A stretch of 50,855 nucleotides of DNA from Myxococcus sp. (lineage in GTDB: Bacteria > Myxococcota > Myxococcia > Myxococcales > Myxococcaceae): positions 1-50,855 of the forward strand of contig JACSRE010000246.1 of the NCBI GenBank assembly GCA_014879945.1, in the 5' to 3' direction. Every line of letters starts with the position of its first letter. Positions within the stretch are counted from its first letter, which is position 1. Below, in pieces: positions 1 to 50,855 of this stretch. The notes below the pieces were generated by a model. The model searched no databases, was not told the DNA's origin, and saw only the letters and a program-made list of their open reading frames with translations. The position numbers were made by a program, and so were the translations under genes.

Positions 1-68
1 CTGGTTCATTCGCTCCGCTGCGAGCCCCGCTCCGCTGGTTCATTCGCTCCGCTGCGAGCCCCGCTCCG
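1..68. repeat. 34-bp direct tandem repeat, two exact copies
   Basis: Two identical 34-bp units lie head to tail at 1-34 and 35-68, each beginning CTGGTTCATTCGCTCC. Degenerate pieces of the same GCTCCGCTGG motif continue to about position 95. The array touches the window edge, so its full copy number is unknown. It lies just downstream of the stop codon of the minus-strand regulator gene. No coding sense is apparent. Confidence 0.9.
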
Positions 69-98
69 CCTCCGGCTACGGGGCCGCTCCGCTGGGGT

Positions 99-890
99 TC
101 AGATGAGCGACCGCGTCCACCGCTCCGTCGCCTCGTCGGCCGGGAAGTACGTCTCGATGGCGAGCTCCTGCGCGGTCACGTCGAGCGGCGTGCCGATGGT
201 GGTGATCATCGTGAACAGCCGCGCCTCGTCGTCCCCACGCTTGAGGTGCACCAGCGAGACCGGATCACCGGCGCGCCCTGCGTCGAACGGCCGCAGCACC
301 TCGACGCCGGGAAACGAGCGCACCTCGGCTCGCAGCGACAGCCGCGCCTCGTCGGTCGGGTACGTCGCGCACTCACGCTCGATTCGCTCGAGCGCGAACG
401 TCGCCACCTCGACCCAGTTCACGATCCACGGGCGCAGCCCCTTCGGGTCGAGCGACGACTTCACGATGTTCGCGGCCAGCTCGGGCGCCTCGGCGGCCTC
501 TGGCAGAAAGCGCGTCAACAACCGGCCCGCGCCTTCGTTGATTCGGAGCACGTTCCACACGCGATCGACGACGACGGCGCCGTACGGCTCCTGCTTGTCG
601 AGGATGAGCTCGATCGCCCGACGCACTGGCGCCAGCTCGAGGCTCTCGAGCGCGCTCGCCGTGTACACCGCCGCGAAGCCCGCGCTCGACAGCATCGTGT
701 TGCGCTCCCGCAGCTCGAGCTCCAGCGCGCTCGCCAACAGCAGCACCATCTCGCGGCTGGGCTTCGACTTGCCCGTCTCGAGGTAGCTGAGGTGCCGCGT
801 CGAGATCTCGGCGTCGTGGGCGAGCTGCTCCTGCGAGAGCCGCCGCGTCGTTCGCCACCGCTTGAGGAGCCCGCCGAAGCCGTCATGCAT
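99..890 (-). CDS. XRE-family transcriptional regulator with MmyB-like C-terminal domain
   Basis: A 263-residue protein. Residues about 8-62 form a helix-turn-helix of the XRE/Cro type (LSQEQLAHDAEISTRHLSYLE is the recognition region). Residues about 95-255 match the MmyB-like ligand-binding fold seen in actinobacterial and proteobacterial regulators (GAVVVDRVWNVLRIN and the WVEVATFALERIERE helix are typical). MmyB-type domains bind small hydrophobic ligands in the cases studied; the ligand here is unknown. The gene diverges from the small membrane-protein gene at 1002. The 111-bp gap holds two interrupted palindromes that are candidate operators, which suggests autoregulation plus control of its neighbour. 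Such regulators often sit next to the gene they control. Family assignment is firm; the target is inferred. Confidence 0.9.
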   Translation of the reverse strand: MHDGFGGLLKRWRTTRRLSQEQLAHDAEISTRHLSYLETGKSKPSREMVLLLASALELELRERNTMLSSAGFAAVYTASALESLELAPVRRAIELILDKQEPYGAVVVDRVWNVLRINEGAGRLLTRFLPEAAEAPELAANIVKSSLDPKGLRPWIVNWVEVATFALERIERECATYPTDEARLSLRAEVRSFPGVEVLRPFDAGRAGDPVSLVHLKRGDDEARLFTMITTIGTPLDVTAQELAIETYFPADEATERWTRSLI

Positions 891-921
891 TCGGCCACTC
901 TACCGGCCCTCCGCCGCCCGC

Positions 922-942
922 CCATGACCTCGCACGTCATGG
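922..942. promoter_or_regulatory. Interrupted palindrome, candidate operator of the XRE regulator
   Basis: CCATGAC-N7-GTCATGG is a perfect 7-bp inverted repeat with a 7-nt centre, located 32-52 bp upstream of the regulator start codon in the divergent gap. Its size and symmetry suit a dimeric helix-turn-helix protein. Binding is inferred. Confidence 0.5.
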
Positions 943-964
943 CGCTCCAGACGCGGCGCCCTCA

Positions 965-983
965 TGGTGCGCGTGCTGCACCA
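965..983. promoter_or_regulatory. Second interrupted palindrome in the divergent gap
   Basis: TGGTGC-N7-GCACCA is a perfect 6-bp inverted repeat with the same 7-nt spacing as the one at 922-942. It ends 18 bp before the ATG at 1002, where it could block expression of the membrane-protein gene. The half-sites differ in sequence from those of the first palindrome, so two different proteins may be involved. Confidence 0.4.
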
Positions 984-1001
984 CCCCCACCGGAGCCGCC
1001 C

Positions 1002-1307
1002 ATGCGCCTCGCCGTCCTCGTCGTCGTCTTCCTCGCCTTCACCCTCTGGTCGAGCACCATCGCGCTCGCGCACGGCCCCATCGGCTTCCTCACCCTCGCG
1101 GCGCGCGAGCCGTGGGCCGCGCAGATGCTGGTCGACCTCTTCCTGGCCTTCTTCGTCGCGTGGACGTGGCTGCGTCACGACGCGAAGGCGCGCCAGATCG
1201 CCGCCTGGCCGTACATCGTCGCCACCGCCACCCTCGGCAGCATCGGGGTGCTCGCGTACCTGATTCACCGCGAGCTGGTCGGCCGTCGCGCGGCAGCGAA
1301 GGCCTGA
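1002..1307 (+). CDS. Small integral membrane protein, DUF2834-like
   Basis: A 101-residue protein with three hydrophobic segments: residues about 3-24 (could be a signal peptide or first helix, ending SSTIALAHG), 40-57 and 67-87. The central MLVDLFLAFFVAWTWLRHDA and the following GSIGVLAYLIHRE resemble the DUF2834 family, in which an Asp-containing helix is followed by a DA(K/R)xR loop and a GSxGxLxYL helix. The function of the family is unknown. The ATG at 1002 is chosen because it begins the first hydrophobic segment; earlier in-frame starts would add a long proline/arginine-rich leader. It is divergent from the XRE/MmyB regulator and probably controlled by it. Confidence 0.65.
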   Translation: MRLAVLVVVFLAFTLWSSTIALAHGPIGFLTLAAREPWAAQMLVDLFLAFFVAWTWLRHDAKARQIAAWPYIVATATLGSIGVLAYLIHRELVGRRAAAKA

Positions 1308-1357
1308 CGCCGCCAGGTCGGCACCCCACGAGGCCGCGCTGCTCGCTTTCCACCAGA

Positions 1358-1412
1358 CCGGTTGCGCGCGGGCCCACAAGTTCGCTTTGGTGCGGCCCGC
1401 ACGGCCGGTTGC
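1358..1412. promoter_or_regulatory. Hairpin flanked by 8-bp direct repeats, upstream of the copper monooxygenase-like gene
   Basis: GCGGGCC (1368-1374) pairs perfectly with GGCCCGC (1394-1400), and inner bases CAC-AAG / CTT-GTG close further around a TTCG loop at 1381-1384. Exact direct repeats CCGGTTGC lie on both sides (1358-1365 and 1405-1412). The element ends 16 bp before the ATG at 1429. It could be a terminator-like hairpin of the upstream gene or a binding site; there is no T-tract. Confidence 0.4.
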
Positions 1413-1428
1413 ACCTGGAGTCGCTGAC

Positions 1429-2883
1429 ATGTCCATCCCCCGCTCGCTCGCGCTCGTCGCGGCACTCTCTCTCTCTGCGTCCTGTGGCAGCGCTCGCGCC
1501 ACCTGCGACGCCACCAGCTGTCCAACCGGCTGCTGCAGCACGAGCGGTCGCTGTGAGCTCGGCAACACCACGCAGGCCTGCGGCAGCAGCGGCCAGGCGT
1601 GCACCAGCTGCGCGACAGCCCAGCAGTGCGTGGCCGGCGCCTGCTCCAACGACACCAGCACCGGCGGCGGCACGGCCACTGGCGGCGGCACGGCCTCGAC
1701 GGGAGGCGGCACGACCTCCACCGGCGGCGGCTCGGCGACGGGCGGCGGCACCGCGACCACTTGGTACAAGGACGTGCTCCCCATCACCCAGGTCAGCTGC
1801 ACCGGCTGTCACCGCGCCGGCGGCGTCGGCCCCTTTGCCCTCGAGACCTACGCGCAGGCGATGCCGATGGCCGCCGCGATGAAGAGCGCCGTCGTCGCCA
1901 GGCGCATGCCGCCGTGGATGCCGGACCCGAGCTGCGGTGGCCCGTTCGTCGGCGACCGCACCCTCACCCAGGCGCAGATCGACGTCATCTCGCAGTGGGC
2001 CGACCAGGGCGCGCCCGAAGGAAACGCCGCCGACGCCCCGATGCCTCCGGGCCCGGTCGGCCAGCTGCCCCGCGTCGACGCCACCCTCACCATGGCCGAG
2101 GCCTACACGCCGTCGGCGACGCGCTCCGATGACTACCGCTGCTTCCTCGTCGACCCCGCGCTCACCGGCAGCCGCTCGGTCATCGGCTACGACATCGCGC
2201 CGGGCGTCGCCGCCGAGGTGCACCACGTCATCATCTACATCGTCGACCGCAACGCCGCGCGCACCAGGGACATGAACGAGGCCGGCCCCGGGTGGACGTG
2301 CTTCGGCGACTCGGGCTTGACGAGCCCCGGCCCCATCGGCGCCTGGGCCCCCGGCACCGGCGCCGTCATCTACCCCGCGGGCACCGGCATTCAGCTCACC
2401 GCGAGCCAGGGCCTCGCGATGCAGATTCACTACAACACCAACAGCACCCCGCGCGTGCCCGACCAGACGAGCGTTCGCCTCATGTACTCGCCTCAGGGGA
2501 CCGCCGTGACGGCCGCGTACCTGCTCCCGCTCGTCGCCAACGGCTTCGCGATTCCGCCCAACGCGACGGACTACACCTACAGCGAGAGCTTCGACAACCC
2601 GACGCAGGTGCTGCCGATCAAGATCTACGGGCTGATGCCGCACATGCACACCCTCGGGAAGAGCATTCGCATCAGCGGGCCCGCGAACACCTGCCTCGTC
2701 AACATTCCCCGGTGGGACTTCCACTGGCAGCAGCAGTACTTCCGGCCGCAGCCGTTCACCCTGCCGGGCAACGGGGCCGTCACCATGACCTGCACCTGGG
2801 ACAACCCCACCAGCCGCATGATTCGTTGGGGCGAGGCCACCACCGACGAGATGTGCTTCGCCTACCTGTACGCGACGCGCTGA
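1429..2883 (+). CDS. Secreted cytochrome c / copper type II ascorbate-dependent monooxygenase-like protein
   Basis: A 484-residue exported protein. Residues 1-20 are a signal sequence ending near Cys-20 (SLSASC, an imperfect lipobox). Residues about 25-75 are cysteine-rich, followed by a Thr/Gly linker of repeated TGGG units (about 77-114). Residues 118-190 form a cytochrome-c-like segment with one haem motif CTGCH (Cys-124, Cys-127, His-128) and the MPPW element common in such domains. Residues about 215-480 match the copper type II monooxygenase fold (PHM-like): EVHHVIIY, MQIHYN, LMPHMHTLGK and WDFHWQ supply the expected His/Met copper ligands. Homologues are frequent in myxobacteria and planctomycetes; substrates are unknown. 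An earlier in-frame GTG at 1387 is disfavoured because it would bury the signal peptide. Confidence 0.85.
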   Translation: MSIPRSLALVAALSLSASCGSARATCDATSCPTGCCSTSGRCELGNTTQACGSSGQACTSCATAQQCVAGACSNDTSTGGGTATGGGTASTGGGTTSTGGGSATGGGTATTWYKDVLPITQVSCTGCHRAGGVGPFALETYAQAMPMAAAMKSAVVARRMPPWMPDPSCGGPFVGDRTLTQAQIDVISQWADQGAPEGNAADAPMPPGPVGQLPRVDATLTMAEAYTPSATRSDDYRCFLVDPALTGSRSVIGYDIAPGVAAEVHHVIIYIVDRNAARTRDMNEAGPGWTCFGDSGLTSPGPIGAWAPGTGAVIYPAGTGIQLTASQGLAMQIHYNTNSTPRVPDQTSVRLMYSPQGTAVTAAYLLPLVANGFAIPPNATDYTYSESFDNPTQVLPIKIYGLMPHMHTLGKSIRISGPANTCLVNIPRWDFHWQQQYFRPQPFTLPGNGAVTMTCTWDNPTSRMIRWGEATTDEMCFAYLYATR

Positions 2884-2929
2884 TCATCGGAATGCACTCA
2901 CGCGCGAGTTCGGAGTAGACCCGCGCGCC

Positions 2930-4126
2930 ATGAGCTACACGGTCCTCGCACGGAAGTACCGGCCGCAGGCGTTCGAAGCGATGACGGGCCAGGAGCACGT
3001 CGTCCGCACCGTCGAGAACGCCATCAAGCTCGATCGCGTCGCGCACGCCTACCTGTTCGCGGGGCCGCGCGGCGTCGGGAAGACGACGGCGGCGCGCCTG
3101 CTGGCCCGCGCGCTCAACTGCGAGGGCGGCCCCACCTCGACGCCGTGCGGCACCTGCCGCGCGTGCACCGAGATCCGCGACGGCATCAGCACCGACGTGC
3201 AGGAGATCGACGGCGCCTCGAACAACGGCGTCGAGAACGTTCGCGAGATCCGCGAGAACGCGAAGTACCAACCGCAGCGCGACCGCTTCAAGATCTACAT
3301 CATCGACGAAGTGCACATGCTCTCGGGCCCGGCCTTCAACGCCCTGCTCAAGACGCTCGAAGAGCCGCCCGGCCACGTGAAGTTCATCTTCGCGACCACC
3401 GAGGCCCACAAGCTCCCCGACACCATCCTCTCGCGCTGCCAGCGCCACAACTTCCGCCGCATCTCGCAGGCCGCGATGCTCAAGCGCCTGAAAGAGATCT
3501 CGGCGCTCGAGAAGGTGACCATCTCGGAGTCGGCGCTGTCGCTGATCGTGCGCCAGTCAGAGGGCGGCATGCGCGACGCGCTCTCGCTCCTCGATCAGGT
3601 GCTGAGCGCCTGCGGCAACGAGCCGAAAGACGCCGACGTCGCCGAGGCGCTGGGCACCATCGATCGCACGCTGGTCAACAGCCTGGCCCGGGCCCTGGTG
3701 ACCCGCGACGCGGCGACGGTGCTCAAGCACACCGAAGAGGTGTGGAACCGCGGCGTCGATCTGCGCCGGCTCGCCGAAGAGCTCGCGTGGTGGCTGCGAC
3801 ACCTCTTCGTCGCCAAGGCCACCGGCGCCGCGCCCGAGGAGCTCGCCGACACCGATCGGGAGGCCGTCACCTCGCTCGCCCGCGACGCCGACGCCGCGCA
3901 ACTGGCCCGCCTCTTCGACGTGGTGCACTCGGGCGTCTGGGAGATCGCGCGCGCCGCGCAGCCCAAGCTCGCGCTCGAGATGATCTTGCTGAAGGCGCTC
4001 CACCTGGCGCCGGCCGCGTCGATCCCCGAGCTGATCAGCCGGGTCGAGCGGCTCGCGTCGGGGCAGAGCGCGTCGGGCACCGGGGCGTCCGGAGGTCGCC
4101 CCCCTTCCGCCCCCTTTCGCGCCTGA
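2930..4126 (+). CDS. dnaX: DNA polymerase III subunit gamma/tau, zero-frame part
   Basis: DnaX is the clamp-loader ATPase. The zero frame gives 398 residues: Walker A GPRGVGKT at 45-52, zinc-module cysteines 64, 73, 76 and 79, Walker B IIDEVHML near 124-131, the ATTEAHKLP sensor-1 region and the SRC arginine finger near 167-170. Domain III continues to about residue 370 and the frame then ends at TGA 4124-4126 inside a Ser/Gly/Pro linker. The rest of tau, including domain V, continues without interruption in the +1 frame (entry at 4101). The zero-frame product therefore has the architecture of gamma. Either a programmed +1 frameshift yields tau, or one extra C is a sequence error. Downstream ybaB and recR keep the classic dnaX-ybaB-recR order. 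Confidence 0.95.
   Translation: MSYTVLARKYRPQAFEAMTGQEHVVRTVENAIKLDRVAHAYLFAGPRGVGKTTAARLLARALNCEGGPTSTPCGTCRACTEIRDGISTDVQEIDGASNNGVENVREIRENAKYQPQRDRFKIYIIDEVHMLSGPAFNALLKTLEEPPGHVKFIFATTEAHKLPDTILSRCQRHNFRRISQAAMLKRLKEISALEKVTISESALSLIVRQSEGGMRDALSLLDQVLSACGNEPKDADVAEALGTIDRTLVNSLARALVTRDAATVLKHTEEVWNRGVDLRRLAEELAWWLRHLFVAKATGAAPEELADTDREAVTSLARDADAAQLARLFDVVHSGVWEIARAAQPKLALEMILLKALHLAPAASIPELISRVERLASGQSASGTGASGGRPPSAPFRA
4091..4126 (+). promoter_or_regulatory. Candidate programmed +1 frameshift site in dnaX
   Basis: Zero-frame codons read GGA GGT CGC CCC CCT TCC GCC CCC TTT CGC GCC TGA. GGAGGT (4091-4096) is a perfect anti-Shine-Dalgarno match. One codon (CGC) separates it from CCC at 4100-4102, where the following C allows a P-site proline tRNA to re-pair perfectly one base downstream. 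This SD-3 nt-slip-codon spacing equals that of the prfB (RF2) +1 site. A second possible slip, CCC TTT, lies at 4112-4117. A single-base error in the C6 run 4099-4104 would give the same picture. Confidence 0.5.
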
Positions 4127-5165
4127 GCCTGCGCGGCCAACGACTGGAAGCTCGGCCGCCGGTGGGCCCCCATCGCCCACGGGCGCCGCCCGGAGCGCGC
4201 CGCCCCCCGCTGAGCCCCTGAGCGCGGAGGGGACGGCTGCGGCTTCCCCGCCGCCCGAGGTCCGTCTCGTCAACCGCACGCTCGCGCCCAGGGCCGTCGA
4301 CCCCGTCGAGGTGCCCGACGAAGCCGACGAGAAGCTCTTCGCTCCTGAGGGCAGCGCCGAGGGGTGCGCGTCGGGCGAGTGCCTGCCCGACGGCACGCCG
4401 GCGGGCGCGCCCAGCACGGTGACGATCAACGCGGCGGCCCCCGGCACCACCTCGAGCAACCCGACGACCCCGGCCGCGCCGCCTCCCAGCTCGGTCATCC
4501 AGGGAAGCTCGACCGTCCGCACCACGAGCCCGAGCGCGCCGCCTCCCGGCTCGACCACCCAGGGGACCTCGACCGTCCGCACCACGAGCCCGGGCGCGCC
4601 GCCTCCGAGCTCGAGCCCCCAGGGCACCTCGCCCGTCCGCGCCACGAGCCCGAGCGCGATCGCCCAGGGCCCCCCTCCGTCGCCGGCGCCCACCGCGCCC
4701 TCTGCCAGCCAGCTCGACCAATGGAAGGCGGCGGTCGAGGCCGTTCGCGCCGCGTCGCCTCGGCACGGCAAGTCGCTCAGCCACGGCCGCTTCGTCGACA
4801 TGGAGCCCGGCACGGTGCGCATGGCCTTCCCCGCCGACGCCGCCTTTCACCGCACCACGGTGTTCGGCATGTCGAGGCAGCTCATCGAAGACGAGCTCTC
4901 GAAGCACTTCGGGCGGCCCACCCGCGTCGCCGAGGACAACACGGCCCAGGCCCTCAAGGGCGCCGCGCCGAGCATCGCCGAGGACGAGGCCAAAGAGACC
5001 GCCGCCCGCCACAGCGCCATCGACGCGCGCGTCTCGCACCACCCCGCGATCAGGAGCGTGCTGCGCATTCTCGGGGGCACCGTCGAGCACGTGCAGTACC
5101 TCGAGCCGGTTCGCGAAGCGCCCACGCTCCTGCCCACCGCGCCCAGCGGCGCCGACGACGAGTGA
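4101..5165 (+). CDS. dnaX: DnaX (tau) C-terminal part in the +1 frame
   Basis: This frame is open from the C-run at 4099-4104 to the TGA at 5163-5165, 354 codons. It begins with a long Pro/Ala/Ser/Thr linker carrying degenerate repeats around ..VRTTSPSAPPP.. (about 4510-4660), then from about 4713 a folded domain (SQLDQWKAAVEAVRAASPRHGKSL... followed by a FVDMEPGTVRMAFP strand and an EDELSKHFG helix). That layout matches tau domain V, which contacts the polymerase alpha subunit. If read through a +1 shift after codon 391, the full tau would be 744 residues. It has no good independent start: the first candidate is GTG 4311, well inside the linker and without a Shine-Dalgarno sequence. I therefore treat it as the second half of dnaX, not a separate gene. 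Confidence 0.8.
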   Translation, partial: PLPPPFAPEPARPTTGSSAAGGPPSPTGAARSAPPPAEPLSAEGTAAASPPPEVRLVNRTLAPRAVDPVEVPDEADEKLFAPEGSAEGCASGECLPDGTPAGAPSTVTINAAAPGTTSSNPTTPAAPPPSSVIQGSSTVRTTSPSAPPPGSTTQGTSTVRTTSPGAPPPSSSPQGTSPVRATSPSAIAQGPPPSPAPTAPSASQLDQWKAAVEAVRAASPRHGKSLSHGRFVDMEPGTVRMAFPADAAFHRTTVFGMSRQLIEDELSKHFGRPTRVAEDNTAQALKGAAPSIAEDEAKETAARHSAIDARVSHHPAIRSVLRILGGTVEHVQYLEPVREAPTLLPTAPSGADDE

Positions 5166-5227
5166 CGCCTGTTCAGGACCTCGCGAATCCGCTACGCCAC
5201 CTCGCCTCACCCCACCTGGAGTCGTTC

Positions 5228-5539
5228 ATGCCCGGAGTCGATCTCAACTACTTCATCCGTCAGGCGAACAAGCTGACCGAGAAGATCGAGAAGCGGAAGC
5301 AGGAGCTCGCCACCGAGACGGTGGAGGGCAAGGCCGGCGATGGGCTCGTGACGGTGGTCGCCACCGCGACGCAGGAGATCAAGAGCATCAAGATCGATCA
5401 GAAGGCCACCGAAGATCTCGCGATGCTCGAAGACCTGGTCACCGCGGCGGTGAACGCGGCGCTGGTGCAGAGCAAGGACCACCAGGCCAAGGAGCTCGCG
5501 AAGGTCTCGGGCGGCATCAAGATCCCCGGAATCACCTGA
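5228..5539 (+). CDS. ybaB: YbaB/EbfC family nucleoid-associated protein
   Basis: A 103-residue protein of the YbaB/EbfC family, small dimeric DNA-binding proteins encoded between dnaX and recR in very many bacteria. The N-terminal half is a charged helix (LNYFIRQANKLTEKIEKRKQ), followed by the strand pair KAGDGLVTVVATATQEIKSIKID and a C-terminal helix with LVTAAVNAALVQSKD. ATG 5228 is preceded by a weak TGGAG and gives the usual family length. The C-terminal tail GGIKIPGIT is typical. It sits 62 bp after dnaX and 11 bp before recR, so it is probably cotranscribed with both. Confidence 0.92.
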   Translation: MPGVDLNYFIRQANKLTEKIEKRKQELATETVEGKAGDGLVTVVATATQEIKSIKIDQKATEDLAMLEDLVTAAVNAALVQSKDHQAKELAKVSGGIKIPGIT

Positions 5540-5550
5540 GCGGCGGCTCG

Positions 5551-6150
5551 ATGACCCCCGACGCGATCAACAGACTGGTGGCCCAGCTCGCCCGCCTGCC
5601 CGGCGTCGGTGAGAAGACCGCGCAGCGCCTGGCGTTCCATCTGCTGCGCACCCCCGACCTGGCCCGCGGCCTGTCGAACGCGCTGGTCGAGGTCGTCGAT
5701 CGCGTCAAGCTGTGCCCCGTGTGTTTCAGCCTGCACGACGGGCCCGAGGCGTCGCGCTGCGGGTTCTGCACCGACGGGCGCCGCGAAGACCGCCTCCTCT
5801 GCGTGGTGGAGGGCATCTCGGACGAGATGGCCATCGAGCGCACCCGCGAGTTCAGGGGCCGCTACCACGTGCTGCACGGCGTGCTCTCGCCCCTCGAAGG
5901 CATCGGCCCCGAGCAGCTGCGCATCAAGGAGCTCCTCACCCGCCTCCAGGCCGCCGCCGTCGAAGAGATCATCGTGGCCACCAACCCCGACGTCGAAGGT
6001 GAAGCCACCGCGCTGTACCTGACGCGCCTGCTCAAACCGATGGGCCTGAAGGTCTCGCGCCTGGCCCAGGGGATCCCCATGGGAGGAGACCTCGAGTACG
6101 CCGACCAGGCGACGCTCGCGCGGGCGCTCTCCTCTCGTCGCGAGCTGTAA
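5551..6150 (+). CDS. recR: Recombination mediator protein RecR
   Basis: RecR works with RecF/RecO to load RecA on single-stranded gaps. The 199-residue length is standard. Order of domains: helix-hairpin-helix LARLPGVGEKTAQRLAFHLL (about 13-32), a four-cysteine zinc finger (CPVC and CGFC, residues about 57-72), a Toprim domain with the VVEG...DEMAIE element, and the C-terminal GIPMGGDLEYADQATLARAL signature. The gene follows ybaB by 11 bp and is the last gene before the mglB promoter region. Confidence 0.97.
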   Translation: MTPDAINRLVAQLARLPGVGEKTAQRLAFHLLRTPDLARGLSNALVEVVDRVKLCPVCFSLHDGPEASRCGFCTDGRREDRLLCVVEGISDEMAIERTREFRGRYHVLHGVLSPLEGIGPEQLRIKELLTRLQAAAVEEIIVATNPDVEGEATALYLTRLLKPMGLKVSRLAQGIPMGGDLEYADQATLARALSSRREL

Positions 6151-6210
6151 GTGCCTGACGACACGGCGCGATTGAATGGTGGACCCCGAGCCCTTTCGCG
6201 GGGATAAAGC

Positions 6211-6239
6211 GTGAAACGCCGGTTGCCGTCTGGTAGATC
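6211..6239 (+). promoter_or_regulatory. Possible promoter of mglBA
   Basis: GTGAAA (6211-6216), a 17-nt spacer and TAGATC (6234-6239) with an extended TGG immediately before it. Transcription would start near 6246, giving a short leader with the Shine-Dalgarno AGGAG at 6263-6267 ahead of the mglB ATG. The -10 match is weak. A CCCCG...CGGGG inverted repeat (6184-6203) just upstream may separate recR from mglB. Confidence 0.33.
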
Positions 6240-6279
6240 CACAACGTCTTTTTCTCCCCCTTAGGAGAGCTTCGACCTC

Positions 6280-6759
6280 ATGGCTTCGCAGCTCGTGATG
6301 TACGAAGAGGAATTTCACCGAATCAACGCGGTGTGCGATCGCTTGACCAAGGACGCCAACGCGAAGGTGGTCTTCCTCGTCGACAAGAACGGTCAGCTCA
6401 TCGCGGCGGCCGGCCAGACGAACAACATCGACACCACGTCGCTGGCGTCGCTCACCGCGGGCAACGTGGCGGCCATGGGCGGCCTCGCCAAGCTCATCGG
6501 CGAGAACGAGTTCCCCAACCAGTTTCATGAGGGCGCCAAAGACTCGCTCTACATGACCCTCGTCGGCGGCAGGGTCGTGCTGGTGGTCATCTTCGACAAC
6601 CGCACCTCGCTGGGCCTGGTGCGCTTGCGCATCAAGAAGGCCTCTGACGAGCTCGAGAAGATCTTCGTGGCGCTGACGGCACGCTCAGCAGCCCCCGGCG
6701 CAGGGTCTCCGTTCGCGGAGATCTCCGATGCCGACATCGACAACCTGTTCAGCGAGTAA
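6280..6759 (+). CDS. mglB: MglB, roadblock/LC7 GTPase-activating protein for MglA
   Basis: MglB is the polarity protein that binds MglA-GTP and acts as its GAP/GEF, keeping MglA off the lagging cell pole in M. xanthus. The 159-residue length equals the M. xanthus protein as I recall it. The roadblock/LC7 core spans about 8-125 ([33 protein letters not shown]; then [18 protein letters not shown]). The C-terminal tail [15 protein letters not shown] corresponds to the MglB helix that contacts MglA. It starts 129 bp after recR behind a clear AGGAG and ends 14 bp before mglA, so mglBA form one unit. Confidence 0.95.
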
Positions 6760-6773
6760 GCGGGCCCGCCAAA

Positions 6774-7364
6774 ATGTCCTTCATCAACTACTCAAGCCGC
6801 GAGATTAACTGCAAGATCGTCTACTACGGCCCGGGTCTGTGCGGGAAGACGACGAACCTGCAGTACATCTACAACAAGACCAATCCCGAGACGAAGGGCA
6901 AGCTGATCTCGCTCTCGACCGAGACTGATCGCACGCTCTTCTTCGACTTCCTGCCGCTGTCGCTGGGTGAGATTCGCGGCTTCAAGACGCGCTTCCACCT
7001 GTACACGGTGCCGGGCCAGGTCTTCTACGACGCCTCGCGCAAGCTCATCTTGAAGGGCGTCGATGGGGTGGTCTTCGTCGCCGACAGCCAGGTCGAGCGC
7101 ATGGAGGCCAACATCGAGTCGATGGAGAACCTCCGCATCAACCTCGCGGAGCAGGGGTACGATCTCAACAAGATCCCCTTCGTCATCCAGTACAACAAGC
7201 GCGACCTGCCGAACGCGGTGGGCGTGGACGAGCTCCGCAAGGTGCTCAACCCGCGCAACGTTCAAGATCACCAGGCCGTCGCGCCGACCGGCGTGGGCGT
7301 CTTCGACACCCTCAAGGGTGTGGCAAAGCTGGTCCTCACCGAGCTGAAGAAGGGTGGCCAATGA
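6774..7364 (+). CDS. mglA: MglA, Ras-like small GTPase controlling polarity and motility
   Basis: A 196-residue GTPase very close to M. xanthus MglA. P-loop GPGLCGKTT occupies 19-27 (Lys-25), and Arg-53 ([13 protein letters not shown]) and Gln-82 (TVPGQVFYD), the catalytic residues identified in MglA, are both present. The NKRD guanine-specificity motif is at 141-144. In Myxococcus MglA-GTP at the leading pole stimulates type IV pili and recruits the Agl-Glt gliding machine. There is no Shine-Dalgarno before ATG 6774, so translation is probably coupled to mglB. The stop overlaps the ATG of the next gene by 4 bp. Confidence 0.97.
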
Positions 7365-8083
7365 TCTCTCGCCGTCTCGTCGGGCTGGCTGCGGCGCTCG
7401 TCTGCCTCGCACCCGCCCTCGCGCAGACGCCGGCTCCGGGGGGAGCTGCTCCTTCACCCGAATCTGCTGGCTCCGCTGCCGCCGCACCCGCACCCCAGAC
7501 CGCTGACGAGGCGTTTCAGACGCGCGTCAAGCAGCTCGAGGAGCAGGTCGTCGACCTGAAAGAGAAGATCTTCCGCACCAAGGCCCGCTTGCTGCTGCTG
7601 CAAGAGACGGTGCTGGGCGGCGACATCTCGCAGGGCGCGCGCGCCATCATCTACCACCGCAAAGAGATGAGCCCGCAGTTCGTGCTCGAGTCGGTGGCCT
7701 ACGCGCTCGACGGCGCGCCGATCTTCACCAAGGTCGACACCAACGACGATCTCAACAAGCGCGAAGAGTTCGAGATCTTCAACGGCCGCATCGTGCCCGG
7801 CAACCACCAGATCGCCGTGCGCATGGTCTACCGCGGCGCCGGCGGCGTCTTCAGCTACGCCGAGGGCTACAAGTTCAAGCTCCAGTCGAACCAGACGTTC
7901 ACCGCCGAGGGCGGGAAGATCACCACGGTGAAGGTGGTGGGGTTCGAGAAGGGCGGCATCACCGCCGAGATGAAGGACAAGCCCGGTATCCGCTACGACA
8001 TCAGCAGCACCAAGGAGCAGGCCGGCTCCAACGCCAGCTCCGGTGATCAGTCAGCGCCTGGTGCGGCAACCAACCCGCAGTAA
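7361..8083 (+). CDS. Secreted coiled-coil protein coupled to mglA, function unknown
   Basis: A 240-residue protein with a signal peptide (about 1-21, cleavage near APALAQ), an Ala/Pro-rich linker, a predicted coiled coil at about 46-85 ([27 protein letters not shown]), then a beta-rich domain of about 110 residues and an unstructured tail. I recognise no enzyme motif. The ATG overlaps the mglA stop (ATGA), which ties a periplasmic protein translationally to a cytoplasmic polarity GTPase. The genes that follow encode periplasmic gliding-machinery proteins, so a role in that envelope complex is a reasonable inference, not shown. Confidence 0.85.
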
Positions 8084-8102
8084 GCGACGAAGGACTTCCC
8101 TC

Positions 8103-10478
8103 GTGCGTCGGGCCTCATCCAGGGCCGTGGTGGCTGTCTCCCCGCTGACGCGGGCGGTGTGCTGCTACGCGCTGCTGGGCGCCCAGCTCGGGTGGGCGCA
8201 GGCCTCGCTGACCGACCTGACCGCCCGCACCGAGACCGCCGCCGCGCTGGTGAAGAAGGCCGCCAACGACGTGGAGCTGGTGGAGCGCCAGTACACCCTG
8301 GTCAGCGAGCCCACCGACGAAGCCGCGCTGCTCCAGCGGTTCTCTGACGCCGAGATCCGCAAGCTGCTGGGCGACTACGCCACGGCCTCGGTGCTCTTCT
8401 ACGATCTGGTCGCCAACAAGGACTTCCAGAAGACGCCCCGCTACGTCGACGCGCTCTACTACCTGGCCGACTCGCTCTACGAGCTGAAGAACTTCCTGGG
8501 AGCGCGGCTGTACCTGCGCCAGCTGCTCGACCTGCGCGGCAAGTACTACAAAGAGGCGCTCGCGCGGTACCTCGAGATCGCCGGCCGCCTCAACTTCTTC
8601 GTGGGCGTCGACGACTACATCACCCAGGCCCGCGGGCTGTCGGGCGGCGCGCTGCCTGCCGAGCTCTCGTACGTCTACGGCAAGTGGCTCTTCCGCCGCG
8701 AAGACCTGCCGGTCGAGGAGCGGGTGCCCAAGGCGCTGCAGGTGTTCGACGGCCTGGCGCGCGAAGCCGGCGGCCCGCTGCGGCTGCAGAGCATCTACTT
8801 CATGGGCGTGGGCCACGTGCGCCTCAAGACCTGGGACAAGGCCATCGAGGCGTTCACCCAGGTCACCCAGATGACGGCCCGCGACGCGCGCGACCGCAAG
8901 GTGCAGGAGCTCGCCGAGATGTCGCTGGGCCGCGTCTACTTCGAGGTCGGGAAGTACGACGAAGCGGTCGAGCACTACTCGCGCGTCTCGCAGCTGTCCG
9001 AGAACTTCCCCGACTCGCTCTACGAGATCGCCTGGTGCTACGTGCGCAAGGGCGAGCTGCGCAAGGCGAAGGACGCGACCGAGGTGCTGCTGCTGGTCGC
9101 CGAGAACTCCGTGCTCGCCCCCGAGGCGAAGATCCTCCAGGGCACGCTGCTCCAGAAGCTGCAGAGCTACGAGCAGGCCCTCGACACCTACAACGGCGTC
9201 ATCAACGAGTACGCGCCGGTGCGCGACGAGATCGACGCCCTGCTCACGGTGAACAAAGACCCGGTCGCCTACTTCGACGAGCTGTTGGCGCGTAACGAGA
9301 AGTCGCTCGACGTGACGAAGCTGTTGCCGCCGGCGGCGCTGAAGTGGGCCAGCACCCGCAACGACGTCGCCGACGCGGTGTCGATCACCAACGCGCTCGA
9401 CGAGAGCCGAAAGGGCCTCGCCGACTCGCGTGACATCGCCACCCGAATCCTCAAGTCGCTCGACGAGCGCGGGGTCGACTCGTTCCCCCTGCTGCAAGAG
9501 GGGTACAGCCGGGCCGGCGCCGTCGAGACCATCATCACGCGCGCCGAAGAAGCGCTGACGGCCATCGAGGGTGAGCTGGTGGGCACCAAGCTCACGCCAG
9601 AGCAGCAGCAGCAGCTCGACGCGGCGCGCGCCGACGAGAAGGCCCTCAAGGCCCGCATCGAGACGCTCCCGACGACGACCGGCGAGATCGCCGAGCGCCG
9701 CGCCCGCATTCAGGCCGCCATCGACGCGCTCGAGAAGCAGGCCTTTCAGCTCAGCATCGAGGCGCAGTCGCAGGCCGCGCAGCTGGTCGCGGTGCGCAAG
9801 TACGTCGACGACACGCGGGCGCAGCGCAAGGGCAACAAGACCGCCGCTGACGACGAGAAGGCCTTCCTCGAGCGCGTCACCAACGAGCAGAACGGCATCG
9901 ACGCCACGCTGGCCGAGATCGACGATCTGCGAAAGCGCCTCGCGGGCGAGCGCAACAACGCCGACAAGGCCGTCAGCGGAGAAGACGCCCTGCGCAAGCA
10001 GTACGCAGGCGTGCTCGACCAGGAGCGGGTCATCTACAACCAGCTCCGCGCCGGGCTGCCCGACGAGAACCGCAGGCTGCTGGGGCGCATCGACGTGGTG
10101 CGCGCCGACGCCGACGCGCTGAAGGATCGCGTGAACCGCGCCAAGGGCACCATTCGCGAGCGGGTGGAGCGCCGCGCCCAGAAGCTGCGCGAGCAGGTGC
10201 TGGCCGAGGCCACCCTGCTCGAGGGCTTCTCGAAAGACACCGACGCCATCACCGGCGAGACGCGCAACCTGGTCGGCCGCATCGCCTTCGACAGCTTCCG
10301 TCGGGTGCAGAAGAGCTTCTACGACCTGGTGCTCAAGGCCGACGTCGGCGTCGTCGACGTCTCGTTCCAGCGCAAGCAGGACAAGACCTCTGAGATCCAG
10401 AAGAAGTCGGCCGCCAAGGACCGTGAGCTCAAGCAGCTGGAAGACGAGTTCAAAGATGTCCTGAAGGACGTGGATTGA
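8103..10478 (+). CDS. gltC: Periplasmic TPR/coiled-coil protein, GltC/NfsC-like
   Basis: About 791 residues. GTG 8103 is chosen: it lies 20 bp after the preceding stop and gives a signal peptide ending near LGWAQ; an ATG at 8043 would overlap the upstream gene and add a basic leader. Residues about 85-400 contain tetratricopeptide-type helical repeats (ALYYLADSLYELKNFLGARLYLRQLL; EMSLGRVYFEVGKYDEAVEHYS; YEIAWCYVRKGELRKA). Residues about 490-790 are charged, heptad-rich coiled coil. A periplasmic TPR protein directly ahead of gltD matches GltC of the Myxococcus gliding complex or its sporulation paralogue NfsC. The gltC name rests on architecture and position, so it is tentative. The stop overlaps the next start. 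Confidence 0.75.
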   Translation: MRRASSRAVVAVSPLTRAVCCYALLGAQLGWAQASLTDLTARTETAAALVKKAANDVELVERQYTLVSEPTDEAALLQRFSDAEIRKLLGDYATASVLFYDLVANKDFQKTPRYVDALYYLADSLYELKNFLGARLYLRQLLDLRGKYYKEALARYLEIAGRLNFFVGVDDYITQARGLSGGALPAELSYVYGKWLFRREDLPVEERVPKALQVFDGLAREAGGPLRLQSIYFMGVGHVRLKTWDKAIEAFTQVTQMTARDARDRKVQELAEMSLGRVYFEVGKYDEAVEHYSRVSQLSENFPDSLYEIAWCYVRKGELRKAKDATEVLLLVAENSVLAPEAKILQGTLLQKLQSYEQALDTYNGVINEYAPVRDEIDALLTVNKDPVAYFDELLARNEKSLDVTKLLPPAALKWASTRNDVADAVSITNALDESRKGLADSRDIATRILKSLDERGVDSFPLLQEGYSRAGAVETIITRAEEALTAIEGELVGTKLTPEQQQQLDAARADEKALKARIETLPTTTGEIAERRARIQAAIDALEKQAFQLSIEAQSQAAQLVAVRKYVDDTRAQRKGNKTAADDEKAFLERVTNEQNGIDATLAEIDDLRKRLAGERNNADKAVSGEDALRKQYAGVLDQERVIYNQLRAGLPDENRRLLGRIDVVRADADALKDRVNRAKGTIRERVERRAQKLREQVLAEATLLEGFSKDTDAITGETRNLVGRIAFDSFRRVQKSFYDLVLKADVGVVDVSFQRKQDKTSEIQKKSAAKDRELKQLEDEFKDVLKDVD

Positions 10479-13400
10479 CCGTGAAGACGGCCTCGCTGCT
10501 CCGCTGGTCGCTGTGCTGCGTGCTCGTCGCGGGCGGAGCCCTCGCCCAGGCGAAGAAGACCGACAAGAAGGCCGACGCTGGCGTGGCGGTCGACGCCGGC
10601 GTGACCGGGCCGCAGATGCCGTCGGCCGAGACGAAGGCCGACGCCCCGCCCGCGCCCGCCAAACCCGCGACCCGCTACTACGAGGGCATGGGGCGCACGC
10701 CCGAGCAGAAGCGCCTCCTCGAAGAGGTGAGCCAGGCGCTCGCGACGTACGAAGAGGAGTCGCGCGAGTTCAAGCGCGAGGTCCAGCTCCTCATCGAGAA
10801 GAAGTACGAGGAGAAGCGGAGCACGCTCGCCAACTCGTACGAGAAGGCCATTCGCGACCTCGAGGTCCTCGAGCGCAAGGAGCGCCTCGACGCCATCTCG
10901 GCGTTCGAGGAGTTCCTCACCCGCTACCCGAACGACGCCCGCTACACGCCCGACGTGATGTTCCGGCTCGCCGAGCTCTATTACGAGCGCTCGTCAGACG
11001 ACCACACCATCGCGATGCGCGACTACGAAGAGAGCCTCAAGAAGCTCGACCCCGAGAAGAACCCGACGCTGCCCCCCGAGCCGCACGTCGACTTCGCGAA
11101 GTCGATCGCGCTCTACCAGCGCCTCATCAAGGACTTCCCCGCCTACAAGTTGAACGACGCGTCGTACTACCTGCTCGGCTATTGCGAAGAGAAGCAGGAG
11201 AAGTTCGAGAGCGCGAAGGCGGCCTACCTCGAGCTGATCGCCGCGTACCCGAAGTCGAAGTTCACGACCGAGGCCTGGGTGCGCCTGGGTGAGTACTACT
11301 TCGACGCCTACGACGACCCCGAGGCGCTGAACAAGGCGGCTGACGCCTACGAGCACGCCATCGCCGACACCTCGCACCCGCTCTACGACAAGGCCCTCTA
11401 CAAGCTCGGGTGGACCTACTACCGCATGGACCGCTTCGACGACTCGGTCGCGCGGTTCTTTGCCCTCGCCGACTACTACCAGGCCGAGGCGAAGAAGAAG
11501 GGCGACGAAGAGGTGGGCGGCGACCTGCGCACCGAGGCGCTCCAGTACACCGCCATCAGCTTCGTCGACGAGAAGTGGGGCTCGCTGGCCAAGGCGCAGG
11601 AGATGTTCGCCAGGCTCGGCGGGCGGCCCTACGAGGCTGAGATCTACCGGCGCATGGCCGACGTCTACTTCGACCAGACCAAGCACCCCGAGGCCATCGA
11701 GGCCTACCGCCTGGTGCTCCAGCGCGACCCGCTGAACAAGGAGGCCCCCGCGATTCAGCAGCGCATCGTCCAGGCCTACGAGCGCGACCGGAAGCTCGAG
11801 GAGGCCTTCGACGAGTCGTCGAAGCTGGCCAACATGTTCGTGCCGGGCACGCCGTGGCACGAGAAGTGGAAGCGCGACCCCGACGTCGTGCAGGCCGCTG
11901 GAGACCTGGCCGAGAAGAGCCTCTACCGCACCGCGATCTACCACCACCAGCAGGCGCTCGCGTACAAGCAGGAGCAGAAGTTCGAGCTGGCCAAGTCGGC
12001 GTTCGAGACCGCCGCGAAGGCCTACCAGTCGTACCTGGGCCGCTTCCCGCGCTCCAAGAACGCCTACGAGATGGAGTACTACTGGGCCGAGTGCCTCTAC
12101 AACTCGTTCCAGTTCGCCGAGGCCGCGAAGCACTACGCCGCGGTTCGCGACTCGAGCCAGGACGTGAAGTACCTCAACGACGCCGCCTACTCCGCGGTGC
12201 TCGCGTGGCAGAAGCAGCTCGACTTCGAGATCAAGAATGGCCAGACGCCTGCCCTCAAGGTGCTGATCTCGAAGGACCGGCCCGAGGGTGAGGTGCCCAC
12301 GCCCATCGCGCTCACCACGACCGAGACCCAGTACGTCGACAACTCCGACAAGTTCATCGCCCGGGTGAAGGCGGGCGACGAGAAGGCCCCCGGCATCGCG
12401 TACCGCGCCGCCGAGATCTTCTACACGCACAACCAGTTCGACGAGGCCCGCAAGCGCTTCGAGGCGATCATCGCCACCTTCCCCAAGTCGGAGGTCGCGA
12501 AGTACGCCGTCAACCTGATCGTCGAGTCGTACCTGATCGACAAGAACTACGCGAAGGTCGAAGAGGTCGCGGCCAGGCTGCGCGAGAACAAAGACGTCAT
12601 CGACCCCAAGAGCGATCTCTTCGCGCAGCTCACCAAGTTCGAGCTCGGCGGCAAGTTCAAGCTGGCCGAGGAGCTGATGGCCAAGGGCGAGTACGACCAG
12701 GCCGCCAAGAAGTACATCGAGCTGGTCCAGGCCGAGCCCAAGCACGAGTTCGCCGACAAGGCGCTGAACAACGCCGCCGTCTGCTACGAGAACGTGCAGC
12801 GCTTCGACTCGGCCTTGCGCCTCTACGAGCGCATCTTCAGCGAGTACCCGAACTCCAAGCTCGCCGACTCCGCCCTCTTCCGCGTCGCGGTCAACGCCGA
12901 GAAGTCGTACGACTACGACAAGGCCATCGAGAAGTACCAGAAGCTGGTGAAGGACTACCCGCAGGCGAAGGACCGCGAGAACGCGCTCTTCAACACCGCG
13001 CGGCTCCTCGAGGCGCTCCAGCGGTACAACGAAGCCGCCGCGGCGTACCTGCGCTTCGCCGACACCTACCCCAAGAGCGAAGAGGCCCCGAAGAACCAGT
13101 TCCGCGCCGCGCTCATCTACGAGAAGCAGAGCGACTGGAACAAGGCGATCGGCGCGCTCAACGAGTTCGTGCAGAAGTTCTCGAAGGACACCAAGCAGAC
13201 CGAGCTGGTGGTCGACGCCAAGAAGCGCATCGGCGACGCGTTCGAGAAGCTCAACCGCGACAACGACGCCCGCAAGGCCTGGGAGGCCGCCGCAGACGAG
13301 TTCGATCGCCGCGGCCTCAAGCCCGAGACGTCGCCCATCGCCGCCGAGGCCGCGGCCTACAGCCGGTTCCAGCTCGCCGAGGTGGTGCTGCGCGAGTTCG

Positions 13401-13921
13401 ACCGCATGAAGATCGGCGGCTCGGGCAAGGCCCTGGAGAACTCGCTCAAGAACAAGAAGGAGTCGGTCAAGAAGGTCAACGCGACCTACGACCTGGTGGT
13501 CAAGTACAAGCGCGTGGAGTGGACGCTCGCCGCCTTCTACCGCAAGGGCTACGCGCTCGAGCGGTTCGCGCAGGCGGTGCTCGAGACGCCGGTGCCCCCC
13601 GAGGTCAAGCGCCTGGGCGACGAAGCCGTCGTCATCTACCAGGACTCGCTGGCAGCCCAGACCGTCGCGCTCGAGGACAAGGCCGTCGAGAACTACGCCG
13701 CCACCATCGCCGAAGCCCGCAAGGCGCGCATCTCGAACGAGTGGACCAAGAAGACGCTCGAGTCGCTCAACCGCTTCCGCCCCAAGGAGTACCCGGTGCT
13801 CAAGGAGCCCAAGGTCGTCATCGAAGGCGACGGCACCTTCTCGGACGGCGCGGTCGGCACCATCGACGGTGAGAAGGAACGGGCGGCCGTGCAGAAGCTC
13901 AAGACGGAGGACGAGAAGTGA
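10475..13921 (+). CDS. gltD: GltD/AgmU-type periplasmic TPR protein
   Basis: A 1148-residue exported protein with a signal peptide (about 1-25, LVAGGALAQ) and more than ten TPR-like units spread over about 130-1000 (e.g. AIEAYRLVLQRDPLNKEAP; ALRLYERIFSEYPNSKLADSALFRVA; AIEKYQKLVKDYPQAKDRENALFNTA). M. xanthus GltD (AgmU) is a TPR protein of similar length and is followed by gltE, gltF and gltG in the same order seen here. It forms part of the periplasmic link between the inner-membrane motor and the outer membrane. TTG 10475 overlaps the previous stop and has AAGGA six bases upstream; GTG 10481 is the alternative. Confidence 0.85.
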   Translation: MTVKTASLLRWSLCCVLVAGGALAQAKKTDKKADAGVAVDAGVTGPQMPSAETKADAPPAPAKPATRYYEGMGRTPEQKRLLEEVSQALATYEEESREFKREVQLLIEKKYEEKRSTLANSYEKAIRDLEVLERKERLDAISAFEEFLTRYPNDARYTPDVMFRLAELYYERSSDDHTIAMRDYEESLKKLDPEKNPTLPPEPHVDFAKSIALYQRLIKDFPAYKLNDASYYLLGYCEEKQEKFESAKAAYLELIAAYPKSKFTTEAWVRLGEYYFDAYDDPEALNKAADAYEHAIADTSHPLYDKALYKLGWTYYRMDRFDDSVARFFALADYYQAEAKKKGDEEVGGDLRTEALQYTAISFVDEKWGSLAKAQEMFARLGGRPYEAEIYRRMADVYFDQTKHPEAIEAYRLVLQRDPLNKEAPAIQQRIVQAYERDRKLEEAFDESSKLANMFVPGTPWHEKWKRDPDVVQAAGDLAEKSLYRTAIYHHQQALAYKQEQKFELAKSAFETAAKAYQSYLGRFPRSKNAYEMEYYWAECLYNSFQFAEAAKHYAAVRDSSQDVKYLNDAAYSAVLAWQKQLDFEIKNGQTPALKVLISKDRPEGEVPTPIALTTTETQYVDNSDKFIARVKAGDEKAPGIAYRAAEIFYTHNQFDEARKRFEAIIATFPKSEVAKYAVNLIVESYLIDKNYAKVEEVAARLRENKDVIDPKSDLFAQLTKFELGGKFKLAEELMAKGEYDQAAKKYIELVQAEPKHEFADKALNNAAVCYENVQRFDSALRLYERIFSEYPNSKLADSALFRVAVNAEKSYDYDKAIEKYQKLVKDYPQAKDRENALFNTARLLEALQRYNEAAAAYLRFADTYPKSEEAPKNQFRAALIYEKQSDWNKAIGALNEFVQKFSKDTKQTELVVDAKKRIGDAFEKLNRDNDARKAWEAAADEFDRRGLKPETSPIAAEAAAYSRFQLAEVVLREFDRMKIGGSGKALENSLKNKKESVKKVNATYDLVVKYKRVEWTLAAFYRKGYALERFAQAVLETPVPPEVKRLGDEAVVIYQDSLAAQTVALEDKAVENYAATIAEARKARISNEWTKKTLESLNRFRPKEYPVLKEPKVVIEGDGTFSDGAVGTIDGEKERAAVQKLKTEDEK

Positions 13922-15699
13922 GCGCCCTCCCCCTTCGCCTGCTGCTGGTGACGTCGGCCCTCGCCCTCGCGGTTGCGTGCGCGACCACCCCCGAGAAGAA
14001 GGCCGAGACCGACCCCACCACGGCTCCGGCCGAGACCCCCGAGGTCCCCGAGCGGCCGGCCCCCACGCCGGTGGCCGAGCCTTCACCCGCGGCGCAGCCG
14101 CCACGCGCCGAGCAGCCCGCGACTGGTGGGCCCGCGCCCGTCGCCGAGCCCGCGCCCCCGCCAAAGCCGAAGTTCGATGCCGACTCCGCGGCGCGCTTCA
14201 AAGACGCCGCCGAGGCGCTGCGCAAGGGTGACGTCGAGCGCGCCGAGCGCGGCTTTCGAGAGGTGCTCGATCGAAACGCGCAGGCGGATCACGCGTGGAC
14301 CAACCTCGGCCTCATCGCCGAGCGGAAGGGTGACCTCGAGGGGGCCGAGAAGTCGTACCGCCGCGCCCTGGGCCTCAACCCCGCCCAGGACGCCGCCTGG
14401 GACCGGCTGGCCCGCCTGGCCTGCCGCGCGCGCCGCTGCCCGCAGATCGACGGCGAGCTGCGCTCCACCATCGCGCAGAACCCGGCCGCGCTCGGGCCAC
14501 GAATCGCGCTCGTCTACGCCCAGCTCCAGCAGAACAAGCTCGAGGCGGCCGCTGCCGAGGCCAAGAAGGTGCTCAAGGCCGACGAGCGAAACGTGCGCGC
14601 CATGCAGCTCCTGGCGCAGGTCTACCTGAAGGAGGGCAAGGTCGAACTCGCGCGGCTGGTGCTCGAGAACGCCCGCGACGTCGATCGCGAAGAGGCCACC
14701 ACCCAGTACTACCTGGGCCTCGCCTACCTGAAGCTCAAGCAGCGGCCCCAGGCCGTCGAGTCGTTTCGGCTCGCCTCGCAGCTCCAGCCTGACTTCGCCG
14801 AGGCCCGCAACGCCTTCGGCGCGGTCCTCATCGAGAACCAGGACTACGAAGGCGCCACGCGCGAGCTCGAGGCCGCCGTGGCAGCCGCGCCCGAGTTCAC
14901 CCTCGCCTACGTCAACCTGGCGTCGGCCTATCGCGGGCAGCAGCAGCTGCCCAAGGCGATCGAGACGTACCAGAAGGTGCTGAAGCAGCGCCCGGACTAC
15001 GGCGACATCTACTTCAACCTCGGCATCACCTACCTCGACTCCGAGGTGCCGGGCACCGACACAGTGCAGCGCTTCCGCACGGCCATCGACTACTTCAACC
15101 AGTACCGGGCCAAGGGCGGCAAGGACGACCGCGTCGAGCAGTACATCAAGGACGCCAACAAGGGCATCGAGAAGGAAGAGCGCAAGCGCGAGCGCGACAA
15201 GAAGGACGCCCTTCGCAAGGTCGAGCAGGAAAAGAAGAAGGTCGAAGAAGAGGCGCGCGCCAAGGCCGAGGCCGAGGCCAAGGCCAGGGCCGACGCTGCC
15301 GAGGCCGAGAAGAACGCGGCTGAGGCCAGGGCGAAGGCTGAGGCCGACGCGAAGAAGCAGGCTGAAGAGGACGCGAAGAAGGCAGAGGCCGACGCCAAGA
15401 AGAAGGCTGCAGAGGACGCCAGGAACGCGCAGCTCTCAGCAGCCGAGGCCAAGAAGAAGGCCGCCGAGGACGCCAAGGCCCAGGCCAAAGCCGACGCCGA
15501 GGCGAAGAAGAAGGCGGCCGCCGACGCCAAGGCCCAGGCCGCGCTCGAGAAGGCCGAGGCAGCGGCCCGCGCGAAGGCAGAGGCCGAGGCGAAGAAGAAG
15601 CCCGCCGGCGCCAAGCTCAGAGAGGACGACGAGCCCGCGCCCGCCCCTGCTCCCAAACCGCCCGCGGGAGGCGGTAAGCTCTCGGACGACGAGAAATGA
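13918..15699 (+). CDS. gltE: GltE/AglT-type TPR lipoprotein with long charged C-terminal helix
   Basis: A 593-residue lipoprotein: signal sequence with a lipobox-like AVAC around Cys-20, a Pro/Ala/Glu linker, TPR units over about 95-400 (NLGLIAERKGDLEGAEKSYRRALGLNP; LAQVYLKEGKVELARLVL; YYLGLAYLKLKQRPQAVESFRLA), then about 180 residues almost entirely of Ala, Lys and Glu (KAEAEAKARADAAEAEKNA...), a TolA-like single helix long enough to span much of the periplasm. GltE (AglT) is the outer-membrane lipoprotein of the Myxococcus gliding complex. The GTG start overlaps the gltD stop (GTGA) and its stop overlaps the next ATG. The charged tail may be longer than in the M. xanthus protein; this needs an alignment. 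Confidence 0.83.
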   Translation: MSALPLRLLLVTSALALAVACATTPEKKAETDPTTAPAETPEVPERPAPTPVAEPSPAAQPPRAEQPATGGPAPVAEPAPPPKPKFDADSAARFKDAAEALRKGDVERAERGFREVLDRNAQADHAWTNLGLIAERKGDLEGAEKSYRRALGLNPAQDAAWDRLARLACRARRCPQIDGELRSTIAQNPAALGPRIALVYAQLQQNKLEAAAAEAKKVLKADERNVRAMQLLAQVYLKEGKVELARLVLENARDVDREEATTQYYLGLAYLKLKQRPQAVESFRLASQLQPDFAEARNAFGAVLIENQDYEGATRELEAAVAAAPEFTLAYVNLASAYRGQQQLPKAIETYQKVLKQRPDYGDIYFNLGITYLDSEVPGTDTVQRFRTAIDYFNQYRAKGGKDDRVEQYIKDANKGIEKEERKRERDKKDALRKVEQEKKKVEEEARAKAEAEAKARADAAEAEKNAAEARAKAEADAKKQAEEDAKKAEADAKKKAAEDARNAQLSAAEAKKKAAEDAKAQAKADAEAKKKAAADAKAQAALEKAEAAARAKAEAEAKKKPAGAKLREDDEPAPAPAPKPPAGGGKLSDDEK

Positions 15700-15944
15700 G
15701 GCGCCCTATGCGTTGGCTCATCGTGGCGGTGGTGGTGGCGTCGGCAGCGTTCGCGCAGGCGCCTGCCGGCGGAGCCAAGAAGAAGAAGGTGATTCGCCTC
15801 GACGCCATCACCGTCGAAGGCCGAATTCAGAAGCCTCAGGCCTTCTACATTCTGCAGCGCTCGACGCTGAACTTCGACGAGCTCAACCGCGCCGAGACCT
15901 TCATTCCCAAGGTCGAGAAGAGCGTCGACAAAGAAGCGTTCTGA
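15696..15944 (+). CDS. gltF: Small exported protein, GltF-like
   Basis: An 82-residue protein with an N-terminal hydrophobic signal (RWLIVAVVVASAAFAQ) and a compact conserved-looking body, VIRLDAITVEGRIQKPQAFYILQRS...ETFIPKVEKSV. It starts in an ATGA overlap with gltE; a second in-frame ATG at 15708 would begin directly at the signal peptide. In M. xanthus a small gltF gene lies between gltE and gltG, and this position is the main reason for the name. The sequence itself reveals no enzymatic motif. Confidence 0.65.
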   Translation: MRRPMRWLIVAVVVASAAFAQAPAGGAKKKKVIRLDAITVEGRIQKPQAFYILQRSTLNFDELNRAETFIPKVEKSVDKEAF

Positions 15945-16052
15945 TCCTTGTGGGGGCTGTCGTTCAGGGTTAGGAATCAGCCTCGTTTTCTCGAAAATCA
16001 ACGGTTTTGAGCGGCGGAACTTCTCGCCGCACGAGTTGTCGAAGAGGGCACC

Positions 16053-17384
16053 ATGGCGACCGCGCCTGCTCCAGGAAAGAACCTCCGCATCGCCCTCATT
16101 CAGGGCTCGAAGATCACCGAAGACCGCACCTTCAAGCGGCGGGTGGCGATCACCGTCGGCCAGGACGCGAAGAACACGCTCGTGGTGCCGGTCTCGAACC
16201 TGCCCTCGTCGTTCACGCTCTTCGAGCTGGTGAACAACCAGTACGCCCTCGTCTTCAAGGCCGGCATGGAGGGCAAGGTCACCGTCGACGGCAGCGAGAT
16301 GACGCTGCAGCAGGCGCGTGAAAAGGGCGTCGCCAAGTCGCGCGGTGACACGCTGGTGCTGCCGCTCACCGACGCCTCGAAGGGCCGCGTCGCCCTCGGT
16401 GAAGTGTCGGTGCTCTTCCAGTTCGTCACCCCGGCGCCCGAGCCCAAGCGTGAGGAGCTGCCCGTCAACATCAAGGGCAACTTCCTCTCGCAGATCGACC
16501 AGTTCTTCTTCCTGGTGCTGGCCGCGTCGGTGTTCCTGCACTTCTCGGGCGCCACCTACATCGCCTGCCAGCCGATTCCCGAAGAGAAGGAGCTGTCGCT
16601 CGACGAGCTGCCCGATCGCTTCGTGAAGGCCATGATGCCGGTCGAGGTGAAGAAGCCCGAGCCGAAGCCCGAGGTCGCCAAGGGCGACGACAAGAAAGAA
16701 GACAAGAAGGAAGAGAAGGTCGCCGAGGGAGAGAAGAAGGAGAAGGCCGCCACCAGCAACGAGAAGAAGGCAGAGCTGCAGGCGAAGGTCGCCAAGGCGG
16801 GCCTGCTGAAGATCATCGGTGCGTCTGGCTCCGGTGACGGCGCCTTCGCCGACGTGCTCGGCAGCTCGAACGGGGTGGGCGACGTGGCCAGCGCGCTCTC
16901 GGGCGCCAGCGGCGTCAACATGGCGACGGCCGACGCGCTCGCGGCCGGCGGCCCCAAGGGCAGCGGCACCGGCTCGGCGGCCGAGATCGGCTCGCTCGGC
17001 ACCACGGGCGCCGGCAAGGTCGACCTCACCGAGAAGGGCCCCGCGGCGATTCGCGGGAAGGTCGCAGACGCCGCGCCAGAGGTGGAGAGCGCGGACATCG
17101 ATCGCAACAAGCTCAACGCCTTCTTGAAGGGCCGTATTCGCGCGATCCAGGGCTGCTACGAGAAGGAGCTCAAGCGAAACCCCAACCTCAAGGGGAAGGT
17201 CGTCGTGCGCTTCGCCATCACCACCGGCGGCCGCGCTGCCGAGATCGAGATCGAGCAGGACACGCTCGGAAACGACGCGGTGGGCAGCTGCATCAAGACG
17301 GTCATTCGTGGCTGGGTGTTCCCCTTCAAGCCCGACAGCGACGTCTCGGTCGCGTACCCGTTCGTGTTCTCGCCAGCGTCCTGA
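16053..17384 (+). CDS. gltG: GltG/PglI-type inner-membrane protein with AgmX/PglI C-terminal domain
   Basis: A 443-residue bitopic protein. Residues 1-125 form a cytoplasmic beta-rich domain resembling FHA folds (LRIALIQGSKITEDRTF...ITVGQDAKNTLVVP), one transmembrane helix at about 149-171 follows, then a Lys/Glu-rich periplasmic stretch (about 190-245), a Gly/Ser/Ala-rich segment and a C-terminal TonB-like domain (about 345-443) with IQGCYEKELKRNP, GKVVVRFAIT and the final W-V-F-P-F strand. That end domain is the AgmX/PglI tail family of myxobacterial gliding proteins. GltG links the inner-membrane platform to periplasmic components. A 108-bp gap before it suggests its own expression signals. 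Confidence 0.85.
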   Translation: MATAPAPGKNLRIALIQGSKITEDRTFKRRVAITVGQDAKNTLVVPVSNLPSSFTLFELVNNQYALVFKAGMEGKVTVDGSEMTLQQAREKGVAKSRGDTLVLPLTDASKGRVALGEVSVLFQFVTPAPEPKREELPVNIKGNFLSQIDQFFFLVLAASVFLHFSGATYIACQPIPEEKELSLDELPDRFVKAMMPVEVKKPEPKPEVAKGDDKKEDKKEEKVAEGEKKEKAATSNEKKAELQAKVAKAGLLKIIGASGSGDGAFADVLGSSNGVGDVASALSGASGVNMATADALAAGGPKGSGTGSAAEIGSLGTTGAGKVDLTEKGPAAIRGKVADAAPEVESADIDRNKLNAFLKGRIRAIQGCYEKELKRNPNLKGKVVVRFAITTGGRAAEIEIEQDTLGNDAVGSCIKTVIRGWVFPFKPDSDVSVAYPFVFSPAS

Positions 17385-17459
17385 TTCCGGCGCGCGGCGC
17401 CGATTGCTGGCAGACTGCAGGGGTGCATCCACTCCACCGCGCAGGCGAGGGCTGACCCG

Positions 17460-17897
17460 ATGGACAGGGTCGGAGTGCTCTCAGGCTCGTCGCTGTTCGA
17501 CATGCTGTCTGACGAGGAGCTGCGCGCCATCGCCGCCCTTGCTCGTCCGGTCGAAGTGCTCGCGGGTGAGGTGCTCTTCGAAGAAGGCCAGCTCGGAGAC
17601 AGCATCTACGTGGTGGCGCAAGGCGAGGTCGAGGTGCTCCACCGAAGCCCGACCGGGGCGTCGGAGCACATCGCCACCCTGGGCCCGCAGCAGTTCTTCG
17701 GAGAGATGAGCCTGATCGACAAGGAGTACCGGTCGGCGACGGTTCGCGCCAGGACGCCCTGCGAGCTGCTGCACCTCACCTCGGAGGATCTGACGACCTT
17801 CCGCAAGCACCACCGCGACGGCTTCACCTTCATCGTGATCAACATCGCCCGCATGCTGTCTGCCCGGCTTCGAGAGGCAAACGCGCGGGCCCGCTGA
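17460..17897 (+). CDS. Cyclic nucleotide-binding domain protein
   Basis: A 145-residue protein that is essentially one CNB/cap-family domain: VLFEEGQLGDSIYVVAQGEVEVL (strands), then the phosphate-binding cassette FFGEMSLIDKEYRSATVRA, with the Glu and the Arg that contact the ribose and phosphate of the nucleotide retained. There is no helix-turn-helix after it, only a C-terminal helical hinge (about 120-145), so it is not a CRP-type transcription factor. It lies between gltG and an export gene set in the same direction and may provide nucleotide-dependent control of that machinery; this is inference. GAGGG lies about nine bases before ATG 17460. Confidence 0.85.
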   Translation: MDRVGVLSGSSLFDMLSDEELRAIAALARPVEVLAGEVLFEEGQLGDSIYVVAQGEVEVLHRSPTGASEHIATLGPQQFFGEMSLIDKEYRSATVRARTPCELLHLTSEDLTTFRKHHRDGFTFIVINIARMLSARLREANARAR

Positions 17898-17947
17898 ATC
17901 GAGGTGCCACCACCGGGCACCCATTGAGGTCCACGCGGTGCGCTCCA

Positions 17948-17976
17948 TTGACTTACATGCAATCGGCCCCTAAGGT
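17948..17976 (+). promoter_or_regulatory. Sigma-70-type promoter ahead of the secreted coiled-coil gene
   Basis: TTGACT (17948-17953), a 17-nt spacer and TAAGGT (17971-17976). The -35 differs from consensus at one position. Transcription from about 17983 would give a leader of roughly 30 nt before GTG 18014, which follows a G-rich Shine-Dalgarno. It could drive the gene at 18014 and contribute to the export pair. Confidence 0.55.
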
Positions 17977-18013
17977 TCCGCAGTTCTTTCGATTCTCCCG
18001 GGTGGGGGTTCCT

Positions 18014-18571
18014 GTGTCGTCAAGATGGATCATCGTCGGTGCGGTCGTAGCCATGGCGACCTATGTCTTCGCGCAGGCCACACCGCCGGCCGCGCCGGCA
18101 GGCCAGGCGATCGAGGCCTCCAAGGTCCCCGACAACGAGAAGCTGCGGGTCAGCGCCGATTCCGTCGCGGTGATGCGCGCCGCCCTGAAGGACGTGCTGC
18201 AGAAGCTGGAAGAGGCCCGCAACACCAAAGATGTGGTCAAGCTCACCTGCGTGAACGAGAAGCTCACCCAGATCAAGGGGCTGCTGCGCATCTCTGAGCA
18301 GTCCGACGTCGGGCTCCAGGAAGCCATCGCGCGCCGTGAATCGACCGCGGCCGATCACGAGTTCACCAAGGTGACCATCGCGCGCTCGAAGGTCGATCAG
18401 CTGCGCGCCGAGGCCGAGCAGTGCATGGGCCAGCTCGCCTTCCGCGCCGATGAGAACGCGACCATCGAGGTCGAGACGCCTGACTATCTGCCCAAGGGCG
18501 ACCCCTCTCGCGTCACCGTGACCGGCCGCACCATCGACACGCGTTCGCCGCCGGCCAGCCCGACGATGTGA
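18014..18571 (+). CDS. Secreted coiled-coil protein, function unknown
   Basis: A 185-residue protein from GTG 18014, selected because it begins directly with a signal peptide (SSRWIIVGAVVAMATYVFAQA) and follows GGTGGGGG by a few bases; upstream in-frame starts lie within or before the promoter. The mature part is mainly helical with two cysteines (LTCVNEKL and AEQCMGQL) that could form a disulfide between helices. The C-terminal 40 residues look disordered. It lies directly upstream of the beta-barrel/OPX pair and shares its direction, so it may be a periplasmic accessory of that exporter. I recognise no family motif. Confidence 0.8.
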   Translation: MSSRWIIVGAVVAMATYVFAQATPPAAPAGQAIEASKVPDNEKLRVSADSVAVMRAALKDVLQKLEEARNTKDVVKLTCVNEKLTQIKGLLRISEQSDVGLQEAIARRESTAADHEFTKVTIARSKVDQLRAEAEQCMGQLAFRADENATIEVETPDYLPKGDPSRVTVTGRTIDTRSPPASPTM

Positions 18572-18593
18572 TGCTGCCCTGACCTGAAACTAC

Positions 18594-18621
18594 TTGGACA
18601 CCCAGAAGGGTGTGCTACGGA
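18594..18621 (+). promoter_or_regulatory. Promoter with an inverted repeat in its spacer, upstream of the beta-barrel/OPX pair
   Basis: TTGGAC (18594-18599), 16-nt spacer, TACGGA (18616-18621). A perfect inverted repeat ACACCC-AGAA-GGGTGT (18598-18613) fills the spacer, so a bound protein would sit between the -35 and -10 elements. The predicted transcript starts near 18628, which agrees with use of GTG 18653 preceded by GGAGGGG at 18639-18645. Confidence 0.45.
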
Positions 18622-18652
18622 CCGCTGACCGATGACTCGGAGGGGAACAGGC

Positions 18653-19885
18653 GTGAGGTCGGGGGCGCTGTTGATGCTCGTCGCGTTGAGCGCCGCTTCG
18701 GCGTTCGCGCAGGCGCCTGCCCCGCTGGGCTTCAAGGTGGGCGACGGGCGACTGCACCTGCTGGCCGAGGTGGACAGCCGGTTCGATTCGCTGGTGGGCT
18801 ACTTCGAGGGGCAGGGAGTTCCGAGCCCTGAGATCGTCTTCACCCCGAGGGTCGGCCTCTCGTACGGGCTCGAGAGCCCGAGCACGCTGGTCAAGTTCAG
18901 CGCGAACGCCGAGTACCTGATCTTCTCGGGCCTCTTGTCTCCCGCCTCGAGGACCCTGTCGCGCCCCCAGGCGATGGTGGGGCTCGAGACGTCCTTCAAT
19001 CGTGACGGCGCGGTGTCCTTCGATCTCGGCGACACCTTCACCCGCTCCGATCGCACCCAGAACCCCTCGGCCGGCATCGGCGTCATCTCGCTCTTCAACG
19101 CGCTCTACGTGGCGGCGCCCATTCACCCGGGCGGCCGGGCGCTCGAGATCACGCCTCGCATCACCTGGGGCGTCGAGTTCTTCGAGCCGCTCTTGACGGG
19201 CCTGACCACCTGCCCTGCCGGCGACATCACCTGCGACCCCGCGCTGGTGTCGAACATGAACTACAGCAACCTCAACTTCGCGCTCGGGGGCCGCTACAAG
19301 TTCCTGCCGAAGACCGCCATCGTCCTCGACACCAACTTCGACCTGCGCACCTACTGGGCCCCGACCACCGCGAACCTCCCTGCGCAGATCCTCCGGGGCC
19401 GGGCGGGGCTCGCGGGCCTGCTGACGCCTCGCTTCTCGGTCACCCTGCTCGCAGGCGCCGCGTACGACTTCGCCGCGACCCAGCGCGCCGCGCCGATTGG
19501 GCAGGCCGAGCTCATGTACCTGGTCGGCGAGAGCACCTCGGTCGCGGTCGGCTACGTGCGCGACATGATGCCGGTGCCCGTCTTCGGAACGTTCGCCGAC
19601 GATCGCGGGTACCTCAACGCGCGCCTGGGCTTCATGGGCGACCGGCTCACGCTCAACGGCACCGCGTCGGTCGACTACTTCACCTTCTTCGGCCCCATGG
19701 GCACGGTCAGCCAACGAAGCGATCTGCTGATCGCCTTCAACGCCGGCCCCTCCTTCGTGGTGACCTCGTGGTTCGTGGTGGGCGCGACCTACGGGCTCGG
19801 GTACCGCACCTCGACGCTGAGCTCCCAGACGGGCATCAACTTCGTGCGACATGAAGCGAACTTGAGACTGACCTTCCGGTACTGA
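18653..19885 (+). CDS. Outer-membrane beta-barrel protein, EpsX/WzpX-like polysaccharide export porin
   Basis: 410 residues from GTG 18653, chosen for the GGAGGGG seven bases upstream and because it opens a clean signal peptide (RSGALLMLVALSAASAFAQ); ATG 18632 is the alternative. The mature chain is a series of alternating amphipathic strands with aromatic girdles and ends in a terminal Tyr (NLRLTFRY), as expected for a BAM-assembled barrel. Two cysteines lie in one extracellular-type loop (TTCPAGDITC). In myxobacteria, short OPX proteins lacking a membrane-spanning helix pair with a separate beta-barrel (EpsX/WzpX) for secretion; the OPX gene follows here by 7 bp. A Glt/Nfs-type barrel (GltA/B/H) is the alternative. 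Confidence 0.7.
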   Translation: MRSGALLMLVALSAASAFAQAPAPLGFKVGDGRLHLLAEVDSRFDSLVGYFEGQGVPSPEIVFTPRVGLSYGLESPSTLVKFSANAEYLIFSGLLSPASRTLSRPQAMVGLETSFNRDGAVSFDLGDTFTRSDRTQNPSAGIGVISLFNALYVAAPIHPGGRALEITPRITWGVEFFEPLLTGLTTCPAGDITCDPALVSNMNYSNLNFALGGRYKFLPKTAIVLDTNFDLRTYWAPTTANLPAQILRGRAGLAGLLTPRFSVTLLAGAAYDFAATQRAAPIGQAELMYLVGESTSVAVGYVRDMMPVPVFGTFADDRGYLNARLGFMGDRLTLNGTASVDYFTFFGPMGTVSQRSDLLIAFNAGPSFVVTSWFVVGATYGLGYRTSTLSSQTGINFVRHEANLRLTFRY

Positions 19886-19892
19886 CGTTCCG

Positions 19893-20504
19893 ATGCGTCA
19901 CCTCGCGTTCGTTGCCTGTCTCGCCCTGGTCGCGTTCTCGGCCTGCCGAACCCCAAGGCCTCTCGGTGGGCAGCTGCGCCCAGAGGACCTGCCGATCGTC
20001 GACGGCGGCGTGCGCGCGAACACGCTGGGCACCGGCGACTTCCTCGAGGTGCGGGTGTACCAGGAGCCCGATCTCTCGGGCATCTTCCGCGTCTCGCCCG
20101 AGGGCGTCATCGACTTCCCGCTCTGCGGCAAGGTTCGGGTGACGGAGCTGACGCCGAGCCTCGCCGCCGACGCCATCAACACCTGCCTCAAGCAGGGCTA
20201 TGTGCGGCGCCCGCAGGTGACGGTGATGGTGAAGGAGTTCAACTCCAAGCGCATCTTCGTCTTCGGCGACGTCTCGAAGCCGGGCTCGTTCCCCTACGAA
20301 GAGGGCATGACGATCGTCGCCGCGGTCAGCGCCGCCGGCGGCTTCAACCGCACCGCGGCGCGAAACGGCGTCAACGTCACGCGCCTCATCGACGGACGAG
20401 AGACCCGCGTGCCGCTGCGGGTCGATGACATCATCAACGGCAGCGAGAAGAACTTCGTGCTGCAGCCGGGCGACATCGTCTTCGTGCCCGAGGGCTTCCT
20501 CTAG
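19893..20504 (+). CDS. Short polysaccharide export (OPX/Wza-like) lipoprotein, EpsY/WzaX-like
   Basis: A 203-residue lipoprotein with lipobox FSAC at Cys-18, a polysaccharide-export (PES) domain at about 45-125 (TLGTGDFLEVRVYQEPDLSG; VSPEGVIDFPLCGKVRV) and one SLBB domain at about 130-200 (IFVFGDVSKPGSFPYEEGMTIVAAVSAAGGF; LQPGDIVFVPEGFL). It lacks the C-terminal amphipathic helix that lets E. coli Wza cross the outer membrane, so it is a short OPX class that needs a partner barrel, here the gene 7 bp upstream. No polymerase, flippase, kinase or glycosyltransferase genes are in the window, so the exported polymer is unknown. Its stop codon overlaps that of the convergent suhB-like gene. Confidence 0.9.
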   Translation: MRHLAFVACLALVAFSACRTPRPLGGQLRPEDLPIVDGGVRANTLGTGDFLEVRVYQEPDLSGIFRVSPEGVIDFPLCGKVRVTELTPSLAADAINTCLKQGYVRRPQVTVMVKEFNSKRIFVFGDVSKPGSFPYEEGMTIVAAVSAAGGFNRTAARNGVNVTRLIDGRETRVPLRVDDIINGSEKNFVLQPGDIVFVPEGFL

Positions 20505-21343
20505 CCGCCGTTCGGCTCGTAGGGCCGCACCACGAAGCCGCGCGCCGCGACGAAGTCCTGGCACTGGGTGCGAAGGGTGTCGAAGAGGCCGGGCCCTGCC
20601 GCGACGACGTCGCCGAAGCGCACGTCCCAAGGCTGACCGTCGAGGCACGCCATCGACCCGCCCGCCTCTTCGATCAACAGCGCGCCCGCCGCGACGTCCC
20701 ACGGCTTGAGCCCGAACTCGAAGAAGCCATCGAAGCGCCCCGCGGCCAGGTACGCGAGCTCGAGCGCGGCGCTGCCCATGCGACGCATGCCGCGCGCCTG
20801 GCGGACGAGCCGGTCGAACAGGCCCAACGGGTCGGCCGGCGAGCGCTGCAGATCGTACGGGAACCCGGTGCACAGCAGCGCCCGGTCGAGCGCGCTGGTG
20901 GCGCTGACCTGCAGCCGCTGGCCGTTGAGCGCCGCCCCCTGCCCTCGCGCCGCGACGAAGAGCTCGTCACGCATCGGGTCGAAGACGGCAGCGGCGAGCA
21001 CGCGGCGCTGCCCCTCCCAGGGGCCCTCGGCGGCGAGCGAGACACAGAAGTGTGGAACGCCGTGGGCGTAGTTCGTGGTGCCGTCGAGGGGGTCCAGAAT
21101 CCACCGCACCGAGCCGGCGCTGACGGCTCCAGACTCCTCGGTGAGCAAGCCGTGGCTCGGGAAGCGCCGCTGGAGCGCGTCGATGACCACCCGCTCGGCG
21201 GCGCGGTCGGCGTCAGTGACGAGGTTCGAGCTGCCCGGCCCCTTGAAGTCGATGGTGCGCGCCTGGGTGAACTTCACCCGCAGCACCTCACCCGCGGCGC
21301 GCGCGAGGGCCTCGGCCTCGACCTGCAGCTCCGACGGCGTCAC
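20501..21343 (-). CDS. suhB: Inositol-1-monophosphatase family protein (SuhB-like)
   Basis: A 280-residue phosphatase of the FIG/inositol monophosphatase superfamily. The metal-binding motifs are in order: NLVTDADRAAE, LLTEESG, WILDPLDGTTNYAHG (the family signature) and the C-terminal KPWDVAAGALLIEEAGG. Substrates may be inositol phosphates or other sugar phosphates; SuhB also has a regulatory role in ribosomal RNA synthesis in enterobacteria. The start is GTG 21343, 31 bp after the TlpA-like gene stop, making it the last gene of a minus-strand operon. Its TAG stop overlaps the TAG of the OPX gene on the other strand (shared CTAG), so there is no room for a terminator between them. Confidence 0.92.
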   Translation of the reverse strand: MTPSELQVEAEALARAAGEVLRVKFTQARTIDFKGPGSSNLVTDADRAAERVVIDALQRRFPSHGLLTEESGAVSAGSVRWILDPLDGTTNYAHGVPHFCVSLAAEGPWEGQRRVLAAAVFDPMRDELFVAARGQGAALNGQRLQVSATSALDRALLCTGFPYDLQRSPADPLGLFDRLVRQARGMRRMGSAALELAYLAAGRFDGFFEFGLKPWDVAAGALLIEEAGGSMACLDGQPWDVRFGDVVAAGPGLFDTLRTQCQDFVAARGFVVRPYEPNGG

Positions 21344-21374
21344 GGCCCCACCACGCCGCGCATGCGCGCGCGGC

Positions 21375-21926
21375 TCACTTCGCCGGCTCCGCGAGCAGCC
21401 GCTCGACGTCGGTGAGCGTCTGTTGGAAGTAGTCGTCGCTGAGCCCCTCGTGCACGCGCCGCACGACGCCGCGACGATCGACCAGCACGCTGGTGGGCAT
21501 CTGCTTCACCTTGAGCGTGCTCCCCGACACGGCCGCCTCGGGGTCGTGGAGCACCGGGAGCGTCAGCTTCAAGTCCTTCAGGAACGGGGCGATCACCGCC
21601 GCGTCGGCGTCGACGCTGATGGCGTACACCTTGAGGCCCCGCGCGCCGAACTGCCTGGCGACGTCTTCGTAGAAGGGCAACGACTCACGACAGGGATCAC
21701 ACCAGGTGGCCCACACGTCGAGCAGCACGACGGAGCCGCGGTCGTCAGCCAGACGCCACGCCTCGCCGCCGGGGTGCCGCGAGAGTGAGAGCTCGAGCGG
21801 GGCCTGAGCGCCGCCGCTCGGCACCAACCCCAGGCGGGCCCCATCGTCGCCGGTGAGGCTCGGCGCTGAGGGGAGCCTCACGCACCCCGTCACCACCAAC
21901 AGGCTCAAGAGGAAAGCGGTGCGCAT
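21375..21926 (-). CDS. TlpA/ResA-like thioredoxin-fold lipoprotein
   Basis: A 183-residue lipoprotein: signal peptide with lipobox VTGC (Cys-15), then a thioredoxin fold whose active site is WCDPC (Cys-76, Cys-79) after the LLDVWATW strand, and the cis-proline element QMPTSVLVD. Such extracytoplasmic reductases keep cysteines of c-type apocytochromes or other exported proteins reduced. ATG 21926 is chosen because it opens the signal peptide and starts four bases after the mpl stop. Its place in a peptidoglycan-recycling operon is unusual; the window also encodes cysteine-rich exported proteins that could be clients, though nothing shows this. Confidence 0.88.
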   Translation of the reverse strand: MRTAFLLSLLVVTGCVRLPSAPSLTGDDGARLGLVPSGGAQAPLELSLSRHPGGEAWRLADDRGSVVLLDVWATWCDPCRESLPFYEDVARQFGARGLKVYAISVDADAAVIAPFLKDLKLTLPVLHDPEAAVSGSTLKVKQMPTSVLVDRRGVVRRVHEGLSDDYFQQTLTDVERLLAEPAK

Positions 21927-21930
21927 GTCG

Positions 21931-23394
21931 TCACCCCGGCCGTTGAGCGAGTCGGGTGAGCAGCGCGTCGATGAAGCCGCCAAAGCCGCCGTTGCTCATC
22001 ACCAGCACGAGGTCGCCCCGGCGCGCCTGGGCGCCGACCTCGTCGACCAGCTCGTTGACCGACGCGGCCGCGATGGTGGGCACCCCGGCCTCGGTGAGCG
22101 CGCGGGCGAGGCGGGGCACGTCGAGCTCCTCGCCAGGGGGAATCTTGTCGTGGCGCTCGGGGATCTTGATCGACGCCCGGGCCGCGCCCTCGAAGCTCCG
22201 GGCGTACTCGGCCTGGTGGAGGCTCCGGCGGCTGGTGTTGCTGCGGGGCTCGAAGACGGCCCACAGCGGGCGGCGCGGCCAACGCGACCTCACCGCGGCG
22301 ATCGTCTCACGCACCGCCGTCGGGTGATGCGCGAAGTCGTCGATGACCATCACCCCCGCCGGCTCGCCCCGCACCTCTTGCCGGCGCTTGACGCCCTGGA
22401 ACGACGCGAACCCCGCGCGCACCTCGTCAGGCGAGAGGCCGAGGCCGCGCGCGCACGCGTACACCCCGAGCGCGTTCTCGAGGTTGTGCCGCCCGGCCAG
22501 CGGCAGGAGGAACTCACCCTGCGCCTGGCCGCGCTCGACGATCTGAAACCGCGCGCCCTCGGCCCCCAACACCACCTGCGTCGGCACGACCTCGGCGCCC
22601 GAGCCCTCGCGCCCCTCGTAGGTCGTCACGCGCGCCTTCGCGGTCTTCGCGACCCGAACGGCGCCCGGCCACGCGGCGCTCACCGCCACCTGACCGTCAC
22701 CCGGCACCAGCGCCATCAGCTTCTCGAAGCTCGACTCGTAGTGCGCGAGGTCCCGGTAGATGTCGGCGTGATCGAGCTCGATGCTGGTGAGGATGACGCT
22801 GCGCGGCTGGTAGTGGAGGAACTTGGGGCCCTTGTCGAAGTAGGCGGTGTCGTACTCGTCGCCTTCGACGACGAAGTGCGGCCCTCTTCCCAGTCGGTAG
22901 TTGCCTGCGTAGTTCTGCGTGACGCCGCCGACCAGGAAGGTGGGGTCGCGACCGGCCGACGTCAGCACGTGCCCCATCAGCGAGCTGGTGGTGGTCTTCC
23001 CGTGCGTGCCGGCGACCACGACGGCGTGGCGCTGCGCGAGGAAGAGGGACCCGAGCGCTGCCGGAAAGCTCATCTGCTTCAGGCCCCGCTCGCGCGCCGC
23101 GGTGGCCTCGGCGTTCACGCGACGAATGACGTTGCCGATGATGACGAGGTCGGGCCGCGCGGCGTCGAGGTTCTCGGGCTTGTACGGCGTCATCGCCGGA
23201 ATGCCCCAGGCCCGGAGCATGTCGCTCATCGGCGGGTACACGTTCTCGTCGCTCCCGGTCACCTCGTAGCCCGCGGCCTTGAGCATGCCGGCGAAGCTCC
23301 CCATGCCGGTGCCGCCCACGCCGACGAGGTGCACACGCCTGACAGACGTGGGGTCGATGGTCGCCAACACGTTGCCGTTCTCGAGGTCGCTCAT
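21931..23394 (-). CDS. mpl: UDP-N-acetylmuramate--L-alanyl-gamma-D-glutamyl-meso-diaminopimelate ligase
   Basis: Mpl re-attaches recycled murein tripeptide to UDP-MurNAc. The 487-residue protein shows the Mur-ligase layout: N-terminal Rossmann motif VHLVGVGGTGMGSFAGMLKAAG, ATP-binding VVAGTHGKTTTSSLMGH, the central DEYDTAYFDKGPKFLHY segment with the acidic and Lys residues, LTSIELDHADIYRD, and the C-terminal IDDFAHHPTAVRETI / FEPRSNTSRR motifs characteristic of Mpl as opposed to MurC. ATG 23394 (MSDLENG) is preferred over an upstream in-frame start. It sits between a serine hydrolase gene (56 bp upstream) and a TlpA-like gene (4 bp downstream). Confidence 0.94.
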   Translation of the reverse strand: MSDLENGNVLATIDPTSVRRVHLVGVGGTGMGSFAGMLKAAGYEVTGSDENVYPPMSDMLRAWGIPAMTPYKPENLDAARPDLVIIGNVIRRVNAEATAARERGLKQMSFPAALGSLFLAQRHAVVVAGTHGKTTTSSLMGHVLTSAGRDPTFLVGGVTQNYAGNYRLGRGPHFVVEGDEYDTAYFDKGPKFLHYQPRSVILTSIELDHADIYRDLAHYESSFEKLMALVPGDGQVAVSAAWPGAVRVAKTAKARVTTYEGREGSGAEVVPTQVVLGAEGARFQIVERGQAQGEFLLPLAGRHNLENALGVYACARGLGLSPDEVRAGFASFQGVKRRQEVRGEPAGVMVIDDFAHHPTAVRETIAAVRSRWPRRPLWAVFEPRSNTSRRSLHQAEYARSFEGAARASIKIPERHDKIPPGEELDVPRLARALTEAGVPTIAAASVNELVDEVGAQARRGDLVLVMSNGGFGGFIDALLTRLAQRPG

Positions 23395-23450
23395 CGCGCA
23401 CCCTTCCATCACGGCGGGAACAGATCGTCCACGGCTCACGCAGGCGACGG

Positions 23451-24542
23451 TCAGGGCCCGACGGCGTCGAGCACGCGCTCGTGAAATGCCGGGCGAAACG
23501 CGCGCACCAGCAGGTTCTTTCGCCCCGAGATGACGCGGTTGGTGAGGAGCGCCACGACGAGTTGGCGGTCGAGGTCAATCCACAGGCTCGTGCCGGTGAA
23601 GCCGAGGTGGCCGATGGCGCCGCGGGGGCCGGCCCTGCCAAAGCGCGGACCACACGAGGCGCCGTCGTCGGACGGCGTGTCGAAGCCGAAGGCCCGGGTG
23701 CTCGCGGGGGTGCTGTCGTCTCGGCGCCAGTCGAAGGGGGCCCCGAGCCAACCGGTCGCGACGGCCTGGCCGAAGCGCGCCACCTCGGCCGCGGTCGCGA
23801 ACAGGCCGGCGTGGCCGGCGACGCCGTCCATGATCCACGCGTTGTCGTCATCGACCTCGCCGACGACCGAGGGCCACGACGGGCACTGCCACATCGACTC
23901 CTGCCCCGGCGCAGGCTCGCGGGGCCGGGTGCCGTTGGTGGGCACCACGTCGTCAGGAGGGAGAGCCAGAGAGAGGCGCCGAAAGCCCGCCGCCCCGAGC
24001 CCGAGCGGGCGCGCGACCTCGTCGATGAAGAGCGCGTCGAGCGGGCGACCCGCCACCGCCGCCAGGGCCTCACCCAGGAGGATGAAGCCCAGATCGCTGT
24101 AGACGGCCTGAGACCGCGGCGGCCGCTCGACGTCGACCTCGAGGACGCGCTGCACGGTCCGGCGGCGCACCAGCGCTCGGAGCTGGGGCGTCGGTGCGTC
24201 AAAGAGCGCCGGGTGCTCCTCGGTGACCCTGGCGAAGAGGGGCAGAAAGGCGGGCAACCCCGAGCGGTGAAACGCGAGGTCTGCGAGCGTCGCGCCGACC
24301 CGCGCGCCGGGCAGCACGCCAGGCAGCGGCGCCTCGAGGTCGAGGGCTCCGCGTTCGGCGAGGCGACAGAGCAGCGCGGTGGTGCACATCACCTTGGTCA
24401 CCGAGGCGAGATCGAACCGGGCGTCGGCGGGCGCCGAGCCGCCCTCGTAGATCGGCTGGCCCTTGAACCAGACGGCGGCGCGGGCGGCCGAGAACACCCC
24501 GTCGACGCGCCCCTGCGCGAGCATCGCGTCGAGGTGCTTCAC
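23451..24542 (-). CDS. Serine hydrolase of the class C beta-lactamase / PBP4* family
   Basis: A 363-residue protein with the beta-lactamase-family catalytic motifs: SVTK (Ser-47, Lys-50) after FDLA, the Tyr motif YSDLGFILLGEAL, and the C-terminal GHLGFTGTS triad box. No signal peptide is obvious, which fits a cytoplasmic or unusually exported enzyme. Members include DD-carboxypeptidases, peptidases and esterases. GTG 24542 overlaps the ldcA stop by 4 bp, and mpl follows. Between an LD-carboxypeptidase and Mpl the simplest inference is a role in murein-peptide turnover, but many family members act on other substrates. Confidence 0.9.
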   Translation of the reverse strand: MKHLDAMLAQGRVDGVFSAARAAVWFKGQPIYEGGSAPADARFDLASVTKVMCTTALLCRLAERGALDLEAPLPGVLPGARVGATLADLAFHRSGLPAFLPLFARVTEEHPALFDAPTPQLRALVRRRTVQRVLEVDVERPPRSQAVYSDLGFILLGEALAAVAGRPLDALFIDEVARPLGLGAAGFRRLSLALPPDDVVPTNGTRPREPAPGQESMWQCPSWPSVVGEVDDDNAWIMDGVAGHAGLFATAAEVARFGQAVATGWLGAPFDWRRDDSTPASTRAFGFDTPSDDGASCGPRFGRAGPRGAIGHLGFTGTSLWIDLDRQLVVALLTNRVISGRKNLLVRAFRPAFHERVLDAVGP

Positions 24543-25423
24543 GCCAGGCCCTCGGGGAACTCGAGCTGCCGGGCCCGGGCGTCGAGCCGAACCCGCGCGC
24601 CGAGCACGACGGGCTGGTTGACCGCGCCGTGGCCGATGGGCAGCCCCGCGAGCACCGGCACGCCCAGGGAGCCCACCAGCTCGTGGAGCACCTCGGCCGA
24701 CGAGAACGCCGCGTCCTTCTCTTCACAGTCGGTGAACTCGCCCAGCGCGACCCCGACGACGCCGTCCAGGGCACCGGAGAGCGCCAGGTGCGTCCACATG
24801 CGATCGAGGCGATAGGGCCGCTCGCCCACGTCTTCGACCAACAGCACGGCGCCCGAGAGCGCCGGCATCCACCTCGTGCCGACGAGGCTGGCCAGCAGCG
24901 AGAGGTTGCCGCCCAGCAGGGGCCCCTCGGCGACGCCGGCGCGCACGACCTCGAGGCCCGCCAGCGGAGCGACCGGCCGGCCCTCGAGGACGTCGAAGGT
25001 GCGGGCGATCACCTCGGGGGGCTGGGCGCCCAGCTGCGTCACCACCGGCCCGTGCACGGAGCGAAGGCCTCGCGCCTGCCAGGCCAGGTGGAGCGCGGTG
25101 ACGTCCGAGAAGCCCAGCAGCGTCATGGGGCGGCGCACCGCGAGCGACGGCAGCAGTCGCATCGCGCCGTAGCCGCCTCGCGCCGCGACGACCGCGGCCA
25201 GCCCCTCGTCGTCGAGGCAGCGCTGGAAGGCCGCCGCGCGCGCGTGGTCTTCTCCGGCGAGGTACCGATGCCGACCATACGCCTCGGGGGCCACCTCGAC
25301 CTGGTAGCGCCCCGACAAGGCGGCGAGGCCCCGCTCGAACTTCTCGAGGTCGAAGGGCCCCGAGGGCGCGACCACGCCGAGCCGACGACCCGGGGCGAGG
25401 AGGGGCATCGAGGAGAAGGTCAT
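24539..25423 (-). CDS. ldcA: LD-carboxypeptidase (peptidase family S66)
   Basis: A 294-residue S66 peptidase. LdcA removes the terminal D-Ala from murein tetrapeptides so that the tripeptide can be re-used by Mpl, encoded two genes downstream. Visible features: GRRLGVVAPSGPFDLEKFERG at the N-terminus, ARGGYGAMRLLP (nucleophile elbow region), LGFSDVTALHLAW, and LLVEDVGERPYRLDRMWTHL with the catalytic Glu. MccF-type immunity proteins are in the same family, but the operon context supports LdcA. ATG 25423 is chosen; ATG 25408 is a second possibility, and longer in-frame extensions overlap the divergent promoter region. Confidence 0.92.
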   Translation of the reverse strand: MTFSSMPLLAPGRRLGVVAPSGPFDLEKFERGLAALSGRYQVEVAPEAYGRHRYLAGEDHARAAAFQRCLDDEGLAAVVAARGGYGAMRLLPSLAVRRPMTLLGFSDVTALHLAWQARGLRSVHGPVVTQLGAQPPEVIARTFDVLEGRPVAPLAGLEVVRAGVAEGPLLGGNLSLLASLVGTRWMPALSGAVLLVEDVGERPYRLDRMWTHLALSGALDGVVGVALGEFTDCEEKDAAFSSAEVLHELVGSLGVPVLAGLPIGHGAVNQPVVLGARVRLDARARQLEFPEGLA

Positions 25424-25457
25424 GGGCGGGTTGTACACCCGCGCTGGAGAAGGGAGC

Positions 25458-25494
25458 GCTCCGAGCGGAGGCGTTTCGGCGTTACGCTCGGAGC
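25458..25494. promoter_or_regulatory. Perfect 10-bp inverted repeat between ldcA and the divergent membrane-protein gene
   Basis: GCTCCGAGCG (25458-25467) and CGCTCGGAGC (25485-25494) are perfectly complementary across a 17-nt spacer. The right arm contains GGAG, the likely Shine-Dalgarno of ATG 25499, and also overlaps a TACGCT -10-like element (25483-25488). It could act as an operator on DNA or as an RNA hairpin that hides the ribosome site. A second, smaller repeat GCGGGT-TGTAC-ACCCGC lies next to the ldcA start. Confidence 0.5.
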
Positions 25495-25498
25495 CCGC

Positions 25499-26347
25499 AT
25501 GGCCGTTCACGAGTACCGCCCCTCGGCGCCGAAGAAGGCGCCTCCTCCGAAGTTCCCGGTGCCCTGGGGGCTGTTCGTGGTGCTGGCCTGCTACGCGCTC
25601 GCCGTCGTCGGCTACGTCTGGAAGACGTACTGGGAGTCACCGGAGTACCAGGCGGCCGAGCACTACGCCCGGGCGCTCTCGTTGCTGGGCGTCGACGACG
25701 GGCGCAAGTGCCCGCCGCAGGACCTCGAGCGCGCCTTCGGCCACGTGCTCGAGGCCTCGCGCCTCATCCCCGAGAACAAGGAGCTCGCCCAACACACCGA
25801 GCGGCTGCGGTGGCGCTTCGACGAGCGCAAGCTGAAGCTGAACCCCGACCTGGTGCGGAAGGCGGAGCTGGTCTCGAAGGCCGCGCTGCGGGTCGAAGAG
25901 GAGCGCTCTCCGTGGCTGGCCGTCGGTTCGCGCGATCGGGGGTGGGCGCCCGATCAGCTCCTGGCGGGACCCGAGCGCGTCGTCTGGTGGTCGTCGCCGG
26001 GCGTGGTGCTGATCATCGCGGTCTGGGTCTACGGCCAGTTCGGCGCGAAGCGGGCGCGCGAGCGCGAGCACGAAGAGAACCTGCGCAAGGACGAAGCGGC
26101 GGCCAGGGAGCTGGGCGCGTGGCGCGAGGGGCTCGGAACGGCCGGCAGCGCCGCCTCAGACGAAGGCGACGCCACCCTCGCCGCGCCCCCGAAGCCGACC
26201 CGGCGCAAGACGACGGGCGCGGAGCGACCAGCCTCGAGCCCGGGTCGCCGGGCGGTCGGCAAGAGCACGCCCGGCCGCGCTGCGGTCAGCCGGAGCGGCA
26301 GCCGGCCGGCCGTGCCGCGCAAGGACGAAGGAGACTCCGAGCCATGA
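25499..26347 (+). CDS. Membrane protein with two predicted TM helices and a basic C-terminal tail
   Basis: A 282-residue protein. TM1 lies at about 23-43 (WGLFVVLACYALAVVGYVW), followed by an external helical region of about 115 residues with TPR-like character (YQAAEHYARALSLLG; DLERAFGHVLEASRLIPENKELAQH), TM2 at about 160-178 (WWSSPGVVLIIAVWVYGQF), then a charged coil and a Lys/Arg/Ser/Pro-rich tail of about 70 residues likely in the cytoplasm. No family is recognised. Its stop overlaps the ATG of the creatininase-family gene, so the two are coupled. The ATG is preceded by GGAG within an inverted repeat. Confidence 0.8.
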   Translation: MAVHEYRPSAPKKAPPPKFPVPWGLFVVLACYALAVVGYVWKTYWESPEYQAAEHYARALSLLGVDDGRKCPPQDLERAFGHVLEASRLIPENKELAQHTERLRWRFDERKLKLNPDLVRKAELVSKAALRVEEERSPWLAVGSRDRGWAPDQLLAGPERVVWWSSPGVVLIIAVWVYGQFGAKRAREREHEENLRKDEAAARELGAWREGLGTAGSAASDEGDATLAAPPKPTRRKTTGAERPASSPGRRAVGKSTPGRAAVSRSGSRPAVPRKDEGDSEP

Positions 26348-27069
26348 AGCACCTCGCTGCGCATCTGCCCTGGCCGAAGGTGAAGGCGCTCGCCGACGCG
26401 AACGTGTGGGCGCTGCTGCCAGTCGGCTCCACCGAGGCGCATGGCCCACACCTTCCCCTGAACGTCGACGTGGTGATCGCCCAGGCCGTCTGCGCGCGCA
26501 TCAGCGACGCGCTGGAGACGGTCGAGTTCCCTCCGGTGGCCTACTCGCTCACCGACTTCGCGGCGCCGTTCTCGGGCACCGTCAGCGTTCCCGCAGACAC
26601 CGCGAAGGCGATGTTGGTGGCGGTGCTGCGCGGCATCGGTCGGGCCGGCTTCCGGCGCGTCTGCGTGGTGAACCACCACCTCGAGCCCGCGCACTTCAAG
26701 GTGGTGCACGCCGCGGCCGCCGAAGCAGAGAGCCCGGCGCTTCGCGTGGTGGTGCCTGACCACCGGCGCAAGCCCACCGGGCCGCTGCTGGGGCACGAGT
26801 TCATGCACGGCGGCAGCCACGCGGGCGCGTACGAGACCTCGTTGATGATGGCGACGGCGCCGCAGCTCGTCGACGACGCGTCACGCCGCGCCCTCCCCTC
26901 GCTCAGCGTCGATCTGCCAGGCGCCATCAAGGCCGGCGCGACCAACTTCCTCGAAGCCGGTGGCCCTGAGGCCTACTTCGGCGCCCCGGCCGAGGCGTCG
27001 GTGGCCGAGGGTGAGCGGCTCCTGGGCATCATCACCGAGGCCACGCTCGCTGCGATGAACGGCGGCTGA
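26344..27069 (+). CDS. Creatininase-family metal-dependent amidohydrolase
   Basis: A 241-residue protein of the creatininase family. The metal-binding motif is GSTEAHGPHLPLNVD, followed by the VVNHH strand, HGGSHAGAYETS with the conserved His/Glu pair, and FSGTVSVP near the middle. Family members hydrolyse cyclic or linear amides (creatinine, formamidopyrimidines, mycofactocin precursors), so the exact substrate cannot be read from sequence. It starts in an ATGA overlap with the preceding membrane-protein gene. No mycofactocin or creatine genes are nearby. Confidence 0.9.
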   Translation: MKHLAAHLPWPKVKALADANVWALLPVGSTEAHGPHLPLNVDVVIAQAVCARISDALETVEFPPVAYSLTDFAAPFSGTVSVPADTAKAMLVAVLRGIGRAGFRRVCVVNHHLEPAHFKVVHAAAAEAESPALRVVVPDHRRKPTGPLLGHEFMHGGSHAGAYETSLMMATAPQLVDDASRRALPSLSVDLPGAIKAGATNFLEAGGPEAYFGAPAEASVAEGERLLGIITEATLAAMNGG

Positions 27070-27088
27070 CGAGAACGAGCGATCTCGA

Positions 27089-27161
27089 ACGCGCAAGGGC
27101 ACGCCGAGGGTGCCCACTCGAGGTGGCAGCCAGGCACACCCCTTGCGCGTCGTGGGACGCG
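27089..27161 (+). promoter_or_regulatory. Structured region with mutually exclusive stems ahead of the beta-barrel gene
   Basis: ACGCGCAAGGG (27089-27099) pairs perfectly with CCCTTGCGCGT (27140-27150). GGGCAC (27097-27102) also pairs with GTGCCC (27110-27115), and CGCGTC (27146-27151) pairs with GACGCG (27156-27161) across a GTGG loop. The short stems share bases with the long one, so two alternative folds are possible. The region ends 32 bp before ATG 27194. It could be an attenuator-like leader or an intergenic terminator structure; there is no U-tract. Confidence 0.45.
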
Positions 27162-27193
27162 ACGAGGCGCCCCAGACCGGCGACACTCGGCCC

Positions 27194-28540
27194 ATGCGCA
27201 CGTTCGTCTGGCTCGTCGTCCTGCTCCTGGCCTCAGCGGTGTCTGCGGCGCCGAAGCGAAAGCCTCCCAGGGCCTCGGGAGGGGGCGCGAAGCCGGCGGT
27301 GGTGGTCGACGCCCCGCCTGCGATGGCGCGGCTGCTCCAGAGCACCCTCGGTGCGCGCTTCGACGTCACCGTCAACCGCAACGCGCTCTCGGACGCGCCC
27401 ACCGCCAAAGAGGTGCGCTCGATCACCACGCCTGCGAAGGCGCTGGCGGTGGTGCTGGCCCGCCCGGCGGGTGACGCGTGGACGGTCACCGTGCTCAACG
27501 GCGCCGACGGCACGCCGCTCGAGACCCAGACGTTCCGCGCGGCGGCGCGAAAGCCGCTCAAGGCCTTGCCCAAGAACGTCACCGGCGCGCTGATGCTGGC
27601 GTGCGCGACGGGCCAGGCCCCTGGCGCGCAGGCTGCTCCCGTCGCCGAAGCGCCAGCCGTCACCACGACGCCCTCGAAGGTGGAGCCCGCGAAGTCAGAG
27701 CCCGCCGCCTCGACCCGGACCACGCCCAGGGCCGAGGTCGCGGCGAAGTCGAAGGACCCCGAGCCTTCGCCGGTGACGAGCGTGACGGACGAGCCCTCGA
27801 CGCCCTCGACCCCCTCGGAGCACCCGGCGATTCGCGCCGGCATCGGCTTCCGTGGCTTCGGGCGCTCGCTCAGCTGGGCCGGCGACCCCGACCAGGCCCT
27901 CGCCCGCTACGCCCTGCCGTTCGCCACCGCCATCGCCCTCGACGCCACCTGGTACCCCGGCGCGCACTTCACCTCGGGCCTCGCCGCCAACCTGGGGCTG
28001 GCCTTCAGCGGAGACGTCGGCGTCGGCATCTCGTCGAAGCAGGACAGCTCGCGCTTCGGCACCCGGTACGACCGGTTTCGCGTGAGCGCGGCGTTTCGGC
28101 AGCCCTTCGGCTCGGTGTTCTCGGTCGAGGCGGTGGCAGGCTTCTCGACGCAGTCGTTCTCGATCGACCCGGTCGCGGCCAACGACGGCTCCGCGCGGCC
28201 CAGCATTCCCAGCGTCACCTTCAACGGCCCGCGCGCCGGCGTCGGCGTGAGGCTCGTCAAGCTGGGGCCCGTGGGCATCGACGTGATGGGCGGCTTCACG
28301 GTGCTGGCCTGGACGGGTGAGCTCGGCAGCGACGCCTACTTCAAGCGCGCGGGCGGCTTCGGCGTCGACGCGGGCGGCGGGGTCTCGGTCGAGCTGGTCG
28401 AGAACATTCAGCTGCGCGCCGGGCTCGACTGGACCCGGTACTTCCTCACCTTGCGCCCCGAAGAGGGCGCCCGCTTTACGGCCCCGTCGGCCGCCGATCA
28501 GTACCTCGGCGGTTCAGTGGCGCTGCATTGGGTGATGTAG
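27194..28540 (+). CDS. Secreted protein with C-terminal outer-membrane beta-barrel, function unknown
   Basis: A 448-residue protein. Signal peptide about 1-19 (FVWLVVLLLASAVSAAP). Residues 30-140 form a small alpha/beta domain, followed by a Pro/Thr/Ser/Glu linker (about 145-215). From about 220 to the end, alternating strands such as ATAIALDATWYPG, FRVSAAFRQPFGSVFSVEAVAGF, AGVGVRLVKLGPVGIDVMGGFTVL and LGGSVALHWVM suggest an eight-or-more-stranded barrel. Similar two-part proteins are common in myxobacteria and unnamed. No partner genes are evident; the structured upstream region may control it. Confidence 0.8.
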   Translation: MRTFVWLVVLLLASAVSAAPKRKPPRASGGGAKPAVVVDAPPAMARLLQSTLGARFDVTVNRNALSDAPTAKEVRSITTPAKALAVVLARPAGDAWTVTVLNGADGTPLETQTFRAAARKPLKALPKNVTGALMLACATGQAPGAQAAPVAEAPAVTTTPSKVEPAKSEPAASTRTTPRAEVAAKSKDPEPSPVTSVTDEPSTPSTPSEHPAIRAGIGFRGFGRSLSWAGDPDQALARYALPFATAIALDATWYPGAHFTSGLAANLGLAFSGDVGVGISSKQDSSRFGTRYDRFRVSAAFRQPFGSVFSVEAVAGFSTQSFSIDPVAANDGSARPSIPSVTFNGPRAGVGVRLVKLGPVGIDVMGGFTVLAWTGELGSDAYFKRAGGFGVDAGGGVSVELVENIQLRAGLDWTRYFLTLRPEEGARFTAPSAADQYLGGSVALHWVM

Positions 28541-28589
28541 CGCAACCGTTCAACCATCGCTTTTGCGAATCCTCCGTAGCGTGAGTTGC

Positions 28590-28612
28590 GCTAATGGGCA
28601 GCGCCGATTAGC
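28590..28612. promoter_or_regulatory. LysR-type operator (T-N11-A palindrome)
   Basis: GCTAAT-N11-ATTAGC is a perfect 6-bp inverted repeat with exactly the T-N11-A geometry of LysR-family recognition sites. It ends 29 bp before the ATG of the LysR gene at 28642, so autoregulation is the natural inference. It is also notably AT-rich for this GC-rich window. Confidence 0.7.
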
Positions 28613-28641
28613 TCTGCTCGTCACGCAACCTGGAGGTGGTC

Positions 28642-29532
28642 ATGCAGCTCGAGTCGCTCAAGATGTTCGTCGACGTGGTCGAGACGGGTTCGTTCTCTCG
28701 GGCTGCGCAGCTCAACCACGTCACGCAGAGCGCGGTCAGCCAGCAGATCCGCGCGCTCGAGACGCGGTACGAGCAGCGGCTCTTGTCTCGGAGCGCCCGT
28801 CAGGTGACGCCGACGCCGGCAGGTGAGCGGCTGTTTCGCGGGTGCAAAGAGATCCTCGCGCGCTTCTCGGAGGTCGAGGGCGAGATCCGCGAGCAGGCGA
28901 CCGACATCTCGGGCACCTGCAACGTCTCGGCGATCTACTCCGTCGGCCTGCATGAGCTCTCGCACGTGCAGCGGGAGCTCCTGCGGGCGCACCCGAAGGT
29001 GAACCTGCGGCTCAACTACCGGCGCTCCGACCAGGTGTACGACGACGTCATTCTGGGCGCGGCCGATCTCGGGCTGGTGGCCTACCCACAGCAGCGCGCG
29101 GGCGTCGACATCATCCCCTTCCGTGAGGACAAGCTGGCGGTGGTGCTGCCGCCGAACCACCCGCTGGGCTCGAAGGCGAAGATCTCGCTGAGCGCCGTCG
29201 CGGGGCTGCCCTTCATCGCGTTCGATCGGGAAGCGCCCTCGCGCAAGGGCATCGACAAGCTCTTCCGCGACAAGGGCCTCGAGCTGAACGTCACCATGGA
29301 GCTCGACAACGTCGAGACCATCAAGCGGGCGGTCGAGCTGGGCCTGGGGGTCTCGGTGCTGCCGCAGCCCACGGTGTACCAGGAGGTCTCGCAGGGCTCG
29401 GTGATGGCCAAGCCCTTCGCCGAGGGCACCTTCACGCGGCCGATCGGCATTCTGGTGCGCAAGGGCAAGTACCTCTCGCGCGCGTCTCAGGCCGTGCTCG
29501 ACACCTTCAAGAAGCTCACCCTCGAGGAGTAG
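28642..29532 (+). CDS. LysR-family transcriptional regulator (CysB/Cbl-like)
   Basis: A 296-residue LysR protein. Winged helix-turn-helix at 1-60 (MFVDVVETGSFSRAAQLNHVTQSAVSQQIRALE), linker helix to about 90, and a periplasmic-binding-protein-like effector domain (about 92-290) with GAADLGLVAYPQQ and the VELGLGVSVLPQP loop. ATG 28642 follows GGAGG by five bases and is preferred to GTG 28636, which overlaps that Shine-Dalgarno. A perfect T-N11-A site lies upstream. The GNAT gene follows by 6 bp and is probably cotranscribed. The effector is unknown. Confidence 0.93.
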   Translation: MQLESLKMFVDVVETGSFSRAAQLNHVTQSAVSQQIRALETRYEQRLLSRSARQVTPTPAGERLFRGCKEILARFSEVEGEIREQATDISGTCNVSAIYSVGLHELSHVQRELLRAHPKVNLRLNYRRSDQVYDDVILGAADLGLVAYPQQRAGVDIIPFREDKLAVVLPPNHPLGSKAKISLSAVAGLPFIAFDREAPSRKGIDKLFRDKGLELNVTMELDNVETIKRAVELGLGVSVLPQPTVYQEVSQGSVMAKPFAEGTFTRPIGILVRKGKYLSRASQAVLDTFKKLTLEE

Positions 29533-29538
29533 CGCCGC

Positions 29539-29982
29539 ATGCCGTTGGCCGTTCGAAGAGTGAAGGTCAGCGACCTTCCGGTGCTCGAGACGTTGGAGCT
29601 GGAGACGACCAAACGCTTCCCCGCGCGAAAGCGCTGGGTCGAGACGTTCCGCGCGCTGCTCGAGACGACGCTCTCAGAGGAGCCCGAGGGGCTGCTGGTG
29701 GCCGACTACGACGGGCGGGCGATCGGCGTCGCGGTGGCGCGGGTCGCCGGCCCGCACCCGTTGACGGGGGCGGCGTTGGGGCGCATCGAGGTGCTCTCGG
29801 TGGCGCCGGGCTGGCGGTCGCAAGGCATCGGGGAGCGGCTGCTCAAGGAAGCCGAGGCGTACCTGAAATCACGCGGCTGCAAGGTGATCGCGTTCTCGCT
29901 CCCGAGCGACGCCGGCGCCGACGGCGACCTGCTCAAGCAGGCCGGCTTCAAGGTGGCGTCGTGGGAGCTCGAGAAGACCTGA
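29539..29982 (+). CDS. GNAT-family N-acetyltransferase
   Basis: A 147-residue acetyltransferase. Motif A, where acetyl-CoA pyrophosphate binds, is IEVLSVAPGWRSQGIGERLLKEAE (about 89-112), preceded by the LLVADYDGRAIGVAVARVAG strands. The acceptor is unknown; it could be a small molecule, a peptide or a protein lysine. It starts 6 bp after the LysR gene and ends three bases before the convergent DctM stop codon, so no terminator separates the two transcription units. Confidence 0.9.
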   Translation: MPLAVRRVKVSDLPVLETLELETTKRFPARKRWVETFRALLETTLSEEPEGLLVADYDGRAIGVAVARVAGPHPLTGAALGRIEVLSVAPGWRSQGIGERLLKEAEAYLKSRGCKVIAFSLPSDAGADGDLLKQAGFKVASWELEKT

Positions 29983-29985
29983 GGG

Positions 29986-31755
29986 CTACGGCGTCTCGGC
30001 GGGTGGGCGCTGCTTCGCCTCCTGCATCAGCTCCTGGAGCGACTTCTCGCGGACGGGCTCGGCTGGCGGCTCATCGGCCTGCTTCTGCTTCGCCTCCTCC
30101 ATGAGCTCCTGGAGCGACTTCTCTCTGGCCGGGGCGGTCGCGCCTTCGCCCTGGCCCGCGGCCTTCTCTTTGGCCTCGCGCATCAGCTCCTGGAGCGACT
30201 TCTCGGGCGCCTCGCCCCCCGCTGGGTCGGCCTTCGGCTTGTTCGAGTTCATCAGCTCCTGGAGCGACTTCTCGCCGGTGTTCGCCGGCGCCTCGGGCCT
30301 GGCCGCTCCCGCGGCGGGGGCCTCGAGCTTCGGCTCGTTCCTGAGCGCCTCGACCAGGCCGACCGACAGCGACGGCACGTAGGCCACCAACCCCAGCGAC
30401 ACGAGCATGATGCCCAGCGTGGGGGCGACGGCCCGAATCACGAACCCGATGCTCTCTTTGAACAGCGTGGAGCTGACGAAGAGGTTGAGGCCGACCGGCG
30501 GCGTCAGGTAGCCGATCTCGAGGTTCACGATGAAGATGATGCCCATGTGAATCGGGTCGACGCCGACCGCGGCGGCCATGGGCGCCAGCATGGGCGCTAT
30601 GATCAGAATCGCGCTCATGATGTCCATGAACATGCCGACGACGAGCAGCATGATGTTCACGAAGACCAGGAAGCCCAGCTTCGAGAGGTTCGCGGCCTTG
30701 AGCGCGTCCACCATGCGCTCGGGCACCTCTTGATCGACGAGCACGTAGTTCAGCGTCAGCGCCAGCGCGATGATGATGAGCAGCGAGCCCATCACCGTCA
30801 TCGAGTTCTCGGCCACCGACAGCAGCTTCTTCCGGTCCATCTCGCCGTGGATGAAGACCTCGACGACCAGCGCGTAGACCACCGAGACGGCCGAGGCCTC
30901 GGTCGCGGTGAAGATGCCCGAGTAGATGCCTCCGAGGATGATGATGGGCAGCAGGAGCGACCAGAAGCCCTCGCGCGTCGCCTTCCACAGGCCCGGCACC
31001 GAGAACGGCTCGCGGGGGATCTTGAAGCGCACTCCCTGGGTGACGGAATACAGGGCCAGCAGCGCGCCGATCATCAGGCCGGGGACGATGCCCGCGACGA
31101 AGAGCTCGGTCGGGTCGACCGGCGTCGAGCCCGACACCATGATCGAATAGATGATCATGGGGATCGACGGGGGAATGAGAATGCCGAGCGAGCCCGCGGT
31201 GGTGAGCAGGCCGATCGAGAAGTCCTTCGGGTACTTCGCCTTCAGCAGCGCCGGCACCATGATGCTGCCGATGGCGACGACGGTGACGGGAGACGAGCCC
31301 GAGATCGCCGCGAAGAAGACGCAGCCCGCGACCGCCGAGACCGCGAGCCCGCCGGGAATCCACCCGAAGGCGGCGCGCATGAAGTCGATCAAGCGCCGCG
31401 CGAGCGACCCCTGCGTCATCAGCTCACCGGCGACGACGAAGAACGGAATCGCCAGCAGCACCTCTTTGCCGGCCAGCTCGAGCACCTTGCGCACGGCGAT
31501 GGCCAGGTCGTTGGTCGTCAACAGCGCGATGCACATGATGCCGATGCCGCCCATCAGGACGAACAGCGGCAGGCCCAGCAGCAGCGACCCGAGGATGATG
31601 GCGAAGACCAGGAACGCGACCTTGCCGGTGAAGATGAAGAGGCTGGTCAAGATGCCCAGCCAGATGAGGAGCCCCACCCGGCGCTGCCGGTAGGCGAGGC
31701 CCGCGAGCGCGGCGACCGCGATGAAGGCGAGGAGCTTCAGCAGCGAGAAGTCCAT
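29986..31755 (-). CDS. dctM: TRAP transporter large permease DctM with repeat-bearing C-terminal tail
   Basis: DctM is the ion-coupled transport subunit of TRAP systems. Residues 1-470 are polytopic, with canonical motifs AAISGSSPVTVVAIGSIMVP, SLGILIPPSIPMIIY and IGYLTPPVGLNLFV. The protein has 589 residues, against about 425-450 for usual DctM, and the excess is a hydrophilic tail: EKSLQELM occurs at 495-502, 518-525, 545-552 and 570-577, each followed by a Lys/Glu/Ala or Pro-rich spacer of 15-19 residues. The repeats look like short amphipathic helices on a flexible tether, perhaps a docking array. Substrate unknown. The ATG lies three bases after the dctQ stop. Confidence 0.95.
   Translation of the reverse strand: MDFSLLKLLAFIAVAALAGLAYRQRRVGLLIWLGILTSLFIFTGKVAFLVFAIILGSLLLGLPLFVLMGGIGIMCIALLTTNDLAIAVRKVLELAGKEVLLAIPFFVVAGELMTQGSLARRLIDFMRAAFGWIPGGLAVSAVAGCVFFAAISGSSPVTVVAIGSIMVPALLKAKYPKDFSIGLLTTAGSLGILIPPSIPMIIYSIMVSGSTPVDPTELFVAGIVPGLMIGALLALYSVTQGVRFKIPREPFSVPGLWKATREGFWSLLLPIIILGGIYSGIFTATEASAVSVVYALVVEVFIHGEMDRKKLLSVAENSMTVMGSLLIIIALALTLNYVLVDQEVPERMVDALKAANLSKLGFLVFVNIMLLVVGMFMDIMSAILIIAPMLAPMAAAVGVDPIHMGIIFIVNLEIGYLTPPVGLNLFVSSTLFKESIGFVIRAVAPTLGIMLVSLGLVAYVPSLSVGLVEALRNEPKLEAPAAGAARPEAPANTGEKSLQELMNSNKPKADPAGGEAPEKSLQELMREAKEKAAGQGEGATAPAREKSLQELMEEAKQKQADEPPAEPVREKSLQELMQEAKQRPPAETP
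30025..30274 (-). repeat. Four 25-bp coding repeats in the DctM tail
   Basis: Near-identical units at 30025-30049, 30100-30124, 30181-30205 and 30250-30274 encode EKSLQELM on the minus strand. The core GCTCCTGGAGCGACTTCTC is identical in all four; only the second unit differs in its flanking bases (ATGAG for ATCAG, final T for G). Spacing between units is 75, 81 and 69 bp. DNA identity beyond what the protein requires suggests recent duplication or gene conversion. Confidence 0.9.
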
Positions 31756-31758
31756 GAC

Positions 31759-32625
31759 TCAGGCCCCCTCTTTCGGCGCCGAGACCTGCTCGGCCTCTTT
31801 GGCCAGCTGCTCCAGGTCGACGCCGTGCGCGTCCACGCCGCCCACCGGCGGCCCCCAGACGAAGTCACGCACCCCGGCCCCGAGGAACCGCAGGGCCATG
31901 GTGCCGAAGGTCACCGGCAGCGCGAGGGTCACCAGCCACTTCGGAATCGGGAGCGCGTCGAAGACCCCGACGCCCTCGCCCCCTCGCCACAGGGCGAACT
32001 CGTCGTGCAGCTGAACCACCGCGAGCCCCGCGAAGAAGGCGCAGAAGGCGAAGGTGACGACGCCTCCCACCAGCGAGAAGGTGCGGCCCATCTTCTCGTC
32101 GAGCTTCTTCTTCACCGTGTCGAGCACGATGTGGCGGCGCTGGCGGGTCGCGATCGACGCGCCCAGCATGCCGCTCCAGAGCATGAGGCCGAGCGCGAAC
32201 TTCTGGGCGCCCGGAATGCTCGATGGGAACAGCGCGAGCAGCCCTTGAATGAAGCCCGCGAGGCCGACCCAGAGGCCCAGCCCGACGGCGATCGACAGGC
32301 CCGCCCCCGGCGAGGCGGTGTTGAGCCGCTCCGCCTTGATCGACCGAGCGGAGTGCACCGCCAGCATGGTGAAGAGCAGCGATCCGATGGTGAACAGCCA
32401 GGGCCCCACCGTCTCGATGACGAACTGCCTCGTCTCGGCTGAGGGGCTCGGCATCAACGCGAGCAGCAGGGTCGACGTCTTCGAGATCGGTCGCGAGAAC
32501 GTACGCTGCGCCACGTCGAGCGCCACCAGCACGGTCATCAACGAGAGCGTGACGAGCAACAGCACCCGCTCCACGGCGAGCACGGCGTCGTCGAGCTTGT
32601 CGATCGTCTTGCGGAGCGATTCCAC
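31759..32625 (-). CDS. dctQ: TRAP transporter small permease DctQ, extended
   Basis: A 288-residue membrane protein with about five or six hydrophobic segments. The TRAP small-subunit (DctQ) signature region is RRHIVLDTVKKKLDEKMGRTFSL, preceded by a membrane helix carrying LGLMLWSGMLGASIATRQ. Usual DctQ proteins have about 160-190 residues and four helices, so there is an N-terminal extension, including VLLLVTLSLMTVLVALDVAQRTF, typical of larger DctQ forms. GTG 32625 is chosen for GGAGG seven bases upstream; ATG 32661 is the alternative. It lies between dctP (98 bp) and dctM (3 bp). Confidence 0.88.
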   Translation of the reverse strand: MESLRKTIDKLDDAVLAVERVLLLVTLSLMTVLVALDVAQRTFSRPISKTSTLLLALMPSPSAETRQFVIETVGPWLFTIGSLLFTMLAVHSARSIKAERLNTASPGAGLSIAVGLGLWVGLAGFIQGLLALFPSSIPGAQKFALGLMLWSGMLGASIATRQRRHIVLDTVKKKLDEKMGRTFSLVGGVVTFAFCAFFAGLAVVQLHDEFALWRGGEGVGVFDALPIPKWLVTLALPVTFGTMALRFLGAGVRDFVWGPPVGGVDAHGVDLEQLAKEAEQVSAPKEGA

Positions 32626-32669
32626 GATTCGGCCTCCACGGCCAGGGCGATTGGGTTTCAAACGACGAC

Positions 32670-32698
32670 GCCGGCCGAGCAGCGGGGGCTCGACCGGC
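32670..32698 (-). terminator. Hairpin between dctP and dctQ, possible partial terminator or mRNA stabiliser
   Basis: GCCGGCCGAGC (32670-32680) pairs with GCTCGACCGGC (32688-32698) with a single mismatch; an outer C-G pair (32669/32699) extends it. It begins about 25 bases after the dctP stop. No T-run follows on the minus strand. Hairpins in this position commonly raise binding-protein mRNA relative to permease mRNA. Confidence 0.45.
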
Positions 32699-32723
32699 GG
32701 CGCACCTCAGCGACGCAGCCGCG

Positions 32724-33746
32724 TCACTTCTTCCCGGCGGCAAAGTCCTTCTTCGCGGCGAGGATCGCGTTGAGCAGCGCTTTGTTGCTGGCGCTCTTCT
32801 TCGCGTAGATGTCCCACACCGGGCGGGCCTTGTCCTGCCAGGCTTTGGTCTGCTCCGGCGTCAGCTTGCAGACGGTCTTCTTGGCCGCGGTGAAGTTCTC
32901 GAGCAGCGGCTCGGTGAGGGCGCGCACCCCCGCGATGCCCGAGCGCTCGTCGGTGCGAACCAAGAGGAGCTTCTTCAGGTCCTCGGGCTGGGCGTCGAAG
33001 ACCACCTTCGACATCACCACCAGGCCCGGCTGGTAGATGTGGCGCGTGTACGTGTAGTGCGAGACGCCCTTGTACCAGCTGGTCGCCTGCGAGAGCAGCG
33101 GGCCGTTGGAGTAGCCGTCGACGGTGCCCGTCTGGAGCGCGCCGAGCACCTCGGGCGTCGACATCTCGACCGGCGAGGCGCCGAAGGCCTTGTACGTCTC
33201 CATGTGCACGTACGACTCCTGCGAGCGCATCTTCAGGCCCTTCAGGTCATCGGGCTTCTCGACGCACTTCCCCTTGATGCCGTAGCCGTGCCAGCCGTTC
33301 TCGCCCCACATCACCATCACGAAGCCCTTGGCCTCGAGCAGCTTGGTGACCTCGGGGCGGATCTTGTCGAGCACGTAGTCGGCCTCGGCGTCGGTCGCGT
33401 ACAGGTAGGGCAGCTCGATGCCGGCCAGCTCGGGCACGAAGGTCGCGAGCGCGCCCGCCGAGCCGCCGAAGAGGCCGATGTTCCCCTTCTGGGTCTCTTC
33501 CACCATCTCCTTCTCGCCGCCCAGCTTTCCGCCGAGGAACAGCTTGAGCTTGAGGCGCTTGCCCGAGTCGGTCTCGAGCCGCGCCTTCACGCCCTCGAGC
33601 CAGTCAGACCAGGGCGTGCCTTCGGGCGCGACCGAGCCCACCTTGAGCACGAGCACCGCGCCCCCGTCGGGGAGCGTGGGGCCCTCAGCGAACGCCGGAG
33701 CAGCGAGGAGCACGGCGCAGACGACGACAGCGAACACACGATTCAA
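32724..33746 (-). CDS. dctP: TRAP transporter periplasmic substrate-binding protein DctP
   Basis: A 340-residue DctP-type binding protein. Signal peptide about 1-20 (NRVFAVVVCAVLLAAPAFAEG), then the family fold: LKVGSVAPEGTPWSDWLEGVKARLE, GNIGLFGGSAG, LKGLKMRSQESYVHMETYKAFGASPVEMSTPEVLGALQTGTVDGYSN (the conserved ligand-contacting region with Arg and the TGxVDG loop). TTG 33746 is used because it directly precedes the signal peptide behind GGAGG; in-frame starts further up would place a basic leader before the signal peptide. The ligand cannot be inferred. It is followed by dctQ and dctM and preceded by a tatT-type gene. Confidence 0.93.
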   Translation of the reverse strand: MNRVFAVVVCAVLLAAPAFAEGPTLPDGGAVLVLKVGSVAPEGTPWSDWLEGVKARLETDSGKRLKLKLFLGGKLGGEKEMVEETQKGNIGLFGGSAGALATFVPELAGIELPYLYATDAEADYVLDKIRPEVTKLLEAKGFVMVMWGENGWHGYGIKGKCVEKPDDLKGLKMRSQESYVHMETYKAFGASPVEMSTPEVLGALQTGTVDGYSNGPLLSQATSWYKGVSHYTYTRHIYQPGLVVMSKVVFDAQPEDLKKLLLVRTDERSGIAGVRALTEPLLENFTAAKKTVCKLTPEQTKAWQDKARPVWDIYAKKSASNKALLNAILAAKKDFAAGKK

Positions 33747-33861
33747 GAGGCCTCCAGAGGCAGGACGAACGCGGTCCCGCGGGGGTGGTGGAAGGAAACA
33801 GGACCTGCGGGAGACGGCGCGCCCACGCCGAGCTTCACGGGGCGCGGCCCTCACCCGCGCG

Positions 33862-34737
33862 TCAGAACTTCTCGTCGATCTGCGAGAGCAGCTTCTTGGC
33901 CTTCTCCTGCTCGAGCAGGTTCTCGGCCTCGATCTCGGGCTCCGCCGACGCGCTCGCCGCCACCACGTCCTTCAAGAGCTTCTCGAAGGTCGCCTTGTCC
34001 TGGCGCTTGACGCAGAGGTAGTCGGCCCAGAGCACCTTGGTGCCGAGGTAGTTGGGCGCGAGCGCCACGGCCTTCTTGAAGTTCTCTTCGCTCTTGTCGA
34101 GCGAGCCGCCGGCGAGGCCCGCGGTGAGGGCCTCGTAGCCGCCGAGGTACCGCCAGGGCGCCGCGTAGAAGTACGTCTCGTCCATCGACTTCACGTGGTC
34201 GATGGTGGCCTTGATGTCGTCCTTGTAGCGAAGCCGCGTCGCGAAGCCCTTGGCGGCCGCCCACTTCCCGAGGTTCGAGGCGTACCAGTACATGGCGGCG
34301 ATCGACTCTTTCGGGGCCTTCACGATCGACTCGGCGTGCGTCTTGCCCTCGGCCATCGACTTCGCGAACTCGGGGGCCGACAGCTTGAGCGACTTGGTCG
34401 CCCAGTCGAGCCCCTTCTGGTAGGCCTCGTCGCGCTTGTCGTTCTTCTCTTCGAACGAATAGCGCTCTCCGGCCAGGTACCAGGCGCGCGACAGCTTGGC
34501 GTAGAGATCGGCGTCGGCAGCGCCAGCGGCGAGGGCCTCCCACTTCGCGATGGCCTCCATGTGCTTGGCGGCGTCTTTGCGGGCGGCCCACAGCGCGTCG
34601 GCGTCACCCGCCGCGGCGGCGTCGACGGTACCCGAGGCCGCGGTCACCTTCTCGTCCCACTTGGCGGCGTGCTGCGTCGCGCAGCCAGCCGTCGCAAGGC
34701 CCACCAGCACGGCGGCGCTCGTCATGATTCGCGTCAT
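33862..34737 (-). CDS. tatT: TatT-type TPR lipoprotein (TRAP transporter T-component)
   Basis: A 291-residue lipoprotein with lipobox-like ATAGC (Cys-19) and an all-helical body of TPR-like repeats (AKLSRAWYLAGERYSFEEKNDKRDEAYQKGLDWATKSLKL; SEENFKKAVALAPNYLGTKVLWADYLCVKRQDKATFEKLL). This matches the TRAP T-component family first studied as Treponema TatT, which forms a complex with its TRAP binding protein and may pass hydrophobic ligands through a central pore. The position directly before dctP supports a TPAT-type system. ATG 34737 follows GGAG by six bases. Confidence 0.85.
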   Translation of the reverse strand: MTRIMTSAAVLVGLATAGCATQHAAKWDEKVTAASGTVDAAAAGDADALWAARKDAAKHMEAIAKWEALAAGAADADLYAKLSRAWYLAGERYSFEEKNDKRDEAYQKGLDWATKSLKLSAPEFAKSMAEGKTHAESIVKAPKESIAAMYWYASNLGKWAAAKGFATRLRYKDDIKATIDHVKSMDETYFYAAPWRYLGGYEALTAGLAGGSLDKSEENFKKAVALAPNYLGTKVLWADYLCVKRQDKATFEKLLKDVVAASASAEPEIEAENLLEQEKAKKLLSQIDEKF

Positions 34738-34849
34738 TGTTGCTCCTGAGAGAGGTCGAACAGCGAGGGGTTGAAGACGAGGCTTCCTACCGGCTGGGGT
34801 TGGGGTGTCTAGCGGCGGATCAGAAGACATTCTGGAATGACGCGTTTCG

Positions 34850-35464
34850 TCACTCCTGGTGGCCGCGGCTCCCGGAGCGGAACTCGAGGAGCCTGAAGAG
34901 CCAGTCGTCGGGGCCGCGCACGGCCACCTTGCCGATGTTCGCGGCGTAGTAGTGGGTGTGCGGCGCGCTCCCGTCGAGGCCGGTCTCGAGCACCGCGAGG
35001 CAGTGGTCCACGGTGATGCCGTTGGGCAGCTCGACCTGCGCGTCGAGCGCCAGCACCTCGTACTGGGCGAGATCTCGGGTGCCCTTCTCGAGCGACGCGG
35101 GCGCCTGCCAGCGGGTGCCACGGGTCATCACCGCAGGGAGCACGACGACCTCACCGTCGGCGCGGGCGCCGGCGCGCTCGAGCCACTGGCCTTCCTTGAC
35201 GCGCCAGGTTCCGCTGCCCGACTTCTTGCCCAGGGAGTACGAGAACGACGCCTTCCAGTCGACGAAGCTGTTGATCGTGACCCGGCCCTTGCCACCGGCC
35301 TGCAGCTGGTACGTCCACGCCGCCCCAGACTTCTGAATGAAGTACTCGGCCCCGAGCCGGGTGGCCTCGGACGTCGCGGTCGCGGGTTGGCGCGCCGTCG
35401 GCGGCTCGGTCGCGGCGGCGAGTGCAGACGACAGGAGCGCGACGACGAGAACGCGACGATGCAC
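34850..35464 (-). CDS. Secreted protein of unknown function
   Basis: A 204-residue protein with a signal peptide (about 1-19, LVVALLSSALAAAT). The mature part is beta-rich and carries strands such as AWTYQLQAGGKGRVTINSF, KASFSYSLGKKSGSGTW, YEVLALDAQVELPNGITVDHCLAVLETG and IGKVAVRGPDDWLFRLLEF. One cysteine is present. I recognise no family. It lies between a FIST-domain gene (41 bp upstream) and tatT (112 bp downstream) in the same orientation, so it may be part of the same uptake or sensing unit. Confidence 0.8.
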   Translation of the reverse strand: MHRRVLVVALLSSALAAATEPPTARQPATATSEATRLGAEYFIQKSGAAWTYQLQAGGKGRVTINSFVDWKASFSYSLGKKSGSGTWRVKEGQWLERAGARADGEVVVLPAVMTRGTRWQAPASLEKGTRDLAQYEVLALDAQVELPNGITVDHCLAVLETGLDGSAPHTHYYAANIGKVAVRGPDDWLFRLLEFRSGSRGHQE

Positions 35465-35505
35465 GGGCGGTGACTATCGCGCCCGGTCGCGCCGAATTGA
35501 AGCGC

Positions 35506-36630
35506 TCAGTGCGCCGGCCGGAAGACGGCGATGACGCTCGAGGCGCCGTGGAGCCCGCTGCGTTTACCGGCGGGCCCGAGCTCGCCGTTGCCGAAGAGGC
35601 CGCCGATGGGCGTCCCCGGGTAGCGCGCGGCCACCGCCGCGGTGTCGTGGTCGGCGCTGCCGAACAGCGCCCTCCCCCGGTTGGCGCAAGAGAAGAGGAG
35701 CACCGCGGCGGCGGGGGCCGTGGCCTTCGCCAGCGCCAGGCGCATGGCCGCGGCGGCGGCGTCGCGATCGCGGAGCATGAACTGAACGACCTGGAGCGGC
35801 TCGAGCGTGGAGCTGACGGCTACCGCCCGCCGGCTGGGCTCGACGCCCACCAGCTTGCGAACCACCAGGGCCGAGGCGTCCTGCTCCACCCCCGCGGCCT
35901 TTGGGCCCACCGCGACCAGCGCCCCGTGGCGCAGCCGCTCCTGGACGTCGGGCGACGACGCGGCGTGGAGCCTCTGCATCACGTCGATGGGGGAGCGCCC
36001 GTCGAGCTCGAGGAGCAGGTGGCCTTCGACGGCGGTCGCGAACATCGGCGGCCCCACCGGCCGGCAGCCCTGGGCGACGACCGCCTCGACCTCGAGCGCG
36101 CCCGACAGGGCCACCCCGACGGCGCCCGAGGTGAACACCCGCTCGTCGAGGAACAGCCGGTGCCCGCCGGGAGAGCTCCCCCCGCTGGCGAGCGAGCCCA
36201 CGGCGACCACCCCGGGGAACGCCTGGTCGAGGCGCTCGAGCCACGGCTCGGGCTTGAAGCTGAAGGGGTCGGCGAAGAGCACCACGGCCTTCGGCGAGCC
36301 CGTGAACGCGGGCCGGTCGCCGTCGCGGAGCACGCGCGCCTCGAGCCGGACTCCAGGGAGCGCGGCGGCGACCACCGCGACCGCGGGCACGCCTTCGGCC
36401 TCGCGAGCGGCGCCGATGACCCCGCTGCCGGAGCAGCCGACCAGCGTCGCGTCGGGGAAGCGCTCCCGCAGCCGGGCGAGCACGACGGGCGCCTCTTTGA
36501 GCAGCCCCGCCGAGACGAAGACGAGCAGCAGGTCGGGCGCGGCGTCGAGCTCGGCGTCGAGGAGCTCCAGCACGCGGGTCACCGCGCTCTCACCGCTCGG
36601 GTCTCGAGCCAGCACCGACGCCCACTTCAT
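35506..36630 (-). CDS. FIST-domain signal-sensing protein
   Basis: A 374-residue protein with a FIST N domain (about 30-210: LLLVFVSAGLLKEAPVVLARLRERFPDATLVGCSGSGVIG; VVAVGSLASGG) and a FIST C domain (about 220-370: ALLFSCANRGRALFG; GTPIGGLFGNGELGP; LHGASSVIAVF). FIST domains are predicted ligand sensors, often linked to signal transduction and amino-acid metabolism; no output domain is attached here, so it would act through a partner. It is the first gene of the minus-strand run leading to the TRAP transporter. AGGAG lies eight bases before ATG 36630. Confidence 0.9.
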   Translation of the reverse strand: MKWASVLARDPSGESAVTRVLELLDAELDAAPDLLLVFVSAGLLKEAPVVLARLRERFPDATLVGCSGSGVIGAAREAEGVPAVAVVAAALPGVRLEARVLRDGDRPAFTGSPKAVVLFADPFSFKPEPWLERLDQAFPGVVAVGSLASGGSSPGGHRLFLDERVFTSGAVGVALSGALEVEAVVAQGCRPVGPPMFATAVEGHLLLELDGRSPIDVMQRLHAASSPDVQERLRHGALVAVGPKAAGVEQDASALVVRKLVGVEPSRRAVAVSSTLEPLQVVQFMLRDRDAAAAAMRLALAKATAPAAAVLLFSCANRGRALFGSADHDTAAVAARYPGTPIGGLFGNGELGPAGKRSGLHGASSVIAVFRPAH

Positions 36631-36753
36631 CGCGGCACGCTCCTACACGAAGCGGAGCCTTGACCGGGCTCGATCATTGGACAGGCTCACGCCGTCAGGC
36701 GCGATCGGCGTGCTCGTTCCCGGGTGGGGTTCGGGTCTCTGGGGCGGCGGGCG

Positions 36754-36804
36754 TCTCGAGCCCGAGATGCGCTGCAGGCGCAGCCCCGAGCGGTTTCGGC
36801 CGCT
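36754..36804. other. Three consecutive short hairpins in the divergent gap
   Basis: TCTCG-AGCC-CGAGA (36754-36767), TGCGC-TGCAG-GCGCA (36768-36782) and AGCGG-TTTCGG-CCGCT (36789-36804) follow one another almost without gaps in the 227-bp region between the FIST gene and the small membrane-protein gene. Each stem is 5 bp and perfect. They could be a structured leader or binding sites; in GC-rich DNA single cases are common, the series is less so. Confidence 0.3.
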
Positions 36805-36857
36805 TGGCCTCGCGCCGTCAGTGCATTTGAGGGCGGCTCCCCTCACCGGAGCTGCCC

Positions 36858-37139
36858 GTGAACGTTCCCCTTCCCTTCGTCATCGTCTTCAACCTCGCCG
36901 TCGCCATTCCGCTGGCCGCCTTCTGGGTCATCAGCGCGCGCCGCGGCCCGCCCACCGACTTTCACGTCGGCACCTTCGCGCTGGTGTTCGGGCTCGCCGG
37001 GTTGGTCGACGCCTTCCTGCTGTGGGGCGCCCTCGGCAGCGTGGCCGCGGTGCCCGCGCTCTTCGGTGCCGGCGCGGCGAGCTTCGGTGCCTTCAAGCTC
37101 ATCACCTGGCTGCGCCGCGACGAAGTGCAGCTGCGCTGA
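36858..37139 (+). CDS. Small membrane protein, three TM segments
   Basis: A 93-residue protein starting at GTG 36858. Hydrophobic segments at about 5-25 (PFVIVFNLAVAIPLAAFWVI), 38-58 (GTFALVFGLAGLVDAFLLWGAL) and 60-84 (VAAVPALFGAGAASFGAFKLITWL), with a positively charged end. No family recognised. GGAG lies about nine bases before the start. A strong hairpin begins at its stop codon. Confidence 0.7.
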   Translation: MNVPLPFVIVFNLAVAIPLAAFWVISARRGPPTDFHVGTFALVFGLAGLVDAFLLWGALGSVAAVPALFGAGAASFGAFKLITWLRRDEVQLR

Positions 37140-37167
37140 CGCGTCTGTTTCCCCGCGCAGGCGCGTC
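37138..37167 (+). terminator. Terminator-like hairpin without U-tract
   Basis: GACGCGTCTG (37138-37147) pairs with CAGGCGCGTC (37158-37167), ten base pairs including one G-U, across a 10-nt loop. It begins within the stop codon of the small membrane-protein gene and precedes the promoter region of the 37264 operon. The lack of a T-run makes intrinsic termination uncertain. Confidence 0.4.
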
Positions 37168-37263
37168 TGCCGCAACACGCGCGCCCCGTGAAGTCGTGGC
37201 CCGCTGACGTCGCTCCCGGAATGACTGGGCTGGCGTGCGCCTTGCTGTAGCGTGCCGGCGCGC

Positions 37264-40200
37264 ATGAGCCCGACACTCCTCCTCCCGTGGTTGGTCGTGC
37301 AGGCCGCGTCGCTCAGCCAGACTTCGGTGCCAGCGAGCGGCCGGCACGAAACGTTGCTGACCCTCGACGCGCCCGCCGCGGTCCACCTGTCGGCGCGCAG
37401 CGGCAGCGGCACCTCGTGCGAGCTCATCGACCGCGTGCGTGGCCCCTTCGCGCGCGCCGGCGCCGTCGGCCGGACCAACTGCGAGCTCGACCTGCTGCTC
37501 GACGCGGGGCAGTACAAGGTGCGCGTCGAGTCGCCTGCCCGAGGCAAAGGCCAGGTCACCCTCTCGGTCACGGCCTTCGCGGAGCGAAACCCCGCCCCGG
37601 TGCAGCTCGCCAACGGCGCGGCCGTGGAGGTCACCCTCAAGCCGATGGAGCAGGCCTCGTTCTGGCTCCCCATGCCGACCAGGGGCGTCCCCTACGTGCG
37701 CGTCTCGGGGCGCAACGCCGGCGACGTGCGGCTGTGGCGCAACGGCGAGTGGCTCGAGCCGCTCAGCCTGCGCCGGGCCACCGTCACCAACACCCCGGGC
37801 CACCCGATGCACGAGTGGTGGCTCGACCAGACGCTCGAGGCCGGCGACTACCAGTTGGTGGTGTACGGGCGCGACGCCGTCACCGTCACCGGCTCGACCC
37901 AGGACGACTCGCTCACCGTCGAGCGGGGCTTCCGGCCCGGCCCGGCGGAACGGCAGGTCTCGTTCACCCTGCCCGTCTCGGGGGTGCTGACGCTCGAGCT
38001 CCCGCGCACGCCGACGGCCGCCTCCGTCGCGCTCGACGCCAGCCCCGAGGCGCCGGTGCAGCTCCAGCTCGCCGACGTCGCGGCGGGCGCGGCGCTGTCC
38101 TTCGGCGCGAGCTGTACGATCGCCAGGGGCGCCCTGGCGCCTGAGTGCGCCGCGCGCAGCTTCGCCACGCCCGACCGCCGCGTGCTGCTGCTGCGAGGCC
38201 CGAGAGGCACCAGGGGGAGCGTGGAGTGGGCGGCGGCGGTGAACACCGACCTCGGCTGGCTGACGTCGTGGCGAGGTGGCTCCTACGGGGCTCCGGCCAC
38301 CAACTTCACCTTCTCCACCCGCATGTCGGGCAGGGTGATCGTCGCCACCCACGATCTGCCCGTCGACACCGACGCTGCGCCGCTGGGGTGTCAGCTCGAG
38401 CGCTCCGACTCTGCCGCCACCACCGTCATCGGCCGTTCGATGACGAAGCTCGGCGAGGGCGAGGCGCTCGAGAGCGACTTCAACTACGACGAAGGCGGCG
38501 CGCTGGTGTGGTTCGAGGTGACGGCCGCCAACAAGTACCGCGTGCGCACCGAGGGCGGCCGCAAGAGCCGCTGCGAGGTCTACCGCTTCAAGTCCGACGG
38601 CACGCTCGAGCGCCTCACCCAGTCGAAGGCCGACGACGCGCCCGGGTGCGACCAGGTGCTCGCGCTCGGCAAGGGCGAGTACCAGCTGCAGCTGTTCGGC
38701 GGCGTGTCAGGCGTCGAGAAGCTCGTCATTCGCGAAGACTCGAAGCGCGAGCTGAAGAAGGCGGCGGCGCGCAGCACCTGCCAGCTCCCGCCCGCCGACC
38801 TCACGCCGGGCCGCTACCGCCTCCTCCTCACCCGCAGCGGCAACCTCACCGCGCGCGGGGTGACGCTGACGGAGCTGCCGGTGGACCCGAGCACGCCGGT
38901 GCACCTGAGCCTCGAGCCGAGACAGACGCTGACGCTCCCGCTGGCGCGCGGCGGCGCGTTCGTCGTGCGCTCGTCGGGCGGCGCGAAGTTCGGCTGCCAG
39001 CTCCAGGGGGCCAGCGCGAGCGCGACGCGCTCGGAGTGCGCGGTGCCGAGCCCCTCAGCAGGCGACACCCTCACCCTGTCGAACCCCGGCGACGCCCCGG
39101 TTCAGGTGACGCTGTTCAAGCCGGTGCCCACGCCCACTCCCGGTGCGCTCACCTCGTACAGCCCCACGCTCAAGCCCCTGCCGAGGCTCGCGGCGGAGCA
39201 GCCGTCATGGTTCGACTTCGAGCGCGGCCAGTCGAACGCGGCCGTCTTCGAGGTGGACACACCCGGCCTCTACAACGTGACGACGCTGGGGCTGCTCTCC
39301 ACCGCATGCCGCTTGCGCACGCCGGTCGTCGAGCTCGTCGCGCAGAACGAAGGCGGTGGCCGCGGCCGCAACTGCCTCATCCAGACGTACCTCCAGAAGG
39401 GCCGCTACCTGCTCAGCGCCACCACGCGCGGGGCGAGCAGGGGCCGCGGCGCCCTCTTCCTGCTCAAGAAGCCGGCGAAGGCCGCCACCGGGTTGTCGGG
39501 TGAGGGCGAGGCCTTCTTCCGCGTCGACGCCAATGAGCTGCTCCAGCAGACGCTCGTCGTCTCGAAGCCGGGCGAGTACCGCCTGGGCACCACCGCGCAG
39601 GGCGCGAGCCTGCTCTGTCGGCTCGACGACACCGACGGCTGGCCCATCGAGCCGGTGCCTTCGCCCTGCGTAGGCACGCGCACCCTCGCGGCCGGCAGCT
39701 GGCTGTGGACGCAGCTGCCGCTGACGGTCGAGTCGATGCGGCGCACCAGGCTGGAGCGGGTGCGCGAGCCCGTGGTGCTCCGGGGCAACAAGCCGCACCC
39801 GGTGCAGGCCTTCACCTGGTACGACGCCGAGCTCGGCAGTGACGGGAAAGACGAGTTCACCTTCACGCTCGAGGGCGAGGCCACCGTCGACGTGGTGCTG
39901 ACCCGGGGCATGCAGGGCCGCCTGTACCGGCTCGACAAGAACCAGCCTCCGAAGGCGGTCGAGGTCATCGCGCCGCAGGGCTCGGGGTACGAGTCGGTCG
40001 GCGCCGACGAGCGCGAGGGCTGCGGGGACGACTGCGGAGGCGAGGGCGACGCAGAGGCTGGCGGCGAGGGTGAAGGCGACTTCGAGGGCGGTGAGGCGCC
40101 GGTGGTCGCGACGGCGCCGAGCGGCCCGGCGATGCGCGCGGCCCCGCCTCCCCCCAGCGGCGCGAGGGTCACCCTGAGCGCCGGCAGCTACAAGCTCGTC

Positions 40201-42516
40201 ACCGAGCACAGCAAGGGCGACGTGGGCATCGCGTACAAGCTGCACTTCGGGAGCGCCGTGCTGCTGCCCGGCATGACGCGCACGCTCCCCGTGCCCACCA
40301 CCATGCCGCTCACGGTGCCGCGCGACGGCACGCTGCGGCTGCGCACCGAAGGCGAGGCCGACGTGCGCTGCCGGCTCTTCGACGACAAGCGCAGGCTGGT
40401 GCTCGAGGGCAGCGAGAACGGCGCCGACTGGAACTGCGCCCTGGCCGAGCCGGTGACGAAGGGCCGGTACACGCTGGTGCTCGAGAGCGAGACCCAGCTG
40501 GCCGGCGAGACGACCGTGAGCGTGAGCCTGCCGCCGGTCGAGGACCGCGGCGCCTTCGTCGACGGCAAGACGCTGCCGCTGGCCTCGTCGGTGGTGCAGC
40601 TGACGGTGCCACCCGGCGACGCGGTGCAGGAGCTCTCGGTGAAGGCGGTCGGCAAGACGCCGTTCTCGTGCGCCGTCGTGGGCCCGGGCGGCGTGGCGAG
40701 CCGCCGCTCTCGCGTCACCGACTGCTCGACGCTGGTGCTGCCGAGGCAGGAGCCGTGGACGCTTCGCCTGTGGACGACCGACGGCTCGGCCTCGGTCTCG
40801 ACGGCCCTCAAGGCGCGCGCGCTGACGACGTCGGGCCGCGAGCTGGGCTCCAGCCAGGCGCTCGCCACCACCATCACACGGCCCGGGCGCTACCAGACCT
40901 CGCCCCAGGCCCTCTGCCTGCGTGGCAGGAGCACCGGCGTCTTCGAGGCCTGTGGACCCGAGGTGTCGCTCGACGTGGGCCCGGTGGTGTTCGCGGGCCT
41001 GGGCGCCCGGCCGATCCCCGTGCCGCTCGAGGAGCTGCGCTTCACCGCCTCGAAGACGCCCTCGGTGTTCGAGCTGCGCCGCGACCCGCACCTGCAGACG
41101 GTGACGGCCTCCCAGCCCTCGCTCTTCCTCCTCTCGGCGGTGTCGGGTTGGGCCGAGGCCGCCCCGCCTTCGTGCGCGTTCGACGGCGCCGGCGCGCTCC
41201 GAGAGCGGCGCGAGGCCGCGTGCTTCGCGGTCAGCCGCGTGGGCACCGAGGCGATGGCCCGGCTCTGGGCGCCCAGCGACGCGGCGGTGCGCGCCGACGT
41301 CGTTCGTCGCGAGGTGGCGGTGCCCTCGAAGGCCGAGGCGCTCACGCCGGGCAGACGGCGCGTCTCGTTCTCGTCGGTGGGCGCGTTCTCGCTGCCCGCG
41401 TCGAGCCGGTCGCGGGTCGAGGCGACGCTTCCCAGCGACACCTGGGGCGTACTGTTGGATGACGGCGGCAACGCGGTGGAGCTGTGCGCGCCGGCGACCG
41501 AGCTGCGCCGCTGCGTGGTGTCGGGCCACGGTGGCCGGCTCGTGCTGGTGGGCGGCGAGGGCCAGGCCGACCTCAGCACCGTGCTGCTCGAGACCGCGCC
41601 GACGTCGATCAACTTCACGGGCCTCTACGAGGCCGCGCCCCGCGCGCCGGGCACCGTGCTGTTGACCATTCCCCCCGCTGACGGCGAGCGCGAGGTGGTG
41701 GTCGAGGGCGCGCTGCGGTGCACGCTGGTGCTCGCCTCAGGGGAGCGGGTGATCGCGTGCCGAACGAAGCTCCCCGCGAGGTCGAGCGCCGAGCTGCACC
41801 TCGAGCACGAGCTCGGCGCGCTGCGCGCCATGGTGCACACGCCGGGGCGCGAGAAGTGGGCGCGGCTGGGCCTCGAGCTCCCTTTGGTGGCGGGGCCCTC
41901 TCTGGCGCCGGCCGTCGCCGTGCCGCTCCAGCAGGGGCGCGTCGACCGGACCCTGGTGGTGTCGGAGCGCAGCGTGCTGCGCGTCGCCTCGGAGGCGGGG
42001 GTCTGCGGCCTCTTCCGCGGCAACGATCTGCTCGCCGTCGACGGCGCCGACACCGGCTGTGAGCTGGTGCGGGTGGTCGAGCCAGGCGCCTACCGCCTGC
42101 TGGTGCGGCCGTTCGCCGGCCGCGCGCCCGGGGCCGCGAGCCTTCGCTGGCTGGCCGAGCCAGTAACGGCCCTGGCCGAGGGCATCGGCGAAGAGACGTG
42201 GCTGGCGCCCGGAGAGGTCCGCCTCTTCACCTTCGACACCACCGCGAAGGGCCGCGTCGGCTTCGGCGTGCAGGCGCCTCGGGATGATCTCGAGTGCGCC
42301 GTCTTCAACGACGGCCACCTGGCGCTGGGCGATGGCTGCCACCAATACCTGACGCTCGAGAAGGGCCGCTACCTGCTGACGGTGCGCAACCCGAACCGCG
42401 CCGGCGCGAGCCCCATCGCCATCAAGCCCGTGCTGCTGGGGCTCTCGGGGGAGCGCAACGACGTTCCGCCCGAGTACCTGCAGGACTTCTTCGGCCGCGT
42501 GGGAATGACGCCATGA
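37264..42516 (+). CDS. Giant secreted cysteine-pair repeat protein, first gene of an A2M-PbpC operon
   Basis: A 1750-residue protein from ATG 37264 with signal peptide SPTLLLPWLVVQAASLSQ; GTG 37252 is an alternative. The mature chain is made of about 14 divergent beta-sandwich-like units of roughly 100-130 residues. Each typically carries two cysteines 10-25 residues apart followed by a strand of the form L..G.Y.L.V, e.g. CRLFDDKRRL...NCALAEPVTKGRYTLVLES, CGLFRGNDLLAVDGADTGC...PGAYRLLVRP and CAVFNDGHLALGDGC...KGRYLLTVRN. This resembles bacterial pre-peptidase C-terminal (PPC) domains with an added disulfide. An acidic Gly-rich insert (GCGDDCGGEGDAEAGGEGEG) lies near residues 920-945. No catalytic motif is seen. 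The TGA overlaps the A2M ATG, so it is coupled to A2M and PbpC; a structural partner or protease bait is plausible. Confidence 0.85.
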   Translation: MSPTLLLPWLVVQAASLSQTSVPASGRHETLLTLDAPAAVHLSARSGSGTSCELIDRVRGPFARAGAVGRTNCELDLLLDAGQYKVRVESPARGKGQVTLSVTAFAERNPAPVQLANGAAVEVTLKPMEQASFWLPMPTRGVPYVRVSGRNAGDVRLWRNGEWLEPLSLRRATVTNTPGHPMHEWWLDQTLEAGDYQLVVYGRDAVTVTGSTQDDSLTVERGFRPGPAERQVSFTLPVSGVLTLELPRTPTAASVALDASPEAPVQLQLADVAAGAALSFGASCTIARGALAPECAARSFATPDRRVLLLRGPRGTRGSVEWAAAVNTDLGWLTSWRGGSYGAPATNFTFSTRMSGRVIVATHDLPVDTDAAPLGCQLERSDSAATTVIGRSMTKLGEGEALESDFNYDEGGALVWFEVTAANKYRVRTEGGRKSRCEVYRFKSDGTLERLTQSKADDAPGCDQVLALGKGEYQLQLFGGVSGVEKLVIREDSKRELKKAAARSTCQLPPADLTPGRYRLLLTRSGNLTARGVTLTELPVDPSTPVHLSLEPRQTLTLPLARGGAFVVRSSGGAKFGCQLQGASASATRSECAVPSPSAGDTLTLSNPGDAPVQVTLFKPVPTPTPGALTSYSPTLKPLPRLAAEQPSWFDFERGQSNAAVFEVDTPGLYNVTTLGLLSTACRLRTPVVELVAQNEGGGRGRNCLIQTYLQKGRYLLSATTRGASRGRGALFLLKKPAKAATGLSGEGEAFFRVDANELLQQTLVVSKPGEYRLGTTAQGASLLCRLDDTDGWPIEPVPSPCVGTRTLAAGSWLWTQLPLTVESMRRTRLERVREPVVLRGNKPHPVQAFTWYDAELGSDGKDEFTFTLEGEATVDVVLTRGMQGRLYRLDKNQPPKAVEVIAPQGSGYESVGADEREGCGDDCGGEGDAEAGGEGEGDFEGGEAPVVATAPSGPAMRAAPPPPSGARVTLSAGSYKLVTEHSKGDVGIAYKLHFGSAVLLPGMTRTLPVPTTMPLTVPRDGTLRLRTEGEADVRCRLFDDKRRLVLEGSENGADWNCALAEPVTKGRYTLVLESETQLAGETTVSVSLPPVEDRGAFVDGKTLPLASSVVQLTVPPGDAVQELSVKAVGKTPFSCAVVGPGGVASRRSRVTDCSTLVLPRQEPWTLRLWTTDGSASVSTALKARALTTSGRELGSSQALATTITRPGRYQTSPQALCLRGRSTGVFEACGPEVSLDVGPVVFAGLGARPIPVPLEELRFTASKTPSVFELRRDPHLQTVTASQPSLFLLSAVSGWAEAAPPSCAFDGAGALRERREAACFAVSRVGTEAMARLWAPSDAAVRADVVRREVAVPSKAEALTPGRRRVSFSSVGAFSLPASSRSRVEATLPSDTWGVLLDDGGNAVELCAPATELRRCVVSGHGGRLVLVGGEGQADLSTVLLETAPTSINFTGLYEAAPRAPGTVLLTIPPADGEREVVVEGALRCTLVLASGERVIACRTKLPARSSAELHLEHELGALRAMVHTPGREKWARLGLELPLVAGPSLAPAVAVPLQQGRVDRTLVVSERSVLRVASEAGVCGLFRGNDLLAVDGADTGCELVRVVEPGAYRLLVRPFAGRAPGAASLRWLAEPVTALAEGIGEETWLAPGEVRLFTFDTTAKGRVGFGVQAPRDDLECAVFNDGHLALGDGCHQYLTLEKGRYLLTVRNPNRAGASPIAIKPVLLGLSGERNDVPPEYLQDFFGRVGMTP

Positions 42517-45500
42517 CGCCGACCACCACCGCGCACCGGTTCCACGCCATGACGCTTCGCCACCTCGCGCTGTCCTGCCTGCTCCTCTCGACCGCCGCGA
42601 GCGCCCAGTACACCGCCGCCGACGTCGGCCAGCGCCCGCTCAGCGGCGGCGTCTCGGTGCTGCCCGAGACCTTCTTGCGCGGGTACGACCCGGTGACGGT
42701 CTACTTCGACGCCGACCAGGTGTCGGCGAAGGGGCCGGCCGACGACGGCCCGAAGTTCCTCTCGTTCGCGCCCGCGTGGCCCGGCGCGTACACCTGGGTC
42801 GATCAACGCACGCTGCAGTTCCGCCCCGCCGAGCCGTGGCCTGCCTTGGCCCGCTTCGCCGTGAAGGCGCGTGGGGCGACGAAGGTGCTCACCACCATGA
42901 TGGCGCCCCCTTCCGCGATGGCGCCGGCGGCGGGCAGCGAAGGGCTGCGGCCGTTCCGGGTGGTGACGCTCACCTTCCCGCAGGCGCTCCCGCCGGCGTC
43001 GCTCAAGCGCATGCTGTCGCTCGAGATTCGTGATCTGCCCGGCCTCGCCGACAGCCCGCGCAGGAAGGTGCAGTCGTTCTCGCTCGCGGCGCTGCCGCGG
43101 GCGTCGCAGCGCGATCCCTCCAGCTGGGCGCTCACCCTCGAAGACGACGTGCCCGAAGGCAAGCAGCTGGTCGTCTCGGTCAGCCTGGCGCTGGGCACCG
43201 AGGGCACCACGCTGTGGACGGGCCGCGTGTCGACCCGAACGCCGTTCACCCTGCAGAGCGTGCAGTGCGGCAACGCGTCGTTCCCGCTGGTCGGCGGCGC
43301 CTCGACGCCGAGAGATCTCGCGCTCGGGTGCGGCAACCGCGGCGATCTGCCGCAGCTCGTCTTCTCGGCCCAGGTGGCCGACCTCACCCTCACCTCGTTG
43401 CGCAAGCTGGTTCACCTCGAGCCGTCGGTGCCCGACCTGCGCTTCACACCCTACGGAGAGCGGGTGCAGCTCCAGGGCAAGTTCGTGCCCGACACGCTCT
43501 ACAAGCTGACCATCGGCCCGGCCCCGATTCGCGACGACGCGGGCCGTGCGCTGCGCGACGTGAAGCCCGCCGACGTCTACTTCCACCTCGGGTGGAAGGC
43601 GTCGTTCCTGCGCTTCACCCAGGCGACCGCCATCGTCGAGGCGAAGGGCCCGCGCATGCTGCCGGTGCAGGGGTACGGGGAGCCGCGGGCCGACGTGCGC
43701 GTCTACCGCGTCGATCCGCTGCACAGCGGGCTGTGGCCGTTCCCCTCGTCGCCCGTGGTGGTGGACGAGCAGAGCGCGCCGCCGTTCCCGGGTGAAGAGC
43801 CGGCGACGCCGCCCGTGCCCGGCGCCATCGACGCGCGCACGCTGCAGCAGCACCTGCGCCTGCTGGGCAGCCCGCTGGTGTCTCGAATCGTCGACCTCCC
43901 GCTCGGTGACAAGGCCAACACGACGAGCTTCGGGCTCGACCTCAAGGCGCTGGTCGACCCCCGCCCGGGCACCTACCTGGTGGGCCTGCGCCGGCTGACC
44001 GGCCGGCCCGAGCGCGCCTACGTGCGGGTGCAGATCTCCAACCTCACCGTCACCAGCGTCGAAGAGACCGACAAGGCGGTGCTCTACGTCCGCGCGCTGG
44101 ACACGGGTGACGGCGTGCGCGGCGCCACGGTTCGCGTCGAGGGCACGCACGCCGAGACGGGCGCGCCGGTCTCGGAGGAGCGCACCAGCGACGCCGACGG
44201 GCGGGTGGTGCTGACGCCGCGCACGGGGTGGAGCACCATCACCCGCGTCTGGGTGAAGAACGGCGACGACGTGCTGGTGCTCGACCCGCGCGAGTCGCTC
44301 CCCTCGTTCGCCAACAACCACTGGTCGAGCTACGGCAGCTGGCTCAGCTGGCTGTTGACCTCGAGCGTGCCACCGCCGCCCAACGACACCACGCTCGGCT
44401 TCGTCTTCAGCGAGCGCCCCATCTACAAGCCCGGCGAGCCGGTGTTCCTCAAGGCCTACGTGCGGCGAAGAGAGAGCGGCGGGCTACGGGTGCCCTCGGC
44501 GCTCGGCGAGTACAAGCTGCGCGTGCGCGGGCCCGACGGCACCGAGTACCCCGTCACCAGCTCCAGCACGGCGCTCGGCGCGCTCGCGGCGACCTTCAAG
44601 GAAGAGGGCGTGCCGACCGGGGACTTCTCGGCCGAGCTGGTGCACGCGCCGCCGCGGGGCGCGGCCACGGTCATCTCCACGCGGAGCTTCAAGATCGAGG
44701 CGTACCGGGTGCCGACCTTCGAGGTGCAGCTGTCGGGCGGCCCGCGCGTGCGCAACGACGCCCCGTTCAAGGTGAAGGCGGTGGCGCGCTACTACGCGGG
44801 CGGCAACGTCGCGAACCAGCCGATCGCCTGGAGCGTCACCCAGCGGCCCTGGGTGTGGACGCCGAAGGGCCTGGCCGGCTTCCTCTTCGCGTCGTCGGCG
44901 CAGTTCGCGCGCCCGCAGAGCCAACGCTCGCCAGGCGTCACCTCGCAACAAGCTGAGCTCGACGACAGCGGCGCGGCCGAGCTCACCACCAACCCCCAGC
45001 TCGACCTCGACGGCGCCGGCCGGGTGTACCGCTTCGAGGCGACCGTCACCGGGCCCGACGATCAGCCCGTCACCACCGCCACCGAGGTGAAGGCGCTGCC
45101 CCCGTTCGTCCTCGGGCTCAAGGTGCCTCGCTACCTCGAGAAGGCCACCGAGCTGAAGACCGAGCTCGTCGCGGTGGGCATCGACGACAAGCCCCTCGAG
45201 GGCCAGGAGGTGCGCGTGCGCCTGCTGCGCCGGGTGTGGCACTCCACGCTCCGCGAGACGAGCTTCGCGACCGGCAAGGCGAAGTACCAGACCGAGCAGG
45301 AGGATCTGCAGGTGGCCGAGAAGACGCTGAAGTCGCTGAGCGGGCCGCTGGCGCTTGTGTTCCCCATCAAGGACTCGGGCATCTACGTCGTCGAGCTCTT
45401 CGCGCGCGACAAGCTGGGGCGGGTGCAGACGCTGTCGGCCGATCTCTACGTGGGCGGCACCACCCCGCTGTCGTGGCAGAAGTCGCGCGACGGCGTCTTC

Positions 45501-48254
45501 GAGGTGAAGCCCGACAAGAAGTCGTACGCGCCGGGCGAGGTGGCGCACCTCGTCGTGCAGAGCCCCTACGCCACCGCGCGCGCGCTCGCCGTCGTCGAGG
45601 ACCCGACGGGCAACCGCTACCTGTGGCGAGACGTGCAGGGCTCCCGGGTGGTGATCGACGTGCCCATCACCGACCGGCACGTGCCCAACCTGCCGGTGCA
45701 CGTGGTGCTCATGCGCGGCCGCATCGGCGAGGGGAAGACCGATGACTCCCGCTACAAACCGGCGACCGCCGCCAGCACCCTCGAGCTCGAGGTCGAGCCG
45801 GTGAAGAACCAGGTGATGGTGACGGTGGCGCACCCCGAGGTCGCGCGGCCCGGCACCAGGCACGACTTCACCATCAGCCTCACCGACGAGGCGAAGCGCC
45901 CCATCGGCGGCGAGGTGACGCTGTGGCTGGTCGACGAGGCCGTGCTGTCGCTCGCCAAAGAGGCGACCCTCGACCCGCTGTCGGAGCTGATTCGCCGCAA
46001 CGCCCGGACGGTGAGCGTGCGCGACTCCCGCAACCTGGTGGTCGGCCGCGTCACCGAGCTCGAGGAGGACCCGGGCGGCGACGGCGGGGACGAAGACTCC
46101 AGGGGCAGCAAGCGGCTGGTCCGCAAGGAGTTCAAGACCGTGCCCTACTACGCGGCCACGCTGACGGTGCCGGCGAGCGGCACGCTGGTGGTGCCCATTC
46201 AGCTCTCGGACGACCTCACCAACTTCCGGGTGCGGGCGGTGGCGGTCTCGGGGGCGACGCGCTTTGGCCACAAGCAGTCCACCCTGCGCGTGCGCCTGCC
46301 GGTGCTGGTGCAGCCCCAGCTGCCGCGGCTGGTGCGGGTGAGCGACTCGTTCTGGCCTGGCGCGGTGGCGCGCGTCGTCGAGGGCCCCGATGGCCCGGCG
46401 AGCGTCGACATCTCGGTCTCGGGCGCCGTCGAGGGCAAGCGCACGCTGAGCGAGCGCGTCGAGCTCAAGTCCACGAAGGCCCAGTCGGTGCTGACGCCGG
46501 TCACCGTCAAGGCCGCGCCGATGGGCACGCCGTCGGTCGTCACCGTGCGCGTGGACGTGACGCGGCTGTCGGACAAGGCCGGCGACGCCTTCGAGGTGAA
46601 GCTGCCGTTGCTGCCCGACCGCAACGTCGAGCGCGCCGCCAGCCTGGTGACGCTGCAGCCCGGCCCCAACGTCCTCAAGCCCTTCTCGGAGCCCGCGCGG
46701 CCCGGCACCGCCACCCAGTCGTACGTCTTCACCAACCAGCCCGGCGTGCTCGAGCTCGCCTCGAGCCTCGAGTACCTCTCGGCCTACCCGCACGGGTGCC
46801 TCGAGCAGCGCATGAGCCAGGTGTACCCGGACCTGGTGCTGGGCTCGCTCCTGAAGAAGCTCGAGCTCGACACCCGCTTCACGCCCCAGGTGCAGGCCAA
46901 CACCCGCAAGCTGCTCGAGGAGCTCGCGCAGCACCAGGACGCCTCGGGCTTCCTCGGCTACTGGCCGGGGTCGCAGGGCAACGTGCAGCTGACCGCCGCG
47001 GGGGTGGAGTTCATGACGATGGCGAAGAAGGCCGGCGTCAACGTCGACGAGAAGGTGCGCACCCGCGCCGTCGACGGCCTCAAGCGCGTGCTGCGAAAGG
47101 ACTTCAACGGGCTGTGGAGCGACTACCGCTTCAACCAGCAGACCGCGGCGCTCCGGGCCCTGGCGCGCGTGGGCGACCTCGACGACAACTACGCCGCCGA
47201 GCTCTTCTACGGCCGCGCTTCGATGGACTCGACGGCGGTGGCCGACCTCACCTCGGCCATGGCCGAGCGCCCCGGCGTCTTCGCGTCGAACCTGGGCACC
47301 CTCAAGGGTGAGCTGTGGGACGAGCTGGTCTTCAAGCTCGTCAAGGGCGCCAGGGTGTTCGACCGCCTGCGCCGGGATCGCGCGAGCTGGTCTGGGCTGT
47401 ACCTGGGCAGCTCCACCAGCGCGGTGGCTGCGGTCTGGGAGGCGCTGCTCCGCGTCGACCCCTCGAACGCGCAGCACACGTTGATGCGCGACGCCCTCCT
47501 CGCGAAGGCCAGCGCGGGCGCGGGCTTCGGCTCGACCTACGACAACCGCCGGGCGATCTCGGCCTTCGCGCTGTACCTCGAGAGGGCGCAGACGTCGCAG
47601 GGCCGCACCACCGTCACCCTGAGCGGGCTGCCCGACGTGGTGCTCGACGACGCGAAGAAGGCGGGCCGGCGCGTCATCGACGCCGAGCAGGTGCCGGCGG
47701 TGACCGTCACGGGCGGCCCCGTCGGCGCGCGGCTGCAGGTGAAGTACCTGCCGCTCCAGCCCGGCGACCGGGCCGACGCGAAGAAAGAGGGCCTCATCGT
47801 CAGCCGCAGCCTCACCCGCTACCCGGCCGATGGGAGCGCCGCGGTGAACGTCGACGACAGCGCCGGCGCGACCCTCTCGGTGCCCCTGGGAGAGGTCCTC
47901 GAGGTGCACGCGCAGCTGACGACCGACGAGCCGCGCCAGCACGTGGCCTTCGTGGTGCCGTTCGCCGCGGGCCTCGAGCCGCTCAACCCCAACCTCGAGA
48001 CCTCGGGGAGCGACGCGCGCCCCTCGCAGGCCGACTCGCTGACGCCCACCGCGGTGCAGCGGCTCGACGGCGAGGTGCGCTACGCCTTCACCGAGCTGCC
48101 GCGCGGCACGCACACCTTCCACTTCCGGGTGCGGGCCTCGAGCGAGGGCAGCTTCGTGCACCCACCGCCGTTCGCCGAGCTGATGTACCGCGAAGAGGTG
48201 CGCGGCCGGGGCGTGGGCACGCGCGTCATCGTCACGGGGACTCGGCAGCAGTGA
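42513..48254 (+). CDS. Bacterial alpha-2-macroglobulin (thioester type)
   Basis: A 1913-residue alpha-2-macroglobulin of the YfhM/ECAM class, a periplasmic trap that captures attacking proteases. Signal peptide ends near STAASAQ; no lipobox is present, unlike E. coli ECAM. Features in order: N-terminal MG domains, the MG2-like SERPIYKPGEPVFLKAYVRRR (about 636-656), the A2M domain with LWLVDEAVLSLA (about 1137-1148) and NFRVRAVAVSGATRFG, and the thioester YPHGCLEQRMSQ, Cys-1429 to Gln-1432, followed by the helical thioester domain (about 1440-1690) and a C-terminal MG-like end. ATG 42513 overlaps the previous stop (ATGA); an internal ATG at 42549 would begin at the signal peptide. The stop overlaps the pbpC GTG. 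Confidence 0.95.
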   Translation: MTPTTTAHRFHAMTLRHLALSCLLLSTAASAQYTAADVGQRPLSGGVSVLPETFLRGYDPVTVYFDADQVSAKGPADDGPKFLSFAPAWPGAYTWVDQRTLQFRPAEPWPALARFAVKARGATKVLTTMMAPPSAMAPAAGSEGLRPFRVVTLTFPQALPPASLKRMLSLEIRDLPGLADSPRRKVQSFSLAALPRASQRDPSSWALTLEDDVPEGKQLVVSVSLALGTEGTTLWTGRVSTRTPFTLQSVQCGNASFPLVGGASTPRDLALGCGNRGDLPQLVFSAQVADLTLTSLRKLVHLEPSVPDLRFTPYGERVQLQGKFVPDTLYKLTIGPAPIRDDAGRALRDVKPADVYFHLGWKASFLRFTQATAIVEAKGPRMLPVQGYGEPRADVRVYRVDPLHSGLWPFPSSPVVVDEQSAPPFPGEEPATPPVPGAIDARTLQQHLRLLGSPLVSRIVDLPLGDKANTTSFGLDLKALVDPRPGTYLVGLRRLTGRPERAYVRVQISNLTVTSVEETDKAVLYVRALDTGDGVRGATVRVEGTHAETGAPVSEERTSDADGRVVLTPRTGWSTITRVWVKNGDDVLVLDPRESLPSFANNHWSSYGSWLSWLLTSSVPPPPNDTTLGFVFSERPIYKPGEPVFLKAYVRRRESGGLRVPSALGEYKLRVRGPDGTEYPVTSSSTALGALAATFKEEGVPTGDFSAELVHAPPRGAATVISTRSFKIEAYRVPTFEVQLSGGPRVRNDAPFKVKAVARYYAGGNVANQPIAWSVTQRPWVWTPKGLAGFLFASSAQFARPQSQRSPGVTSQQAELDDSGAAELTTNPQLDLDGAGRVYRFEATVTGPDDQPVTTATEVKALPPFVLGLKVPRYLEKATELKTELVAVGIDDKPLEGQEVRVRLLRRVWHSTLRETSFATGKAKYQTEQEDLQVAEKTLKSLSGPLALVFPIKDSGIYVVELFARDKLGRVQTLSADLYVGGTTPLSWQKSRDGVFEVKPDKKSYAPGEVAHLVVQSPYATARALAVVEDPTGNRYLWRDVQGSRVVIDVPITDRHVPNLPVHVVLMRGRIGEGKTDDSRYKPATAASTLELEVEPVKNQVMVTVAHPEVARPGTRHDFTISLTDEAKRPIGGEVTLWLVDEAVLSLAKEATLDPLSELIRRNARTVSVRDSRNLVVGRVTELEEDPGGDGGDEDSRGSKRLVRKEFKTVPYYAATLTVPASGTLVVPIQLSDDLTNFRVRAVAVSGATRFGHKQSTLRVRLPVLVQPQLPRLVRVSDSFWPGAVARVVEGPDGPASVDISVSGAVEGKRTLSERVELKSTKAQSVLTPVTVKAAPMGTPSVVTVRVDVTRLSDKAGDAFEVKLPLLPDRNVERAASLVTLQPGPNVLKPFSEPARPGTATQSYVFTNQPGVLELASSLEYLSAYPHGCLEQRMSQVYPDLVLGSLLKKLELDTRFTPQVQANTRKLLEELAQHQDASGFLGYWPGSQGNVQLTAAGVEFMTMAKKAGVNVDEKVRTRAVDGLKRVLRKDFNGLWSDYRFNQQTAALRALARVGDLDDNYAAELFYGRASMDSTAVADLTSAMAERPGVFASNLGTLKGELWDELVFKLVKGARVFDRLRRDRASWSGLYLGSSTSAVAAVWEALLRVDPSNAQHTLMRDALLAKASAGAGFGSTYDNRRAISAFALYLERAQTSQGRTTVTLSGLPDVVLDDAKKAGRRVIDAEQVPAVTVTGGPVGARLQVKYLPLQPGDRADAKKEGLIVSRSLTRYPADGSAAVNVDDSAGATLSVPLGEVLEVHAQLTTDEPRQHVAFVVPFAAGLEPLNPNLETSGSDARPSQADSLTPTAVQRLDGEVRYAFTELPRGTHTFHFRVRASSEGSFVHPPPFAELMYREEVRGRGVGTRVIVTGTRQQ

Positions 48255-50629
48255 GGGCCTGGCGCGCGCGGTGGCGAAGGCCGTCACGGCGCGCGGGGCT
48301 GTGGGTGGCGGCGTGCCTGGTGGCCGTCGGCGCCACCGCCTTCTGGCGCTCGCTCGATGACGCCCTGCTTGAGCAGGCGCCCTCGCAGGTGCTGCTCGAT
48401 CGCCGCGGGCGCTTCCTCGGCGAGCGGCCCGGGTCGCGCGAGGCCTATGGGTTCTGGCCGCTCCCGCCGACGCTCCCGACGAAGGTGGTGGTGACGACGC
48501 TCGAGACCGAGGACCGTGGCTACTTCGAGCACCAGGGCATCGCGTGGCGCTCGGTGCTGCGCGCGGCCTGGCAGAACGTCACCAACGGGCGCGTCATCTC
48601 GGGGGCCAGCACCATCGCGATGCAGGTGGCGCGGCTGCAGCACCCCCGGGCGCGCACCCTGGCCGCGAAGCTCCACGAGGCGGCCGAGGCCCGGCTGTTG
48701 GTTCGCCGCCACGGCCACGACGCCGTGCTGCGCCAGTACCTCACCATCGCCCCGTACGGGAACCGCACCCACGGGGTCGCGCGCGCCGCCAACCTCTACT
48801 TCGACAAGCCCATCGACGATCTCTCGTGGCTCCAGGCGGCGTACCTGGCCGCGCTGCCGCAGCAGCCCAGCCGCATGTCACCGTGGACGGAGGCCGGCCA
48901 CACGCGGGCGCTCGAACGGGCCCGCCGCATTCTCACCCAACTGCACGCGCGAGGCGTCATCGGAGACGACGAGCTGCACGTCGCCCTCACCTCGTCGCTC
49001 TCGCTGGCGCGCCACCCCACCCGGCCGCCCGAGGCGATGCACGCCCTGCTCGCCTGGAGCCGCCACCTGCCGGGCGATCGCGTCATTCACCGCACCACCC
49101 TCGATCTCGAGGTGCAGCGGGCCGCCCACCGGGCGCTGACCGACAACCTCGCGAGGCTGCGCGGCGCCGGCGCGGGCAACACCGCCGGGCTGGTGGTGGA
49201 GCTGCCCTCGGGCGACGTGCTCGCCTACGTGGGCAGCGCCGACTACTTCGACGCCGAGCACCGCGGCAGCATCGACTACCTCGCCACCAGGCGCTCCCCC
49301 GGCTCGTCGCTCAAGCCGTTCATCTACGCGATGGCCCTGGAGGACGGCACCCACACCACGGCGTCCGAGCTGCCCGACACCCCGGTCGAGTTCGCGACGG
49401 CCAACGGCGGCCGCTACGCACCCGAGAACATCACCCACACCTTCCTCGGGCCGATGCTGCTGCGGCAGGCGCTGGGCAACTCCCGCAACATCCCCGCGCT
49501 GCGCGTGCTGTCCGAGGTGGGGGTCGATCGGGTCGCGCAGCGGCTCGAGCGCGGCGGCGTCAAGCAGGTGAAGTACGACCCATCGGCGTACGGGCTGACG
49601 CTGGCCATCGGCTCGCTGCACGTCACCCCGCTCGAGCTCGCCGGGCTCTACGCCGCGCTCGCCAACAAGGGCGTCACGGTGCCGCTGCGCCACTTCAGCG
49701 AAGCGCCGCCAGCCGAGGGGACGCGCCTGTTCGGCGAAGAGGCGGCGATGTTGATCTCGCACGTGCTCGCCGACCCCGAGGCGCGCCGGCCGGCGTTCCC
49801 CGCCTCGGGCCCGCTCGACTTCGACACGGCGGTCGCGGTGAAGACAGGCACCAGCCAGGGCTACCGCGACGCCTGGGCAGCCGCGTTCTCTGATCGGTTG
49901 CTGGTGGTGACCTGGGTGGGGAACCACGACTGGCGCCGCATGAACCTGGTGTCGGGCGCCGCCGCGGCGGCCCCGGCGGCCCACGCGATCGTCGAGCAGG
50001 TCAGCCCCGAGGTTCGGCCCTGGCAGGCGCCGTTGATGAGCGCCCCGCTGCCGGCGTCGTCGATCGCGCGTGGCGTCTGCGCCCTCTCGGGCCGGCTGCC
50101 GGGCCCGAGCTGCCCGAACGTGAAGACGGAGCACTTCGTGCGCGGCACCGAGCCGAGCGCGCCCTGCCCCTTCCACGCCGAGGTGCGGCTGGACCTTCGA
50201 ACGGGGCTCCTCGCGGGGCCCGGGTGCCCGAAGGCGGTGGTGGAGACGAAGCCGATGCTGGCGCTCCCCGTGCGCTACGCGTGGTGGGCCAGGCGCCAGC
50301 GGCTCGACGTCGCGCCGACGGTCGAGTCTCCCCTATGCCCGACGACGGACCCGAGTGTGCGGGCGGTGCGCATTCGTGAGCCCGCCCCGGCCTCGCGCTA
50401 CCTCTTCGACCCCGACACGCCGCGCGCGCTCTCGACGCTGCGCCTGTCGGCCGTGGTTCAACCCGCGACCGAAGAGGTGGTGTGGCTGGTCGATGGGGTG
50501 CCGGTGGCGCGGGTCGGGTACCCACACGAGGCCCGCTGGCCGGTCGAGCCGGGCCCGCACGTGATTCGCGCGGTGCTGGCGGGAGGGCGTGAGGCCAGCG
50601 CCCCGGTGCGCATCACCGTCGACGACTGA
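48251..50629 (+). CDS. pbpC: Penicillin-binding protein 1C (bifunctional glycosyltransferase/transpeptidase)
   Basis: A 792-residue class A PBP. A single N-terminal TM (about 16-32) is followed by the GT51 glycosyltransferase (ETEDRGYFEHQGIAWRS with the catalytic Glu; GASTIAMQVARL; APYGNRTHGVARAANLYF), a transpeptidase domain with SSLK (Ser-352, Lys-355), SRN (411-413) and KTGTS (Lys-531), and a C-terminal BiPBP_C domain of about 90 residues with LFDPDTPRALSTLRLSAVV. The combination of GT51, transpeptidase and BiPBP_C defines PbpC. The GTG start overlaps the A2M stop (GTGA). PbpC next to A2M is a well-known pairing, interpreted as wall repair linked to protease trapping. Confidence 0.96.
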   Translation: MRAWRARWRRPSRRAGLWVAACLVAVGATAFWRSLDDALLEQAPSQVLLDRRGRFLGERPGSREAYGFWPLPPTLPTKVVVTTLETEDRGYFEHQGIAWRSVLRAAWQNVTNGRVISGASTIAMQVARLQHPRARTLAAKLHEAAEARLLVRRHGHDAVLRQYLTIAPYGNRTHGVARAANLYFDKPIDDLSWLQAAYLAALPQQPSRMSPWTEAGHTRALERARRILTQLHARGVIGDDELHVALTSSLSLARHPTRPPEAMHALLAWSRHLPGDRVIHRTTLDLEVQRAAHRALTDNLARLRGAGAGNTAGLVVELPSGDVLAYVGSADYFDAEHRGSIDYLATRRSPGSSLKPFIYAMALEDGTHTTASELPDTPVEFATANGGRYAPENITHTFLGPMLLRQALGNSRNIPALRVLSEVGVDRVAQRLERGGVKQVKYDPSAYGLTLAIGSLHVTPLELAGLYAALANKGVTVPLRHFSEAPPAEGTRLFGEEAAMLISHVLADPEARRPAFPASGPLDFDTAVAVKTGTSQGYRDAWAAAFSDRLLVVTWVGNHDWRRMNLVSGAAAAAPAAHAIVEQVSPEVRPWQAPLMSAPLPASSIARGVCALSGRLPGPSCPNVKTEHFVRGTEPSAPCPFHAEVRLDLRTGLLAGPGCPKAVVETKPMLALPVRYAWWARRQRLDVAPTVESPLCPTTDPSVRAVRIREPAPASRYLFDPDTPRALSTLRLSAVVQPATEEVVWLVDGVPVARVGYPHEARWPVEPGPHVIRAVLAGGREASAPVRITVDD

Positions 50630-50630
50630 G

Positions 50631-50644
50631 GGCGCCGCGGCGCC
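50631..50644. other. Perfect 14-bp palindrome after pbpC
   Basis: GGCGCCGCGGCGCC starts two bases after the pbpC stop codon. As RNA it gives a 5-bp stem with a CGCG loop. There is no T-tract, so it is at most a weak termination signal. Confidence 0.35.
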
Positions 50645-50646
50645 GA

Positions 50647-50855
50647 GGCCCGAGGTGGAGCAACTGCAGCCCGGACGGGACCGACCGGAGGTCGCCTCGA
50701 GCGACTGCGGTTGGGCCGCGAGCCTGCCGGGGCGTGTGTGAGGGGACCGGATCGACCGGAGTGCTGTGGAGCAACTGCAGTTGGCCGCGAGCCTGCTGCG
50801 GCTGCACGGAGACCGACCAGAGGGTGGCCTCGGGCGCCTGGGGCTGGCCGCGCCC
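50647..50855. repeat. Degenerate tandem repeat of about 65 bp at the right edge
   Basis: Three imperfect units begin near 50680, 50744 and 50810. Shared blocks are GACCGACCGGAG (with variants), a middle block of the form GGAGCAACTGCAGTTGG or CGAGCGACTGCGGTTGGG, and GGCCGCGAGCCTGC. A partial unit with GGTGGAGCAACTGCAG precedes them. The array runs off the window. No gene is seen in this stretch. Confidence 0.6.

Follow-up and report, generated by a model that had tools for sequence, protein, structure and literature searches.

The locus described here raises the question of why a gene for a giant, cysteine-rich protein stands directly before the genes for an alpha-2-macroglobulin (A2M) and a penicillin-binding protein 1C (PbpC), and what such a protein could add to the pair. 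On the accepted view, type I bacterial A2Ms trap periplasmic proteases and PBP1c mends the wall (PMC5764988). In the 50,855-nucleotide stretch of Myxococcus sp. DNA that was analysed (the window), the last 13.4 kb carry three genes, all on the plus strand. The first encodes a presumably exported protein of 1750 aa, here called GCP for giant cysteine-pair protein (37264-42516, ATG start); the second, a type I A2M of 1913 aa with a Sec signal peptide without lipobox (42513-48254, ATG start); and the third, a PbpC of 792 aa (48251-50629, GTG start). The sequence-only reading had described an operon whose members overlap by ATGA at the GCP stop and A2M start (42513-42516) and by GTGA at the A2M stop and PbpC start (48251-48254), and sequence and junction comparison confirmed both overlaps and all three ORFs. 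No paper on such a third gene with A2M-PbpC was found in a literature search with limited coverage of subscription papers.

The two downstream genes can be assigned with some precision. The A2M scores above the Pfam cut-offs for bMG10, A2M_BRD, A2M, MG2 and bMG6 and carries the thioester motif CLEQ (46797-46808, plus strand) within PHGCLEQ (residues 1426-1432), a sequence found in 23 of the 24 A2M orthologues. The CxEQ thioester motif, the macroglobulin, bait-region and bMG10 domains and a pbpC gene directly downstream are features of type I A2Ms, for which a lipoprotein anchor is not a strict defining feature. PbpC reaches 500.3 bits against the TIGR02073 equivalog cut-off of 494.2 and has the Pfam domains Transgly, Transpeptidase and BiPBP_C. 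The remaining A2M orthologue (L059), from a genome of 2.7 Mb (G025), has SLEQ; there the triad is intact and the thioester Cys has become Ser, as in type II, so that GCP, which is retained despite this loss, does not depend strictly on the chemistry of the thioester. Two other A2Ms (L105 and L110) showed no CxEQ by pattern search.

The junction between GCP and A2M is strongly conserved. An in-frame A2M start lies exactly 4 bases back from the GCP stop in 22 of 24 orthologues and in six of seven further readable loci, which upholds the translational coupling claimed for the window, and the A2M signal peptide begins at this -4 codon in many orthologues. In the window A2M, a good signal peptide would likewise result from a start at the Met 12 codons downstream (M13), which leaves the overlap start likely but short of proven. 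The A2M-PbpC junction is less constant, lying at -4, at -11 or a few bases either side. From the coupling, a fixed ratio and probably a joint complex of the three proteins had been deduced; on the gene arrangement, both are no more than plausible.

The association of GCP with A2M and PbpC extends well beyond the window. Orthologues of GCP occur in 23 other genomes, some of the same genus, at 33%-79% identity, and in each of the 23 near orthologous loci that are long enough to tell, GCP comes directly before A2M-PbpC. The same order recurs in more distant families of Myxococcota, where GCP is 28%-44% and A2M 37%-60% identical to the best query used. When samples of 193-195 Myxococcota genomes, many of them metagenome-assembled, were searched (a 201-residue fragment alignment was used for GCP), GCP was present in 46 at E <= 1e-20 and the A2M orthologue in 46 at E <= 1e-150, with both in 45 (Fisher p ~1e-41, uncorrected for kinship). 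The two discordant genomes have simple explanations: in one (G153) the A2M runs into the contig start, and in the other (G188) a reduced A2M and PbpC do adjoin GCP. The latter locus (L115, on contig C136) consists of a less similar GCP-like gene, then an apparently much shortened A2M, then PbpC, and is possibly a reduced form of the triad. In a sample of 99 genomes of relatives, GCP and the A2M orthologue occur in the same 30 genomes. The GCP and A2M trees, to which the tree comparison was limited, have 19 of 24 splits in common and one strongly supported conflict.

Absence of the giant gene from the A2M-PbpC loci of close relatives had been named in advance as an outcome that would speak against a partnership. 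No such absence was found at orthologous loci, and locus order and co-occurrence together bear out a third partner tied to A2M and PbpC; paralogous pairs do lack it, as no GCP match was seen at any of 16 such pairs, whose A2Ms are about 24%-29% identical (in two cases the contig extends only a short way upstream). The paralogous A2Ms are only about 24%-32% identical to the triad A2M and form a separate sequence clade in the relatives' genomes. By eye, most paralogous A2Ms with a readable N-terminus have a lipobox-like Cys, and the triad A2M signal peptides, which end in AxA-Q, lack one. Another A2M, with CVEQ (L078, G000:C360), is encoded in the same genome as the window but unlinked to the triad, and no PbpC was detected adjoining it. 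Of the genes flanking the triad only a few are kept, and these among the closest relatives alone, so that GCP, A2M and PbpC behave as a unit of three. The other genes noted in the window include those for a creatininase-family protein (25708-27069, plus strand), a LysR-type regulator (28636-29532, plus strand), the TRAP transporter proteins DctM, DctQ and DctP (29986-33854, minus strand) and a lipoprotein-like protein that may be an accessory of this transporter (33862-35121, minus strand). Since GCP is hardly ever inherited apart from A2M, it probably functions as a component of one and the same machine for envelope defence.

The triad also appears to have a promoter of its own. The sequence TGGCGTGCGCCTTGCT (37231-37246, plus strand) is separated from the GCP start codon by 17 bases and fits the -24/-12 consensus TGGCACG-N4-TTGC(T/A) of sigma54, as used for Myxococcus xanthus (PMC7910581); its activity is predicted. 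Upstream of GCP, the pattern [TC]GG-N8-TTGC was found in 23 of 24 orthologues, where the expectation is 0.57, and the strict form TGGC-N7-TTGC in 17 of 24, where it is 0.11; expectations were computed from the background of the fetched loci. Both the distance of the motif to the start codon and the surrounding bases vary, and the motif thus appears to be conserved for itself. Similar sites precede several more distant GCP genes, and a sigma54-type motif was found for 2 of 19 paralogue A2Ms, in both cases inside the gene start. The neighbouring ORFs that were scanned included no recognisable sigma54 activator gene. The triad may be induced by envelope stress. An alternative GTG start of GCP lies 12 bp upstream (37252-37264) and would add MPAR, placing a basic residue in the signal peptide, and it would precede the predicted sigma54 transcription start (about 37257).

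The GCP of the window has 32 Cys, of which two lie in a variable acidic loop and 30 at conserved positions, the latter forming 14 local pairs plus the lone C376 and C506. As many as 28 of these 30 positions are invariant in the 24 orthologues, even where identity falls to 33%. In two related genomes (L050 and L051), both members of the remaining pair, 1581/1599, have given way to Phe/Phe. In AlphaFold models, both Cys of each local pair lie in or next to successive predicted strands; this placement and the joint loss of 1581/1599 argue for 14 local cross-strand disulfides, to which C376-C506 would add a fifteenth that spans an inserted unit. Read from the predicted strand pattern, GCP would be a chain of about 17 small beta-sandwich units. 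The sequence-only reading had counted about 14 cysteine-pair units, and the 14 local pairs agree with that number, but profile comparison detects likeness among only about 8-9 units (u1, u2, u5, u7, u8, u10, u16, u17 and, weakly, u9). Most other units have the Cys pair and no internal homology detectable by this means, and a conserved Cys pair is missing from two stretches of about one unit each (residues 108-208 and 839-998).

The models, of residues 20-865 (pLDDT 88, pTM 0.81) and 840-1750 (pLDDT 82, pTM 0.55), are confident and nearly all beta, and as modelled, several units have the pre-peptidase C-terminal (PPC)/collagen-binding-domain fold, on the strength of the best units. The best-conserved unit (residues 638-735, with C682/C704 and an invariant GRGRNC motif; 39175-39468, plus strand) matches the ColG collagen-binding domain 1nqj at Z 13.2 and rmsd 2.0 over 92 residues, and the unit with C1036/C1058 (residues 1000-1097; 40261-40554, plus strand) matches it, through residues 160-250 of the second model, at Z 12.0 and rmsd 1.7 over 86 residues. 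Against the PPC domain of Bacillus anthracis collagenase (5sv5), the best units reach Z 12.5 and 12.0. The AF2 model of the unit with C437/C462 (residues 391-497; 38434-38754, plus strand) resembles botulinum HA70 D3 and the C-domain of the C. perfringens enterotoxin (Z ~11, rmsd 2.2-2.9, ~100 residues), and the C-terminal unit with C1678/C1692 (residues 1638-1732; 42175-42459, plus strand), through residues 790-889 of the second model, resembles the ColH collagen-binding domain (Z 11.2), PliG (Z 10.4) and p24 GOLD (Z 9-10). The p24/TMED GOLD domains, PliG, the DeCLIC N-terminal domain and the SID1 ectodomain have a similar beta-sandwich (Z 8-10), which is a resemblance of fold only. Kinship of GCP with A2M was considered and rejected, as Foldseek placed complement and A2M chains at rmsd of about 30 Å or more with low probability and single-unit PPC matches are far better. 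The only PDB sequence match for GCP (4nhx) falls on the acidic loop and was judged spurious.

Membership of the repeats in a named family with an unrelated role had likewise been set out beforehand as a counter-indication, and here the outcome is divided: units of GCP have the PPC/collagen-binding-domain fold in common, but no sequence family claims them. Pfam and NCBIfam searches gave no family for the window GCP, the PPC gathering score (PF04151) was not reached, and among the 24 orthologues a weak PPC match appeared in only two (best E 0.0057), among other weak scattered matches. At least two GCP units resemble PPC and clostridial collagen-binding domains in fold at Z 12-13, with rmsd 1.7-2.0 over ~90 residues for the collagen-binding domains, whereas the GCP units are 12%-17% identical to them, below Pfam cut-offs, and GCP is a long array with one Cys pair in most units and no protease in the chain. 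The fold, together with the appearance among its matches of PliG, a periplasmic lysozyme inhibitor, lends some weight to the view that GCP acts alone in the same response, as a periplasmic or wall-associated binder of peptidoglycan, glycans or collagen-like polymers. Its expression would then be tied to that of A2M and PbpC through the common promoter, and the three would form no complex. We consider this unlikely, though it is the best of the alternatives, because the near-absolute co-occurrence with A2M and the retained 4-base overlap exceed what co-regulation needs.

A second alternative arises from the one long disordered segment of the chain, a Gly/Glu/Asp-rich acidic loop at about residues 905-962 (39976-40149, plus strand; pLDDT < 40) within a unit without Cys. 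It had been proposed that GCP might be a bait for proteases. In that case it would be a large sacrificial substrate whose loop is cut by invading enzymes, which would protect other proteins or hand the protease over to A2M. The existence of such a loop and its acidic character in 23 of 24 orthologues fit the proposal; however, the loop is poor in Lys/Arg and in hydrophobic residues and is almost absent in one orthologue (L058), the remaining chain looks disulfide-stapled, which is the opposite of a good substrate, and A2M has a bait region of its own. We regard a decoy role as improbable.

The location of GCP bears on the last alternative. Its N-terminus begins with a hydrophobic segment read by eye as a presumed signal peptide (MSPTLLLPWLVVQAAS, 37264-37311, plus strand), and orthologue N-termini are likewise hydrophobic. 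The GCP signal peptides have no basic n-region, which leaves the export route unproven; a periplasmic location is what the sequence would suggest. On inspection of the GCP sequence by eye, no transmembrane segment, lipobox or sorting signal was evident, and GCP itself could therefore not easily be a membrane anchor; it would need PbpC or the wall to complete any tether. A place for GCP at the cell surface or in the extracellular matrix, where it would serve adhesion or predation and share no more than a genetic link with A2M-PbpC, is the least probable reading of all: although the fold matches include collagen- and host-binding domains and the Myxococcota are predators living on surfaces, no outer-membrane anchor or secretion signal was seen, and wherever the locus is intact, GCP stands beside genes for a wall synthase of the inner membrane and a periplasmic inhibitor.

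We therefore favor, with a probability of roughly 0.55, a three-gene, sigma54-controlled variant of A2M-PbpC envelope defence in which soluble GCP serves in the periplasm as the scaffold of an A2M that is not lipidated and connects it to PbpC or the wall. The triad A2M has no lipid anchor, unlike that of the paralogous pairs, and would be tethered by a protein partner instead. Under this model, the three proteins would be made on demand from the sigma54 promoter, and GCP would be exported to the periplasm and fold into about 17 beta-sandwich modules, most with a cross-strand disulfide. The resulting disulfide-hardened, protease-resistant scaffold would bind the co-translated A2M and hold it near PbpC and the peptidoglycan. 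A foreign protease that enters would cut the A2M bait region and be trapped via the thioester, while PbpC would repair the wall. The physical complex and the tether role of GCP are among the parts of this scheme that we infer. A bolder form of the proposal, somewhat short of even odds in our estimation, is that the triad is an undescribed three-protein envelope-defence machine of Myxococcota, in which a soluble thioester A2M and PbpC have a disulfide-stapled GCP of about 17 PPC-fold modules as their obligate structural partner, and which a sigma54 activator switches on under envelope attack.

GCP provides a concrete handle on how A2M and PbpC cooperate and on why they are linked. Its near-perfect co-occurrence with one A2M clade, the coupling of the genes and the coinciding loss of the lipid anchor predict a complex, a location and a regulator, and these predictions are testable in culturable myxobacteria.

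Two known systems invite comparison. The type I A2M-PbpC pairs, such as YfhM/PbpC of E. coli and Sa-A2M of Salmonella, resemble the triad in having a CxEQ A2M followed by PBP1C in one operon, whereas the triad has a large gene in first position, a non-lipoprotein A2M of a distinct clade and a sigma54-type promoter. In the Mag operon of Pseudomonas aeruginosa, MagA, MagB and MagF bind the type II A2M MagD 1:1, and the stability and membrane placement of MagD depend on its operon partner MagB (PMC5764988). The likeness lies in an A2M made with dedicated operon partners (MagD with MagA/B/C/E/F), but MagD has no thioester, PbpC is missing and the MagD-binding partners are of 26-60 kDa. The triad, with its thioester and PbpC, thus falls outside the type II A2M/Mag group, and no Mag-like gene was recognised in it. 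The Mag system nevertheless offers a precedent for an A2M held by a partner protein and not by a lipid, and together with the ordinary signal peptide of the triad A2M it makes GCP as an A2M partner the simplest model. Protein partners of A2Ms, so far known for type II (Mag), may thus exist for type I as well.
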